NCBI RefSeq assembly: GCF_018873765.1
Contig: NC_057924.1
Location: 5,704,001-5,768,000 of the forward strand
Length of the DNA stretch: 64,000 nucleotides
DNA from: Telopea speciosissima
Taxonomy: Eukaryota > Streptophyta > Magnoliopsida > Proteales > Proteaceae
Reading direction: 5' to 3'
The position numbers were made by a program, and so were the translations under genes. Under the pieces are notes generated by a model. It worked only from the letters and a program-made list of their open reading frames with translations. It did not search any database and was not told the DNA's origin. This document shows positions 1-64,000 of the stretch, one piece after another; the stretch's first letter is position 1; each line of letters opens with the position of its first letter.

Positions 1-197
1 TGATCAACTCGGTACGTCGTTTCATTCCCGCTCGGCTCTTCCTCAACCAGTAAGTCTTCTCCGCCAAAGCATGTCGTTTGTAGTAGTCCTATGGCGAACT
101 CGCTCGCCGGCGGCAGAGGGCACGAGTCCGAGCCGAGAACTCCCCATTCACTCTCCCACCATAGACTGTTGGGCTCCACATCGATGAGCCCGACGTA

Positions 198-2390
198 GTG
201 GAGCTTCGTCAGGCCGAGGTGGCCGAGCCCCGTTACCCATGGAGTCCGATCACGCGGCCCAATCCACGGCTGCAGTCCGGGCCGAGAACTCCGGGTCATC
301 CTCATCCGATGAAGAGTCAAGTGAGGAAGATTCGTCCGAGGTGGGGCTGGCTCGGTCGCCTCGTCTACCGACGCCCGAGCCCGAGGAGGGTAGTGTCGGC
401 CTTGTTCGAGCACGATGACGGAGGCCGACCTCGACTATCCGAGGACGACCTACGGCATCCCCGAGGACATTCACTCGAGTTCCTAACCCCGGGGAGATGG
501 CCCGCTTCATCAGGCCCGGCGAGGTGGCTGCATACGAGACGCCCTTCAAGTACGGGTTTCGGCTCCCGCTCTCGGCTGTGGACCAGATCTTGGACCACTT
601 CCACCTATCTCCTGGTGGTGGTGCCGAACTCCTGGCTGGCCGTCTACGCTTCTACGCCCTGCTTGCGAGATGGGCCGAGGTGCTAGCGTGGCGCTTTTCT
701 CTCGGCTCTTCTTCCTGAAGAAGTCTCCCGAGAAGGGGTGGTATTACTTCGCCGCCGATCGGGAAGAGCGGCTCTAGGCGGTCACAAATTTCTCGGTGGC
801 ACGCCGACATTCAACAAATACTGGAAGCCCCGTTTCTTCTTCGCTTCCATTCCCAACAGCCCTCTCCGAACCGAGTGGAAGGAGATGAATCTTAATTATG
901 TCAATAGAGTATTACCCCTGACCGAGAACGAGATGACCTCGCGCTCGACCTTATCACCAGTGTCCGCCCTTCGATGTTCTCCACCTTCAGGACGAGGGGT
1001 TTCTCCAGAGTTGGCATATGACCCGGGTAGGAGCCTTTGCGAGCTCTGTCTTTGTGTTCCGAGCCGACCCCTTCACTTAACTTGGTTTTCTTTCCTTTTC
1101 GACTCGTTTCCTATGTTTTCGGTTTCTCTTGCGGTGGTCGGCCACATTCCACCAATGGACACGCTCGGCACGGGCCGAGATCATCGCGAGCAGGAAGAAA
1201 AAGAATTCCGAGAAGAAACCCCGGGGCGAGTCTTCCAAGGCCCTCAAGGGAAAGGGGGTGATGCCGGGACCCTCGGATGCGGTGGTCGGCCTGGAGGCCG
1301 AGAAGAACACGGTCGAGCCGTGTCTCCGAGAAAGGGGAAAGGCCGAAAAGGCGAGAGAGCCCGCCGAGAGACATTAAACGCCCGAAGCTCCGGTTAACTC
1401 CGACAAGTGGCGGCCTTCCGCCGTGGCCTCCCCACCAACATCTCCCGATACGTGCCGGGAGGGCTTCGGCCAACAACATCCGGTGAGGCCGACTCAAGCG
1501 CTCTTCTCCGGGGGACTCGCCGACGTCGGCCGCTCACGCCAAGGAGTGGTGGATGCCGCATCGGCTCCTCGCCGACAAGGAGAAGCTGGAGGCGCCGTCC
1601 GACCTCGAAGCTCCTCTCAACCCTATTTCAAGACTTCAATATGGTAAGTTTCCTTGTCGGCTCTTGCCTATGATCCGATATGTGTAGCTTATCCCGATCC
1701 TTTGTTCTCATGCTTTTTGTAGGGGTTCGCCAAAGCAAGAGAGACCATGCTCCGCTTCGAGCGGCTTTCGACCGAGAACTATTCCTTGGACGTCCAAGTG
1801 CAAGAAGGCTTATCAGACGCCCAGATGCCGTTCGAGGCGTCGGGAGACCCAAGAGAAGCTCACCGCCGAGGCCGAGGTGGAGAGCTCCCAGGCCGAGGTG
1901 GCCAGCAGAGAGAGAGGGTCCGGGCCTGCAGCTCGGCTCGCCGAGGTGAAGGAGAAGGCCAAGGAAAACCGCCACGGCTCGGAGCGCGGCGATTAGCGAC
2001 TATCTCCACTCGGAGGAGTACGCCAATATCTCGCCACGAGATCAGGAAGCCTCCTTCGCCGAAGGTTTTGAAGCAGCCGAGCTGAGCTCTTGGCCGAGAT
2101 CAAGGCCGCGTATCCGATCTCAATCTCTCCCGCTTGACGATGATGCGACTACCTTTGCAGGGAGGTGGGAGATGAGGAGGGGGCCGAGGTCACCCAAGCT
2201 CAACCCCTGGAGGCCCCTGCTTCGGCCGATGTCGTCCCCTCCGTAGCTGGACCTCAAGACCGCCGCCGAGCCCAACACCGCGGACGCTTCCGAGGCTGCC
2301 TCCAAGTCCCACGCCGAGGAGGCGAGAGATGTAAAAATTTTTGTTTTTTTTTTTTTTTTTTTGTGGGGCCGAGCTGCCTCTTTTTGTAAC
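198..2390 (+). pseudogene. Antisense extra-ORF region of the Tat element ('putative gypsy-type transposase' domain)
   Basis: This region reads on the strand opposite to gag-pol. Around 497-716 the peptide contains YETPFKYGFRLPLSAVDQIL and FHLSPGGGAELLAGRLRFYA, which resembles the plant domain usually annotated 'transposase (putative) gypsy type'. Downstream, basic and Glu/Ala-rich sequence (about 1750-2085) suggests a coiled-coil tail. A good donor/acceptor pair at 1644 and 1722 marks a possible 79-nt intron. Antisense ORFs between pol and the 3' LTR are known in Tat elements. The copy looks decayed. Confidence 0.6.
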
Positions 2391-2784
2391 CTGATCCGTC
2401 CGGCTTTCAATGAATAAACAATTTATCTTTGTCGAAATTTGTCAAGTATTTGAACTCGGCGCCCTCAATATATATATATATATTTTTTTTTTTTCTTTGC
2501 GTATTCTATTTTGTTTGTGGCCGAGTGCCGAGTTGTTTCCCTAGCCGAGCTTAGGAACTCGTCTCTTTTTTATCCATGTTCCCCGTTGTCGGCGGTATCG
2601 ACCATGCCACGCCGAGATCACCGTGATCCTCACCTCGATTGCTTTAATTCGCCCCATACGCGGACGCATGGCCAAATATCCTTCCTGGCCGAGCCCAATG
2701 CCTTGGCTTAGTTTTGTACTTTGTTAGGCTCGGCCAAATAAGAATGGCGGCCCTTGAGATGTCGGCCATGCCTATTTGTGCAGA

Positions 2785-3185
2785 TCTTACGACCCGACCG
2801 ACAACCCGTGATGGTCGGTCTTGATGTCGGCCTGGTCTATGGGGACCGGTCTTATGATTTGGCCGCCGACTGTGAGGGCCTGGTCTATGATGTCGAAATA
2901 TGAGGACCGGTCTTGTGATTCTGGCTGCCGACCTATGAGGGTCGGTCTTTGATGTCGGCCTGGTCTATGAGGACCGGTCTTATGACTTGGCTGCCGACCT
3001 ATGAGGGTCGGTCTATGATGTCGGCCTGGTCTATGAGGACCGGTCTTATGACTTGGCTGCCGACATATGAGGGTCGGTCTTTGATGTCGACCTGGTCTAT
3101 GAGGATCGGTCTTATGACTCATTGCCGACCTATGAGGGTCGGTCTTTGATGTCGGCCTGGCCCATGAGGACCGGACTTATGACTT
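2785..3185. repeat. 66-bp tandem array in the non-coding 3' part of the Tat-type element
   Basis: The segment CTATGAGGACCGGTCTTATG recurs at 2965, 3031 and 3097 (exactly 66 bp apart), with a variant at 3161 and degenerate units back to about 2785, giving about six units. Tandem arrays between pol and the 3' LTR are a known feature of Tat elements and can seed satellite DNA. Confidence 0.9.
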
Positions 3186-3699
3186 CGACTTAGGAGCTTG
3201 ACAATACGTTGTTTGCTGGAGAAAAGGATTTATTGAATCAAATGTCGGAATCGAAACCGAATACAATCATGTTGAATTATTGAAAAACTTCTTCAAATTT
3301 TCCGAGTTCCAAGGTCTCGAGTACCTTCTGCCCGAGTCTGCAAGCGATATGCGCCGGGATTTGCTTGGAGACTATGTACTGAGCCTTCCGCTTGGTGCTA
3401 ATTTTCCTTGTTGCTTCATGAGATGCACTCAGTTTCGAGAACAAGGTCCCCTTGGCATGAAATGCCGCTCCTTGACTCTTGAGTCATAATAGCTTGCCGT
3501 CTTCTGCTGGTACGCCGCGTTTGAGTAGGGCATTTTCTCGGACTTCATCGAGGAAGTCCAAATTGGCTCGCAGCCCATCTTCATTGGTCTTCTCATCGAA
3601 GTTGAGCACTCGGTATGATGAAGCCATAACTTCAACCGGTGCGAGGGCTTCGGTCCCATAAGCGGGCGAAATGGACTCTCCCGGTTGGAGTTCTCACGA

Positions 3700-6600
3700 T
3701 CGTCCGATATGCCCATAGGACGCTTGGGAGTTCTTCCACCCATCTCCCCTTGGCCTCATCCAACCTCCCTCTTAATGCCGGCGAGTAATGTTCGGTTGGA
3801 CACTTCTACTTGTCCATTTGCTTGTGGGTGAGCGACCGAGATGGGCTGAAGTCAATGTGGAAGTGTTCGAGAATTCTCGGAAGGCGTGGTTATTGAATTG
3901 CGCGCCATTATCATGATGAGAACCTTTGTAGCCGAACCGGTAGATGACCTTATCTCAAAAAAAATTTTTCCATGTTCTTCTCGGTGATGGTGGCAGGGGC
4001 TCGGCCTCGACCCACTTGGTGAAGTAATCGATGGCCACTACTACGTATTTTCTATTTCCCGATCTTGGGGTGAAATCCCGAGAATGTCCATTCCCCACAT
4101 AGCGAATGGGATTGGGCTCAAGATTGAGGTTAATTTTGTTGCTGGTCGGCTTGGGATTGGCGCGAGCAGCTGGCACTTTCACGAGTCTTCACGTATTTCA
4201 TGGCCTCTTCCTGCATTCTCGGCCAATAGAATCCTTGCCGAAGTATCTTGTATGCAAGAGCTCGGCCGCCCATGTGACTCCCGCATATTCCCCATGCACC
4301 TCGGCTAGTGCATACTCGGCCCCCTTCGGTCCCGGACATCGGAGAAGAGGGGCCGAGATTGCCCTTTGTAGAGTACTCCATCAATCATCGAGTACTTGGA
4401 AGATCGGATCTTGACCTTTCTTGCTTCGTCTCGATTCCCCGGGAGCAGTCGTTTTCCAAGTAGTTGACAATGGGGTCCAACCAGGTCGGCCCATCCTCTT
4501 CAATGTGCTTTATGCTTTCGTCTTGTAAGGATGGCTTCTCCAATATTTCTATGTATACCGATCGGCTCGGATATTGGAGGTCGGCCTCGGCCAACCTAGA
4601 TAAGGAGTCCGCCGCGGCATTCTCTTCTCTCGGTATTCGAGTCATCTCGAAGTGTTCGAGCTCGGAGATCAGATCTCGGACTCGACCTAAGTATGCTATC
4701 ATCCTTTCGTCTTTTGCCTCGTAGTCTCCGTTGACCTGGTTGACCACGAGTTGGGAGTCTCCTCGCACCTTCAACCGCTTTATGCCCATAGCTTTGCCGA
4801 CTCAAGTCCAAGCTAGAAGGGCTTCATACTCGGCCTCATTGTTTGAGGCGGGAAACTTGAACCTTAGGGCATATTGGACAAGAAAGCCTTCGGGGCTTAC
4901 AAGAATTAGGCCGGCCCCGCTTCCTCCGGAATTGCTCGAGCCGTCAACATTCATTGTCCAAATTGGGTCGGCCGTAGCCCACCTCTTGGATCTCTTTTCT
5001 TCTCTATCCTCATGTTCGGGCCCCTGCATTCGGCAATGAAGTCGGCCAGGGCTTGTCCTTTTATCGCCGTCCCTGGCCGATAGCTTATATCGTATTCACT
5101 TAGCTCCACCGCCAGAAATCAGCCGTCCCGAAACGCTTCGGGTTTGTGTAATATCTTTTTCGTGGCTGGCTGGTCGTCACCACAATCGGATGGGCTTGGA
5201 AGTACGGCCTTAGTTTCCTGGCAGCCGTGATTAGGCGAATGCAACTTTCGAACCCGGAATACCTTGTCTCGCATCAACAAGAACATGGCTGATATAGTAT
5301 ATCGGCCTTTGAGTTCGACTCTCTTCCTGATCAACACCGCACCGACCGCTACGGGAGTGGCTAAGCTATACTTGAAGTTCCTCTTTTGGTTCAGTCGGTG
5401 AGAAGAGGCGGGTTCTCCAAATATTTCTTCACTCCTCAAAAGCTTCTTGACATTCGGATGACCGAGATAAAATCTTTTGGGTTCCGGATGTTCTTTAGGG
5501 CCTTAAAGAATGGTAAGCACTGTCGCCCGATCTCGACATGAATCGCGCCAACGCCGCCACGCGTCCGTTTAGCCTTTGTACTTTCGGATCGTCCTGGAGG
5601 ACTCATCTCTTGGATGGCTCTGATTTTTGCCGGATTGGCCTCGATGCCTCGACAGAGACCATGAAGCCGAGGAACTTTCCCGAGGTTACGCCGAATGCAC
5701 ACTTGGCGGGATTCACTTCATCCGGTTCTTCCTCAATACGCCGAAGGTTTCTCCAGTCGGCCAAGTGGTGCTCGGCCTTCAAGCTTTTCACCAACATGTC
5801 GTCTACGTAGACTTCCATGTTCTTTCCGATCTGCCCGCGGAATATATAGTTCACGAGGCGCTGGTATGTCGCCCGGCATTCTTCAATCCGAACGGCATGA
5901 CCTTGTAGAGAAATTCTCTTGGTCGATTCGGAAGGCCGTGTACGACTCGCCCTCCTCATGCATCATGATTTGGTTGTAGCCGAGTACGCATCCATGAAGC
6001 TCAAGATCTCGTGACTGCCGTGGCGTCGATCAAGAGGTCGATCCGAGGTAGTGGGTACTCATCTTTTGGGCAGGCCTTGTTGAGGTCGGTGTAGTCAACA
6101 CACATTCTCCACTTCCCGTTCGGTTTAGGGACCATGACGACGTTAGCCAACCAGGTCGGGAATTTCTCTTCTCGGATGAATCCCGATCGGTAAGCTTCTC
6201 CACCTCTTCTTTGATTGCCGTCCCGATCAAGTGCGTAGTTCCTTCTCTTCCGGATTGGTTTTCGACCCGGGTCCACATGGAGTTGGTGTTCGGCTATATG
6301 TCGGGGTATGCCCGACATGTCCGCAGCCGACCAGGCGAAGACATCGGCGTTCGCTTTAAGAAAACTCCGAGCTGCCTCCTTTGATCTTTATTCAGTAGTG
6401 ATCCGATTGGACCACTTTGGCTGGGTCATCTTCGCCGAGATGAAGTGGGTCAGTCTTCTACGGGTCGCCCTCTTCTCTCTATAAGCTCATCCCCTGATCT
6501 TCGGGGGATGGTCGACGACATGGCCATTCCTCGAACATTACCCTTGTTTTGCTTAACGAAGGTAGCGTAGCATTCGTGCTTTCTTTTGGTCACCTCGGAC

Positions 6601-6950
6601 CTCGCCGACACCGTTCTCGGTGGGGAACTTCATCTTCAAGTGAGTCGGGAGATGATGGCTTGGAGGGCGGTCAATGACGGGCGGCCGAGTATGGCGTTGA
6701 AAGCCACCACCGAACGTACTCACCATGAATTTGACGGGGATAATCGCTCGGCGGTGGAGCTTGCCCAATTGTGACAAGTAGATCGATCGAGCCCTTGATA
6801 GTCGCAGCAGCTCCCGAGAACCCGTGAAGCGAGGTTCCTTCGGCTTGAGCGCCGTCACGAAGCCAAATTGTCCTGACGCTTCCAATGACATAAGGTCCAC
6901 GGATGCGCGGTGATCGATCAATACGCGTGTACGGGTTCTGCATCGCGATT
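3700..6950 (-). pseudogene. pol region (protease, RT, RNase H, aRNase H, integrase) of the Tat-type element (fossil)
   Basis: From right to left I recognise a retropepsin-like segment near 6920-6600, RT motifs ([20 protein letters not shown] near 6170 and the YVDDMLVKS catalytic motif near 5810), and an archaeal-type RNase H start (WTMNVDGSSNSGGSGAGL near 4950). Next come an integrase zinc-domain-like stretch (ILRQGFYWPRMQEEAMKYV near 4300) and the integrase core start (VVVAIDYFTKWVEAEPL near 4040). The domain order fits Ty3/gypsy Tat. The region is heavily broken. Confidence 0.9.
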
Positions 6951-7259
6951 TCTACCGCACTACTAAAGCATCGTCATGAGGTAAACTTATACCTTCGAGG
7001 TCGGCTCCGTGAAGGAAATCGTTATGCCGGCTTGAGTTTCTTGGCGGGCATCTCGGCTACTCCGACGAAGCGAGCGTTTGCCTTAGCCTTTCGAGTACCT
7101 TCTTGCCGGGCCCCGAGGATAGTGTATATAGGGGCTCCCTTGTCATTGCTCCGGTCCGGATCCGTCCTCCTTCTTCTCGGCTCGGACCTTGTCATCGTCT
7201 CTTTCAACTCGCCTGGTTTCGGCCTTAGGCTCGGCTCTTCTACGATCTCGGTCATCCGC

Positions 7260-9140
7260 CGACCGCACGATCTTCTCGGCCTCCTTTGACATATCTCTTC
7301 AAGTGGCCCGCTTTTATCGCTCTTCGATTTCTCTTTTCACCGATAACAATCTTCGTGTCGTGACCGATGTCCTTATGGAATTGGCAATACTTGTTGGGAT
7401 TCCGAGATGACCCCGCTTGCATCGGTCGGGTCGGCGGATGTACCCCCATCTTGTATTTGCATCGAATCTCCTTACGAGATGCATTCAATGGCGTGTAGTC
7501 GGGGCTCGAGCTCGATCCGACTGTCGGCTCGGCGATCCGTTCTCGGTCTTTTGTCTTCTCTTGCGCCTGTTGCTTTGTCGGCCTTTTCTTGTCGGTATAC
7601 GACCTTCGTTGCCCTTCCGGGCTTGGAGGACCTCGGCCATGTTTGCAAACTCGTTGCACCTCTCCAAGAGCTCGGCCAGGTTTCTTGTCCGCCCGGCCAA
7701 GTCCTTGATAAGGTCCATGTCGGCCAATCCGTTGCTCATAGCCGTATGGGCCGTGGCCTCATCCAAATCCTTGATATCTAAGGATTCCTTGTTGAAGCGA
7801 GAGACGAATGCTCGGATCGACTCGTCGGCCTTTGCTTCACGCTAAGGAGGTTGACCGTGGTCTTCTTATGTTTCATACTACTCGGAAGCGCGTGACAAAG
7901 GCTCGGCAGAGTTGAGGCGAAGCTCTTTATGGAATTCGGCGGCAACCAGGAAAACCATGAGGTGGCCGCGCCCTTGAGGGATGCAGGAAGGCTCGGCAAG
8001 AAACGATCTCGGTTCCCCGTACATGGTCATCATCGCATTAAAGTAGTTAATGTGATCGCTGCCGGTCGGTCGTCCCGTCATACTGCCGAACGGGGAGGTT
8101 TGAAACCGTGTGGTAGCGGCGCGGCCATGATCTCGGAGGATAAGGGTGACGCCGACTAAAGAGTAGGCGTCCGGGTCGCTGTTTCTTCAACCCCTCCACC
8201 GCTCGGCCAAGTCTCGTAGCCGCTTCTCCGGCTCGGTTTCGGTGCTTGGCCACGGCTCCTCGGCCCGGGGTTGATAGGATCGGTCATCCCCGTAGTCGGC
8301 CATTCTGGTCAGCCCGGTCCTCACCGTCCTTCTTTGTTCTTTTTTCTTCTTGGAAGTTGGACCCTGGGGACTCCCCGTTGTTCTTCTCGGGAGATGAGCC
8401 CGGACGTCGGGGAGTATGACGCGTTCCTTCTCCGTGTCTCGGTGCGCCTTTCAACCGGGTCTTTCCTTTGTTCTCGGAATATCCTTGGCGGTTCGTCCTC
8501 TCCGATCCGTCCCGAAAATACCGACCTCCTTACTACAGAGCCTGGCTGGTTCAATTTCACGCCTGTTCGCGGGCTTTGGCGATGTTCTTGTTCACCCGTC
8601 GAGCGCCTCACCTGGGCGCGGAGGTGGAGTCTTCTCGACGAGACGGATGCGAGGACGCAGCCCGACTCGGCTCGGCCCTACGCCGACCCTCATTTTGCTG
8701 CAAGTTTCTTTCAAATGGCCGGAGCCGGAGGGATCGCGGCCGGCAATGACCCATCATCCGCCTCGGGCCATCCGGTTCATGAAGGTGCGACATCTCATTG
8801 GTGTGGAGCATCTGCACCTGCAAATCCATAACCTGTCGATTATTTGCCGGGGCTTCGGGTCCAAACTCTCCGGTAAGGGTGGCGGTGCAGGGTAAGACAT
8901 TCCCGTCCAAACTTGGCTCGGCCTGCACCCGGCTAGCCGCGGCCGTGGTTAGTGCACCTCCTCCATTCCCGCTCTGGAGGTGGAATGGTGCCCGTGATGG
9001 GCCGCGCACCTCCCCGCTTCCGGGGGTCTTCGCTATCCCCTGCCGAGAGGCTTCTGGGGCGGTGATCTCCTCGCGCACAACGGGTTGCGGCTCTTCTGTG
9101 CGGGAAGTCGAGCCATGCTGCCCTGACCTCGTGTGCACCA
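7260..9140 (-). pseudogene. gag region of the Tat-type element (fossil)
   Basis: The start looks like MVHTRSGQHGSTSR, a typical plant gypsy Gag N-terminus. Further in, around 8080-7740, are segments resembling the retrotransposon gag capsid fold (for example INYFNAMMTMYGEP and LKGAATSWFSWLPP). Around 7410 there is a CQFHKDIGHDT-like segment of the kind found before the protease in Tat and Athila elements. The region is broken and not expected to give a product. Confidence 0.8.
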
Positions 9141-9187
9141 TTGTTATTGCTCTTGGAATTGGTAGAAACGACAAGGCTGGCTGATGT

Positions 9188-9208
9188 CGTTCCCACGACG
9201 GCGCCAAA
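9188..9208 (-). other. Primer-binding site of the Tat-type element
   Basis: Read on the minus strand, TTTGGCGCCGTCGTGGGAA lies directly inside the LTR. It begins TGG, the complement of a tRNA CCA end, and resembles the TGGCGCCGT... sites common in plant gypsy elements. I did not assign the tRNA. Confidence 0.8.
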
Positions 9209-9394
9209 TACATTGCGTGTGAAAACCTCCGGTACTTGGTTCGCCCGTGGATGAACCCGCAAAACCAAGCAATGAGCGCAAGAGGGCCGGTGTGGCTCCG
9301 GCCTAGGACTCTCCGATGCTCAAGTCAGGTCTTCAACGCGACAGCGTAACTGTGTAGTCAAAAGCAAGGTGCGGAATAGAGCTCCATACCTGGG

Positions 9395-9402
9395 TATTTA
9401 TA
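9395..9402 (-). promoter_or_regulatory. TATA box inside the LTR
   Basis: TATAAATA on the minus strand lies about 180 bp before the inner LTR end, a usual place for the LTR promoter (U3/R boundary). This rests on motif and position only. Confidence 0.5.
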
Positions 9403-9710
9403 GAATAAGGAGGAGATGAGACGGTTGGGAGAGTCCTAGTATGGTAGGAGTCCTTGTTTCGGAAGGTTCTCCCGCGTAGAGCGGAGTGGAGAGTTATTTT
9501 CGGGATCGGACTCTTATTAAGGTAAGAGTCCATGTAGAGTGTGATTCTGTGTTGTGCTGGGATCGTGGTTCGGCCCTCCTCCCGTGATTCTCGGGATGTG
9601 CTGACGTGGCCCGGAGATCCCCGGGGGGTGCTATGGGAGCCTCGATGGAGGAGGGCTCGGCCTACGAGGTCGGCCAGTGGGGTCGGCCATGGAGATCGGC
9701 CCGTGGGGTC

Positions 9711-9780
9711 GGCCATGGAGGTCGGCCCGAGAGGAGGTTGGTCTCGGCCATGGAGGTCGGCCCGAGAGGAGGTTGGTCTC
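9711..9780. repeat. 35-bp direct repeat inside the LTR, two copies plus partial flanking units
   Basis: A 35-bp unit beginning GGCCATGGAGGTCGGCCC occurs at 9711-9745 and again at 9746-9780. Related shorter CGGCCATGG-containing units lie just to the left from about 9660. Such subrepeats are common in U3 regions and often vary in number between copies. Confidence 0.85.
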
Positions 9781-10189
9781 GGCCATGAGGTCGGCTAGGA
9801 ATCCGTGGCTGACCCGTATAATCTCGGCCTCGGGAACCGGCCAGCTCGCTCAAAACAGGTGAGGTCGGGTAACTTCTCAGATATTGGGTCGGCCCAACTT
9901 CCTTCTCGGCCAAACTCGGTTCTCGGATTGAGGTCGGGTCGACCACGTGGCAGCCTCTGACAGGTGGGGTGTTTTTATGCCTCATCAACTGATAAAAAAA
10001 ATCAATGAATATATGGCAGCCGTTAACTTGGTTGGTTGGTTGGAGGCTTGCCAGATTCGACTCTCCTAGTCACTTTTTTGCCATTAAAAAGGCACCCTTT
10101 CCCTCTCCCTTTTCCCTTCTCCCCTCTACCCCTTGGTAGTTGTAAGTTCTGTTGGCTTATCTTAGCCTTCCCTTTGTAGTTTATAGTTG

Positions 10190-10700
10190 ACGTATGGGGC
10201 CCTTGATTAGGATAGACTCTATGGTGATTCAGTCAATAATCATGCCAATCGGCCTTCTTATGAACAATCTTTGACGGGCTCCCTATCTAGGCCCATTAAT
10301 TTCTTAATGGATATTACTGACATGCCAATAATGGCCCATATCCCTTTTTTTTTTGGTTTTGGGTTGATGGACCATATCCCATAAGCATACCAACCGGTTC
10401 AATTTCAAGCGGTTTTATTTACGGTTGGTTTCTTGTTTCGGTCATTTAGGTTGGGCATCATTCAATCTTACACTAATGACCTTTTTCTAACCAAATAAAG
10501 CATTACCTAAGACTAGATCCCAACTGTTTATTAAACGGTCAGGTTCAGGTTCAATCGGGTCGACCGGTATGTGCCAACTTTTGACACACCTATTACTAAT
10601 AAATTAATTAATTGCAGATTCTTGATAATCAATCCAAACTACTGAGCCTAAATTTGTTAGGTCTTACACTGAGATGTTGCACACTTGCGCATCTACAGGA
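10190..10700. repeat. Dispersed repeat shared with 48390-48890
   Basis: The two regions share long collinear stretches, for example CTAGGCCCATTAATT, GCATTACCTAAGACTAGATC and GGTCAGGTTCAGGTTCAATC, in the same order. I see no coding capacity or clear ends. It is probably a fragment of an unclassified transposable element. Confidence 0.7.
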
Positions 10701-10817
10701 TAACTTGATTTTGAATTTTCAATTTTACAATTACACTAACAAACATGATAAAATATGATAGTCAAAATCCACAATGTTGTGAACTCAACAAGTATTAAAT
10801 GTAAGGCCAAATATTCT

Positions 10818-10943
10818 TTATGTCGGGGGTGCAGGTTGCACTCAGACACATGGGGGTGGGTGAAATGATCACCCTGCCCCCCTAAATGGCAGACCCATGT
10901 GTCTGAACGCAGGCTGCACTGTGGCATAGAGAACGTCAGCCCT
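10818..10943. repeat. F1 fold-back MITE (GC-rich)
   Basis: This is one copy of a palindromic family with arms like GTGCCGCAGTGCAGGCTGC and a centre GGGCAGGGTGGTCATTGC / GCAATGACCACCCTGCCC. Other copies are at 11149, 15258, 37213, 42702, 53607 and 59537, with partial copies near 32522 and 32718. The family has no ORF. Confidence 0.75.
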
Positions 10944-11148
10944 AAAGGTAATTGCATATGACAACAAGAAAATACAACTCAAGAAAAGAATATTCAACAA
11001 AAGGGACCTAAACATTCTTTGTTTTGTTTAAAAGGTTAGATCAATTTATTCCTCAGACATTTCCAGTTTACCAAAACTTTTGATGTTAGAAATTTTCTGA
11101 ATAAAAAACACATCAATCAAAAAGGAGATGTTCTGAAGTTTTATTTAA

Positions 11149-11286
11149 GGGGCGCTGTTATCTGTGCTGCAGCGTAGGCTATGCTCAGGCACATGGGGGT
11201 GGGCGCAATGACCACCCTGCCCCTTTGAGTGACAGGCCCATGTGCCTGGGCGCAGCCTGCACTGCGGTACAGAGAATATTCTCCCT
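11149..11286. repeat. F1 fold-back MITE (GC-rich)
   Basis: It starts near GGGGCGCTGTTATCTGTGC and ends near GCGGTACAGAGAATATTCTC. The arms are inverted copies of each other, with the shared centre CAATGACCACCCTGCCC. Confidence 0.75.
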
Positions 11287-11290
11287 TTAT

Positions 11291-11455
11291 TTAATTAAGG
11301 CAAAAGTTTTCATGCATGGCCGTGTATGGTGCATGACCATGCCTTCAATCGTTGGATGGAGATGAGGAACCGTGTACTATACATGATCATGTTCATCCAA
11401 CGGTTGAAAGCACGACCGTGCACATGCACGGCCATGTATGAAAACTCTCCCTATA
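11291..11455. repeat. Fold-back element (TTTTCATGCATGGCCGTGTA arms)
   Basis: The left arm TTTTCATGCATGGCCGTGTA is mirrored at the right by CGGCCATGTATGAAAACTCT, and inner arms around CAATCGTTGGATG / CATCCAACGGTTG also pair. The shape is MITE-like. A related sequence with a GTTTTCATACACGGTCGTGT start lies at about 59318-59448. Confidence 0.65.
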
Positions 11456-11811
11456 AATTAATAGGAGATTTTTTTTTCTTCCTTTTGGTGAAGAACCTAA
11501 GCCATATGTTTTATAAAGTGAATAACCTCCCATGTGGTTGGATCTAGGAACAACTCAAATTGCTGCTCCAGGAACCAATTTTAAAACTTTCGGATCAGAT
11601 TTCATGACCATTGACGGAAAACTTTGACAGGAGGAGATTGAAAATATAACCATAGTAAGAATCTATAAGAAAAAATTTTGGCATAGAAAAAGACAACACA
11701 ATTGTTGTTCAGATAAATTTTAACATTAGATAGATTAAGAAATGTCTATAAAATGTAGCAACACAAAGCTTTACGGCAAAAGTTTTTTGGCTGGCAGGTT
11801 CTAGAGGGTAT

Positions 11812-12064
11812 AGCATGGTTTGAGGTATCAGTATTGTATTGTCCGTATTGGACGATATTATTGGTTTTGCAAGTGACCAATCTCAATACCGTGTCGATAC
11901 TGTATTGGTGGCACAGTAACTACAAGAGCTAAAGTGGTTAAAAAAACCCATTTGTAAAGGAGAACAGGGGCAATTTGTCCGATCCGGCTGATCCATGCTG
12001 ATACCATATCATTTGTAGGATTGATCAAAACCAGTTCTGATACCATGCACTAAAACCATGGTAT
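11812..12064. repeat. F8 palindromic repeat (CATGGTTTGAGGTATC arms)
   Basis: The left end CATGGTTTGAGGTATCAGTA is mirrored by GATACCATGCACTAAAACCATGG-type sequence at the right. Similar units with GATACGATACC / GGTATCGG arms lie at about 31238-31467, 38893-39154 and 62338-62590. This is a MITE-like family. Confidence 0.55.
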
Positions 12065-12739
12065 CAGTACACTAGCACCGATCTTGATAATCTTCAGCCA
12101 TGAGCTTTCACGTTATATGTCCTTAATAAATTCTTTTTACCAAAAAAAAAAGAGTACATTGGCACCAAGTTTTCCCACATAAAAATAATCATGTGGTAAT
12201 TTTGACTATATGGATTCCTAGAAAATGGTCTATAGTTGGCCACATGTCAAATTTTAGTCTCAGATTGAAGTATATATACACTACTACATATGTATTGGCA
12301 TTTTATCAAAAAAACATATATATGTATTGGCATATTCATTAATTTTTTTTTATTGATTTTCAAAGATTTAGTTTGCCACTTGATCAATTCTATTTTAACT
12401 AAATCTTGACATGTGAGCAAGAGACCTTGGGCTCTACTTGTCTACAAAATTTTGATTCTATCGGATGTACCATGTGGTAAATATTTGTGGTAGTCTAAAG
12501 ACACCACTAGAGTAATAAAACTTCAATGAATACCAATGCTAATTCAAATGATTATTGGTATCTATTCAACTCACCCATCTTCACTATAATTGAAGAACAC
12601 AATTGTATTGAAACTTGAAATATATAATAAACAAGTCTAAATAGATCATTATTTATTCTTCAAATAGCATAAGCAGTGACATGTAACACAATTAAACAAG
12701 AGAACTGGAAGATAATCAAATCTTTAAATGTTGCTCAAC

Positions 12740-13886
12740 CTAGGTTTTTTTTGTCCAAACCACTCCATTCTCGTTTATCCAATGACAAACTTCAATTAGG
12801 CCTGGACCAAAACCCAATAGCTTAAAAGCAAGATGGTTTGGATTCCAAGTTGATGTGTTATAGTGACATGCCATGATCACATGATTCTCTTTTTCTTTCT
12901 TCCGAGCATGTATATCAACTGCATATACTTTTACTTTTTGTAAAACATGGCAATAATATACTTGAAATGGGAATGGCAGACTATGACATAAGGCTGGTGG
13001 TTCGGAGAGGTTTCCATGGATGAGTTTCACAGCTCCAATTGTGACATTCTCATAAGATCCTTCAATATTCTCAGTACTCCATTCTTGAACATGATGCCCT
13101 AATTTATTGACAATAAAATCAATGAGATCCTCGGCGGAAGTCACACAGGTGCTTTGCTCACCTCGAAAGGGACTTCTCTCACATACATCGAGGGTTTCTT
13201 GAATATACTCATCCATTTTTGATTCATCCATCACACCAAAAATTTTCTTCAAATCCTGAATTTGAGCAAAGGAAAATGGGATTTTTGATACCAAAGATCG
13301 AGGCAAGAATGATTTATATGACATTGGGTCCCTTAGATCAGGGATAGGCATGAAACCTCCCTCTTTCACCATTGATTCTCGAAAATATGGTAATCCTCCT
13401 TGACTGGCAATTGAAAGGGGTGTTTCACTTGGAACAAGTTCATACTTCAGTTTGTCATCATTCCACTGAGCTATTGGTGGTAGGGTTGTGCAATCCATTG
13501 TTTTCTTCACCAGTGCATTTGTAGAACAAGCAACATTAGCCTGTTTACAGAATGAAGGCAGGTGAGAAGCCAATTCATTTTTCTCTATAAGTTTCATATA
13601 CACTGCCGATTGATGGGAACTCAATGGAGAAGCTTTTGCAGCCAACCAGTGTGGAGGGTGTGGAATACTGATATGCTCTTCCCAGTATTGTGAGAAGGCA
13701 TTTTCAGCTTGAGAACCCTGCAATTACATAGGAAAAGGAAAAGAAAAAAAAAGCAACCAAATAAGGAAAATAAAACAAGAACAAATAATAACCTAAGTTG
13801 AAATGAATGCATTATAAAAACATCATTTTTCTTACATTAAAGTATGCTACTATCAGAAGTCCGAGCAACATAATGAGATACATCAT
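12740..13886 (-). CDS. BURP-domain protein, PG1-beta-like (polygalacturonase non-catalytic subunit type), short form
   Basis: This is a plant cell-wall protein of the BURP family; PG1-beta relatives bind or modulate polygalacturonase and pectin, but the role here is inferred. There are two exons: exon 1 at 13836-13886 (17 codons, hydrophobic MMYLIMLLGLLIVAYF signal peptide) and exon 2 at 12740-13717. The intron is phase 0, GTAAG...TTGCAG. The protein is 342 aa. After the signal comes AENAFSQYWEEHISIPHPPH, typical of the PG1-beta N-terminal domain. The BURP domain fills the C-terminal two thirds. All four Cys-His pairs are present with canonical spacing (CH-10-CH-26-CH-25-CH), followed by a VVW end. 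PG1-beta proteins are usually about 600 aa with FxxY-rich repeats; that repeat block is absent here, so this is a compact form. The gene looks intact. Confidence 0.95.
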
Positions 13887-13948
13887 TGTGGAACTGAATA
13901 GAGAAACGGAATGAGTTGGTTTTGTTGCATGGGGAGGGGGTGTTAGAA

Positions 13949-13956
13949 TTTATATA
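13949..13956 (-). promoter_or_regulatory. Probable TATA box of the BURP gene
   Basis: TATATAAA on the minus strand lies about 63 bp upstream of the start codon at 13886. Position and motif fit a core promoter with a short 5' leader. Confidence 0.6.
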
Positions 13957-14113
13957 GAGAGAAAATTTTGTATTAATAACAAATAGGATAGAGGGAGGGG
14001 GGTGTGGAAATTAGAATAGGGCTTAAGTGTAATTTTGATATTCAAAAGCTTGAGGGAAGTAAGGAAGGTCGTTTGATATGGGCGTGGCAAGGGACTTTCC
14101 CCCCATCTTTGGA

Positions 14114-14302
14114 CAACACAGATCTTCTTCGGCGTGCTGCCCTGTCCTGCCTATGTTGTGCAGACACAGGGCCGCATGCAATGACCGCCTTACCCCCACT
14201 CGGGCAAGGAGTTTGGGCAAGGGGTAAGGCGGTCAATGCGCGCCGCCTTGTGTCTGTGCAGCACAGCAGGATGGGCAGCCAGCGCCGTAGAAGATCTGGA
14301 TC
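14114..14302. repeat. F2 fold-back MITE, Mutator-type, 189 bp
   Basis: The 189-bp palindromic element is flanked by a 9-bp direct repeat ATCTTTGGA (14105-14113 and 14304-14312, allowing one base of overlap at the right end). The centre carries the family motif ATGACCGCCTTACCCC. Other copies are at 42110, 45481, 46025 and 55242. The 9-bp duplication fits a Mutator-superfamily MITE. Confidence 0.8.
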
Positions 14303-14331
14303 CATCTTTGGATCAATCTTCATTATTCAGC

Positions 14332-14395
14332 TAACCTGGACTTTCCCCCAATCTTTGGATCAGCTAACCTGGACTTTCCCCCAATCTTTGGATCA
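14332..14395. repeat. 32-bp direct repeat next to the F2 element
   Basis: The unit CTAACCTGGACTTTCCCCCA followed by ATCTTTGGATCA occurs twice in tandem. It includes a copy of the F2 target site and probably arose by local duplication after insertion. Confidence 0.7.
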
Positions 14396-15257
14396 ATCGT
14401 CATTATTCAGCTAACCTCACTTTCTCAAACAGTTTTCAACACTTCTTCAAACAATTTTTCTTTGTGGGGAAGCATGGTCTCGGTGAACACATGGAAGTAT
14501 CAATGATAGGGCACGGATTTCAACCTTTCTTAGGGGCAAGGCAGTCATTTCACCTTTCCTGTGTCTATGCACAAGCACAATGCACCCTGACAGCTTTTTT
14601 CTTCCCTAAAACAAAAAAGGCAAGTCAAATTGTCCTGAATCAATACTACCTTGTATTGGCATTCTCACTTCTCTATTTTTTGCCATCAAAAAATTTTTTT
14701 TTAAACTATTTACAGAATTTACTTTTGTAATGGACATTTAAAGCCGTATTTTGACACAGTCATATCTAATAAGACTCAAACTTGAATTTAAGTTGAGAAC
14801 CTTGATCCCTACCTGCCAACAAATTTTGATCTCACTTAATTTGCCACGTGACAGATATTTGGACAGTGGAACAAATTACGGCTCTGATAATGATGCTTAG
14901 TTAAAACTTAAATTTGTAGACTTGATCCCCTCACGATCATCCATCCATTTGCAAGGTTTTAGCCCAATTTGATTTTTCCACATGGAGATATAATGTTACA
15001 AAAATTAGTTGACAACTCAACTTTGACAGACTTTAGGTAACCACATCTAAAATGCAAGGGTTGAAACCTAATCATGGTAGGCCATATAATAGAGATAAAG
15101 CCTAAAATTTGAAAAAAACATTTATTTTTCTATATTTTATAAATGGCTGATCCAAAGTAGGACATTTCCGTCTAAATGATCAATTTCTACATGGGCATCC
15201 TCCACAATCCACATGGTGGGTATTAGGTGGATTTGACTGGAAATTGGGTGTAAAACC

Positions 15258-15390
15258 AACTTGGGGAGCTGTTCTCTGTGCCGTAGTGCAAGTTGCGCCT
15301 AGGCACATGGGAGTGGGCGCAATGACCACCCTGCCCCCCTGAGTGGCAAGCCCATGTGCCTGGCTGCGGCCCAGAGAACATTCTCCCAAC
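15258..15390. repeat. F1 fold-back MITE (GC-rich)
   Basis: The arms GAGCTGTTCTCTGTGCCGTA and CCCAGAGAACATTCTCCC flank the common centre CAATGACCACCCTGCCCCCC. Confidence 0.75.
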
Positions 15391-15713
15391 CAACTTATAC
15401 TTGTTTTGAGTTTTAGTATGTTTCCAAAATACACTCCCGATATCTTTTTCCGCCCTCTCCCGCTCCACAATGAATAAGATCCCATTCACCATGGGTAGAG
15501 GAAAATTTGGTCCATAACAATATTCATATTTTACTCTATCGGATCCTCTATGCACCCAAGAAAGGGCACTTATTGTCCAAAAAAATTGCCAAGGAAGACA
15601 CAGACAACGACCAAATTATTAAATAAACTTTAACATTTTTTTTTTTTGGTAACACAATAAACTTTTACAATTACATCCACTAAAACAATAATGTATAAGA
15701 ATTTTTTTCATGT

Positions 15714-15860
15714 AAGGTTCCCTGACCGGTGCGGTGCCCTAGTTCCTCTCACAAGAGGAGGGTGGACCCCACTTGGGCAGACTGTTCTGTCAGGAGCTCC
15801 GGGTGGGTCCCACCCCCCTCTTGTGAGAGGAACTAGGGAACCGCACCGGTCAAGGAACTG
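15714..15860. repeat. Near-perfect fold-back element (GACCGGTGCGGT arms)
   Basis: The left arm CCTGACCGGTGCGG followed by CCTAGTTCCTCTCACAAGAG is mirrored almost exactly by the right arm CTCTTGTGAGAGGAACTAGG followed by CCGCACCGGTCAAGG. Arms are about 60 bp around a short centre. It is MITE-like with no ORF, and I saw no second full copy in the window. Confidence 0.75.
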
Positions 15861-16078
15861 TAGATGATAACGACTCTAATGTCTAACATATGAAATCCAA
15901 AATTTTGTGAACACGACAACTACCTCCCACCCGACAGGTATTGCAAACGAAAACAAGAAAAGGTGACTTAAGAAAACCATGTTCAACAAAGGGACCCAAA
16001 CCTTCTAGTTTGACATTCAAAACTTACCAAAAATTGGACTGTTTAGAATTTTTTCTGGAAAAAAAATAAAGGGAAAAA

Positions 16079-16245
16079 GAACTCTGTCCAGGAGTGCGGC
16101 CTGTGCCAGCATTCCCATGAGTCTATCTCTCTCCTCCCCAATGAAAAGACAGCTCTGCCCCCTTGTTCTAAGGAGGAGATAGATAGACACATGGGAGTGC
16201 TGGCGTAGGCTACACTCCCGGACAGAAAACTACTTCCCATAGATA
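16079..16245. repeat. Fold-back element (CTGTCCAGGAGTG arms)
   Basis: The left arm CTGTCCAGGAGTGCGGCCTG pairs with the right GCTACACTCCCGGACAG. Inner arms CATGAGTCTATCTCTCTCCT and AGGAGATAGATAGACACATG also pair. This is a single copy in the window. Confidence 0.65.
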
Positions 16246-17200
16246 AAACATCAATCAAAAGTGGACGTCAAAAGTTTTATTCAATTAAGAAGTTATGTTT
16301 TTTTTTGTGAAGAACCTAAACCATACATTTTTTAGGTCAGAACAACCTCTCATGTGGCTGGTTCTAGGAACAATTTAAATTGCTTCTTGGGGAATAGATT
16401 TTGAAACTTTCAGATAAGAATGCATGACCATGGAAGGAAAACTTTGTGAGGATGGGAAACTCAAAAGGAACTAGTAAGAACAATGTAGCAAGGGTAGGCA
16501 TATAAAAACTAAAGCAGTTGTTAATCAAGGAAAGTTGGGCAGTGGATAAATAAAGATATGTCTAATGTAGCAACAAGAAAATTTATATTTTAGACGTTTT
16601 ATGGCAAAAGTTTATTGACTGGTAGGCTCTAGAGAGTATCTCTAGAACAACACCAATTTTGCCACATAGAAGGGTGGTGGGGAAATTTTAACCGTATGGA
16701 TATTTAGAAAATGGTCTAGGGTAGGCAACATGTAAAATTTTAGAGTAAGATTCAAACATATACCCTCATATTTACTTGTATTCTCAGCTGCCCGTTTATT
16801 TCTTTAAAAAAATACAATTTTTACTGGTTTTCAAAGCTTAATTTTTCAACTTGGCCAACTACATTTTGGCAAAAAGTTCACATTGTGAGCAGGGGACCTT
16901 TGGATCTACTTGTTCAAAAAATTCAGCTCTACCCAATATGCCAAGTGGTAGATACTTGTGGTGGTCTAAAGATATTGTCGGACTACTAATACTTCTCCCA
17001 ACATTTATAAACATGCATGAAGAAAAAGTCTTGTCTACTCCCAATACTTCAATTGATTGCCATTGCCAACTCAAAAGATTACAAGCAGCTTTGATATCTA
17101 TTCTACCATCATCTCCCAACAATTTTTTGTTATACTCAAAATAGCAATGCCGTGTTCGTGTATGAACAAAAAAAAACTCACTTATTTGGCCATTCAAAAA

Positions 17201-20200
17201 CTAGGAACTACATCTTCGAGTATACTCTTTAACAAGCTTTGCAAATGATGATGACTTGATATCCATCAATTTGGCTGGGGAATCATATTCTAGTGCAAGG
17301 CCTGCATGGACAAGAAAACATGTCAATCTGATTAGGCAAGCACAAAAAAAGATGAGAAGATCGACAAATTGCCAAACTAGACTAAGCCCATTTTGTTGTG
17401 GTGTACTAAATCCTAGCTACTGACCATTATCAAGGAGGAGGACCATATCGATATCAAGAACTGATGTTAACCTATGTGCAATTGTGATGATAGTAGACCC
17501 TGAGAAGTGTTGTCTAAGCGCTTGCTGAAGTAGATAGTCAGTCACAGTATCCACTGATGCAGTAGCTTCATCAAGTATCAACACTTTGCTCCTCTTGAGT
17601 AATACCCGCGCCAAACAAACTAGTTGCTTTTGACCCATACTCCAATTCTCTCCATTCTCAATCACTGTGACAACCACCATATGAAAATGGTTTAGCATTT
17701 TGGATCTTATTTTCATTAACTTTTACTCTCTTACTTTTTCTTGTAAAGGGGGATCGGGGGTTGGGAGGTCAGGTTATGCACTAGAAGGAAGGTACATAAG
17801 AAATTTTGGAAGGATTGTGCAATTATGAATGGATAACTTAATGTTGAGCAACTTTAGTACAGAATAGATATGGGAAGAAACCAACCTGTAGAATCAAGCT
17901 TCCCTTCCTTTTTTCTAACTTCATCACCAACCTGACATCTATCTAATGCCTAAAACAACAAAAGGAGCATGTTAACTTGTAACTTTACTTGATTATTTAA
18001 GAAATGATCATTAATGAATTAAGCAAAAAATGGAATAAACAAGCAAGGGGGTACCTAGTGGAGATAGAAAATAAGGTAGTAATAACAATGTACTTCACAC
18101 GTCCCAACTAAGAGAATTTGTTAAGCCAAATTTGAGTCAAAGATGGTCCAATGAAATGATTTCAATATCTCATTGGTAAGGATTTCAATTTTTTTTTTGG
18201 GTAGAAAAGGAATTCAAAAGTTGAAAAAAGAAGAAGAAGATGACCACTAGAAAGGAGTTCATAGAGATACATGTCCTAACCAGTCAATTGAGATACATTT
18301 GTTTTGTGTGCGAATCATCAGCAATCAGAAGATATGTCCATCCTATCTTTGTCACTGATTAATGATTATTCATTAAAAAAAATAAAAAAAAATAAAAACC
18401 CACTCTTTGTCACTGATTAATGATTATTCATAAAAAAAAATAACCCACCTCCCACATTTGTTCATCAGTGTACTCTTCAAGTGGGTCAAGATTTCTTCTT
18501 AGAGTTCCCTCAAATATTATGGGGTCTTGCGGGATAATGCTCAATCTTGACCGCAAGTCATGAAGACCAATCTTAGAGATGTTGATACCATCTATCCAAA
18601 TTTGACCTGATGTAGGTTCAAGCATGCGGAAGAGAGCTTGTACAAGAGTTGATTTACCACTCCCTGTTCGCCCAACAATGCCAATCTTCTTCCCACTAGA
18701 GAAAGTGCATGTGAGACCTCGCAAGACAAGAGGAAGGTGTGGGGCATACCGGACCTACATTTATATTAATAATAAAATCATGAACCTTAGCAAAATTTCA
18801 TAAGAGTATGAATAACTATCCAACACCATTAAGCTTTGGGGATTACATGTAGCTCAACAATATCGATTTTCCCTTGTGGCGGCCATTCACAACCTGGCCT
18901 ATTTTCTTCTACCAATAGAGGGGGTTCACTAGGGATGCAAGCATACTGCAGTATTCTCTCAAGGGAAATGATTTTACTCTCAAGAATGCTAAGATCCCAT
19001 ATAACCGCATGCATACTGAAATTGAGTCCATATGTAACTGCTATACCCATAACACCTTCAAGAGAGAAAAGAAAACAAAATAAATTCAAAATCATGCTTT
19101 CACGTAAGTAACCAATCATGATTGCCTTAAAGGATGATTTTATAAAATCTCAAGTTCAACTTTTTACCAGGACTAAGTACTCCCTTTAGCACCGAGATCA
19201 AGAAAACTAAAGAGATGGCATATGTGATAGATGCCAATATATCCATGCGGAAGCATAACCACTCAATTGCACCAGAAAAATGAAACTTGGGCCGAGAATA
19301 CCTATCTACCAACTTGAAGTTTGTGTTTATAAACCTCTCTTCTTGATCGAAGCACCTGATTGTAGTTGAACCTAAAATTGATTCAGAAAAATGTTGTACA
19401 ATTGGAGCCTGACATACTCCAAACAGTCGTGACAGCTCTCTTGCTGCAGATATGTAGTATTGCTACAAGAAAAAGTTCATAAAAAAGGAAATTGAGTAAC
19501 GTAAAAATGTGAAATGAATGTATAGTTAGAGAGAATGATATAGGCCTTTTTTATGAGGGTATACTTAATGTAAGTTACTTACATTTAGATGGTTGATGAC
19601 CATCATCATGGATGAAATGTGAGAAAATATCTCATCTTATTTTATTTAATTCACTTTTTCTTTATTGAATGGTTATTATTTTCTATTATTATTAGATGTT
19701 CATTAAATTATATATGGTATTTGAATGTTGAATATATTCCGAAATTCTTATCCCCAAAATCTTATATAAAAAGTTCTGGAAAAATTATGTCCACTAAAAA
19801 AGGGAAGCAGAAGAAAAATAGTGAACATTTATGAAATTTCTGGAAAAGTTAAGTTTGAAAGCTAAGACCTATCACAAAATTGTAGTGCAAGAATTTTTGA
19901 AGAAAACCAAATAAGAATAGAGTGTAATTGAATACATCACCACTACCCCACTGAGGGCAACAATAACGTGTGTGAGTAAATAGAGAATGTCTCACTCCAC
20001 ATGCAATGAAATCAAATGAAATAGAAATTAAAAGGAAGAAGACTCACCTAGTAACAATTTTCTTGAAGAGTGTAGTAGGGTTGGAGTGGCCTAGACTCAG
20101 GTTTCAGAGAGCTTAAACCGGAATTGATGCAACAGAACAACAAAACAAGCTCCAAAAGTGTGCTCTCAATACGCAATACTTCTTCTCAATCATGTGGAAT

Positions 20201-23200
20201 CCCCCCAAAATGTAAGAGGGGTCATTCATTTATATCCTTGAGATCCTAATCTCATCCAAGGCAAGGGCTTTTTGTGTCAGTTCTTAAGGGAATGGGTCAA
20301 TCTTAGCTATAGATGGAAGGAAATCACCTCCATGAACTAAAAGAAAGTTTTTATTTGATTCTTGGGATTCTAAAGTCTTCTAGGGCATTCCTAAGGTCTT
20401 AGACTATGTCCAAGTGAGAGCCAAGATCGGCAAAAAGAGATCAAAGTGAATCTCCCGAGGATATGGTTGGCATGTAATGGCCTCTAGTCAACATGTAATG
20501 GACTTTGACCAACATCGACCATCAAGAAAACAACGTCGGGGGTAGCCTAAATTGGTACTGGTCTTGGTCCTTGTGATTGGTCTAGGTTTTTTTTTTCCGC
20601 TAAAAGGATTCATTGAAAGACAAGAAGAAAAAAAGAAGAAAATACATAACATCAAAACCTGGGCATTCCAAGGCAAAAGACTAGAAGAGAAGCAGACCCA
20701 CCTACAGATACGCTATCTGTAGAATCTAAACATGTAAAAGCCAATTAACTATAATTTTGAAAATTCGTTTGCCAAATTTAAACCTCCTATATTAGCATGG
20801 GGACAGAACACTCTCAGATGTAACTAAACAACCCCTCCAGATTTCAGGGGAATTCCAACTAATCATCGTCTAGGCCACTCCAGGCGACAAAATGAGGCAT
20901 CTACTCACAATCATGCCACTTTAGGCACTCTTTGCACTTTGAGATCGTTAGCCTTGTTGGTCTTTCTTATCAAAACAAATTTGGTAAGAAAAAAACTACA
21001 ACATTGCATTAATTCACATGAAAATCTCCGTTTAAGAAAATGTATTCCTTATGTATATTATTTATAAATTCAATAAAAATATTAGGGTTTTAATCACCAC
21101 TTTCACACCCAAGCATATATGCATACACAACTAAATCAATTTTGGTGAACAAAGCAATCTCAAAATTCACTAATCAAATAAAGATTGAACCAATTGGTAT
21201 TATGGCTAGTAAACCGTGCAAAAAATTTGGTTGAGCTTAATTTGAAATTTAAATGATGAGAAGTGGAAGTGTCTATAGAAATACCTGGTACCAGATGCAT
21301 GTCACAATCATCGGAATAAAAATTATTAACATTTGCCATGCAACTTGTGACATCACTGCAATAGTTCCCAAACATCTTATGATTGAAATAAGAAGTTCTT
21401 CGATTTGATGAGGAATAGAGGTATCAAGTGCACTTTGATCTATGGATGCCTGTATAAAAATAGAGTTTATTTAAATTTTTAAATAATAACGTTTATGGTT
21501 ATCAAATAAGATCATTTGGATCCCAAGAGTAATCAAGCATACTTACTAACCCGATTTAAAATCCTTCCACTTGGAGTAGAATCAAAAAATGACATGGGAG
21601 CACGGAAAATACACAAATGCATTTTGTTGAAGAGCAGAGTAGCTGTCTTGTATCCAATAGTTACAATGAGCATAGATCTTATAAGTACACAAATAGAGCA
21701 TCCAAGAGTCAAAGCAACATAAACAAAGATGAGAGTAGATCCTCTAACATGAGGTCTCACATCCCCTGAAATGGGAGTAGCCAACACAATCCAATAACTA
21801 CTGCCTATTAAGAGAAACTGATAAAGAATTTGTGCCAACAATATCAATGGAACAAAAATCCCTTTATATGCAGTGGTAAAATAATACCAATAGACTGAAA
21901 GACTAACCCCACCCTTTTCTCGCTTTTCTTCTTGGACAAGTTGCCCTTCTGGCTCAACCAATTGTTCCATTGTATAGTTTTTGGGTTTTTTTTCTCATCA
22001 TCTTGAATAGAATTCTCTTTACATAATTGAATCATCTAAAGTAACCCCATGTTCGATAGAATTAAGGGTTGATAAAGCTTTCTTATGTGCACCCACTAAT
22101 TCTATAAAGTCGGTTCTTGATCTAAGAATTTCTTCATATTTTCCTGCTTGAGTAATCTTTCCATCTTTCATAACCTACCAAATAAGAGAAGGTAAATAAT
22201 CACTCTCAAACCAAGTTGAAAGGCTTGAAGTCAAGGAAGAAAGATGTCATATTCTCACCAAAATAAGATCAGCAGAAGGTAAAAACTCTACTTGGTGGGT
22301 CACATAAATTACTGTTTTTGAACCTAAGATTCCCAGTAAACACTCCTGTCACAAAAATTAAGATTTTCACATTTAGCAACTCAAAAATAATTTTCAATTA
22401 CTTAAAAGAGCCAAATAGATATGCAAATTAATATAATGTATTGTTCATAACGATAAGTAATATCAAAACCATTATGCAAGAATATTCATCCCTCAATATC
22501 ATATGTTTGTAGGTCATGTTTGTTTAGATAACCATGATTTCACTCTTTTTAGATCAATTTCAATTTTTGGTAAACAAAATTATGATGTAAACAATAAGAT
22601 GTATAACTTCAAGCCAACTTCACCAAGAAAATCTTTGAAAGTAAAACTCAAATAGCAATTACCTTAAATAGATGAGTTGCAGTGTGAGCATCCACGGCAC
22701 TAAAAGGATCATCAAGCAGATAAATATCAGCATCATGGTACAAAGCACGAGCAATCTGGATTCTTTGTTTTTGCCCACCACTCAGGTTGATCCCCCTATC
22801 TCCTATAATAGTTTGGTCCCCGAAGGCATACAATTCTAAGTCCTTATTTAATGAACATGCTTCAAGGATCATCTCATACCTTTCCTTGTCCATCTTCTTA
22901 CCAAACAATATATTGTCTACTATCTTTCCACTCTGTATCCAAGGTGATTGTGCAACATAGGCCTTTGTCCCATTCAACTTGATGGAACCAGATATCTTCG
23001 GTACTTCTCCTAATATGCATGAAAGTAGGCTTGACTTACCTGACCCAACAGAACCACAAATAGCCACTCTCAAACCATGATACACTCGAAAATTAAGATC
23101 TTTTAATGTGAGATTAGGAGAATGAAGGTCCCAAGAAAAATTCCCCTTGACCACCTCAACTGCAACCTCAACATCATCTTTTGGAAGCTTTTGTACTATA

Positions 23201-25047
23201 TTTGGATGAAGATCATCAAGACAGAGGAATGAGGCTATCCTGTCGAGGGAAACTTTAGTTTGAACTATCATAAAGATTGTGTCTGGGAGGTTATAAATGG
23301 ACCCTTTCAATATCTCAAATGTTGCAAGTGCAGATAGAATCTTTCCTGACTCTAGCGGAATTTCCATAAGCACACAAAAACCAAAAGTAACCATGGTTAC
23401 AAACATGGGAGCAGATAAGAAGACAAAGTCAGTCATAGATAACTTATAAAGTAACATTTTTAACCGTCTTGTTTCGAAGGTCCTAATCTCAATTATTGTA
23501 GCCAAGAATTTCATTTCCCAGCCCTGGAGCTTGAGAAACCTCATATTCCTTAGAGCCTCAGATGTCACCGTCATCCTTTGATCCTTTGAATCCATCAAAC
23601 TCCCTTGAAATTTCTCCTGTAGTTTTCCCAGTGGAACATTTGCTAACATCAAAATCAATGTGGTAACAAAAGCTACAAGTGAAGCAAGTCCAAGATTCCT
23701 GTACAAGATCAACAATGCTAGAACAACCTGAATAGGAACCCTCCATACGTCATGTAAGTACCAACTGAAAAGGCCAATCCTCTCGACATCAACACTCATC
23801 AAATTAATGTTCTCCCCACTATTGTAGCCCAACTTTGATTGGCTTGAAAGCCTGAGACTTTTCTTATAGATTATTGCAAACAAGGCAGCACGGATCCTAA
23901 TTCCCATCTTTCGTAATTGAAAAAACAAGTGCCTTTCTGAGAGGCACCTTATAAGCTTCGAAAGAAAGAAAACAAACGCTAATGCATAGCCTTTAGATTT
24001 TAATTGGATAGAACTATTGAGATACTGAACAAATGCATCAATAAGGTATGGTCCAACATAAGAAGCCAATATGCATACAATGGAAAATAGAGATGTCCAT
24101 AGAATTTCTTTCCATGTTGAGAGAATCAATGCCCTTATCAACTTGAGTGTGCTAACCTGACCACTATTACCACCGCCATTACCATCAGATTCAAGTTTAT
24201 TTTTAAAACAAGCAAATACCACTTTGGCACTATCACAATTGGCAAGCTGAGGAACATCTTCGAGGTCTAGTGTTTTTTTGTACCCAAGTGAAAGCAAAGG
24301 GCCCATCCAAGCAAAACTAAAAATACTGAGAAGATTGGCATTTTCATAAGGAGTTATGCTCTCTCCGCTGACACTTGATCCTTGTTTTTCGTCACTATTG
24401 TTTTGATTGGAACTAATTTTTAAAAGAGGATCTGAAAGATAAGAATATTCATCTTCTCGTCCCTTGCCAAACAACCCAACATAACAAAATAACAAACCAG
24501 TAATAATGGATACAACATCGGAGACCCATAGGAGGATTTGTAAAGACAAATGTTTCCAATACAAACCAAGATGTATAACAAGATAGGAACAAGACATTAG
24601 GAGGTAAAAGACCCACCAAATCCTTAATAGAATAGGAAACATGTGCCCCCTTGAATGAGAAAACTGGATATGTAGGTAAGCAGAGATCACAAACCAAGTG
24701 ATCATTTTGAATCCAAAATCCAATTGGGCAACTAACTTTAGATCAGACCAACCATGTCTATATCCAGAGAGGTAGTTTAACATGAATAGGATAAGATGAC
24801 AAAATGATAGACCCATGCAAGATATAAGGGCTGACCAATAGTATAAAAAGTATGCATTTTTCAACATTGGATTTGAATTTTCAAGAGTAGGCATCATGCG
24901 TCTCTTGCAAGCACATGAAATGAATAAAACTGATAACAATATTAGATGTGAAGATGCAGAAAACCCATGCATGAAAATGGTCGTAGAAGACCGTGAAAAG
25001 AATATCCATATATTCATATCATTCTTTGGTTCTTCAAAAGCATCCAT
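17201..25047 (-). CDS. ABC transporter C family (MRP), ABCC3-like, ten exons, disrupted in exon 3
   Basis: ABCC proteins are full-size ATP-driven pumps, often vacuolar, for glutathione conjugates and other organic anions. Exons (minus strand): 22663-25047, 22259-22345, 21551-22174, 21285-21449, 19168-19462, 18847-19055, 18449-18754, 17886-17949, 17425-17664, 17201-17301; all have GT/AG borders and compatible phases. Net length is about 1491 codons, normal for ABCC3-like proteins. The order is TMD0, TMD1, NBD1 (Walker [10 protein letters not shown] about residue 665, LSGGQKQR, Walker [13 protein letters not shown]), TMD2 and NBD2 (GRTGSGKST about 1283, [19 protein letters not shown]-loop IAHRL). 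In exon 3 the reading frame meets TAA at 22019-22021 and two TGA codons soon after. The original frame is open again from 21970, and the interval is open in a +1 frame. The lesion sits in the poorly conserved linker after NBD1. It may be a recent null allele or a sequence error; everything else looks intact. Confidence 0.9.
19463..21284. other. Long intron 4 of the ABCC gene, with LINE-like 3' tail remnant
   Basis: At about 1.8 kb this is the largest intron of the gene. Around 20567-20700 a T-run is followed by CCGCTAAAAGGATTCATTGA and A/G-rich sequence. This resembles the antisense 3' end of an L1-type LINE, similar in style to the insertion at 52907-53103. The rest is AT-rich. Confidence 0.4.
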
Positions 25048-26091
25048 GTTTGCAATTTCTCTTTTCTTCTGTTTGCAGTTTGATGAAGTAGTTTAGAAGT
25101 CAACAATCCTATTAGCTTTATCACATTTTGAATTGATGCAGACCCATTTGCATAATCGTTGTGGAAACTCTAGCATCTAAATACCAACCATTTGCACCTT
25201 ATATGTTGGCAGGAAGACTTAGACCAATAATGAAGTCTCAATATGAACCTTAGGTGGTTAAACCTGTTAATGAACAGACAAAACAAAAATTGTTTACAAT
25301 ATATAAAAAACAAGAGAATTGGTAAAATTCACATAGAACAATCAAGAATGGAAGATGCTACAATTATAAATAATTCAGTTCATGTTCAAATGAGAACATC
25401 AATAAAGAGAGTACAAATTTAGTAAAATGAATAGAAATAAGTCAATATATTTTTAGAAATAATATATTGGAGCATAACGTAGCGTCCCCAAATCCGTGTA
25501 AGGTATAGTGAAATTTTTTCTTTTTCTTTTCCTTTCACCTGTAAATGCGGAATCTATACATATATTTCAAATAATAACAGCGACATTAGAATTCAACAAT
25601 GGATTTACAAAATATTTCCATTCACTTCATAACCTGCTAAAATTTAACATTCCCATAAACATTTGAAAATCTACTGACATGAATCATCTTATGCAATATC
25701 CATTAATATCATCGGTAAACCTACTGGTATCAACCATCTCATCATAACATCCATCTAACATTGTAACTATGCATTCACATAAACGTTCATCAATCTTGTA
25801 CATTCTAAAATCTGAAATCCATGATAATGTATCAACACGGCTGTTCAAAACTAAAAGTCCATCAACATCTATCAAATAAATCCTAACAACCTGTATCTGT
25901 GACTTTACATCAATCATCTAACCATCAAAGTACATCCCAATGTTTATGTACAACAAAATTTATTTCTATAAACTATCTCTGTAAATCTAAATCATCTACT
26001 AGGAAGGCTGGACACCTTTTCCCTGAAATCCATTTGAAACCCAAAAATTTTACGTAGTACTTGCTGAGGCCTCTAAGGCACTCAACCACAA

Positions 26092-26122
<31 letters not shown>

Positions 26123-26974
26123 ACAAAGGAGGGGGAGAAGAGGTGGGTGTCGGTCACTGAAACAACCATCCAGGGATGCTGGTCGAGCCTACTACAAGTC
26201 AGTAGCAGCGCATCCCCCAACTCCCTTCACTTTCTTCTTCCAAACTTTCCCCTTTTATTTTCTCTACAAAATCACTGACATTCCCCTTTCCATTTGAAAC
26301 CCTAGAATATAAATCCATGAAACCCCTTCATTTTGATGTTTTCCATTCCAAATGAATTCCAAAATAAAACTAAAACAAAGAATACATGATTAAATCATCA
26401 CTTGAGAAAGAGAACAATACCTCTTGCCTTGATTTTTCTTCAAATCCCCAGCTCAAAATTCTCCAGCCCTTGTTCTTTTCCCCAAATCCCTTCTTCTTCT
26501 ACTCCTTCTCTAGACTCTCCACCATCAAAGAAAACCCAATCAAAACCATAAAAAATTACACCCTTAAACCCCCCCCCCCAGTTGTGCAAGATTTCCCCTT
26601 CTTCCTTTCACTTTCTCAGTTCTTCTTTCTCTCCCTCTCAAGATCGTTCCCTTCCCAAATTTTTTTAATCAAATTGGCATCTCCTGTAGATTATATTGCC
26701 CCCATACCCATGAGAGACAAGGGGCTATTGAGTGTCGTCATCGCCACATCATTGAATCTGGCCTCTCCCTTCTTGCTCATGGGTCGATTCCTAGGCATTA
26801 CTCGCACTTTGCCTTTGAAACCGCCATTTAGCTAATTAATAGGATGCCCTCTAAGGTCTCCTATGGGGTCACCTCGTTTCAACTGGTACCACAAGCCCCC
26901 TGACTATTCCTTTTCATGTTCTTTTGGCTGTCTTTGTTTTCCTTACCTTCATCACTATAATCAACATAAGATGG
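25048..26974. other. Intergenic; 5' flank of the ABCC gene, no gene seen
   Basis: This is AT-rich sequence. A C/T-rich stretch at about 26390-26835 stays open for 149 codons on the plus strand, but its composition (long runs of Pro, Phe, Ser) looks like low-complexity pyrimidine sequence rather than a gene. A microsatellite lies at 26093-26122. Confidence 0.5.
26093..26122. repeat. (AC)n microsatellite
   Basis: This is an uninterrupted AC dinucleotide run of about 30 bp. Confidence 0.95.
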
Positions 26975-27350
26975 ATTATTGCTCCACCCCGTGTGTTGTT
27001 TAGGCTATAGCTCCTCTCACACTGACTATCGTTGTCTTAATATTACCACCAATCGTACATACATTGCCAGGCATGTCCGTTCTCTTGACTCTTCTTTTCC
27101 GTTTGGCACTTCCTCCATTTTAGGTCACCCTCCCTCCCCCTCTCTTTCTTCACAGTCTCCATGGGTTTCTGTCCCTACTCGGACCCCTCCCCTTATCAGC
27201 CCCATCCCCCTTGTATGCCCTTACCAGCCCCCTTCCCCTACAGTCAACTCACTGACCCCGTCCCCAATCCTCTCTAATCCACAGTCCCCTATTCCCATTG
27301 CCTCTCCCTTCATCTTCCCCCGCCGATTCCACTACAACCCCTCCCATTAA
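26975..27350 (+). mobile_element. Ty1/copia retrotransposon fragment (fossil)
   Basis: The peptide CLGYSSSHTDYRCLNITTNR followed by TYIARHVRSLDSSFPF matches the conserved region after the copia integrase core (usual form FLGYSxxxKGYRC). It is followed by Pro/Ser-rich sequence as in copia elements. No RT domain or LTRs are seen nearby, so this is an isolated, broken remnant. Confidence 0.8.
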
Positions 27351-27576
27351 AACTCAGTCCATTCAGTAGCTCTATGAAAAAAGGAATAGGTGATGAGGAG
27401 GTTATGTTGCTCGTTTTGGCTCATTCGTATAGGAAGAAGATGGAGAAAAAGTGCAAGAGTTGCATGAGAATGTCATTGATCAGTCCTTCCTAAATGGGTT
27501 TTGTGAACATTACAAAACCTCAATCCTGCTCAACATGAATAGAAGGATCGAACGTAATACAGCAATCCCACATAGG

Positions 27577-27627
27577 TGTGTGTGTGTATGTGTGTGTATG
27601 TGTTAGAAAGAGAGAGAGAGAGAGACG
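27577..27627. repeat. (TG)n / (GA)n compound microsatellite
   Basis: A GTGTGTGTGTATGTGTGTG run is followed by a GAGAGAGAGAGAGA run. Confidence 0.9.
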
Positions 27628-27989
27628 CACCTTGAAGAAGAAGAAGCTTCAAAAGAGAGACGAGGTTCTAGATAGCGAGCGTTTTACATCTTCAAGCACT
27701 ACTTGTTGAACGAACCAAATATAATCCCCTAACCTGCGCCTCTTCAATGAATTTGGACCATTTGCTGGTAACGTAATTCAACCATGGGAAGCGCCTAGAT
27801 GTCGGTGAGCAGAGGGAGCACAGCTCTCACACTCCCCGAAAAAATGGAAAGTAATAATAGATCCTTCGAGGGATTGTCTCATCTCTAACCCTTAAATTAA
27901 AGGCACAACTCTCGCCGCGAGAGAACGCTGCTCTAGACTATGAGAGCAGCGCACACAAGTATCGCCCAGTGCATGATCAAGGATCAAGA

Positions 27990-28330
27990 ACTCGGGTTTC
28001 GACCTAGCCGAAACTGAGATTTGGTCGATTTGGTCGAAATCATCCGAAACCAGATCGAAACCTGGTACTTTTTTATATTCATGGGAAAACCTTAATTGGA
28101 AGGGTTTCTGTCCAAAGTCGAAACCAAGTCGAGATATGCCTTTCTCGGTCGAGATGAGGTATTATATAGGCTTGGTTCAAAGGTGGTTCAATCGAAACTA
28201 TCGAAACATGGTCGAAACCATTGATACCGATCCAAAAACATGCATAAAAATACACCTCTATCTCATCTTGAAAACCTGTGAAACTGAGTTATCTTGGTGT
28301 TTTCGACAGGTTTCGAGCAAGTTCTTCTTC
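27990..28330. repeat. GTTTCGAC-rich palindromic repeat, unclassified
   Basis: The motif TCGAAAC and its complement GTTTCGA recur many times (GGGTTTCGACCTAGCC, CCGAAACCAGATCGAAACC, TCGACAGGTTTCGAGCAAG). It looks like a diverged fold-back transposable element fragment. Ends are not clear. Confidence 0.4.
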
Positions 28331-28654
28331 CATGTGCATGATATATTTTTGGTAAACAATCCTAATACATGATAACTACCTAAATCTACGAACCATATTA
28401 ATCCCAGGATGGGCTCCACATTCATGGTTTACATCCCATCCATTAATGTTTGGGTTTGGGGCCTGGGCTGGTTGGGCCTCAACAAGCTACTAGCTTGGGA
28501 TCCTATTGTGCCAGTTCTTGCTTATATTTTGAAGGATCTGTGTCTGCCATCAATCATCTTTTCAAGATCTGTATATACGGACATAGGGTGTTTGGGTTGA
28601 GCCTTGATCATTAGTTTTGCTGTGACAAAATTGGTCCCCTTGAGTGTGGGATTT

Positions 28655-28885
28655 GCAACTTATGTGGACAGACTCAAAATTAAATCAATGAATCAATGTT
28701 GACCAATCATAAATAAAGAAGGTGATTCAAAGAATGGTGTTTTAGAGACAGTTAAAATATGATCGATGAAGTCGAGAGGTGTAGTGTTGTGTAATCGACT
28801 AATTCCTCTTAAGCTTAAAAAGAAATTCTATAGGACAGCCATACGATTGGCTACGATGTATGGGGAGTAAAGACTCTTCCATTTT
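28655..28885 (+). mobile_element. RTE-like LINE fragment, reverse transcriptase C-terminal part
   Basis: Peptides such as IINKEGDSKNGV and IPLKLKKKFYRTAIRLATMYG correspond to the end of plant LINE reverse transcriptase. It is closely related to the fragments at 46390-47300 and 49010-49640. It is truncated at both ends and non-functional. Confidence 0.7.
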
Positions 28886-31237
28886 TCTCGCCTCAGTAGG
28901 GCCCAGGCCCATGTTTTGTTTCAGTTGAGGGGAAAATGGTTTGTGTGTGGGAGCATTGAGCATGCATCCCAAATACGGGAGAGGGTGAAATGACCTCCCT
29001 GCACCCATGAAATGCGAGATGACCACCCTTGTTGATGCTTCTACGTGTGCTCTCATTGGCTCCTCGCACGCATAGGTCCACATGCCCCCCCCACAAAAAA
29101 ACACTTCCCCATTTTTGTTTGATGGATATATGTTTGATTTTTTTTCCCCATCCTTTTACTCGCTCTATAATAAACTTGAGAGCAGTCTGATGTGTTTGTG
29201 GGGCCCAAGTTCGGTAAAGACCCATGACATGAATAGTTCAAGATATCGGTATCCCTGATACCCGTTACCAATACGTTGGGGTGTCAAAATGTGACCGAAC
29301 CAGTGAAATCCGATCGAACTGAACAAAGACGTATTGAATATATATATACATTACAAATCGAACCTGATATCAACGATAAGAGAATCAAAATCGAACTGAA
29401 ATTGAATCTTTCCTTAATACTTTGGTTTTGGATTCAACTATTCTCTCATCTAAAACTGGTGAAACCGGACCAAAACCAAACCGAACGATTAATACCCCCT
29501 ACCAATACAATACCCATTACTGTAGCAGTGGAATCGGTACAGGAAAAGGTAAAATGGTCCCAAAAAAAAATCAAGGTAGAAGTATTTTGAGGTACAAAAC
29601 GGTCCAATCTGATCTGATACAGCCAATCTGTATTAGTATTGGCTGAGATCAATACAGGCACCGATACCGATACCAATACTGATACCTACGACCTTGATTA
29701 AATGTTCTCATGTTTTGTTGCAGAATTAGCACAATTATATCTTCCCAGGAGTGTGAAACTGCCCATAAAACGAAACTGGTCCAGGCCCATCTATATTAGC
29801 GTAAGCACAGAGTGATCCAGGCCAATCTGGGCTGGCCCAAGAAGCTCATTAATACCATTAGATGAGTTCTCTCATGCTTCAGTGTGACCTACAGACATTG
29901 ACTCTTAAAACAGAGTATTGTGTGTACACCTCTGTTGCAATCCGTGAGAAAGAGGCGTAGGGGAATGCATCAATGAGTCGCAATAAAACAGTATCATATA
30001 TATGAGGACAGTGATGTCATTTTATGTGAGGAGGAGAGAAAAAGGCCCAGAGGTGCCCGGCTTGGCAACTTAGAGAACCTTTTATTTTTTTTTTTCATCA
30101 AAAAAATAAAAAAAGGAGAAAAGACATCCTTATTTAAGCTCTTACATTGTTTAAAATAAATAATGATGACGAACCGGGCCCAGCCCAGGGGTGGGCAGGA
30201 TCAGAGATGGATGGACCGGTCTGGCCAGCTTAATTTATCGGTGCTTAGCAGCTTTCAGAGTATCTTTGACATGTTCCCACTACTGCTACTGATTTCCTCT
30301 TTGTTTTCTCTAAGTCTTCAACTCAGTAATTACTTCCCATGTCTTCCCATACGTCCAAGCGTTTCATAGCTTTCTCCACTTGAGAATTCAATTCACATAT
30401 CCCAAATACATAAATGTGACCCCGAAAACTTATCATGTAATGAGATTAATTACATCTTGGGCAAGAAATCGTTGCTTGGTGGTGTAGCCCCTGTACCAGT
30501 ATGGGGGCTAATAAGAGCCGGCGTAAGAGCATCAACACGGATGAGATTTTTTTATTTCAGAAGGATATGGGAGGTAATTTTGCGTGCTCTTGTGTTTTGA
30601 CGCAAGAACCATGCAACTAAACAACATTCTTTTTCCCTTAAATCGCTTTCCTATGAAAAATAAGCAAGAAAGAATGTTTTGTCAGGCTGTGTGGGAGAAG
30701 GTTTTTTATGCCGCTAATGTGTGGGGGTATTGGGGGAACCTCCTATGCTACACCAATTGGAGTGTGGGAATCAATATTTTGTCAATGGGAACCCAAATGG
30801 TCAGGAATGAGAGAGAGTGTCAAAGATATGATAGGGTGTGGGAAAGCATCCCCACAGTGATAGCTTGGGGATCTTTTTCTACTCTTTTTTAGGCTTGTTG
30901 AGGTTTTAGGTTTCTTCATGTGATGGTTAAACTTCGGGGGGAAAAGAAGCCCACGATGGCAGAGTGCAGATTCCATCATATGCCTTCTCACATAATGAGC
31001 TTTGAGATTCACACTTGACATTTTGTCTCATATTTCGACTTATGTGGGACCCATATGAATGATTCCCTTCTCCACATTACTACTGATGTGGTGTGCAGAT
31101 TCCTTTCAACGCTAGCATCATGGAAGTACCCTCTTCCTTCAATTACAGTTCTATTTGGCTCTTGTTTCCTTATCAGGTGGAAACAATGCCCCAAGCTCAA
31201 TTGTCACTATTTTTGAAGTACGGGAAAATGCTGGGCA

Positions 31238-31467
31238 CCATGGTTTGTGATCTCGGTATCGGCTAGATCAGACTGGATTGGGATCGGATCGACCGATACG
31301 GATTGGGATCGCCCAAACTCAGGCAAATATGACACTTCTGTCCATGTTTTCTTATGAAAAAAAGTAATTTTTTTACATTTTTACCCATGTTCGTACAGCT
31401 GGATCGGATCGGTATCGGGATTGGTCTTGATGGATACTGATCCGATACGATACCTCAAACCATGCTG
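31238..31467. repeat. F8 palindromic repeat (ACCATGGTTTGTGATC arms)
   Basis: The left end CACCATGGTTTGTGATCTCG pairs with the right GATACCTCAAACCATGCTGG. The interior is rich in GGATCGGATCG / CCGATACG. It is present in copy C but I did not see it at the matching place in copies A and B, so it probably inserted after the duplication. Confidence 0.6.
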
Positions 31468-32170
31468 GGCACACCGTTGGTATACTACAAGCTAGTGCCT
31501 GTCATGTCTATCTCTCTCTTACCCCACCCCCCTTTTTAAATGACTCTCATGCCCCTCTTGTATGAGGCCCCGTCTCATAGCTCCATTGGTGCCACCTGCT
31601 AACTTACCGCATACGACAGTGTGTCTATCCGTCTTCGTTAAAGTATTCATTACTTGGTTTTCCTACCTTTATTTCTTGGGCACCAACTTTTCTCTCTTTT
31701 TATCCCAAAAAAAAAATTAGGTCTCTTCCTTTGACAAAAAAAATGTTAGTTGGTTTTTTGCTTTGATTTTAGTTCCATTACGATCTCAAGCCATCAGTCT
31801 TGTCTACAATTGTCCGTTTTCTCTTTGTATATCTTTTTATTTATCTGCAAATCCTCTTGTTACTATCCTTGTCACATGCGGAAACTAAATTCATATCAAT
31901 CTTTCCCTATCACATGTGACTAGAGATAGCCAACCTTGGAGAATTTGTTTCCTTGTTGGTCTCTTTCTATTGGTGCTATATTTATAGCCCAATATCTGGT
32001 ATTCTAATTAGCTCTCACCTTGTCTTTTAATTCTTTCCATGTTTTACCTTAGATCCATTTTTTGGATTGAGAATTTGAGGAGGATATGGAACCAAATGTG
32101 TGATGAAGAGATTAGGATCTCCATTGAATAACTAAATAAGACCTTAAAATAAAATTAATGGCTTAATTAC

Positions 32171-32257
32171 CTCTTTATTCCAGTCAGTCCGATATGTAAT
32201 CCACAATAAAATAAGTGTCTGCATTGCTGTACCACCTATCATCCCTGACCATATGCC
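32171..32257 (-). pseudogene. Orphan MATE exon 6 (copy C, left arm of inverted repeat)
   Basis: This 87-nt exon with intact AG and GT borders encodes [20 protein letters not shown] followed by TYRTDWNKE, the same as in MATE A and MATE B. No upstream MATE exons exist in this copy, so it cannot make a transporter. Confidence 0.9.
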
Positions 32258-33064
32258 CTATAAATTAAGCCACAGACATCAATTAATTAATTATAATCCA
32301 CTTCTCAATGTCAATATAACCCAATCTATTTGTTCTTTGATTCTTAAAGTAGCTACAAAGTCACATAAACTATTATGATCCACTACACACAAACAAAAAA
32401 TAAAGTCAATTTTGATTAGAAATGCTCATTCCTATAGAATCCAATTAAATTCACTTTGGACTCTCGACAAATAGAAGTGAAAAAACAAAATAGAACCAAT
32501 ACTATTCTTCAATTACTTTCTTCAGGCACATGGGAGCGGGGACCACCCCGGGCAGTGTGATTCTTTCCACAAGTGCGGCACAGAAAACACCTATTCTTTT
32601 AATTGGCTGTTGTAATGGGGAATTCTGAATCAGGTAAGTACCCCATAAGGAGCACCACCTGATTCAGAAACTTCCCCCATGAACAAAGACAGCCAAACAA
32701 GTTAAAAGAAAGTAGGGAGAATGTCAGGGCGGGGGTGGCATTGCGCCCACTCCCAGTGGCCCCCAGTGCACTGCGCTACGGCACGGAGAACAGCTGCCCA
32801 AGAAAGTAATTGAAGAATAGTATTGATTCTATTTTGTTTTTTCACTTCTATTTGTCGAGAGTCCAAAGTGAATTTAATTGGATTCTATAGGAATGAGCAT
32901 TTCTAATCAAAATTGACTTTATTTTTTGTTTGTGTGTAGTGGATCATAATAGTTTATGTGACTTTGTAGCTACTTTAAGAATCAAAGAACAAATAGATTG
33001 GGTTATATTGACATTGAGAAGTGGATTATAATTAATTAATTGATGTCTGTGGCTTAATTTATAG

Positions 33065-33151
33065 GGCATATGGTCAGGGATGATAGGTGGTACAGCAATG
33101 CAGACACTTATTTTATTGTGGATTACATATCGGACTGACTGGAACAAAGAG
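33065..33151 (+). pseudogene. Orphan MATE exon 6 (inverted copy, right arm)
   Basis: This is the mirror image of the exon at 32171-32257, on the plus strand, with the same length and intact splice borders. It has no accompanying MATE exons in this orientation. Confidence 0.9.
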
Positions 33152-36100
33152 GTAATTAAGCCATTAATTTTATTTTTAAGGTCTTATTTAGTTACTCAAT
33201 GGAGATCCTAATCTCTTCATCACACATTTGCTTCCATATCCTCCTCAAATTCTCAATCCAAAAAATGGACCTAAGGTAAAACATGGAAAGAATTAAAAGA
33301 CAAGGTGAGAGCTAATTAGATTACCAGAGATTGGGCTATAAATATAGCACCAATAGAAAGAGACCAACAAGGAAACAAATTCTCCAAGGTTGGCTATCTC
33401 TAGTCACATGTGATAGGGAAAGATTGATATGAATTTAGTTTCCGCATGTGACAAGGATAGTAACAAGAGGATTTGCAGATAAATAAAAAGATATACAAAG
33501 AGAAAACGGACAAGAGTAGACAAGACTGATGCTTGAGCTCGTAATGGAACTAAAAGTCATAGCAACAAACCAACTAACATGGGGTAATGACACTTACCCC
33601 ATGTGACAATATCACTAATTTCAAATCGTTTCATGTTTGGTTATTAAATTCCACTTTACTTTGTATTCAATTCCATTTGTTTTAAAATGTAAAATAAATA
33701 TTACATGTAAAATATATCATTACTATATATTGTAAGAAATTTAAGTAATTTATACAATGACATGGGGTAATGATTACAAAAATTTATTTTTAAAGAATTG
33801 GGGGTGGAGAATTCTCTCTCTCCCTCTCTCTCCTTCATATCAATATGGCCCAACCCCTGTTTTATTTTAGTTCTTTATTTTTATTTGAAGAAAATGGTTT
33901 TTGTGGGGGAGCATGGCAACTGCACCTAGGCATCGGAGAGCATAAATGACTACCATGCCCCCCATGAAATGCGAAATGACTGCCCCTATTGAATGCTTAC
34001 CGATTCACTCTCATTGGCCCTATATGCACACAAGAGCCATGCTCTCCCACAGAAAACACTTCCCCCTTTATTTGATGGATAAATGTTTGATTCCCACCAC
34101 CCATTTACTCGCTCTATAATAAACTCGAGTACAAGTTCGGTAAAAACCCATGAAATGCTGGTTCCAGGTATCGATATTGTTGGTATGTGATACCAATATA
34201 TAGGGGTGTCAAAATGTGATCGAACTGGTGAAAGCATATCAAACCGATCCAAAGCATAATGGATTGGTTTTGGATTGTGGTATTGTGAAACTGGTTGAAA
34301 ATTGGACCACATTGAAATTGAACTGAATATGGCGGACCAAAATTGAATCCAAACGATACCACCCAGAAAATCATTAAAAAAATATGTGTTTTTCCCATAT
34401 ATACATATATGGATTGCAAACCAAATCCGATATCATACCGATAAGAGAATAAAAAAAAAACAAGATACAAATCGAACCAAAAGTGAATCTTCCCTTAATA
34501 GTTTGGTTTTGGATTCACCCATTCTCTTAAAAAAAAAAATAGTGAAACTAGACCATAATCAAACCGATCAATTGACACCCCCAACCAATACGATACCTGA
34601 TACTCTATACCAGTGGTATCGGTGCATGGAAGGGTAAAATTGTCCAAAAAAAACAAGATAGTGGTAATTTGAGGGACAAAACGGTCTGATCTAATCTGAG
34701 GGCAGTGAGGTCATTTCAGGGGACGATAAGAGAAACAGGTATAGAACTGCTAGCTTATCCTGCCCCAGCGGCTCAGAGAAAATTTTCACATATTCAATAT
34801 TGACTTATATTCTTCCTTCTCAAATTGTACAAATACTTCATCCTTATTTAAGCTCTTACATTGTTTAAAAAAATTAATGATGTACGAACCGGGGCCAGTG
34901 CCTAAAGAAGGCTGGACCAGAGATAGATGGACCGGTCTAGCCAGCGATGTCGGTGCTTAGTAGCTTTGAGAGTATCTTTGACATGCTTCCAGTGCTGCTA
35001 CTAATTTCCTCTCAATGTTTTCTCAAAGTCTTTCAACTCAGTAATTACTTCGGGGGCGTTTCTGCCTTGTCTTCCCATACGTCCAAGCGTTTCATAGTTT
35101 TCTCCACCTGAGAATTCAATTTATATATCTCAAATACATAAATGTAAATTACATCATTAATTACATCCCGGGCAAGAGATTGGAAAAAATTTTGCTTCTT
35201 GCTGCAAGGCTGGCAACCAAGGAAATGGAATAATTCAGTTCCCTTATGGGTTCATAAATACCCTCCTAGGTTTTAGTATTTTCTAAAATACCTTTTAATA
35301 TCTCATTTTCTTGGCTGCCAGCCATGTAGCAGGAACATTCCTGTTACAAATGTAGCAACAAAATTTCATCCCAAGAGATTGATGCTTGGTAGTGTAGCCG
35401 CTGCACCAACATGGGGGTCAATAAGAGTGGGTATAGGAGCATCAGCACAGATAAGATTTCTTTTTTTTTAATTTCAGAAGGGTGTGGGCAGAAATGTCAC
35501 ACAACTAAGCAATATTCTTTTTCCCCTTAAATCTCATTCCTATGAAAAATGAGGGAGAAATAATGTTGTCAAGCAGTGTGGGAGAGGGTTTTGATGCCGC
35601 CAGCGTATGAGGGTTGTTGAAGGGGATAATCTCCCACGCTACATCAATTGGAAAGCTCGAATCAATATTTTTTCAATCGGGACCCATATGGTTCAGGGAT
35701 GCGAGAGAGTGTTAAGATGTGAGAGGGTGTGGGAAAGCAACACCTTGGGGAACTTTTTCTACTGTTGTTTTTTAGGCTTCTTGAAGTTTTAGGTTTATAC
35801 ATGTTATAGCTAGACTTCCAGGGAAAAAGAAGCCCATCATGCCATAGTGCATATTCCATCATATGCACTCTCACATAATGAGCTGTGAGATCCACATTGA
35901 CACTTTCTCTCATGTTCCAACCTATGTGGAACCCATGTGAATGATACTATTCTCCACATCGTCATTGATGTAGCGTGCAGATTCCTCCCAACATTGGTAT
36001 CATGGGGGAACTCTCTTCCTTCAATTACTCTTTTACTTGGCTCTTGTTTCCTTAGCAGATGGAAACAATTGCCGTAAACCCAACTGTCATTCTTTTTAAA

Positions 36101-36884
36101 GTGTGGGCCGAGAAAAGGCTGGGCACACCGCTGGTATACCACAAGTCCATTTGAAATGATTCCCCTACCCCTCCAGTATGATGCCCTATCTCGCCCCCCC
36201 CCCCCCCATTAGTGCTGCCTGCTAACTAACCGCACACTTGCCTGTCCCTCTCCCTTTAAAGTATTTAAGATTCAGTATTCCTACCTTCATTTCTCGGTGA
36301 CCAATCGAATTTTTATCCTCTCAGATTTTCTGCCCGGTAAAGTTGTCTGGTGCCTCTAATAAGAGTGGGGTGAACCCCACCAGATAGTGTATTCAAGCAG
36401 GGAGTTAGATCATCATTTTCACCCTTCTATGAGAGGAACCGGACAAAGAACCTAAGAGGATAAAGATCGGTGACCAACCTAAATCTTTTATCTCTTTGCC
36501 AATGAAGATTGTCTTTTTCAATGAAAATAAATTAAAGCATAGCAAGAATGGTGGTTTGTTGCTTTGACTATTAGTTCCATTCCGAGCTTAATCAGCAGTC
36601 TTGTCTACACTTGTCCTTTTTCTCTAGAATAGCTCTTTGCAACAATTCATTGATAGCAACAGGTCCAGAGATATAAAGCTATGCCAACTTAGATCGACAC
36701 TGATGTGTCTCACCTTGTCTTTTAATTCTTTCCATGTTTTTCCTTAGATCCATTTTTTGGATTGAGAATTTGAGGAAGATATGGAACCAAATTGTGTGAA
36801 GGGAGTGATTGTGTGATAAAGAGATTAGGATCTCAATTGAGTAACTAAGTAAGACCTTAAAAATAAAATTAATGGCTTAATTAC

Positions 36885-39800
36885 CTCTTTGTTCCAATCA
36901 GTCCGATATGTTATCCACAATAAAATAAGTGTCTGCATTGCTGTACCACCTATCATCCCTGACCATATGCCCTATAAAGTCATAGACATCAATTAATTAA
37001 TTTTAATCCACTTCTTAATATCAATATAACCCAATCTATTTGTTCTTTGATTCTTAAAGTAGCTACAAAGTCATATCAACTATATATGATCCACTACACA
37101 AACAAAAAAGAAAAAAAGAAGCCAAATTTTGATTAGAACTTCTCATCCCTATAGAACCCAGTAAAGTCTATCAATAATGAGCCCATCATCATTGACAAAT
37201 AAAGGTGAGATAGGGAGAATGTTCTCTGTGCCGCAGTGCAGGCTGCACCCAGGCGCATGGGCCTGCCACTCAGGGGGGCAGGGTGGTCATTGCGCCCACC
37301 CTCATGTGCCTTGCCGCAGTGCAGGCTGCACCCAGGCGCATGGGCCTGCCACTTAGGGGGGGCAGGGTGGTCATTGCACCCACCCTCATGTGCCTAGGCG
37401 CAATCTACGTTGCGGCATAGAGAACAACACCCTTAAAGGTGAAAAAACAAAATAGAACCAAGACTTTGTCATGGGGGAAGTTTTTGAATCAGGTGGTGCT
37501 CCTTATGGGGTACTTATTTATTGATTTCACCAGTATACTCAATTAAGTGTACTGGCCGACTTGTGGAAATCTATTCATGTTTGATAGGAAACACTCAATT
37601 TCATATATTTGGAATGCATAAAAAAGGGAGAGATTTCAGAAAAAATAAAAAAAAATCTTGCTTATGTTATCATATCCTACACTTATGAGATTGAAATTTT
37701 GTGCAGAGGTGAACCCATTGGTCTCATGCTTACATGTTAATTTTCAGTCCAACTGGAGATGAGCAAGTGGCAAAATAAAACTTTCAGAGGTCTAAGAATA
37801 CCAAGTGGGGGCATGGCAATAAATGGGAGAGTACATATATGATTGAATTTAAATATAGAACTTGGCAAGTGGTAAATCCAAACCAGTCTCTAGATATTAA
37901 ATGATTATAATTGTTATATAATCAATCCACATGGCCGAAGGAGGTGGGTCACCCGTAGATACTCTGTGGATGGAAATGTCCATAGAATCTTTTGCCAAAA
38001 ATTACGATTTTTTCTCAATTTTTTTCACCGCAATTGACAAGAAACTTTCTCCTTAAGAAAGGAGGAGGGCTGGGGAAAATGTCTCAATCTAAACTATGTA
38101 AAAGATGGCGATAAATGATTATATATACAAGAAAATAAAGGGTTTTATGAATAAACAATATAGAGGAGCGCACCATTAATGTGAGATGGAATCGTTTCAT
38201 ACATAGACGGACAATAAAATCATTTTATATAAAGTGAGAAATTGACCGCTCAAAGAACCTTTTCTGATATGATCATGAAAGGTTGAAAAAAGAACCTTTT
38301 TTACCATATGATCATGAAAGGTTGAAAAAGCAAAATGGTGGAGAATGTAAAAATTGTAATACCTTGGCACCAAAATCGAACTTAAAACCCAGAAGAGCCC
38401 CAAGTGGAATCCCAACCACATAATAGCATCCCACATTAATATACGCCACAAGTGTCTGCCATCCACACCCAACAGCCACACCTTTATTCACATGAACAGT
38501 GCAACACTAGAATAAGTTAAAAATTTAGAGAGAGAGAGAGAGAGAGAGAGTTTTCAAATATGTTTGATCTTGTTGCATGGCAATATCCCGTGAGAGAGTG
38601 ACTAAAGTAAGCTTGTAAGTTAGGTGCCAGACGCGTGCATTGCATGTATGCAACTAATGAATATAAATTGGTGACCAGTAGAAGAAGCAAGAAGATGGAT
38701 CTGCCTCTCCTCTAGCAATGGCAGGAGTTGGAGGATCCAATTAATCCAACAAAAACAGGGGAGTTTTGATCATTTGATAGAGGGATCCGCCTGTGAAATG
38801 GAACTTGGCTCTTCTTCAATCGTGGTGGGAGTTGGAGGATCTAGCCCAGCATAAATAGGGGTTTTTTTTAATTATTTTAAAGGGAGTCATGCCATGGTTT
38901 TAATGCACGGTATCGGAATGATTATTGGCAACATGAAAAATTGATATGATACTGATATGCTATCGGCCTAGATCGGCTATATCGGAAAAAATTATCCTTT
39001 GATTCCTTTCAAAAATGAGTTTTCGGACCATTTTACCCTTTGTCTGTACCATGCTACCGATATGGTATCAGCACGATATCGGTATCGATGACTAGCAAAA
39101 TTGGTGCGTATCGCCCATATCAAACGATACGATACCGATACTTCGAATCATGGGTCCGCCTATGAAATAATCCAAACACCCCTATTTTTGCTGGACTGAT
39201 ACTTCAACTCCCACCATTAAGATAGATATGTAGGTAGATAGATAGATAGAGAATGCAAGTAAGTGAGGACGTACCGGAGAGTACGGGTTGAACACCGTTG
39301 AGGACAAGAGTGACTGCGAGGAGAGGGCAGAGTTCAGAAACAGCGTTGGCAACGGTCTCACCGCTAGTGAAAGCATAGCTGAGGACATGACGCAACGACA
39401 TCACCACCGTGGCCAGTATGGCTGATATTAGCAACGACACCCCTGTCACCATCACTACTGCGAATGCTGCTGATTTTGGGTGTCCTGCTTCAAGCTCATT
39501 GCTCACCCTCACACTGTTTTTCCATTATATCACTATCATTAATATCATCATGATCACCACCATTTTAGCTTAAACCACTTTCACTCTCACTCACTCAAAT
39601 GTTTGTCTTTATTTCATAAACTTTTTTTTTTTTTTTGCAAGTCAAGGACCGATAAATCATCAGGGTCAGGGAAAAATGGATTAAGTACACCGATCAAATT
39701 CCTGACATTGTTCTCCCAAGGGAGCAACAAACCACCAGGGCAAGACCTGGAATGCATTTCATGACTCTTTAAATATCATCGGATCCGCTCTATAGATTGG

Positions 39801-41875
39801 ATTGGGAAAAAAGTCTTTTGGATCTTGTGCAATAAGTGTGGGACTTGTGGGAGTCAATGATTAACTCCAAAGTCCATCACATATTTTCATGCACAAATTT
39901 ATTTATCAATCAAGCAGGGGGATCGTTGTGAGGCTGTGTGGCCCCTGCACCAGCACAAGACCATCCACATTTCATGAGAGTATGGCGGTCATTTCACCTT
40001 TTTTTGCATCTGACGCCATGCAGCCTCACAATCTTCTTTTTTTCTTAAAAGGGGAGGATGGATTGCTCATTTCATGAGAGTATGGCGGTCATTTCACCTT
40101 TTTTTGCATCTGACGCCATGCAGCCTCACAATCTTCTTTTTTTTCTCAAAAGGGGAGGATGGATTGCTGCCGGACTGCATGACCTTTGGACCAATGCGAG
40201 GCCAATGAGAGTGCACGTAGGGGTGGGGCGGTCATTCACTGTTCTAAGCTTTAAAACGACTTTGCTCTTACTATCTATTACTATTCGGTACCCAAAAAAA
40301 TAATTACCTTGCAGCTGCGTTGAATCCAACAGAAGCCATGAACGCACAACCATTGATTGTCATGCTGCACATCAGAACAAACTTTTGAGATTATGTATGG
40401 CCCACGGAAAAAGCATTAATCAATGGTGCAAATTAATAGACAAGTACCAGACAGCAAGAGAATCCAAAGCCAATTCAGGGTTCTTGAGCAAACCAGCAAT
40501 CAAAACAAGTATCTGAAAATACCAAGCTTCCAAGCAAAGCATCACCGCCGACGAAGCTGATAATTTCAAGAATTCCGGCAACCCAGAGAAAGCTTTGAAG
40601 GTGAACCCAGTCCATGTATGCTTACACTTACCACTCATCACTACGTAACAGAACTTGCCCACCGCAATGATCCACCATGACAAGCTTAACACCAAAGAAG
40701 CACCAAGAAGACCCAATCCAAGCTTGAAAATCACTAACCAAGTCATTAAGAGATGAAGTGCAAGTGTAGCTGTTGATATGTAAGCACTAGGTGCAACGAT
40801 GCTCTGTGCTTGCAGGAATTTCTGGATAGGGAAGTTGGCAGCGTATGCAAATATCTGGGGGATCAATCCATACACGTACACTGCAGCAGCAGAAGCAATG
40901 GTGGAGGATTCACCCAGTAAGAGTAATATGGGCTTCGAGAATGTATAGATCACCATGAGTGGAATCCCAGTTGCCATGAGTAGAACAGTTGATCTCTGCA
41001 TATAGATCCCCAGCATTTCGTACTTGCCTGCTCCATAAGCTTGTCCACACAGTGTCTCAACCGCACTACCCATGCCCAGCTGCTCACATAGTTCATCAAT
41101 ATTTCTTAAGAATTTGGGTAGAATTCATCCTCAAAAACTAGCCGTTAAAGTTAAAAGAAATCAAATCCTTTCCAATGACATTTGATCATCAAAGTCAATC
41201 TCCCACCATCCATGGGGTATGGGGATGGACTCTGGTGGTTAAATGTCATTGGAGAGGATCCGGGCTTGCTCTTCAAGATATTTGGCTCTCCTCTAGCCAT
41301 GGCCAGAGTTGGAGGGTTCAGTCCTGCAAAAACACCCAAAAACAAGGGTGGTTTTGGTCATTTCACAGCTGAACTAGACCCCCTTTAGCTCCCGCTACGA
41401 CTAGAGGAGAGCCGGATCCCCCTTAAAGCACCTATAAGTTTTCACATGGGGCTACTCAATATTAATTAGGAAGAAATAAGGGTAGGGGATAGAATACCAG
41501 GAGGCCATAGGTGAAGATTTGGATGCCGCTGTTGCCGAGGGAACAGGCGGCGTACTCGAGGTTACCGAGGTGACCAGAGAAGATCTGGGAGGACATGGAC
41601 ATGGAGTAGTTGATCATGTACATGACAACAGAAGGGGCTGCAAGATTGAAGAGCATCTTGAGTTCAATCAAGGAAGCTAATTGGAAACGTTTGAACGGTG
41701 ATAAGCTTTCGTCTGAGAGTACAGCTTCGAGTTGGTGGTTGGCTTGGTGATAGTTTGGTGATAGTTGTTTTTCTTGAAGGAGAGGTCGATGAAGAAGAAG
41801 AAGGTTCTCTTCTTCTTCTTCTTGGAGTGGTGGTGGTGGTGGTGATGAGGACTCCATGATTTGATGCTGTTGCAA
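36885..41875 (-). CDS. MATE efflux transporter, DETOXIFICATION 40-like (copy A)
   Basis: MATE proteins export or sequester organic compounds by proton or sodium antiport. Exons (minus strand): 41498-41875, 40448-41079, 40308-40364, 39275-39513, 38363-38481, 36885-36971; all borders are AG/GT and phases join correctly, giving 504 codons. The N-terminus is Pro/Glu-rich and cytosolic. Family motifs include [92 protein letters not shown] and YRTDWNKE, which match the DTX39/40 group. A first ATG at 41875 and a second at 41857 are both possible; I took the first. In this family a short final exon (about 20 residues) follows KE. I could not identify it, and reading past the donor at 36884 would add 19 residues ([12 protein letters not shown]...) before a stop. 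The rest looks intact. Confidence 0.92.
37213..37430. repeat. F1 fold-back MITE with internally doubled arm (MATE A intron 5)
   Basis: The segment GCAGTGCAGGCTGCACCCAG followed by GCGCATGGGCCTGCC and the CAGGGTGGTCATTGC centre occurs twice in a row. A single-unit F1 copy sits at the same place in copy B (53607-53722), so the insertion predates the A/B duplication and the doubling happened later in A. Confidence 0.8.
38893..39154. repeat. F8 palindromic repeat in MATE A intron 4
   Basis: The left end CATGGTTTTAATGCACGG is answered by ACGATACCGATACTTCGAAT and CATGG-type sequence at the right. It is absent from the matching intron of MATE B, so it came after the duplication. Confidence 0.55.
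39968..40167. repeat. 100-bp tandem duplication in MATE A intron 3
   Basis: The unit beginning CATTTCATGAGAGTATGGCG starts at 39968 and again at 40068, an exact 100-bp period. The two units are nearly identical. The matching intron of MATE B has a different, larger array (56815-57590). Confidence 0.92.
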
Positions 41876-42109
41876 ACAGGTGGGAGATGCATGGCAGGGG
41901 GTAGCAGGCTGGCGGCTTTTAAAGGAGAAGGAAGGCCTGGTTCTCAGTGAGAGCCACTAGATTGAGTGGACCACTAGACCGATGATGATTCGTCGTTCCA
42001 GGATGGTTGCTATAGTGGGGCCCATCAGAAAAGGTGTGGGCCCGTTTTCTCTATCTCAAATGATTTTTTGTTTTTTTGTCGGTCATAAAAAAAACAATTA
42101 TCTCAAATG

Positions 42110-42272
42110 CAATTTGGATAAGCTGTCCCGCAGAACCGTGCTGACCGCCTTACCCCTATCTAAGACACAATAAGGCGGGGAATGATCGCCTTATCCCTGC
42201 CCAAGCAGGGGTAAAGCGATCATTCCTAGTCTCGCTGTTTCTCAGCAGTACGGTCTGCTAGGCAGCTCGGCC
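42110..42272. repeat. F2 fold-back MITE, 163 bp (copy A only)
   Basis: It starts CAATTTGGATAAGCTGTCC and ends GCAGCTCGGCC, flanked by CTCAAATG at 42102-42109 and 42273-42280. It is absent from the matching place in copy B (about 59275), so it inserted after the duplication. Confidence 0.75.
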
Positions 42273-42701
42273 CTCAAATGATGAATCTATACAAAATAGT
42301 GATATGATACTATAGATATAGAAGATTCTCTTCAAATTGGCAGCATTGAAAGAATGCAGATTAGATCCGTGGATTCCATGCGGATGGTGTGGGGGTCCCA
42401 AGGTCGGAATTCGTACGAGGACTTGATCCGAGCTCGCATTGAAAACCCTCTCCATTATTTTGTAGGAAAAAAAGAGTTCGGTTCTTTTGCACGAATCAAC
42501 AGGTGAACGTACATGCGAGAGTCAACCATCTACTCTATTTTTGCCATTTGCAAGGGGAGGAAGGGTTTTTAAGGAAACAAAATTAGAATGCGATTGGCTT
42601 TGAGATGTACGTACACCTGTTGGTACGTGCAGATGATCCTAGCTGGGAAAAAATTGCTTTTTTTTTTTTATATGAGCCCATATATACAGTAAACAATGGG
42701 G

Positions 42702-42835
42702 CGTTGTTCTCTGTGTCGTAGCTCAACCTATGCCTAGGCACATGGGGGTGGGCGCAATGACCACCCTGCCCCCCTGCACAGGCTGCCCATGTGTTTGGGC
42801 GCAGGCTACGCTGCGGCACAAAGAACATTCTCCCA
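42702..42835. repeat. F1 fold-back MITE (GC-rich), upstream of MATE A
   Basis: The arms GTTCTCTGTGTCGTAGC and GCGGCACAAAGAACATTCTC flank the centre CAATGACCACCCTGCCCCCC. The same insertion is at 59537-59677 upstream of MATE B, so it predates the duplication. Confidence 0.78.
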
Positions 42836-43189
42836 AAAAAGTATTGAAACCAAATAAGAACTTGAATCACGAGTTCAGAATATGATCTTGGAGTTTTTTA
42901 GGGCAGAATCATGATTAACAGAATTCTATTTAATCCAAGCAAATCAGATCTCGAATAAGTATGAAATCAGAAACACAGGATAGAAGGAAGTTCAGAAACT
43001 TGCTGATTCAATAGAGAGAGAGAAAAGAGGAGTGATAAGCAAGAATCCCACCTAATTTGTAGGCGGTGAATGTTTGTTACTGAGTGAATGTATATGCTCA
43101 TATTTTTTGTTTATAGAGCGGCCATATTAAACACGTATTGTATAATCGTCATACGAGTTTTATTATGCTGGATTTTGTAAAAATATTAT

Positions 43190-44434
43190 GGGTAAATTAC
43201 ACGACACCCTCTGAAAATCGAACGACACTCAATTCACCTCCTGATTTTTTGAAATACTCAACCGGCCCCCTCCACAGTAACGGTGTTAACTTAAATCAAA
43301 CAAAAAAGTGAAATGACGTATTTACCTTTTCGATTTAAACAAATGAAATCACTTTTATTTTTGGGTGCTTTCTTCTCCTCTTCCATCTCTGCCCATACCT
43401 CTCTCTTCCATCTTCTTCTTCCACCCATCCCTCCACTACCCCGAAGAGCTGCGGAATCATCCATATCGCAAATACCCCAGCTGCCATCGAGATCTCAGCC
43501 GATTGCCCTATCAGCCTCAAGAATCGCTCCTCGAAAATGTACAGAAAGGTCAGGACGATGGCCGTTGTATTCAAGATCACCAAAATCTCTGCATATAGAT
43601 CCCCAACATATCCAGCTGCCAAGCTCCGAATTTCAGTTAATGAGGAAGACAATATCTAGAAGTCAGACTTGCAAAGCAGGCACCTTCTTCACCAAACCAT
43701 CGATTTGTCTTCGCCCAAAACTTTGTAGCCAACCCTGTTGCATCTGCAACCCATGCAAGATCCTGTTACGTGCATTGTTGCTTCCTTACATTTTAGCTTA
43801 GTCGAGAAATACGTTTCATAAGGATCAAGAGATTTCTCACGCTGAAAAATAACAGCTGCAAAGGTGAGAAAATCTGAGTCCGGCAGTTGCAGCGGTGACA
43901 AAGGCGACTAATCCTCTCAAAGACACAGAGTACAGTGATGGAAGAGAAAGAGAACAAAGGGATATAGTTTGGTGCCCAAAACGAAGGTCGTTTTGTGAAG
44001 GTCGAAAGATTTCAGTGGCAAGAGAATAAACATTTGCAGCGACAAAATTGGATTTGCAGAGACACGTTTCGTGTTGAGTTCATGTTTAACGGAAAAAATA
44101 AATTTCCTTCAGATTTGAAGAAGAGGGTTGTGCAATGGTGGTTTGTTTAAGAAGAAGGGTGAAGATGGAGATGGAGTTGCGGGTCATGTGAGGAAGATGA
44201 TCGATTTGGGGGGTTTTAGATTTAAGGGTAAAAAAGTAACTCTACACTAGTCAAGGGTAGTTTAGGGATTTAAATTTATTTAACTAATTGGCATCATCAC
44301 TTAACAGCATAAAACTGGCGGTAGGGACTAATTTGTCATATTAGGGTCTAACCCAGGGATGATTTGAGTATTTTCAAACATCAAGGGGTGATTTGAGTTT
44401 CGTATGAAAATTAGGGGTGACGTGTAATTTACCC
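43190..44434. mobile_element. Mutator-like element 1 (non-autonomous), carrying a MATE gene fragment
   Basis: The ends are inverted repeats: GGGTAAATTACACG at the left and CGTGTAATTTACCC at the right, with similarity continuing for about 80 bp. The flanks AAATATTAT (43181-43189) and AAATAATAT (44435-44443) match at 8 of 9 bases, as for a 9-bp Mutator target duplication. The uninterrupted site is seen in copy B near 60086-60098. There is no transposase. Inside, the minus strand at about 43440-43580 encodes VILNTTAIVLTFLYIFEERF followed by LRLIGQSAEISMAAG and FAIWMIPQLF, a MATE fragment. This is therefore a Pack-MULE-type element. Confidence 0.82.
43335..43652 (-). pseudogene. Captured MATE fragment inside Mutator-like element 1
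   Basis: About 60 residues match the MATE region following the CGQAYGA motif (LYIF..FLRLIGQSAEIS.AAG.FAIWMIPQLF). The wording FAIWMIPQLF differs from the [14 protein letters not shown] of the neighbouring MATE A and B, so the fragment came from another MATE subfamily and not from the host locus. It is an open reading frame of 105 codons but not a working transporter. Confidence 0.7.
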
Positions 44435-44462
44435 AAATAATATTATTGTCTAATTTGTTCAA

Positions 44463-45914
44463 GGGAAATTATCAGCGCCACCTTGAGTTATTCCGTTATT
44501 TTAATGCTACCCCACTAACTACCAAGATATCAATCTGACCCAAAAATTAACGGGGTTAGCCTTTTAACCGTTAATTAGTGATGTCAACAGGGTTATCTTA
44601 AAAGACAAAGTTGCCCTTGTTATGACATGAACTGTGTATGTTTTTGTAATTTCATCTCCTTCCCCCTCTCCTTTCTTCTCCGTCTCCCGCTACTATGGCA
44701 TGCCTCTCCCCTGTCTTGCCGGCTCCGGCTCCAGCTCAGGGAATCAGACTGGTTAGAACCAGAATCACGCCCTTTTCAGTTAAATGGTCAGTGAATTGAA
44801 AATTTTGATTACTGATTTCTATAGTAAGCTCTCCCCCCTCCCCCTCCCCCTCCCCCTCCCTCTTCCTTTAGAGCATCCCAACTAGATTAAATGAAAGGTG
44901 GTCACTGGTTTCTATTGTAAGCTCTACGATCCCCCTCCAAAGCATCAGCTTCTTCCCACTAGATTAAATGAAAGGAGGAAAGGTTTTCACATTTTATTAG
45001 TGCAGTGCCTCCTCCGCCACCAACCCAAAAAGAGAAAGAAAGAGAGAGTTGCAGTAGTAGTACTAGAAATGCATTATTAATTCATGAAGATGAAAGAGTT
45101 GTGGATTCTGTACTTCTTAATTATGAAGGTAGAGATTAGGCCCTCGTTAGTGTATCATTAAGAGAAATGAAAGGGCAATCGATGGTTCTGTTGTTTATGG
45201 GGATTAGGCGATTATTTGAAGGATTTCATGGAATTTCGGACTGAAACCGTCTCAACTCGATTGGAGTTTAGATGAAGCCTATCAATCCTCAGGAGGTGCC
45301 AGGGACAGAATTGGGAAAGGGTTGGAGCGAGTGGCAGGGACGGGCGGTGGTGGGGGAGAGCAGTGGGGGGGTGGGAGTGGAGGTTGCACAGCAGGGCTGC
45401 GGTACCTGAAAATGAGGTGGGGACGGAAGTTGTGACCGGTGGAGGTGGAGGTGGAGGTACCGGTGGACGATGAGATGGGGCAATTTGGATCCTCTACTGC
45501 TGAGCTGCCCGGCAGGACCGTGCTGCCCAAACACAGTGTTGCGCGCAATTTCCGCCTTATCCCTGCCCAAACGCTTTGCCCGAGTGGGGGTAAGGTGGTC
45601 ATTGCGCACAACACCATGTCTAGGCAGCACGGTCCTGCCGGGCAGCTCGGCATTAGAGGATCTGGATCCGAGATGGGGAGGATAAAATAGGAAATTTGTT
45701 TGATTTAGTGAAGGAAAATAGTTCACAAGGTACCTTAAACAATGAGCACCTCAGTTGTAATTTATCTTTTATGTTTTAGTGTAGAGGGTAGTTTAGTCAT
45801 TTGCATTACACTAAGTTATTTCGTTAGTTTTTTGGTCAGATTTGATATTTTGGTACTTAGTGGGGTTGCATTAAAATAACGGGATAACTTAGGGGGTAGC
45901 GTTGATAATTTCCC
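44463..45914. mobile_element. Mutator-like element 2 (non-autonomous)
   Basis: The inverted ends GGGAAATTATCAGCGCCACC and, at the right, GGTAGCGTTGATAATTTCCC share about 80 bp of similarity. The flanking 9-mers TTTGTTCAA (44454-44462) and TTTGTTTAA (45915-45923) match at 8 of 9 bases. The empty site is in copy B near 60104-60115. No transposase is recognised. The interior contains a repeated segment CCACTAGATTAAATGAAAGG-like and a nested F2 MITE (45481-45669). Confidence 0.82.
45481..45669. repeat. F2 fold-back MITE, 189 bp, nested in Mutator-like element 2
   Basis: It starts CAATTTGGATCCTCTACTGC and ends GATCTGGATCC. The 9-bp duplication GAGATGGGG is at 45472-45480 and 45670-45678. The arms share GAGCTGCCCGGCAGGACCGT in opposite orientation at nearly full identity. 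Confidence 0.88.
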
Positions 45915-46024
45915 TTTGTTTAATTGTCGTACATATCCGTACCCGTTTGATTGTCGTTCCTGAACTTACTAAGCTCCTAACACAGTTTTAAGCCAACATA
46001 GGGATAACAAGCTTTACCTCCTAC

Positions 46025-46205
46025 CGAAAAAGATCCTGTGCATCCGGGCAGCCGGGCTGCATGTGCAGCGCCAGACTCAAGGTGTTGCGCTTTGACCGCC
46101 TTACCCCTGCTTGGGCAAGGCACTTGGGCAGCGGTCAAAGCGCGCCGCCTTGAGTCTGGCGCTGCACATGCAGCCCGGCTGCCTCAATGCACAGGAGCCA
46201 GGTCC
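46025..46205. repeat. F2 fold-back MITE, 181 bp (copy A only)
   Basis: The palindrome (GGGCAGCCGGGCTGCATGTG at left, CACATGCAGCCCGGCTGCC at right) is flanked by the direct repeat TACCTCCTAC at 46015-46024 and 46206-46215. Copy B (about 60215-60225) has the single, uninterrupted target. Confidence 0.88.
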
Positions 46206-46389
46206 TACCTCCTACTCCCTTTTAACTTGTGTTGCCTTAACTTGTAAAACCTAAAGACTTCTCCACTTCATCAGAATCTACGTCTACTATTGTCACACAC
46301 TCTCTCTTTCTCAATCTCCTCAACAGAGAAATATCTGGTTATAGTGTAACCAAAGAGGGAGAAGAGTAATCGAAGATGATGAGAGGCTT

Positions 46390-47300
46390 ATTCGCAAGAG
46401 CATTATGAGGAAGAGATTTAAAGTAGGTTTAGTCATACTTTGATGGATACAAACATGGTGCGAATAGAAGAAAGAGAGATACCACAAAGTGACTATTATA
46501 AATATCTGGGGTCAATCATAAATAAAGAAGGGTAACATAGAGGATGACGTTGTACAGAGAATTAAAGTGGGTTAGATGAAGTAGAGGAGCATCTAAAGTG
46601 CTGTGTGACCAATGTATACCTTTAAAGCTTAAAGGAAAGTTCTATTGGATTATTGTTCGACTGACTATGATGTATGGGGCAGAATGTTAGGAAGTTAAGA
46701 ATTGTCATATTGAGAAGCTTTGTGTAACAAAGATGAGGATGTTAAGATGGATGTGCAAAAAAACTCGAAAGGATAAAGTAAGGAATGATAGTTTTAGAGC
46801 AGACTTGGGAGTTGCCCCGATGAATGACAAGCTCTGAGAAAGTCGTTTGAGATGGTATGGTCATGTTCAACGAAGGCCGACAGACGTCCAAGTAAGTAGG
46901 AGTGATATGCTAACGATTGAATGAGCTAAAGAGCTAAGGGTAGGCCTAAAATGACCATAGGGAAGTTGTGAGGAAGGACATGCATAGTCTAGGTATTATA
47001 CCAAGTATGTGCTCGGATAGAGTCTATTGGTGGGCACAGATCCATGTAGCAGGCCCCATCTAGTTGAGATTCTCCTGACTTGCTAGGTTGTGCCTCGTTC
47101 TTCTCACTTTTTAATTTAAACTTTCATTTTTCTTTTTGTTTTGCATCTTTTATCTGTCATCTTCTTTTTTCTTTTCTCATCTCATTTGCCACCTCTATTT
47201 TCTCCATCTCTTCATTCCCCTATTTTGTTTAGACCTCATTTTTTCCATTTTGTTTTGTTTGGATCCATGTAGCGACCCCATTAAGTTTGGATAAGGCTGA
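46390..47300 (+). mobile_element. RTE-like LINE, 5'-truncated
   Basis: The end of a LINE reverse transcriptase is recognisable in several frames: YYKYLGSIINKEG, then MRMLRWMCKKTRKDKVRND, LGVAPMNDKL and RWYGHVQRRPTDVQVSRSD. The 3' end reads CCATGTAGCGACCCCATTAA followed by GTTTGGATAAGGCTGAG and GTTGTTGT, as in plant RTE-type LINEs. It has frameshifts and stops and is dead. Confidence 0.75.
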
Positions 47301-47702
47301 GTTTGTTGTTGTAGATGAACAGTTGGGGGGACACAGTCATGGTGAGATAGGTTAGACCCTAGGCTGCACCCATTAGAATATATTCACTCATGAAAGCCAC
47401 AAAAATGGGGATTTGGTGTCCAGCAGGGAGAAGATGGGATTGCGGTGGAGGGTGAGGGCAGTGGGGAGAGGGATGTAGGGGAGAACAAGGGTGGGGCAGG
47501 AGTGGTTGCAGTAGGAGGAATAGCATGGTTGCAGGGGAAGGGGATGGGGAGGGGGAGGGTTGCAGGGGGTTGGGAGGAAGAACATCCTTGCAGGAGTGGT
47601 TTGCCGTCGGAAGAAAAAGGAGGAGAAGAAGACGACAATGAAAAAGAAGAACGAAGAAAATGGGTCCTACTTTTGTGATTTAAATTAATTAACATGAAAT
47701 AG

Positions 47703-47885
47703 AATGCTATACGGTCGTGCGCCTTATGTGGCTCCCACGCCTAGACACACAAGGCGCATTGACCGCCTGGGATTTCCGCTTTTGCATGGGGGCAAGATGG
47801 TCATTTCTAGGCGGTCAAGGTGCCTTGTGTGTCTAGGCGTGGAATTCAGAGAAAGTGCATGACTGGCGCACGATTGGGTAGCATT
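47703..47885. repeat. Fold-back element (AATGCTA...CGTGCGCC arms)
   Basis: The left arm AATGCTATACGGTCGTGCGC and the right arm GCGCACGATTGGGTAGCATT are inverted. Inner arms CCACGCCTAGACACACAAGG and CCTTGTGTGTCTAGGCGTGG pair perfectly. The centre has the F2-like theme of GACCGCC/GGCGGTC, so it may be a distant relative. Confidence 0.78.
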
Positions 47886-48389
47886 TTTTCTCCCTTAAAA
47901 AAAAATTAAAGAGAGAAGAATCGGGTTAGATTAGGGTTGGATTCAAATCATGACCGTCGGATTAAAAAGTGCCACATGTCATGATTTTAAGGGGGTACTT
48001 GAGAGGAACGGGGAGATGGAGAACTTGAGAGGATAAAAAAATCCACCAATGAGTTGCTACAAAACAGTATCTTATATATGAGGGGTGTGAGGTCATTTCA
48101 TGTGAGGAGGAGAGAAATAGGCACAAAACTACTAGTTTATCCTTATATCCTTGAGTCTAAATGTCAATAAATTTAGGGGTGTCAACTAATTGGTCGCGGT
48201 TGGTTTTGGTCGGGCTTAATTGGTCCCCACCACTTTTAAGACCATGCATTATCGGTCTGCATAGGCCAGACATGAATCTACTTATAACCGGTCAGTTGAT
48301 TAGTTACAGGTCTATAATCGTATAATCGAGCTCATACCAAATGGGCTAAAAATGGTGTAATTGGTTCAGATTGTTTTGATCTAATTGGT

Positions 48390-48890
48390 CTATGTTGATT
48401 CAGTCTATAATCATGCCAATTGGTCTTCTTACGAACATTCTTTAATGGGCTCCCCATCTAGGCCCATTAATTACTCAATGGAATTGTTGACAGGCTAATA
48501 ATGGTCCATAGCCTAAAATCTGAGTTTTTGTTTTGGGCTAATGGATCATATCCCATAATCATACCAACCGGTTCTATATCAAGCTGTTTTATTTACATTC
48601 GGTTTCTTGTTTCGGTCATTTAGGTCGGGCATCAGTCAATCTTACACTAAGGACATTTTTCCGACCAAATAATGCATTACCTAAGACTAGATCCTAACTG
48701 TTTATTAAATGGTCAGGTTCAGGTTCAATCGGGCCAACTGTTACGGGCCAACTTTTGACACACTTATTACTAATAAATGAATTAATTGCAGATTCTTGAT
48801 AATCAGTCCAAACTACTGGACCTAAATTTGACAGACCTTACACTGAGGAGTTTGCACAGTTGCACCTCTACACGATAACTTGATTTTGAC
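48390..48890. repeat. Dispersed repeat shared with 10190-10700
   Basis: It is collinear with 10190-10700. It lies directly upstream of the block-C/B shared flank (48900-49020). Confidence 0.7.
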
Positions 48891-49009
48891 TGCAAGAACC
48901 ATATTAATCCCTGGATGGGCCCCACATTCATGGTTTACATCCCATCCATCATGTTTGGGTTAGGGACCCAGGCTGGCTGGGCCTCAACAAGCTACTTGGG
49001 ATCCTATTG

Positions 49010-49640
49010 TGCCAGTTAAAATATGATGGATGAAGTGGAGAGGTGTGTCAGGAGTGTCGTATATCGATGAATTCCTCTAAAGCTTAAAAGAAAATCCTAC
49101 AGGACAGTCATACGACTGACTACAATGTATGGGACGGAATGTTGGGCAATTAAGAAGTGTCATATAGACAAGCTAAGTGTAGCGGAGGTTAGGATGTTGA
49201 GATGGATGTGTGACAAAAATAGAAAGGAAAAATTAAGGAATTATTATATTAGAGCTGATTTGGGAGTTGCTCCGATACATGGTGAAACTACGAGAAAGTC
49301 GATTGAGATGCCATGGCCATTGTTCAAAGGAACCCTTGGAATAAACTAAAAGAGCCGAGGGCAAGCCTAAAATATGGCTTAAGCCTCATATCAAGTGTGA
49401 CTTCAAATAGAACTGAATCAAGGGGAAGGATGTATTAAAATCCTCTGCAGTACCGGCGAGCGGCGGTGCACATCCGACGACACAGCAGAGGCCATGTGTG
49501 CCATGTGTGCCACCTGGCCTCTGTTGTGCCATCAGATGTGCACCGCCGTCCCACCGGTACTGCAAAGGATCCTGATCCAAGAAGGATCCATATAGCCGAC
49601 CACATTTGATTGGGACAAGGATCTGTTGTTGTTTTGTAAT
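49010..49640 (+). mobile_element. RTE-like LINE, 5'-truncated, with nested fold-back element
   Basis: The plus strand encodes MYGTECWAIKKCHIDKLSVA followed by EVRMLRWMCDKNRKEKLRN and ADLGVAPIHGE, the C-terminal tail of a LINE reverse transcriptase. The 3' end GACCACATTTGATTGGGACA and GTTGTTGTTTT fits the RTE type. A fold-back element (49437-49580) interrupts it. Confidence 0.75.
49437..49580. repeat. Fold-back element nested in the LINE (GATCCTCTGCAGTACCGG-like arms)
   Basis: The left arm AATCCTCTGCAGTACCGGCG pairs with the right CCACCGGTACTGCAAAGGAT. The arms also share GCGGTGCACATC/GATGTGCACCGC and CAGAGGCCA/TGGCCTCTG. It has a tiny centre and is nearly a perfect hairpin. Confidence 0.8.
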
Positions 49641-52600
49641 CAGTGTTGCCCAAAGTGAAGGTCAATTTAGTGTTGTCACTGTAACTCATGGAATTGATAC
49701 CACTACTTAAATTTCAGTGTAGATTAAGAAGGCCAGGTGACACTGACACAGTATCTAAAAGTCCAAGCCCAACAAACAATGGCATTGTACCTAAAAGTCC
49801 AAGCCCAACAACAAATATCTTATTGGCTTACTTATGTCCATTTTTTTATTGGTTTTATTATGCAGGTCATCTTTCTAGTGGCCATCAAAACCTCAAATTT
49901 TAAACTTGGGGTAGAGAAAAGTAGTGGAAGTCATAATCTAGGCCCTGTTTGGTTGTAAGGGAATTAAAGGGCAGAGAAGTGAAATTTTTGTAATTATTAT
50001 CCCATGTGACAATATCACTAACTTCAAATCATTCTATATTTGGTTATTAAAATATTCCACTTTACTTTATATCCAATACCTTTTGATTTAAAATGTAAAA
50101 TGTATCATTACTATATATGGTAAGAAATTTAAATAATTTATATAAACACATAGGGTAATGATTACAAAAGTTTGTTTCTAAGGAATTGGGGGTGGAGAAT
50201 ATTCTCTCTCTCTCTCCCTCAATATGGCCTAGGCCCTTGTTTTGTTTCGGTTCTTTATTTTTATTTGAAGAAAATGATTTTTGTGGGGACCATGGCGGCT
50301 GCACCCAGGCATAGGAGAGCCAAAATGGCTGCCATGCCCCCCATGAAATGCAAAATGACTACCCCTATTGAATGCTTCCCGATTCACTCTCATTGGCCCT
50401 GTATGCACACAGGAGCCATGCTCTCCCACAGAAAACACTTTCCCCTTTATTTGATGGATAAATGTTTAATTCCCCCCACCCTTTTAATCGCTCTATAATA
50501 AACTCGAGTACAAGTTCGGTAAAAACCCATGAAATGCTGGTTCAAGGTATCGGTATCGCTGGTATCCGATACCAATATATAGGGGTGTCAAAATGTGATC
50601 GAACTGGTGAAAGCGTATCAAACCGATCCAAAGCATATTGGATTGGTTTTGGATAATGGTTTTGTGAAACTGGTTGAAAATTGGACCACATCGAAACTGA
50701 ACTGAATATGGCGGACCAAAATTGTATCCAAACTGATACCAACCAGAAAATCATTAAAAAAACATGTGTTTTTACCATATATATATATATGGATTGCAAA
50801 CCAAACCCGATATCATACCGATAAGAGAATCGAAAATAAACCATACAAATCGAACCAAAAGTGAATCTTCCCTTAATAGTTTGGTTTTGGATTCACCCAC
50901 TCTCTCAAAAAAAAAAAAAAAAACTGGTGAAACTGGACCATAATCAAACCAATCGATTGACACCCCCTACCAATACGATACCCAATACTCTATAGCATTG
51001 GTATCGGTGCATGGAAGGGTAAAATTGTCCAAAAAAAACAAGATAGTGGTATTTTGAGGGACAAAACGGTCCGATTGAATCTGAGGGCAGTGAGGTCATT
51101 TCAGGTGACGATAAGAGAAATAGGTATAGAACTGCTAGCTTATCCTACCCCAGCGGTTCAGAGAAAATTTTCACATATTCAATATTGACTTATATTCTTC
51201 GTTCTCAAGTTGTACAAATACTTCATCCTTATTTAAGCTCTTACATTGTTTAAATTTTAAAAAAAAAATTAATAATGATGAACCGGGCCCAGTGCCTAAA
51301 GAGGGCTGGACCAGAGATGGATGGACCGGTCTAGCCAGCGATGGTCGGTGGTTAGCAGCTTTGAGAGTATCTTTGACATGCTTCCACTGCTGCTACTAAT
51401 TTCCTCTCAATGTTTTCTCAAAGTCTTCAACTCAGTAATTACTTCGGGGGCGTTTCTTCCTTGTCTTCCCATACGTCCAAGCGTCTCATAGCTTTCTCCA
51501 CCTGAGAATTCAATTTATATATATTAAATACATAAATGTAATTACATCAATAATTACATCTTGGGCAAGAGATCGGAAAAAATTTTGCTGGTACACTTGT
51601 AGTAGAAATGTTCTTGTTACAAGGCTGGCAACCAAGAAAATGGAATAAGTCACTTTTCCTATGGGTTCATAAATACCATCCTAGGTTTTAGTATTATCTA
51701 AAATACCCTTTAAGATCTCATTTCCTTGGTTGACAGCCTTATGGCAGGAACATTCCTGCTACAAATGTAAAAACAAAATTTCATCCCAAGAGATTGATGC
51801 TTGGTCGTGTAGCCCCTGCATCAATGTGGAGGCCAATAAGAGTGGGCGTAGGAGCATCAGCACAGATGAGATTTTTTTTTTTTTTTTTTATTTTAGAAGG
51901 GTGTGGGCAGAAATTTCACACAACAAAGCAATGTTTTTTTCCCCTTAAACCTCATTCCTATGAAAAATGAGGGAGAAATAATGTTGTCAAGCAGTGTGGG
52001 AGAGGATTTTGATGCCGCCAACATATGGGGGTATTGGGGGGGGGGGGGAGGGAAGAAATCTCCCACGCTACACCAATTGGAAAGCTCGAATCAATATTTT
52101 GTCAATTGGGACCTATATGGTTCAGGGATGAGAGAGAGTATTAAGATGTGAAAAGGTGTGGGAAAGCAACAGCCTGGGGAACTTTTTCTACTTTTGTTTT
52201 TTAGGCTTGTTGAAGTTTTCGGTTTATACATGTTATAGCTAAACTTTTGGGGAAAAAGAACCCCATCATGCAATAGGGCATATTCCATCATATGCACTCT
52301 CACATGATGAGCTGTGAGATCCACATTGACACTTTCTTCATATTACGACCTATGTGAGGCCCATGTGAATGATACTATTCTCCACATCGCCATTGATGTG
52401 GCGTGCAGATTCCTCCCAACATTGGCATCATGGGGGAACCCTCTTCCTTCAATTACACTTCTACTTGGCTCTTGTTTCCTTATCATGTGGAAACAATGGC
52501 CTAAGCCCAACTATCATTCTTTTTAAAATATGGGCCGAGAAAAGGCTGGGCACACCGCTAGTATACCGCAATTTAGCGCCCGGTGTGTCTATCTCTCTTC

Positions 52601-52890
52601 CCCCCACCCATTCCCTCCATTTGAAATGACTCCCCTACCCCTCCAGAGGATAATGATCCTTGACCAACCTAAATCTTTGAACTCTTTGCCAATGAAGAAT
52701 GTCTTTTTCAATGAAAATGAAATAAAGCTTAGGAAGAATGGTAGTTTGTTGCTTTGACTATTAGTTCCATTCCGAGCTTAATCATCAGTCTTGTCTACAC
52801 TTGTCATGTTTCTCTATAATAGCTCTTTTCAACAATTCATTGATACCAATAGGTCCAGAGATATAAACCTATGCCAACTTAGATCGACAC

Positions 52891-53119
52891 TGATGTGTCT
52901 CACCTTTTTTGTATTTTAATAAAAAAATTTATTGAGGATTAAAAAGGAGGCAAACAAACCTAAAGACAAACTAAAGGCAAAGAAAGCTAAAGCTTAAACA
53001 GGAGACTCAGTCCTAAAACATATTGACAATAAGGTTACCGAGGATCTGTGAGGCGCACCGAGGGGATCCTTATCCTATTTTATTGTTGGGAGATCTCAGC
53101 ATATGATGTGTCTCACCTT
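52891..53119 (-). mobile_element. LINE 3' fragment with 16-bp target-site duplication (copy B only)
   Basis: TGATGTGTCTCACCTT occurs at 52891-52906 and again at 53104-53119, flanking about 197 bp that begins with a T-rich run (a poly-A tail on the minus strand). Copy A has one copy of this 16-mer at about 36700, the empty site. The element is 5'-truncated with no coding part left. Long duplications plus a poly-A tail are typical of LINE-machinery insertions. Confidence 0.88.
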
Positions 53120-53285
53120 ATCTTTTAATTATTTCCATGTTTTTCATCCATTTTTTGGATTGAGAATTTGAGGAGGACATGGAACCAAATTGTGTGGAGA
53201 AGGGAGTCATTGTGTGATAAAGAGATTAGGATCTCAATTGAGTAACTAAGTAAGACCTTAAAAATAAAATTAATGGCTTAATTAC

Positions 53286-54466
53286 CTCTTTGTTCCAGTC
53301 AGTCCGATATGTAATCCACAATAAAATAAGTGTCTGCATTGCTGTACCACCTATCATCCCTGACCATATGCCCTATAAAGTCACAGACATCAATTAATTA
53401 ATTTTAATCCACTTTTTAATATCAATAACCCAATCTATTTGTTCTTTGATTCTTAAAGTGGCTACAAAGTCATATAAACTATATATGATCTACTACACAC
53501 AAACAAAAAAAGAAGAAGCCAAATTTGATTAAAACTGCGCATTCCTATAGAATCCAGTAAAGTATATCAATAATGAGCCCACCATCATTGACAAATAAAG
53601 GTGAGGGAGAATGTTCTCTGTGCCGCAGTGCAGGCTGCACTGAGGGGGCAGGGTGGTCATTGTACACACCCCCATGTGTCTGGGCGCAGCCTGCGCTGCA
53701 GCATAGAAAACAGCACCCCTAAAGGTGAAAAAACAAAATAGAACCAATACTATTCTTTAATTACTTTCTTTTAACATGTTTGTCTATCTTTGTTCATGGG
53801 GGAAGTTTTTGAATCAGGTGGTGCTCCTTATGGGGTACTTATATATTGATTTCACCATTATACCCAACTAGGTGTACTGGCCCACTTGTGGAAATCTCTT
53901 CACGTTTGATAGGAAACACTCAATTTCATATATTTGGAATGCACCAAAAAGGGAGAGATTTCAACCAAAAAATCAAAAAATCTTGCTTATGTTATCATAT
54001 CCTACACTTATGGATTGAAATTTTGTGTAGAGGTGGACCCATTGGTCTCATGCTTACATGTCAATTTTCAACCCAATTGGAGATGACCAAGTGGCAAAAT
54101 AAAGCTTTCAGAGGTCTAAGAATACCAAGTGGGGGCATGACAATAAATGGGAGAGTATATATATGATTGAATTTAAGTATGGAACTTGACAAGGGGTAAA
54201 TCCAAACCATTCTCTAGATATCCAATGATGATAATTGTTACATATCAATCCACATGGCCGAAGGAGGTGGGTCACCCATAGATACTCTGTGGATGGAACT
54301 GTCCATAAAACCTTTTGCCGAAAATTACGGAAAATTTTTTTTTTCTTTGAAGGAACATATCATAGACGATATGTTTAACACATGTGCACCCCAAATCCAT
54401 GGTCAGTGTGGGTTTAGAACTTTAAGACTCAAGAGATAAATCCATGATCTGACCTTTCTCATTCTT

Positions 54467-54518
<52 letters not shown>

Positions 54519-57500
54519 GGTGGGGGTTGGGGTTGGGGGGACCTAGTTTCTCTTTACCCACATGAAGAGATTTCCTATTTTTATTGTCTTCGTATGTGAC
54601 TCTACCATATATAATGGAGGGGAGAGGAACGATGGTCCTCAATTTTTTTCATCAGGGAAAATGTCTCAATCTAAACTATGTAAAAGATGGCGATAAATGA
54701 TTATATATACAAGAAAGAAAAGGAAGAAAAGGACTCTATGGGTAAGTAGTAAGGAAGAGCGCACTAATAATGTGAGCTGGAATCGTTTCATACATAGAAG
54801 GACAATAAAATCACTTTATATGAAGAGAGAGAGAGAGAGAGAGGTTGATTGCTCAAAGAACCTTTCTCCCATATGATCATGAAAGGTTGAAAAAGTAAAA
54901 TGATGGAGAATGTAAAAATTGTAATACCTTGGCACCAAAATCGAACTTAAAGCCCAGAAGAGCCCCAAGTGGAATCCCAACCACGTAATAGCATCCCACA
55001 TTAACATACGCCACAAGTGTCTGCCATCCACACCCAACAGCCACACCTTTATTCACATGAACAGTGTAACACTAGAATAAGTTAAACCTTTAGAGAGAGA
55101 GAGAAAGAGTTTTCAAATATGTTTGATTTTGTTGCAAGGAAATATCCCGTGAGAGAGTGACTAAAGTAAGCTTATAAGTTAGGTGCCAGACGCGTGCATG
55201 CTTGCAACTAATGAATATAAGTTGGTGAGCAGTAGAAGAAGCAATTTGGATTCTCTACTGTGGAGCTGTCTGGCAAGACCGTGTTGCCCAGACACGGTAT
55301 TATACGCAATGTTCACCTTAACCTTGTCTAAGCGCCTTGTCTGAGTGGGGGTAAGGCGATCATTCCGCACAACACCTTGTCTGGGCAGCATGATTCTGGC
55401 GGGCAGCTCGGTAATAGAGGATCTACATCCTAGAAGAAGCAAGAAGATGGATCTGGCCCTCCTCTAGCAGTGGAGGAGTTGGAGAATCCAACCCAACAAA
55501 AATAAGGGAGTTTTAATCATTTCATAGAGGGACTTAGTTCTCCTCCAATCGTGGTGGAAGCTGAGGATCTAGCCCAGCATAAATAAGGGGTTTTTTTTAG
55601 GATTTAAAAGGCGGTTATTGCACGCATCGCCGTGTCTAGGCAATGTGATTCTACTAGGCAGCTCAGCAATAGAGGATCCAAATTATTTTTTTTATTATTT
55701 TAAAGGGGGTCCATCTGTGAAATGATCCAAACACCTCTGTTTTTGCTGGACTGAATCCTTCAACTCCCACCATTATGATAGATAGATAGATAATTAATGC
55801 AACTAAGTGACCACGTACCAGAGAGTACGGGTTGAACACCGTTGAGGACAAGAGTGACTGCGAGGAGTGGGCAGAGTTCAGAAACAGCTTTGGCAACGGT
55901 CTCACCGCTAGTGAAAGCATAGCTGAGGACATGACGTAACGCCATCACCACCGCGGCCAGTACGGCTGATATTAGCAACGACAACCCTGTTACCACCACT
56001 ACTGCGAATGCTGCCGATTTTGGGTGTCCCGCTCCAAGCTCATTGCTCACCCTCACACTGTTTTTCCATTATATCACTATCAATAATATCATCAACTGAT
56101 CACCATTTTAGCTTAGACCACTTTCACTCTCACTTACTCAAATGTTTGTCTTTATTTCATGAATTTTTTTCATTTTTTTTTGGTGGTGCAAGTTAAGGGC
56201 CGATAAGCCATCAGGGTCAGGGCCTCACAAGAGATCAAATATGGTACTCACGGAACTCCACTTCTTAGAAAGCAAATAAATATAGATTAGATACCGTTAA
56301 TGAGACTTGAACTACCAATCAAGTTCTTGACGTTGTTCTCCCAAAGAAGCAACAAACCATCCAGCTTGGCAATGATCGAACTCTTAAAAATTCTATTGAC
56401 CTCAGTCTCCCACTTACATCTTGACAACTCAATCTCACCACTTACATCATGCTCCCTACCTTTATGTTATTAAAGACACTACTTCTACCCTACATGCTCC
56501 ATCTTTAGATAAAAATAGCCCTATAATAAAGCCCTAATTGAGTGGATAGCATGAGTGCATTGACTTTTGATTTTCTATTGATTGCAATAGTTCAAGACTT
56601 GGAATGACATTTCATGACTCTTTAAATATCATGGGATCTGCCCTAGATTGGATTAGGAAAAAGGTCTTTTGGATCTTGTGCAATTAGGGTTGGAGTCGTG
56701 GGAGTCAATGATTAACGAGATAGTCTTTTTAGGAAAGAAAGAAGGTTAGTAGAAGTAATCCAAGAAAATTTCTATAAGGAAAGGAAGGATTCATATAAAA
56801 GTCTATTAGGGGGTCGCTACCAGGTTATGTTGCCCTTGCACCAGTGTGGGGTTGGTGGTGGCGGTGGCGGCCAATAGGTGTGGGATTTTTCATTTCACAA
56901 GGGATGGGGTGGTCATTCCTCCCTTCCTATGATTGGGTACAAGCACCATGCAACTTGGCAGCCTTCTTTTTCCCAAAAGAAGGGGTGAGATCACTGCAAG
57001 GCCGTGTGGCCCCTACACCAACAGGGGTAGGGTTTTTTCATTTCACGGGGGAGGGCAGTCATTTTGCTCTTCGTATGTTTTGGCACAAGCACCACATAAC
57101 CTAGAAGCCTTTCCCCACCCCACCCCCCAAAAGCTAGGAGATCGCTATGAGGCTGTGGCCCCTGCACCAACAAGGGTGGGGTTTTTTCATTTCACGGGGG
57201 AGGGCAATCATTTTGCTCTTCGTATGTTTTGGCACAAGCACCACATAACCTAGAAGCCTTTCCCCACCCCACCCCCCCACCCACAAAAGCTGGGGGATTG
57301 CTGTGAGGCTGTGTGGCCCCTGCACCAGTGCGGGGCCATCCAACAAAGGTGCAACTTTTTATTTCATGGGAGTATGGCGGTCATTTCACCTTTCTTGTAT
57401 CCGACACCATGCAGCCTGACAACCTTCTTTTTCCCAAAAGAGGGAGGGTGGATTGCTGCCGGACTACGTGGCCTCTGGACCAACGTGAGGCCAATGAGAG

Positions 57501-59105
57501 TGCACGTAGGGATGGGGCGGTCATTCGCTGTTCTGGGTTTTAAAACGGCTTTGCTCTTACTATCCATTACTATTCGATACACAAAAAAATAATTACCTTG
57601 CAGCTGCGTTGAATCCAACAGAAACCATGAACACACAACCATTGATTGTCATGCTGCACATCAGAACAAACCTTTGAGATTATGTATGGCCTACGGAAGA
57701 AGTAGTAATCAATGGTGCAAATTAATAGACAAGTACCAGACAGCAAGAGAATCCAAAGCCAATTCAGGGTTCTTGAGCAAACCAGCAATCAAAACAAGTA
57801 TCTGAAAATACCAAGCTTCCAAGCAAAGCATCACCGCCGACGAAGCTGATAATTTCAAGAATTCCGGCAACCCAGAGAAAGCTTTGAAGGTGAACCCAGT
57901 CCATGTATGCTTACACTTACCACTCATCACTATGTAACAGAACTGACCCACCACAATGATCCACCATGACAAGCTTAACACCAAAGAAGCACCAAGAAGA
58001 CCCAATCCAAGCTTGAAAATCACTAACCAGGTCATTAAGAGATGAAATGCAAGTGTAGCTGATGATATGTAGGCACTAGGTGCAACGATGCTCTGTGCCT
58101 GCAGGAATTTCTGGATAGGGAAGTTGGCAGCGTATGCAAATATCTGAGGGATCAATCCATACACGTACACTGCAGCAGCAGAAGCAATGGTGGAGGATTC
58201 ACCCAGTAAGATTAATATGGGCCTTGAGAATGTATAGATCACCATGAGTGGAATCCCAGTTGCCATGAGTAGAACAGTTGATCTCTGCACATAGATCCCC
58301 AGCATTTCGTACTTGCCTGCTCCATAAGCTTGGCCACACAGTGTCTCAACGGCGCTGCCCATGCCCAGCTACTCACATAGTTCATCAATATTTGTTAAGA
58401 ATTTGGGTATAACTCATCCTCAAAAACTAGCCATTAAAATTAAAGGAAACCAAATCCTCTCCAATAACATTTGACCATCAAAGTCAATCTCCCACCATGG
58501 TGGTGTGGGAACGGGGTCTCTCGTGGTTAACTGTCATTGGAGAGAATCTGGACTTGCCCTTAAAGATATTTGGCTCTCCTCTAACCATGGCCGGAGCTGG
58601 AGGGTCCGGCCTTGCAAAAACACCCAAAAACAACGGTTGGAGGAGAGCCGGATACCCGTTAAAATACCTATAAGTTTTCATATCGGACTACTCAATATTA
58701 ATTATGAAGAAATAAGGGTAGGAAATAGAATACCAGGAGGCCATAAGTGAAGATTTGGATGCCGTTGTTGCCGAGGGAACAGGCGGCGTACTCGAGGTTA
58801 CCGAGGTGACCAGAGAAGATCTGGGAAGACATGGACATGGAGTAGTTGATTATGTACATGACAAGAGCAGGGGCTGCAAGATTGAAGAGCATCTTGAGTT
58901 CAATCAAGGAAGCTAATCGGAAGCGTTTAAACGGTGACAAGCTTTCGTCTGAGAGTACAGCTTCGAGTTGGTGGTTGCCTTGGTGAGCATTTGATGACAG
59001 TGGCTTTTCTTGAAGGAGTGGTTGATGAAGAAGAAGGAGGTTCTCTTCTTCTTCTTCTTGGGGTGGTGGTGGTGGTGAGGACTCCATGATTTGATGCTGT
59101 TGCAA
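53286..59105 (-). CDS. MATE efflux transporter, DETOXIFICATION 40-like (copy B)
   Basis: This is a paralog of the gene at 36885-41875, with the same role expected. Exons (minus strand): 58734-59105, 57737-58368, 57597-57653, 55819-56057, 54928-55046, 53286-53372; exons 2-6 have exactly the same lengths as in copy A and exon 1 is two codons shorter, in the Pro run. The open part is 502 codons. The same family motifs are present ([52 protein letters not shown]). Here the motif reads NELGAGHP, the family norm, while copy A has NELEAGHP. The intron-1 acceptor is TAG instead of CAG, still usable. As in copy A, the expected short last exon after KE was not found. Introns 3 and 5 are enlarged by repeats. 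The gene looks intact and probably functional. Confidence 0.92.
53607..53722. repeat. F1 fold-back MITE (GC-rich), MATE B intron 5
   Basis: The arms AATGTTCTCTGTGCCGCAGT and CTGCAGCATAGAAAACAGC flank a shortened centre with GGGCAGGGTGGTCATTG. It is at the same position as the doubled copy in MATE A. Confidence 0.75.
54469..54517. repeat. Homopolymer T run, about 49 bp, in MATE B intron 5
   Basis: This is an uninterrupted T run followed by a G/T-rich stretch (GGGTGGGGGTTGGGGTTGGG). It is absent from copy A. It may be the tail of a retroposed insertion; run length in raw sequence is unreliable. Confidence 0.85.
55242..55430. repeat. F2 fold-back MITE, 189 bp (copy B only, MATE B intron 4)
   Basis: It starts CAATTTGGATTCTCTACTG and is flanked by TAGAAGAAG at 55233-55241 and 55431-55439. 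Copy A has the single uninterrupted target near 38690. A half copy of the family lies nearby at about 55600-55682. Confidence 0.88.
56815..57590. repeat. Array of related units in MATE B intron 3
   Basis: Units share GGCCCCTGCACCAG, a CATTTCA(T/C)GGG stretch, a GGCGGTCATTTC or GGGCAGTCATTTTGC stretch and a GCACAAGCACCA / CCATGCAGCCT stretch. Two near-identical units begin at about 57031 and 57183 (about 152 bp apart). Intron 3 of MATE A has a related but smaller array. Several inverted or direct copies of one short repeat seem to have amplified here. Confidence 0.75.
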
Positions 59106-59317
59106 ACAGGTGGGAGATGGCAGGGGCTGGGAGCTTTTAAAGGAGAAGGGAAGGGCTGGTTCTCACAGAGCCACTAGATTGGGTGGACCACTAGACCCAT
59201 GATGATTCGTCAGTCCAGGATGGTTGCTATGGTGGGGCCCTTTCACTCAGAAAATGTGTGGGCCCGCTTTCTCTACCTCAAATATTGAATCTATACCAAT
59301 AAAATCAAATAAGGGTA

Positions 59318-59448
59318 AGTTTTCATACACGGTCGTGTAAACCGTGTATGTGAGAGGGTGGGAGTTTCAAGGCATTAATTAATGGTGGGATTTTATGACC
59401 TTTCCAACTCTTTGTGAGAGGCCTCTCAGATACACGGTTCGTGGAGTT
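59318..59448. repeat. Fold-back fragment related to 11291-11455
   Basis: GTTTTCATACACGGTCGTGT at the left is answered by AGATACACGGTTCGTGGAG at the right. It is present upstream of MATE B and absent at the matching site upstream of MATE A. Confidence 0.5.
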
Positions 59449-59536
59449 CATGTGGATGGCAAGATTGGTTCTCGTACGAGGACCTGATCCGAGCTCGCAT
59501 TGAAAACCCTCTCCATTATTTTGTAATAAAAAAAAA

Positions 59537-59677
59537 GGGGCGCTGTTTTATGTGCCACAGCACAGCCTACACCCAGGCACATGGGAGAGGGAGCCAATGA
59601 CCACCCTACCCTCCTGCACAGGCTGTCCATGTGCCTAGGCACAGGCTACACTGCGGCATAGAGAACATTCTCCCTAA
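59537..59677. repeat. F1 fold-back MITE (GC-rich), upstream of MATE B
   Basis: The left arm GGGGCGCTGTTTTATGTGCC and the right arm CTGCGGCATAGAGAACATTC flank the centre CCAATGACCACCCTACCCTC. It is orthologous in position to the copy at 42702-42835. Confidence 0.78.
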
Positions 59678-60929
59678 AAATAAAACATGTTTTTTATATG
59701 AGCCCAAATAAGAACTTGAATTACGATTTCAGAATATGATCTTGGAGTTTATTAAGGCAGAATCATGATTAACAGAATACTATTTAGTCCAAACAAATCA
59801 GACCTAGAATAAGTTTGAAAACAGAAACACAGGATAGAAGGGAGTTTCAGAAACTTGCTGATTCAAGAGAGAGAGAGAGAGAGAGAGAGAGAAGTGGAGT
59901 GATCAATGATATAAGCAAGAATCCCACCTAATGGTGCATGGTGAATGTTTGTTACATAGTGAATATATGCTTGTATTTCATCAGAAAAAAAATATATATG
60001 TTCGTATTTTTGTTTGTAGAGCGCTCGGCTGTATTAAACAGTATTGTATCATTATCGTACGTATTTTATTATATCGGATTTCTGAAAAATATGATTACTT
60101 TCTAATTTATTTAATTGTCGTACATATTTGTACCCGTTTAATTGTCGTTCCTAAACTTACTAACTAAGCTCCTGACACAATTTTAAGCCAATATAGGGAT
60201 TACAAGCTTTACCCCCTACCCCATTTTAACTTGTTTTGCCCTAACACAAACTGATTCTAGCCAAAATTTGGCCAACTTTAATTGGGATTGACAGTAGCCT
60301 ACCCAATCCCCAAGTCCAAGCCTAAATATTGCTTCCAGTGTATGGATCAGACACATCCAAAATGGTATTGTTTTCAGTAGAAACTGATTTTTTAAGTGAA
60401 TATATTTTGTAATACTCTCGATGATTACAGTCATTCACTAATGTTATTAGAAACAAGGGGAAGGGATTCATGCACGTCAAATAAGGGGGCAGGGGTTGTG
60501 GTTGGTTCAGATGGGCATTTATGCCCACTGGACGATATTTAATGCCAACCATACATATGCACGCCATGCATAAAAAATTTTGCCTAGAAATAATATAAAA
60601 ATCTAGACCAAATTTTCCTAAACCAACAGTCAATGGGAGGTTACCTATTGATCAAGCGGTTCATATGGATACGGGAAGGAATCGAAAGGATGGGATAGTG
60701 AACCTTCATCGCGTGGTAAAGGAAAAAGGAAAGTATGTTCTCACTTTTATGTAAAAATTTTAGAATACTCCTTTACTTAATGAACCATAACTTAAAAAGA
60801 ATAACGATGGTTCATTTTTTTGTATGGAACAAAATAAAATTGGAGCTTTTTGAAAAGACTGCTTGGATACAATGCTAGCTATAAGGTCTTAGGTACCAAT
60901 ATGGTTTGGTATAGATACCTTTATTGGTC

Positions 60930-61680
60930 CCGGTTGATACCTGTTAGGGGTGTAAGTTTGGCCCTGAGTCCAAACAGAGTCTGAGCTGGATTTTTCAACT
61001 CTAAGGATAGGTTAGGGTTTCATAGTTCAAGCCCCAGGTCAAGGTTCGGCTGGCCCAACCCAACCTTAATTTTAACCCTGACTTTATGATGATTTTAGTT
61101 TTAGGTTTTACTAGTCTTTAGGAAGTTTCACTTTTCATTTTGCAATTTCTCCTCCCATTCGGCATTTAGGGTTTCCGTTTTACTCTCCTAAGTCCCACCG
61201 AATGCTAGAGTAAAACCTAAAGACTTCTCCACTTCATCACAATCTACGTCCGTATATTCTTGATAAATGGATTAACTCACTTCTCCTGTTTTTTTACCTT
61301 TCAATGTTTTGTGTCATCATCAAAAATTTCAATTTGATTTACTTGGAGCCTTGGACCAACTACCTTGGTTTAGTGGATTCCATGCCTCACAGGAACAACC
61401 ATTTTGATCAATTTGATTTACATGGAGCCTATGAAGCTTTTGGTGGGGCAAGAAGGATAGGTTGTGAAATTCTGTTGCAACTTGGGAATGGTATATGAAC
61501 TAGGGTCAAGGGTCAATCAAGGCAAGCCTAGGCTGGACTGAGCTTGACAGGGTTGGGCTTGGTTGAGTTTTTTAAACCCTGAGTCAAGGTCTGGGCGGAC
61601 CTGGGCTAAGCTAAAGGGTTCTACGGTTGGGCTAGGATTTTAAAACCCGGCCCAACCCGGCCTTTTTCACCCTAATACCA
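60930..61680. repeat. Repeat rich in GGCCCAACCC / GGGTTGGGC, unclassified
   Basis: It begins near TAGGGGTGTAAGTTTGGCCC and ends near GGCCCAACCCGGCCTTTTTC. G/C-rich GGTTGGGC motifs occur at both ends in opposite orientation. This looks like a diverged DNA transposon of the type starting TAGGGGTGTAA. It spans the right border of the A/B similarity (about 61210-61255). Confidence 0.4.
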
Positions 61681-62337
61681 ATACTGCTATGGATACGTCT
61701 TATCAAACTAAATCGGACCATTTTGCCCTCAAAATACCGATACCTTGGTTTTTTGAATATTTTAACCCATTTCCTACTGATACCATCACTACATTGGCAT
61801 TGTACCAAACTATCACTATCGCATACCAACAGTATCGAAATGATACCGTCACCTTGAGCTGTAACTACTTATAAAAGGATACAAACTTGGAATCAAAGGA
61901 TAAAAATGCTCATGTAATTAAAATAGATTGGGTGGTGAAGCATCCTGATACAGTCGTGCATCCAGACACAATTTATGATCCTAACCTACTAATAATGACA
62001 TATACGGAGGAACGAGCGTAGGGTACGCAGCTTGACAACGTTCCAGGAGGAGAAAGAATGACACAGAGAGGCGCTAGCATAGTATAGACAGCCTGACAGC
62101 AATTTTTCTATCCTGGATATTGTAAGCATCTCAATTCCAACTGCGCCAGATGGTTAGAGCTTGACCAGGAATTTCCATCCCGAGGCTCATATTCTCTTTG
62201 GCCCGTAGGAATTAAATTCTTATTAGACTTCTGGGTCCTGGCCCTGGCTATACCTACCTGAAAAACTCATGGAACAGTACCAACCTACGAAACAATGAAA
62301 GCTCAATTGGCATGGGACCAGATAATAGTGTTTCCAA

Positions 62338-62590
62338 GGCACGATTTGTAATCTTGGTATTGGATTGATTCGATGGATCAGATCGGCCAAATACAATGGA
62401 TTTCACCCTGTAACCGTGTATTTTTCATTAAAAAAAAAATCTTTTATTACCATTTAACCTTGTCCGTACAGATGGATCAGATTGGATAGGTATCAAGATC
62501 AATCTCAGCCAATACCAATCCGATCCGGTCAATTTTCTTGATCCAAGGTAGAGCTATTGGTATAGGAGACAGTATCGTTTATATCGATTT
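62338..62590. repeat. F8-type repeat (GGATCAGATCGG / CCGATCCGGTC)
   Basis: The left part ATTTGTAATCTTGGTATTGG and GGATCAGATCGGCC is answered by GCCAATACCAATCCGATCCG at the right. It is similar in layout to 31238-31467. Confidence 0.5.
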
Positions 62591-62839
62591 GGAATCAAGC
62601 CTGTTGGTCCAATATCGGAATTTTTTTTGGAAAAAAAAAAAGATCACTTCTTGGGCCAATACCACTGATCTGTATCGATTTCCTGTGATACCGACATTCA
62701 GATGACAAACCAAACCATTGAATACCTAGGACAAGATCTAGATAAAATAATGAGACGGAAAGAAGGTGCACACCTACTGTCTACTGGTCGCTACTTGGAT
62801 CTGTTCTGAGCTTCCATTTTTCTGTTGTCATATAATAAA

Positions 62840-63016
62840 GGGCGTATCTAATGCATGAGGCTTCCACTACTGTAGTCGCCAGTGCAGGGTCTGGGAAAGG
62901 TCATAACATACGCAGCCTTATCCCTGCTTTCAGAGAGGCTATTTCCAGACTCGAACACGTCATCACTTGGTAACAATGGAGCAACCTTGACCTGTGCACC
63001 AAAACCCGCACTCTTT
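62840..63016 (-). mobile_element. Au-type SINE with 17-bp target-site duplication
   Basis: Read on the minus strand it has GGTCAAGGTTGCTCCATTG, the pol III B-box-like GTTCGAGTCTGG, then AAATAGCCTCTCTGAAAGCA, GATAAGGCTGCGTATGTTAT and GGAAGCCTCATGCATTAGAT ending TACGCCCTTT. This order matches the widespread plant Au SINE. TGTTGTCATATAATAAA (62823-62839) and TGTTGTCATATGATAAA (63017-63033) flank it, 16 of 17 bases equal. The 5' A-box part is partly degraded or missing. Confidence 0.88.
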
Positions 63017-64000
63017 TGTTGTCATATGATAAAACTCCATTTAAATTGAAACTTGACATGTGAGCAGAGAACTTTGGGGTCTACCTAGACACAAAACTTC
63101 AGCTCAATACGATATCATACATAGAAGAGGAAGGCAACAGAACAAGGCTTGCTTATGTTGACTGCCAGACCAGAAAACCCACTACCATTTACATGCCACG
63201 GATTTAGATATAAACCAGTGAACATACCAAACAAAACAAACTAACAAGTGACCCACAACATAAATATTTCCATACCTTTACCAGCTTTTGGTCTTCCCAC
63301 GTACGTCACCTTTTTTACTTCTGCTGCAAACAATCCCTGTTTCCCTTCGGCAAAACATGGGCAGAAAAAGCCCAAATGATCAACTACCAGTCTTGATGAA
63401 CCTCGGTTCATCCAGAACCCAAATCAACTCTGGTTGAACCCATAGAATTGCACCTTTCTTATTCCTTTCATATCACATGGTACAGATTGTCATATTTGAC
63501 ACACATGAATTCTGAGGCCTAGTCATTACCAGAAAAAGAATTCTGAGGCCTATGGCACCAAATAGCACCCACTGATACAAGATGTGGGACTAATTAATGT
63601 GGGTAAAGGTTCTCTGAACCTTCAGTGTTTACTATGCTCCCTCACAATGAACATTTTTAATAAAAACTCCTGTGAAAATGCATATGATTTTGCCGTAGGT
63701 TCACTTCCCAATTAATATTTAGAGCCCACCCACAATGATTGACAATACAGATAGTTAAGAGGGTCGATGATATAGTTAATGCTCATCCATGATGTGCACC
63801 ATTAGTCTACAAGATGAATGGGAGGGTCAATGTACCAAGTATGAGTAGAAATTGGTGACAAGTATCAATTCAACAGTGCATGCCAATTATCACCTTGATA
63901 TCCAAAATCAGTATTTACATGAACAGACTCATGACAATGGTCAACAGGAACGTGAAATTCTTCGGAGTTAAACCTTGTATAGAAAGAATTTAATAAAAAA

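Follow-up and report, generated by a model that had tools for sequence, protein, structure and literature searches.

Organization of the MATE gene array

The window is the whole 64,000-nucleotide stretch of Telopea speciosissima DNA that was analysed (C9:5704001-5768000, from an assembly of 823 Mb in 1287 contigs). It contains two intact MATE genes, called MATE A and MATE B here, the remains of a third tandem copy, MATE C, and a long inverted repeat in which each arm holds one MATE exon. The features are as follows.

28390-31742, minus strand: remaining part of MATE C, with intron 6, a damaged exon 7 and the 3′ flank
31743-32522, minus strand: left arm of the inverted repeat, resident MATE C sequence (part of intron 6, exon 6 and part of intron 5)
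32171-32257, minus strand: exon 6 in the left arm (MATE C), 87 nt, one synonymous change relative to MATE B
32523-32635: inner left arm, a MITE-like deletion derivative and a shortened stretch with CTGAATCAGGT at its end
32636-32656: probable fold-back loop at the axis, 21 nt, matching intron 5 of MATE A and B and running on into the right arm
32657-32799: inner right arm, with more of the ancestral intron 5 left and another deletion derivative of the MITE-like element, unlike that on the left
32800-33580, plus strand: right arm, duplicating the left arm (part of MATE C) in inverted orientation
33065-33151, plus strand: exon 6 in the right arm, inverted copy, 87 of 87 nt identical to MATE B exon 6
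33581-33593: junction of the right arm with the MATE A 3′ flank, 13 extra nt
35045-41857, minus strand: MATE A, 7 exons, 518 aa, intact
41498-41857, 40448-41079, 40308-40364 and 39275-39513, minus strand: exons 1, 2, 3 and 4 of the MATE A model
38363-38481, 36885-36971 and 35045-35107, minus strand: exons 5, 6 and 7 of the MATE A model
51439-59087, minus strand: MATE B, 7 exons, 516 aa, intact
58734-59087 (exon 1) to 51439-51501 (exon 7), minus strand: limits of the MATE B exon model

An earlier reading made from the sequence only had recognized two intact MATE genes here, and both can now be given complete seven-exon models, with GT and AG present at all six introns of MATE A and likewise of MATE B. 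Both genes lie on the minus strand, a correction to that reading; a plus-strand orientation is ruled out by translation of the exons. Each of the two proteins has two stretches that match Pfam MatE, and the solved structure nearest to MATE A is 7dqk, Protein DETOXIFICATION (E 1.7e-225). The two proteins share 484 of 518 aligned positions, and their dN/dS is 0.32.

The left arm of the inverted repeat is collinear with MATE A and B and has the same orientation. MATE C retains exon 6 and a damaged exon 7 (start at 30379), in which the acceptor CAG has become CAA and a net 13 bp have been lost near the end, and a protein search of the window with MATE A and B (E up to 0.01) found none of its exons 1-5. 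Thus MATE C is a 5′-truncated remnant, and the earlier suggestion that the structure arose from a broken tandem duplicate is supported by this third collinear copy. Noncoding distances are 0.18 between C and A, 0.17 between C and B, and 0.083 between A and B; a MITE-like insert flanked by AAAGGTG is common to A and B and, as judged by eye, absent from both arms, and the arms have in common sequence that is unique to C. These three observations indicate that C branched first. The first 39 nt of MATE C exon 7 show one difference from A and one from B, and this near-intact start, together with a right-arm exon 6 unchanged relative to B, suggests that MATE C was a kept gene until recently. We also note that C intron 5 (32258-32480) is 0.088-0.089 distant from A and B and the C 3′ flank 0.17-0.18, hinting at past gene conversion of C with A or B near exon 6, so that retention of exon 6 could reflect conversion from B and not selection.

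Structure of the inverted repeat

Self-BLAST of the window aligns 31743-32522 with 33580-32800 (minus strand) at 98.1% identity over 782 columns, a length of match that is far beyond chance, and a repeat search returned the same pair of arms as two pieces of 377 and 363 nt that are 99% and 98% complementary. The 780-bp inverted repeat of the sequence-only reading is therefore real as a feature of this sequence, with exact coordinates, and the MATE exon reported on each arm is indeed the 87-nt exon 6, with an AG acceptor and a GT donor present in both. Four inverted pairs of at least 80 columns with arms less than 5 kb apart occur in the window, this one included; the other three are a match of one arm to MATE A (457 columns) and pairs of 82 and 95 columns.

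The arms are 277 bp apart, as had been described, but the true axis of symmetry is the 21-nt loop, so the palindrome spans most of this spacer in the form of eroded inner arm. The roles of the arms also needed correction, with the left arm resident and the right arm its inverted duplicate. On the plus strand the axis reads CTGAATCAGGT (32625-32635), the loop, and ACCTGATTCAG (32657-32667). The loop sequence occurs once, and in MATE A and B it runs straight on from the sequence of the right arm; inner right arm and loop together match MATE B over 80 columns at 95% in BLAST, with 68 of 72 positions kept when aligned. From the MITE-like element to the loop, 41 of 44 aligned positions are the same in both inner arms, and the alignment has 12 gap columns, in five runs. 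Each inner arm appears from the alignments to carry, at one site, its own deletion derivative resembling the element of A and B, that of the inner left arm lying at about 32525-32591 as read by eye. Long palindromes with short spacers are reported to be unstable (PMC7999016), and the erosion of the center would fit with such instability.

The fold-back join also happens to create, at 32631-32639 on the plus strand, a consensus-like 5′ splice site (CAG|GTAAGT), which with the acceptor of the right-arm exon 6 would bound a 431-nt intron.

Origin of the inverted repeat

Homology between the flanks of MATE A and MATE B starts in BLAST at 33594/49997, beside the end of the right arm at 33580, whereas homology between C and B continues to 28390/48896, which indicates that the MATE A flank has been cut at this point. 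The junction and its neighbors form the palindrome ACATGGGGTAA-TGACAC-TTACCCCATGT (33577-33604), and the break coincides with one end of an element. The opposite end of this element, 33760-33784, matches 49983-50007 of B in reverse complement at 23 of 25 positions. The element is AT-rich and has terminal inverted repeats, with its ends at 33577-33604 and 33760-33784; B retains the left end at 49983-50007.

We consider it probable that the structure is a young fold-back inverted duplication in MATE C, most likely a scar of repair that has no selected role. A break in MATE C intron 5 would have been repaired by a template switch onto the opposite strand, leaving the 21-nt loop; about 0.9 kb of MATE C would then have been synthesized backwards before the new end was attached to the MATE A 3′ flank. 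To judge from the breakpoints, C exons 1-5, the DNA between C and A and the outer flank of A would have been lost in the process, and a single event of this kind accounts at once for why C is truncated, why an inverted copy exists and why A flank is missing. The signature of fold-back duplications is a single-copy spacer together with an adjacent deletion (PMC3907307). Here the 21-nt loop is homologous to A and B and directly adjoins the right arm, and next to the inverted copy no C exons 1-5 were found and A-B homology ends at 33594, where C-B homology continues. The human fold-back inverted duplications described in that report share both features, the single-copy spacer lying at the axis and the deletion adjoining the inverted copy, but they are megabases in size, against about 0.9 kb here, and their loops measure 766-70,466 bp, against 21 nt. 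Their junctions have microhomologies of at least 2 nt (PMC3907307); at the present loop junction the microhomology is 1 nt by eye, no more than expected by chance, with the ancestral C sequence beyond the break inferred from MATE A and B and the axis partly eroded.

Divergence and age of the arms

The 782 columns of the arm alignment contain 12 substitutions and three one-base indels. With A and B as references, 10 of the 12 substitutions could be polarized, five being derived on the left arm and five on the right, and all three indels fall on the left arm; columns 31994 and 32002 were excluded, and column 32496 was polarized by hand from BLAST and the B sequence since MAFFT misaligned the sequences near the MITE-like insert. 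The Jukes-Cantor (JC) distance between the arms is 0.0156, about a fifth of that between A and B and far less than that between C and A, so the fold-back event was late.

The differences are clustered. None occurs in the 318 columns 32178-32495, which comprise most of exon 6 and intron 5, and seven lie in the outermost 78 columns. In permutation tests the gap has a P value of 0.0057 with all 15 differences and 0.023 with the 12 substitutions only; for dispersion the values are 0.0008 and 0.012, respectively. Gene conversion from arm to arm is one reading of this clustering and small numbers are another; if later conversion is responsible, the event is older than 0.0156 implies. Observed/expected CpG is 0.26 and 0.25 in the arms and 0.17 and 0.29 in the counterparts in A and B, respectively. 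The arms thus fall between the two genes, and this sequence-based footprint of methylation gives no signal.

Could the hairpin silence MATE A and MATE B?

It had been proposed that hairpin RNA from the arms acts in trans on MATE A and B, as a "self-silencing or dosage-control device", a description that goes beyond the evidence, although the sequence relations behind it are supported. The arms of the broken duplicate would form a near-perfect hairpin (98.1% arm identity), and the inner repeat on the minus strand, 32100-33220 (1121 nt), is predicted by RNA folding to form one long hairpin of -840 kcal/mol. Exon 6 of MATE A and B does match the arms, with many perfect stretches of 21-24 nt: perfect 21-mer matches to the hairpin number 41 of 1537 in the coding sequence of MATE A and 71 of 1531 in that of MATE B, the counts before splicing being 137 of 6793 and 151 of 7629, and perfect 22- and 24-mers to the arms are likewise present in both coding sequences. 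The locus therefore combines, like silencing loci of the LGC1, CHS and Tpd1 type, a long complementary inverted repeat with a short loop and siRNA-length identity to a gene, in this case to both MATE A and MATE B.

A transcript could also be supplied. The right arm begins 1465 nt past the MATE A stop (35045) in the direction of transcription, so read-through from MATE A is the simplest source, and in tobacco cells even promoterless inverted repeats are reported to silence in trans by way of read-through (PMC6196474). A working trans-silencer, in which read-through from MATE A or a nearby promoter makes the hairpin and siRNAs of 21-24 nt arise from exon 6 and the shared introns, nevertheless seems unlikely to us, and we are similarly doubtful of its presumed outcome, by analogy with rice LGC1 and soybean CHS, that MATE A and B mRNA would be lowered or exon 6 methylated. 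The coding matches lie in exon 6 or reach at most a few nt past its ends; the directly targetable part of the mRNA is this 87-nt exon only, out of about 1550 coding nt. Five AATAAA hexamers lie on the transcribed strand between the MATE A stop and the right arm, so normal termination may come first. This limited coverage speaks mildly against a trans-silencer, and so does the lack of a C-to-T excess among the arm substitutions (C-to-T or G-to-A changes make up three of the 10 that were polarized). For the inverted-pseudogene hairpin described from rice the parent gene gave no small RNAs (PMC2708354). If polymerase did read through from MATE A, the resulting hairpin RNA, with its stem of ~780 bp, could be cut by Dicer-like enzymes; its small RNAs would mainly mark the arms themselves, and MATE A and B would be affected weakly at most.

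More elaborate is a feedback on the fidelity of termination, in which MATE A transcripts that overrun by ~1.5 kb on over-expression or under stress enter the exon-6 hairpin and yield siRNAs against A and B. We regard this as very improbable, and as hardly more credible its corollary that arm-to-arm gene conversion kept the exon-6 core fit (0 differences in 318 columns).

Should small RNAs arise from the arms, the locus would capture a recent, natural case in which a tandem transporter family gave rise to a hairpin derived from one of its genes. Its breakpoints, loop and target could all be read from the sequence, and the passage from inverted duplication to regulator could be followed. Should none arise, it is a clear fold-back scar that breaks a plant gene and a caution against inferring silencing from inverted repeats alone.

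Other explanations of the structure

Near-identical inverted arms are a known class of artefact, and sequencing errors could account for the three one-base indels, which all fall on the left arm. It is very unlikely, all the same, that a fold-back chimeric read or collapsed haplotypes produced the repeat: derived substitutions occur on each arm (five and five), the deletion derivative of the MITE-like element appears to differ between the arms, and the right arm joins unique MATE A flank sequence. Such independent changes on both arms are not what a copied read would be expected to contain.

An origin of the arms as two distinct truncated MATE copies, or as a fragment captured by a transposon, and not from one fold-back, is a thought prompted by the instability of the array, which includes a fourth unit without a MATE coding match (L034, below), and by a 6-bp direct repeat, TGACAA, near but not at the outer ends (31732 and 33604). 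This is highly improbable, given that the symmetry reaches the axis, that the loop is contiguous with one arm, and that no direct repeat longer than 6 bp, as a target-site duplication around the whole repeat, was found near the outer ends.

Usual miRNA foldbacks are far shorter than these arms, which at 780 bp and 98% identity do not make a short foldback, and an Rfam scan of 28000-44000 gave nothing at gathering score; both speak against a young miRNA gene forming by the inverted-duplication model, which we find scarcely plausible. The locus agrees with that model in carrying a fragment of a target gene duplicated in inverted orientation at high identity, and an origin of miRNA genes from pseudogenes or inverted duplications is reported in rice and Arabidopsis (PMC3237417).

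Comparison with known inverted repeats

On the preferred fold-back reading, the locus is a clean and recent case of a type of structure already known. Rice Low glutelin content1 (LGC1), from the work of Kusaba in 2003, has reportedly been shown to be transcribed and silencing. It resembles the present case in that a deletion in a tandem family left an inverted repeat beside members of the family, with a hairpin RNA possibly made by read-through; it differs in that the arms here are mostly intron with one exon and are known from sequence alone. The inverted PAI copies of Arabidopsis are whole genes with known methylation. The two cases share a duplicated gene copied in inverted orientation, with the potential to direct methylation to its relatives, and differ in size, the copy here being a 0.8-kb fragment.

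Natural inverted repeats with an effect do exist (PMC3608071, PMC11390486, PMC6139297). The soybean chalcone synthase repeats are, as here, an inverted repeat of a gene segment beside intact homologues (PMC3608071), and the maize Tpd1 hairpin (PMC11390486) and the snapdragon inverted duplication (PMC6139297) are similar as a hairpin and in structure, respectively, with small RNAs that act in both cases on a gene elsewhere. A survey of rice reports two inverted pseudogene pairs with hairpin small RNAs; these are adjacent opposite-strand fragments of one parent, like the arms described here (PMC2708354). The definition used there includes paralogous pseudogene pieces on opposite strands within 2 kb, a stem of >100 bp and a loop of <2 kb, all of which are present at this locus, and a density of same-strand small RNAs >0.04. 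The rice pairs were thus chosen by small-RNA density (PMC2708354), the soybean repeats correlate with silencing that is lost with the structure (PMC3608071), and function in maize and snapdragon is backed by genetics or populations (PMC11390486, PMC6139297), whereas the present comparison is one of sequence likeness only.

Other loci, amounting to 78,180 bases, contain five self-palindromes of 107-187 columns and none of at least 200, a weak substitute for a genome base rate; this set by choice omits 11 loci that overlap the array and includes the overlapping L008 and L013 as well as L032, which lies inside the window. Among 55 exon-6-like places in the genome, taken from the best candidates scored, the pair in the window is the only opposite-strand pair within 2 kb. 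A literature search for a MATE transporter inverted repeat with siRNA found no such locus, judged by title and start of abstract, and one for Telopea small RNA found nothing relevant, judged by title.

Neighboring elements and gene remnants

The MITE-like element is GC-rich and lies between AAAGGTG copies at 37206-37435 in MATE A, where it is partly doubled, and at 53603-53728 in MATE B. It is repetitive, with at least 49 genome matches (best 40 of 1752 candidates scored). A fourth unit of the array, at 575-3089 of L034 (C9:5783000-5792999), consists of MATE 3′ flank followed by sequence of the type found upstream of A and B; a protein search found no MATE coding match in it, and it looks as if it were an array member from which the gene had been deleted. 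Just upstream of MATE A, at 43443-43630 (minus strand), lies an older remnant resembling MATE exon 2 in two pieces, with 41% identity to residues 152-197 of MATE A and 67% to residues 135-149. On the other side of the array, 22651-25092 (minus strand) is an open frame of 814 residues that by eye resembles part of an ABCC-type transporter.
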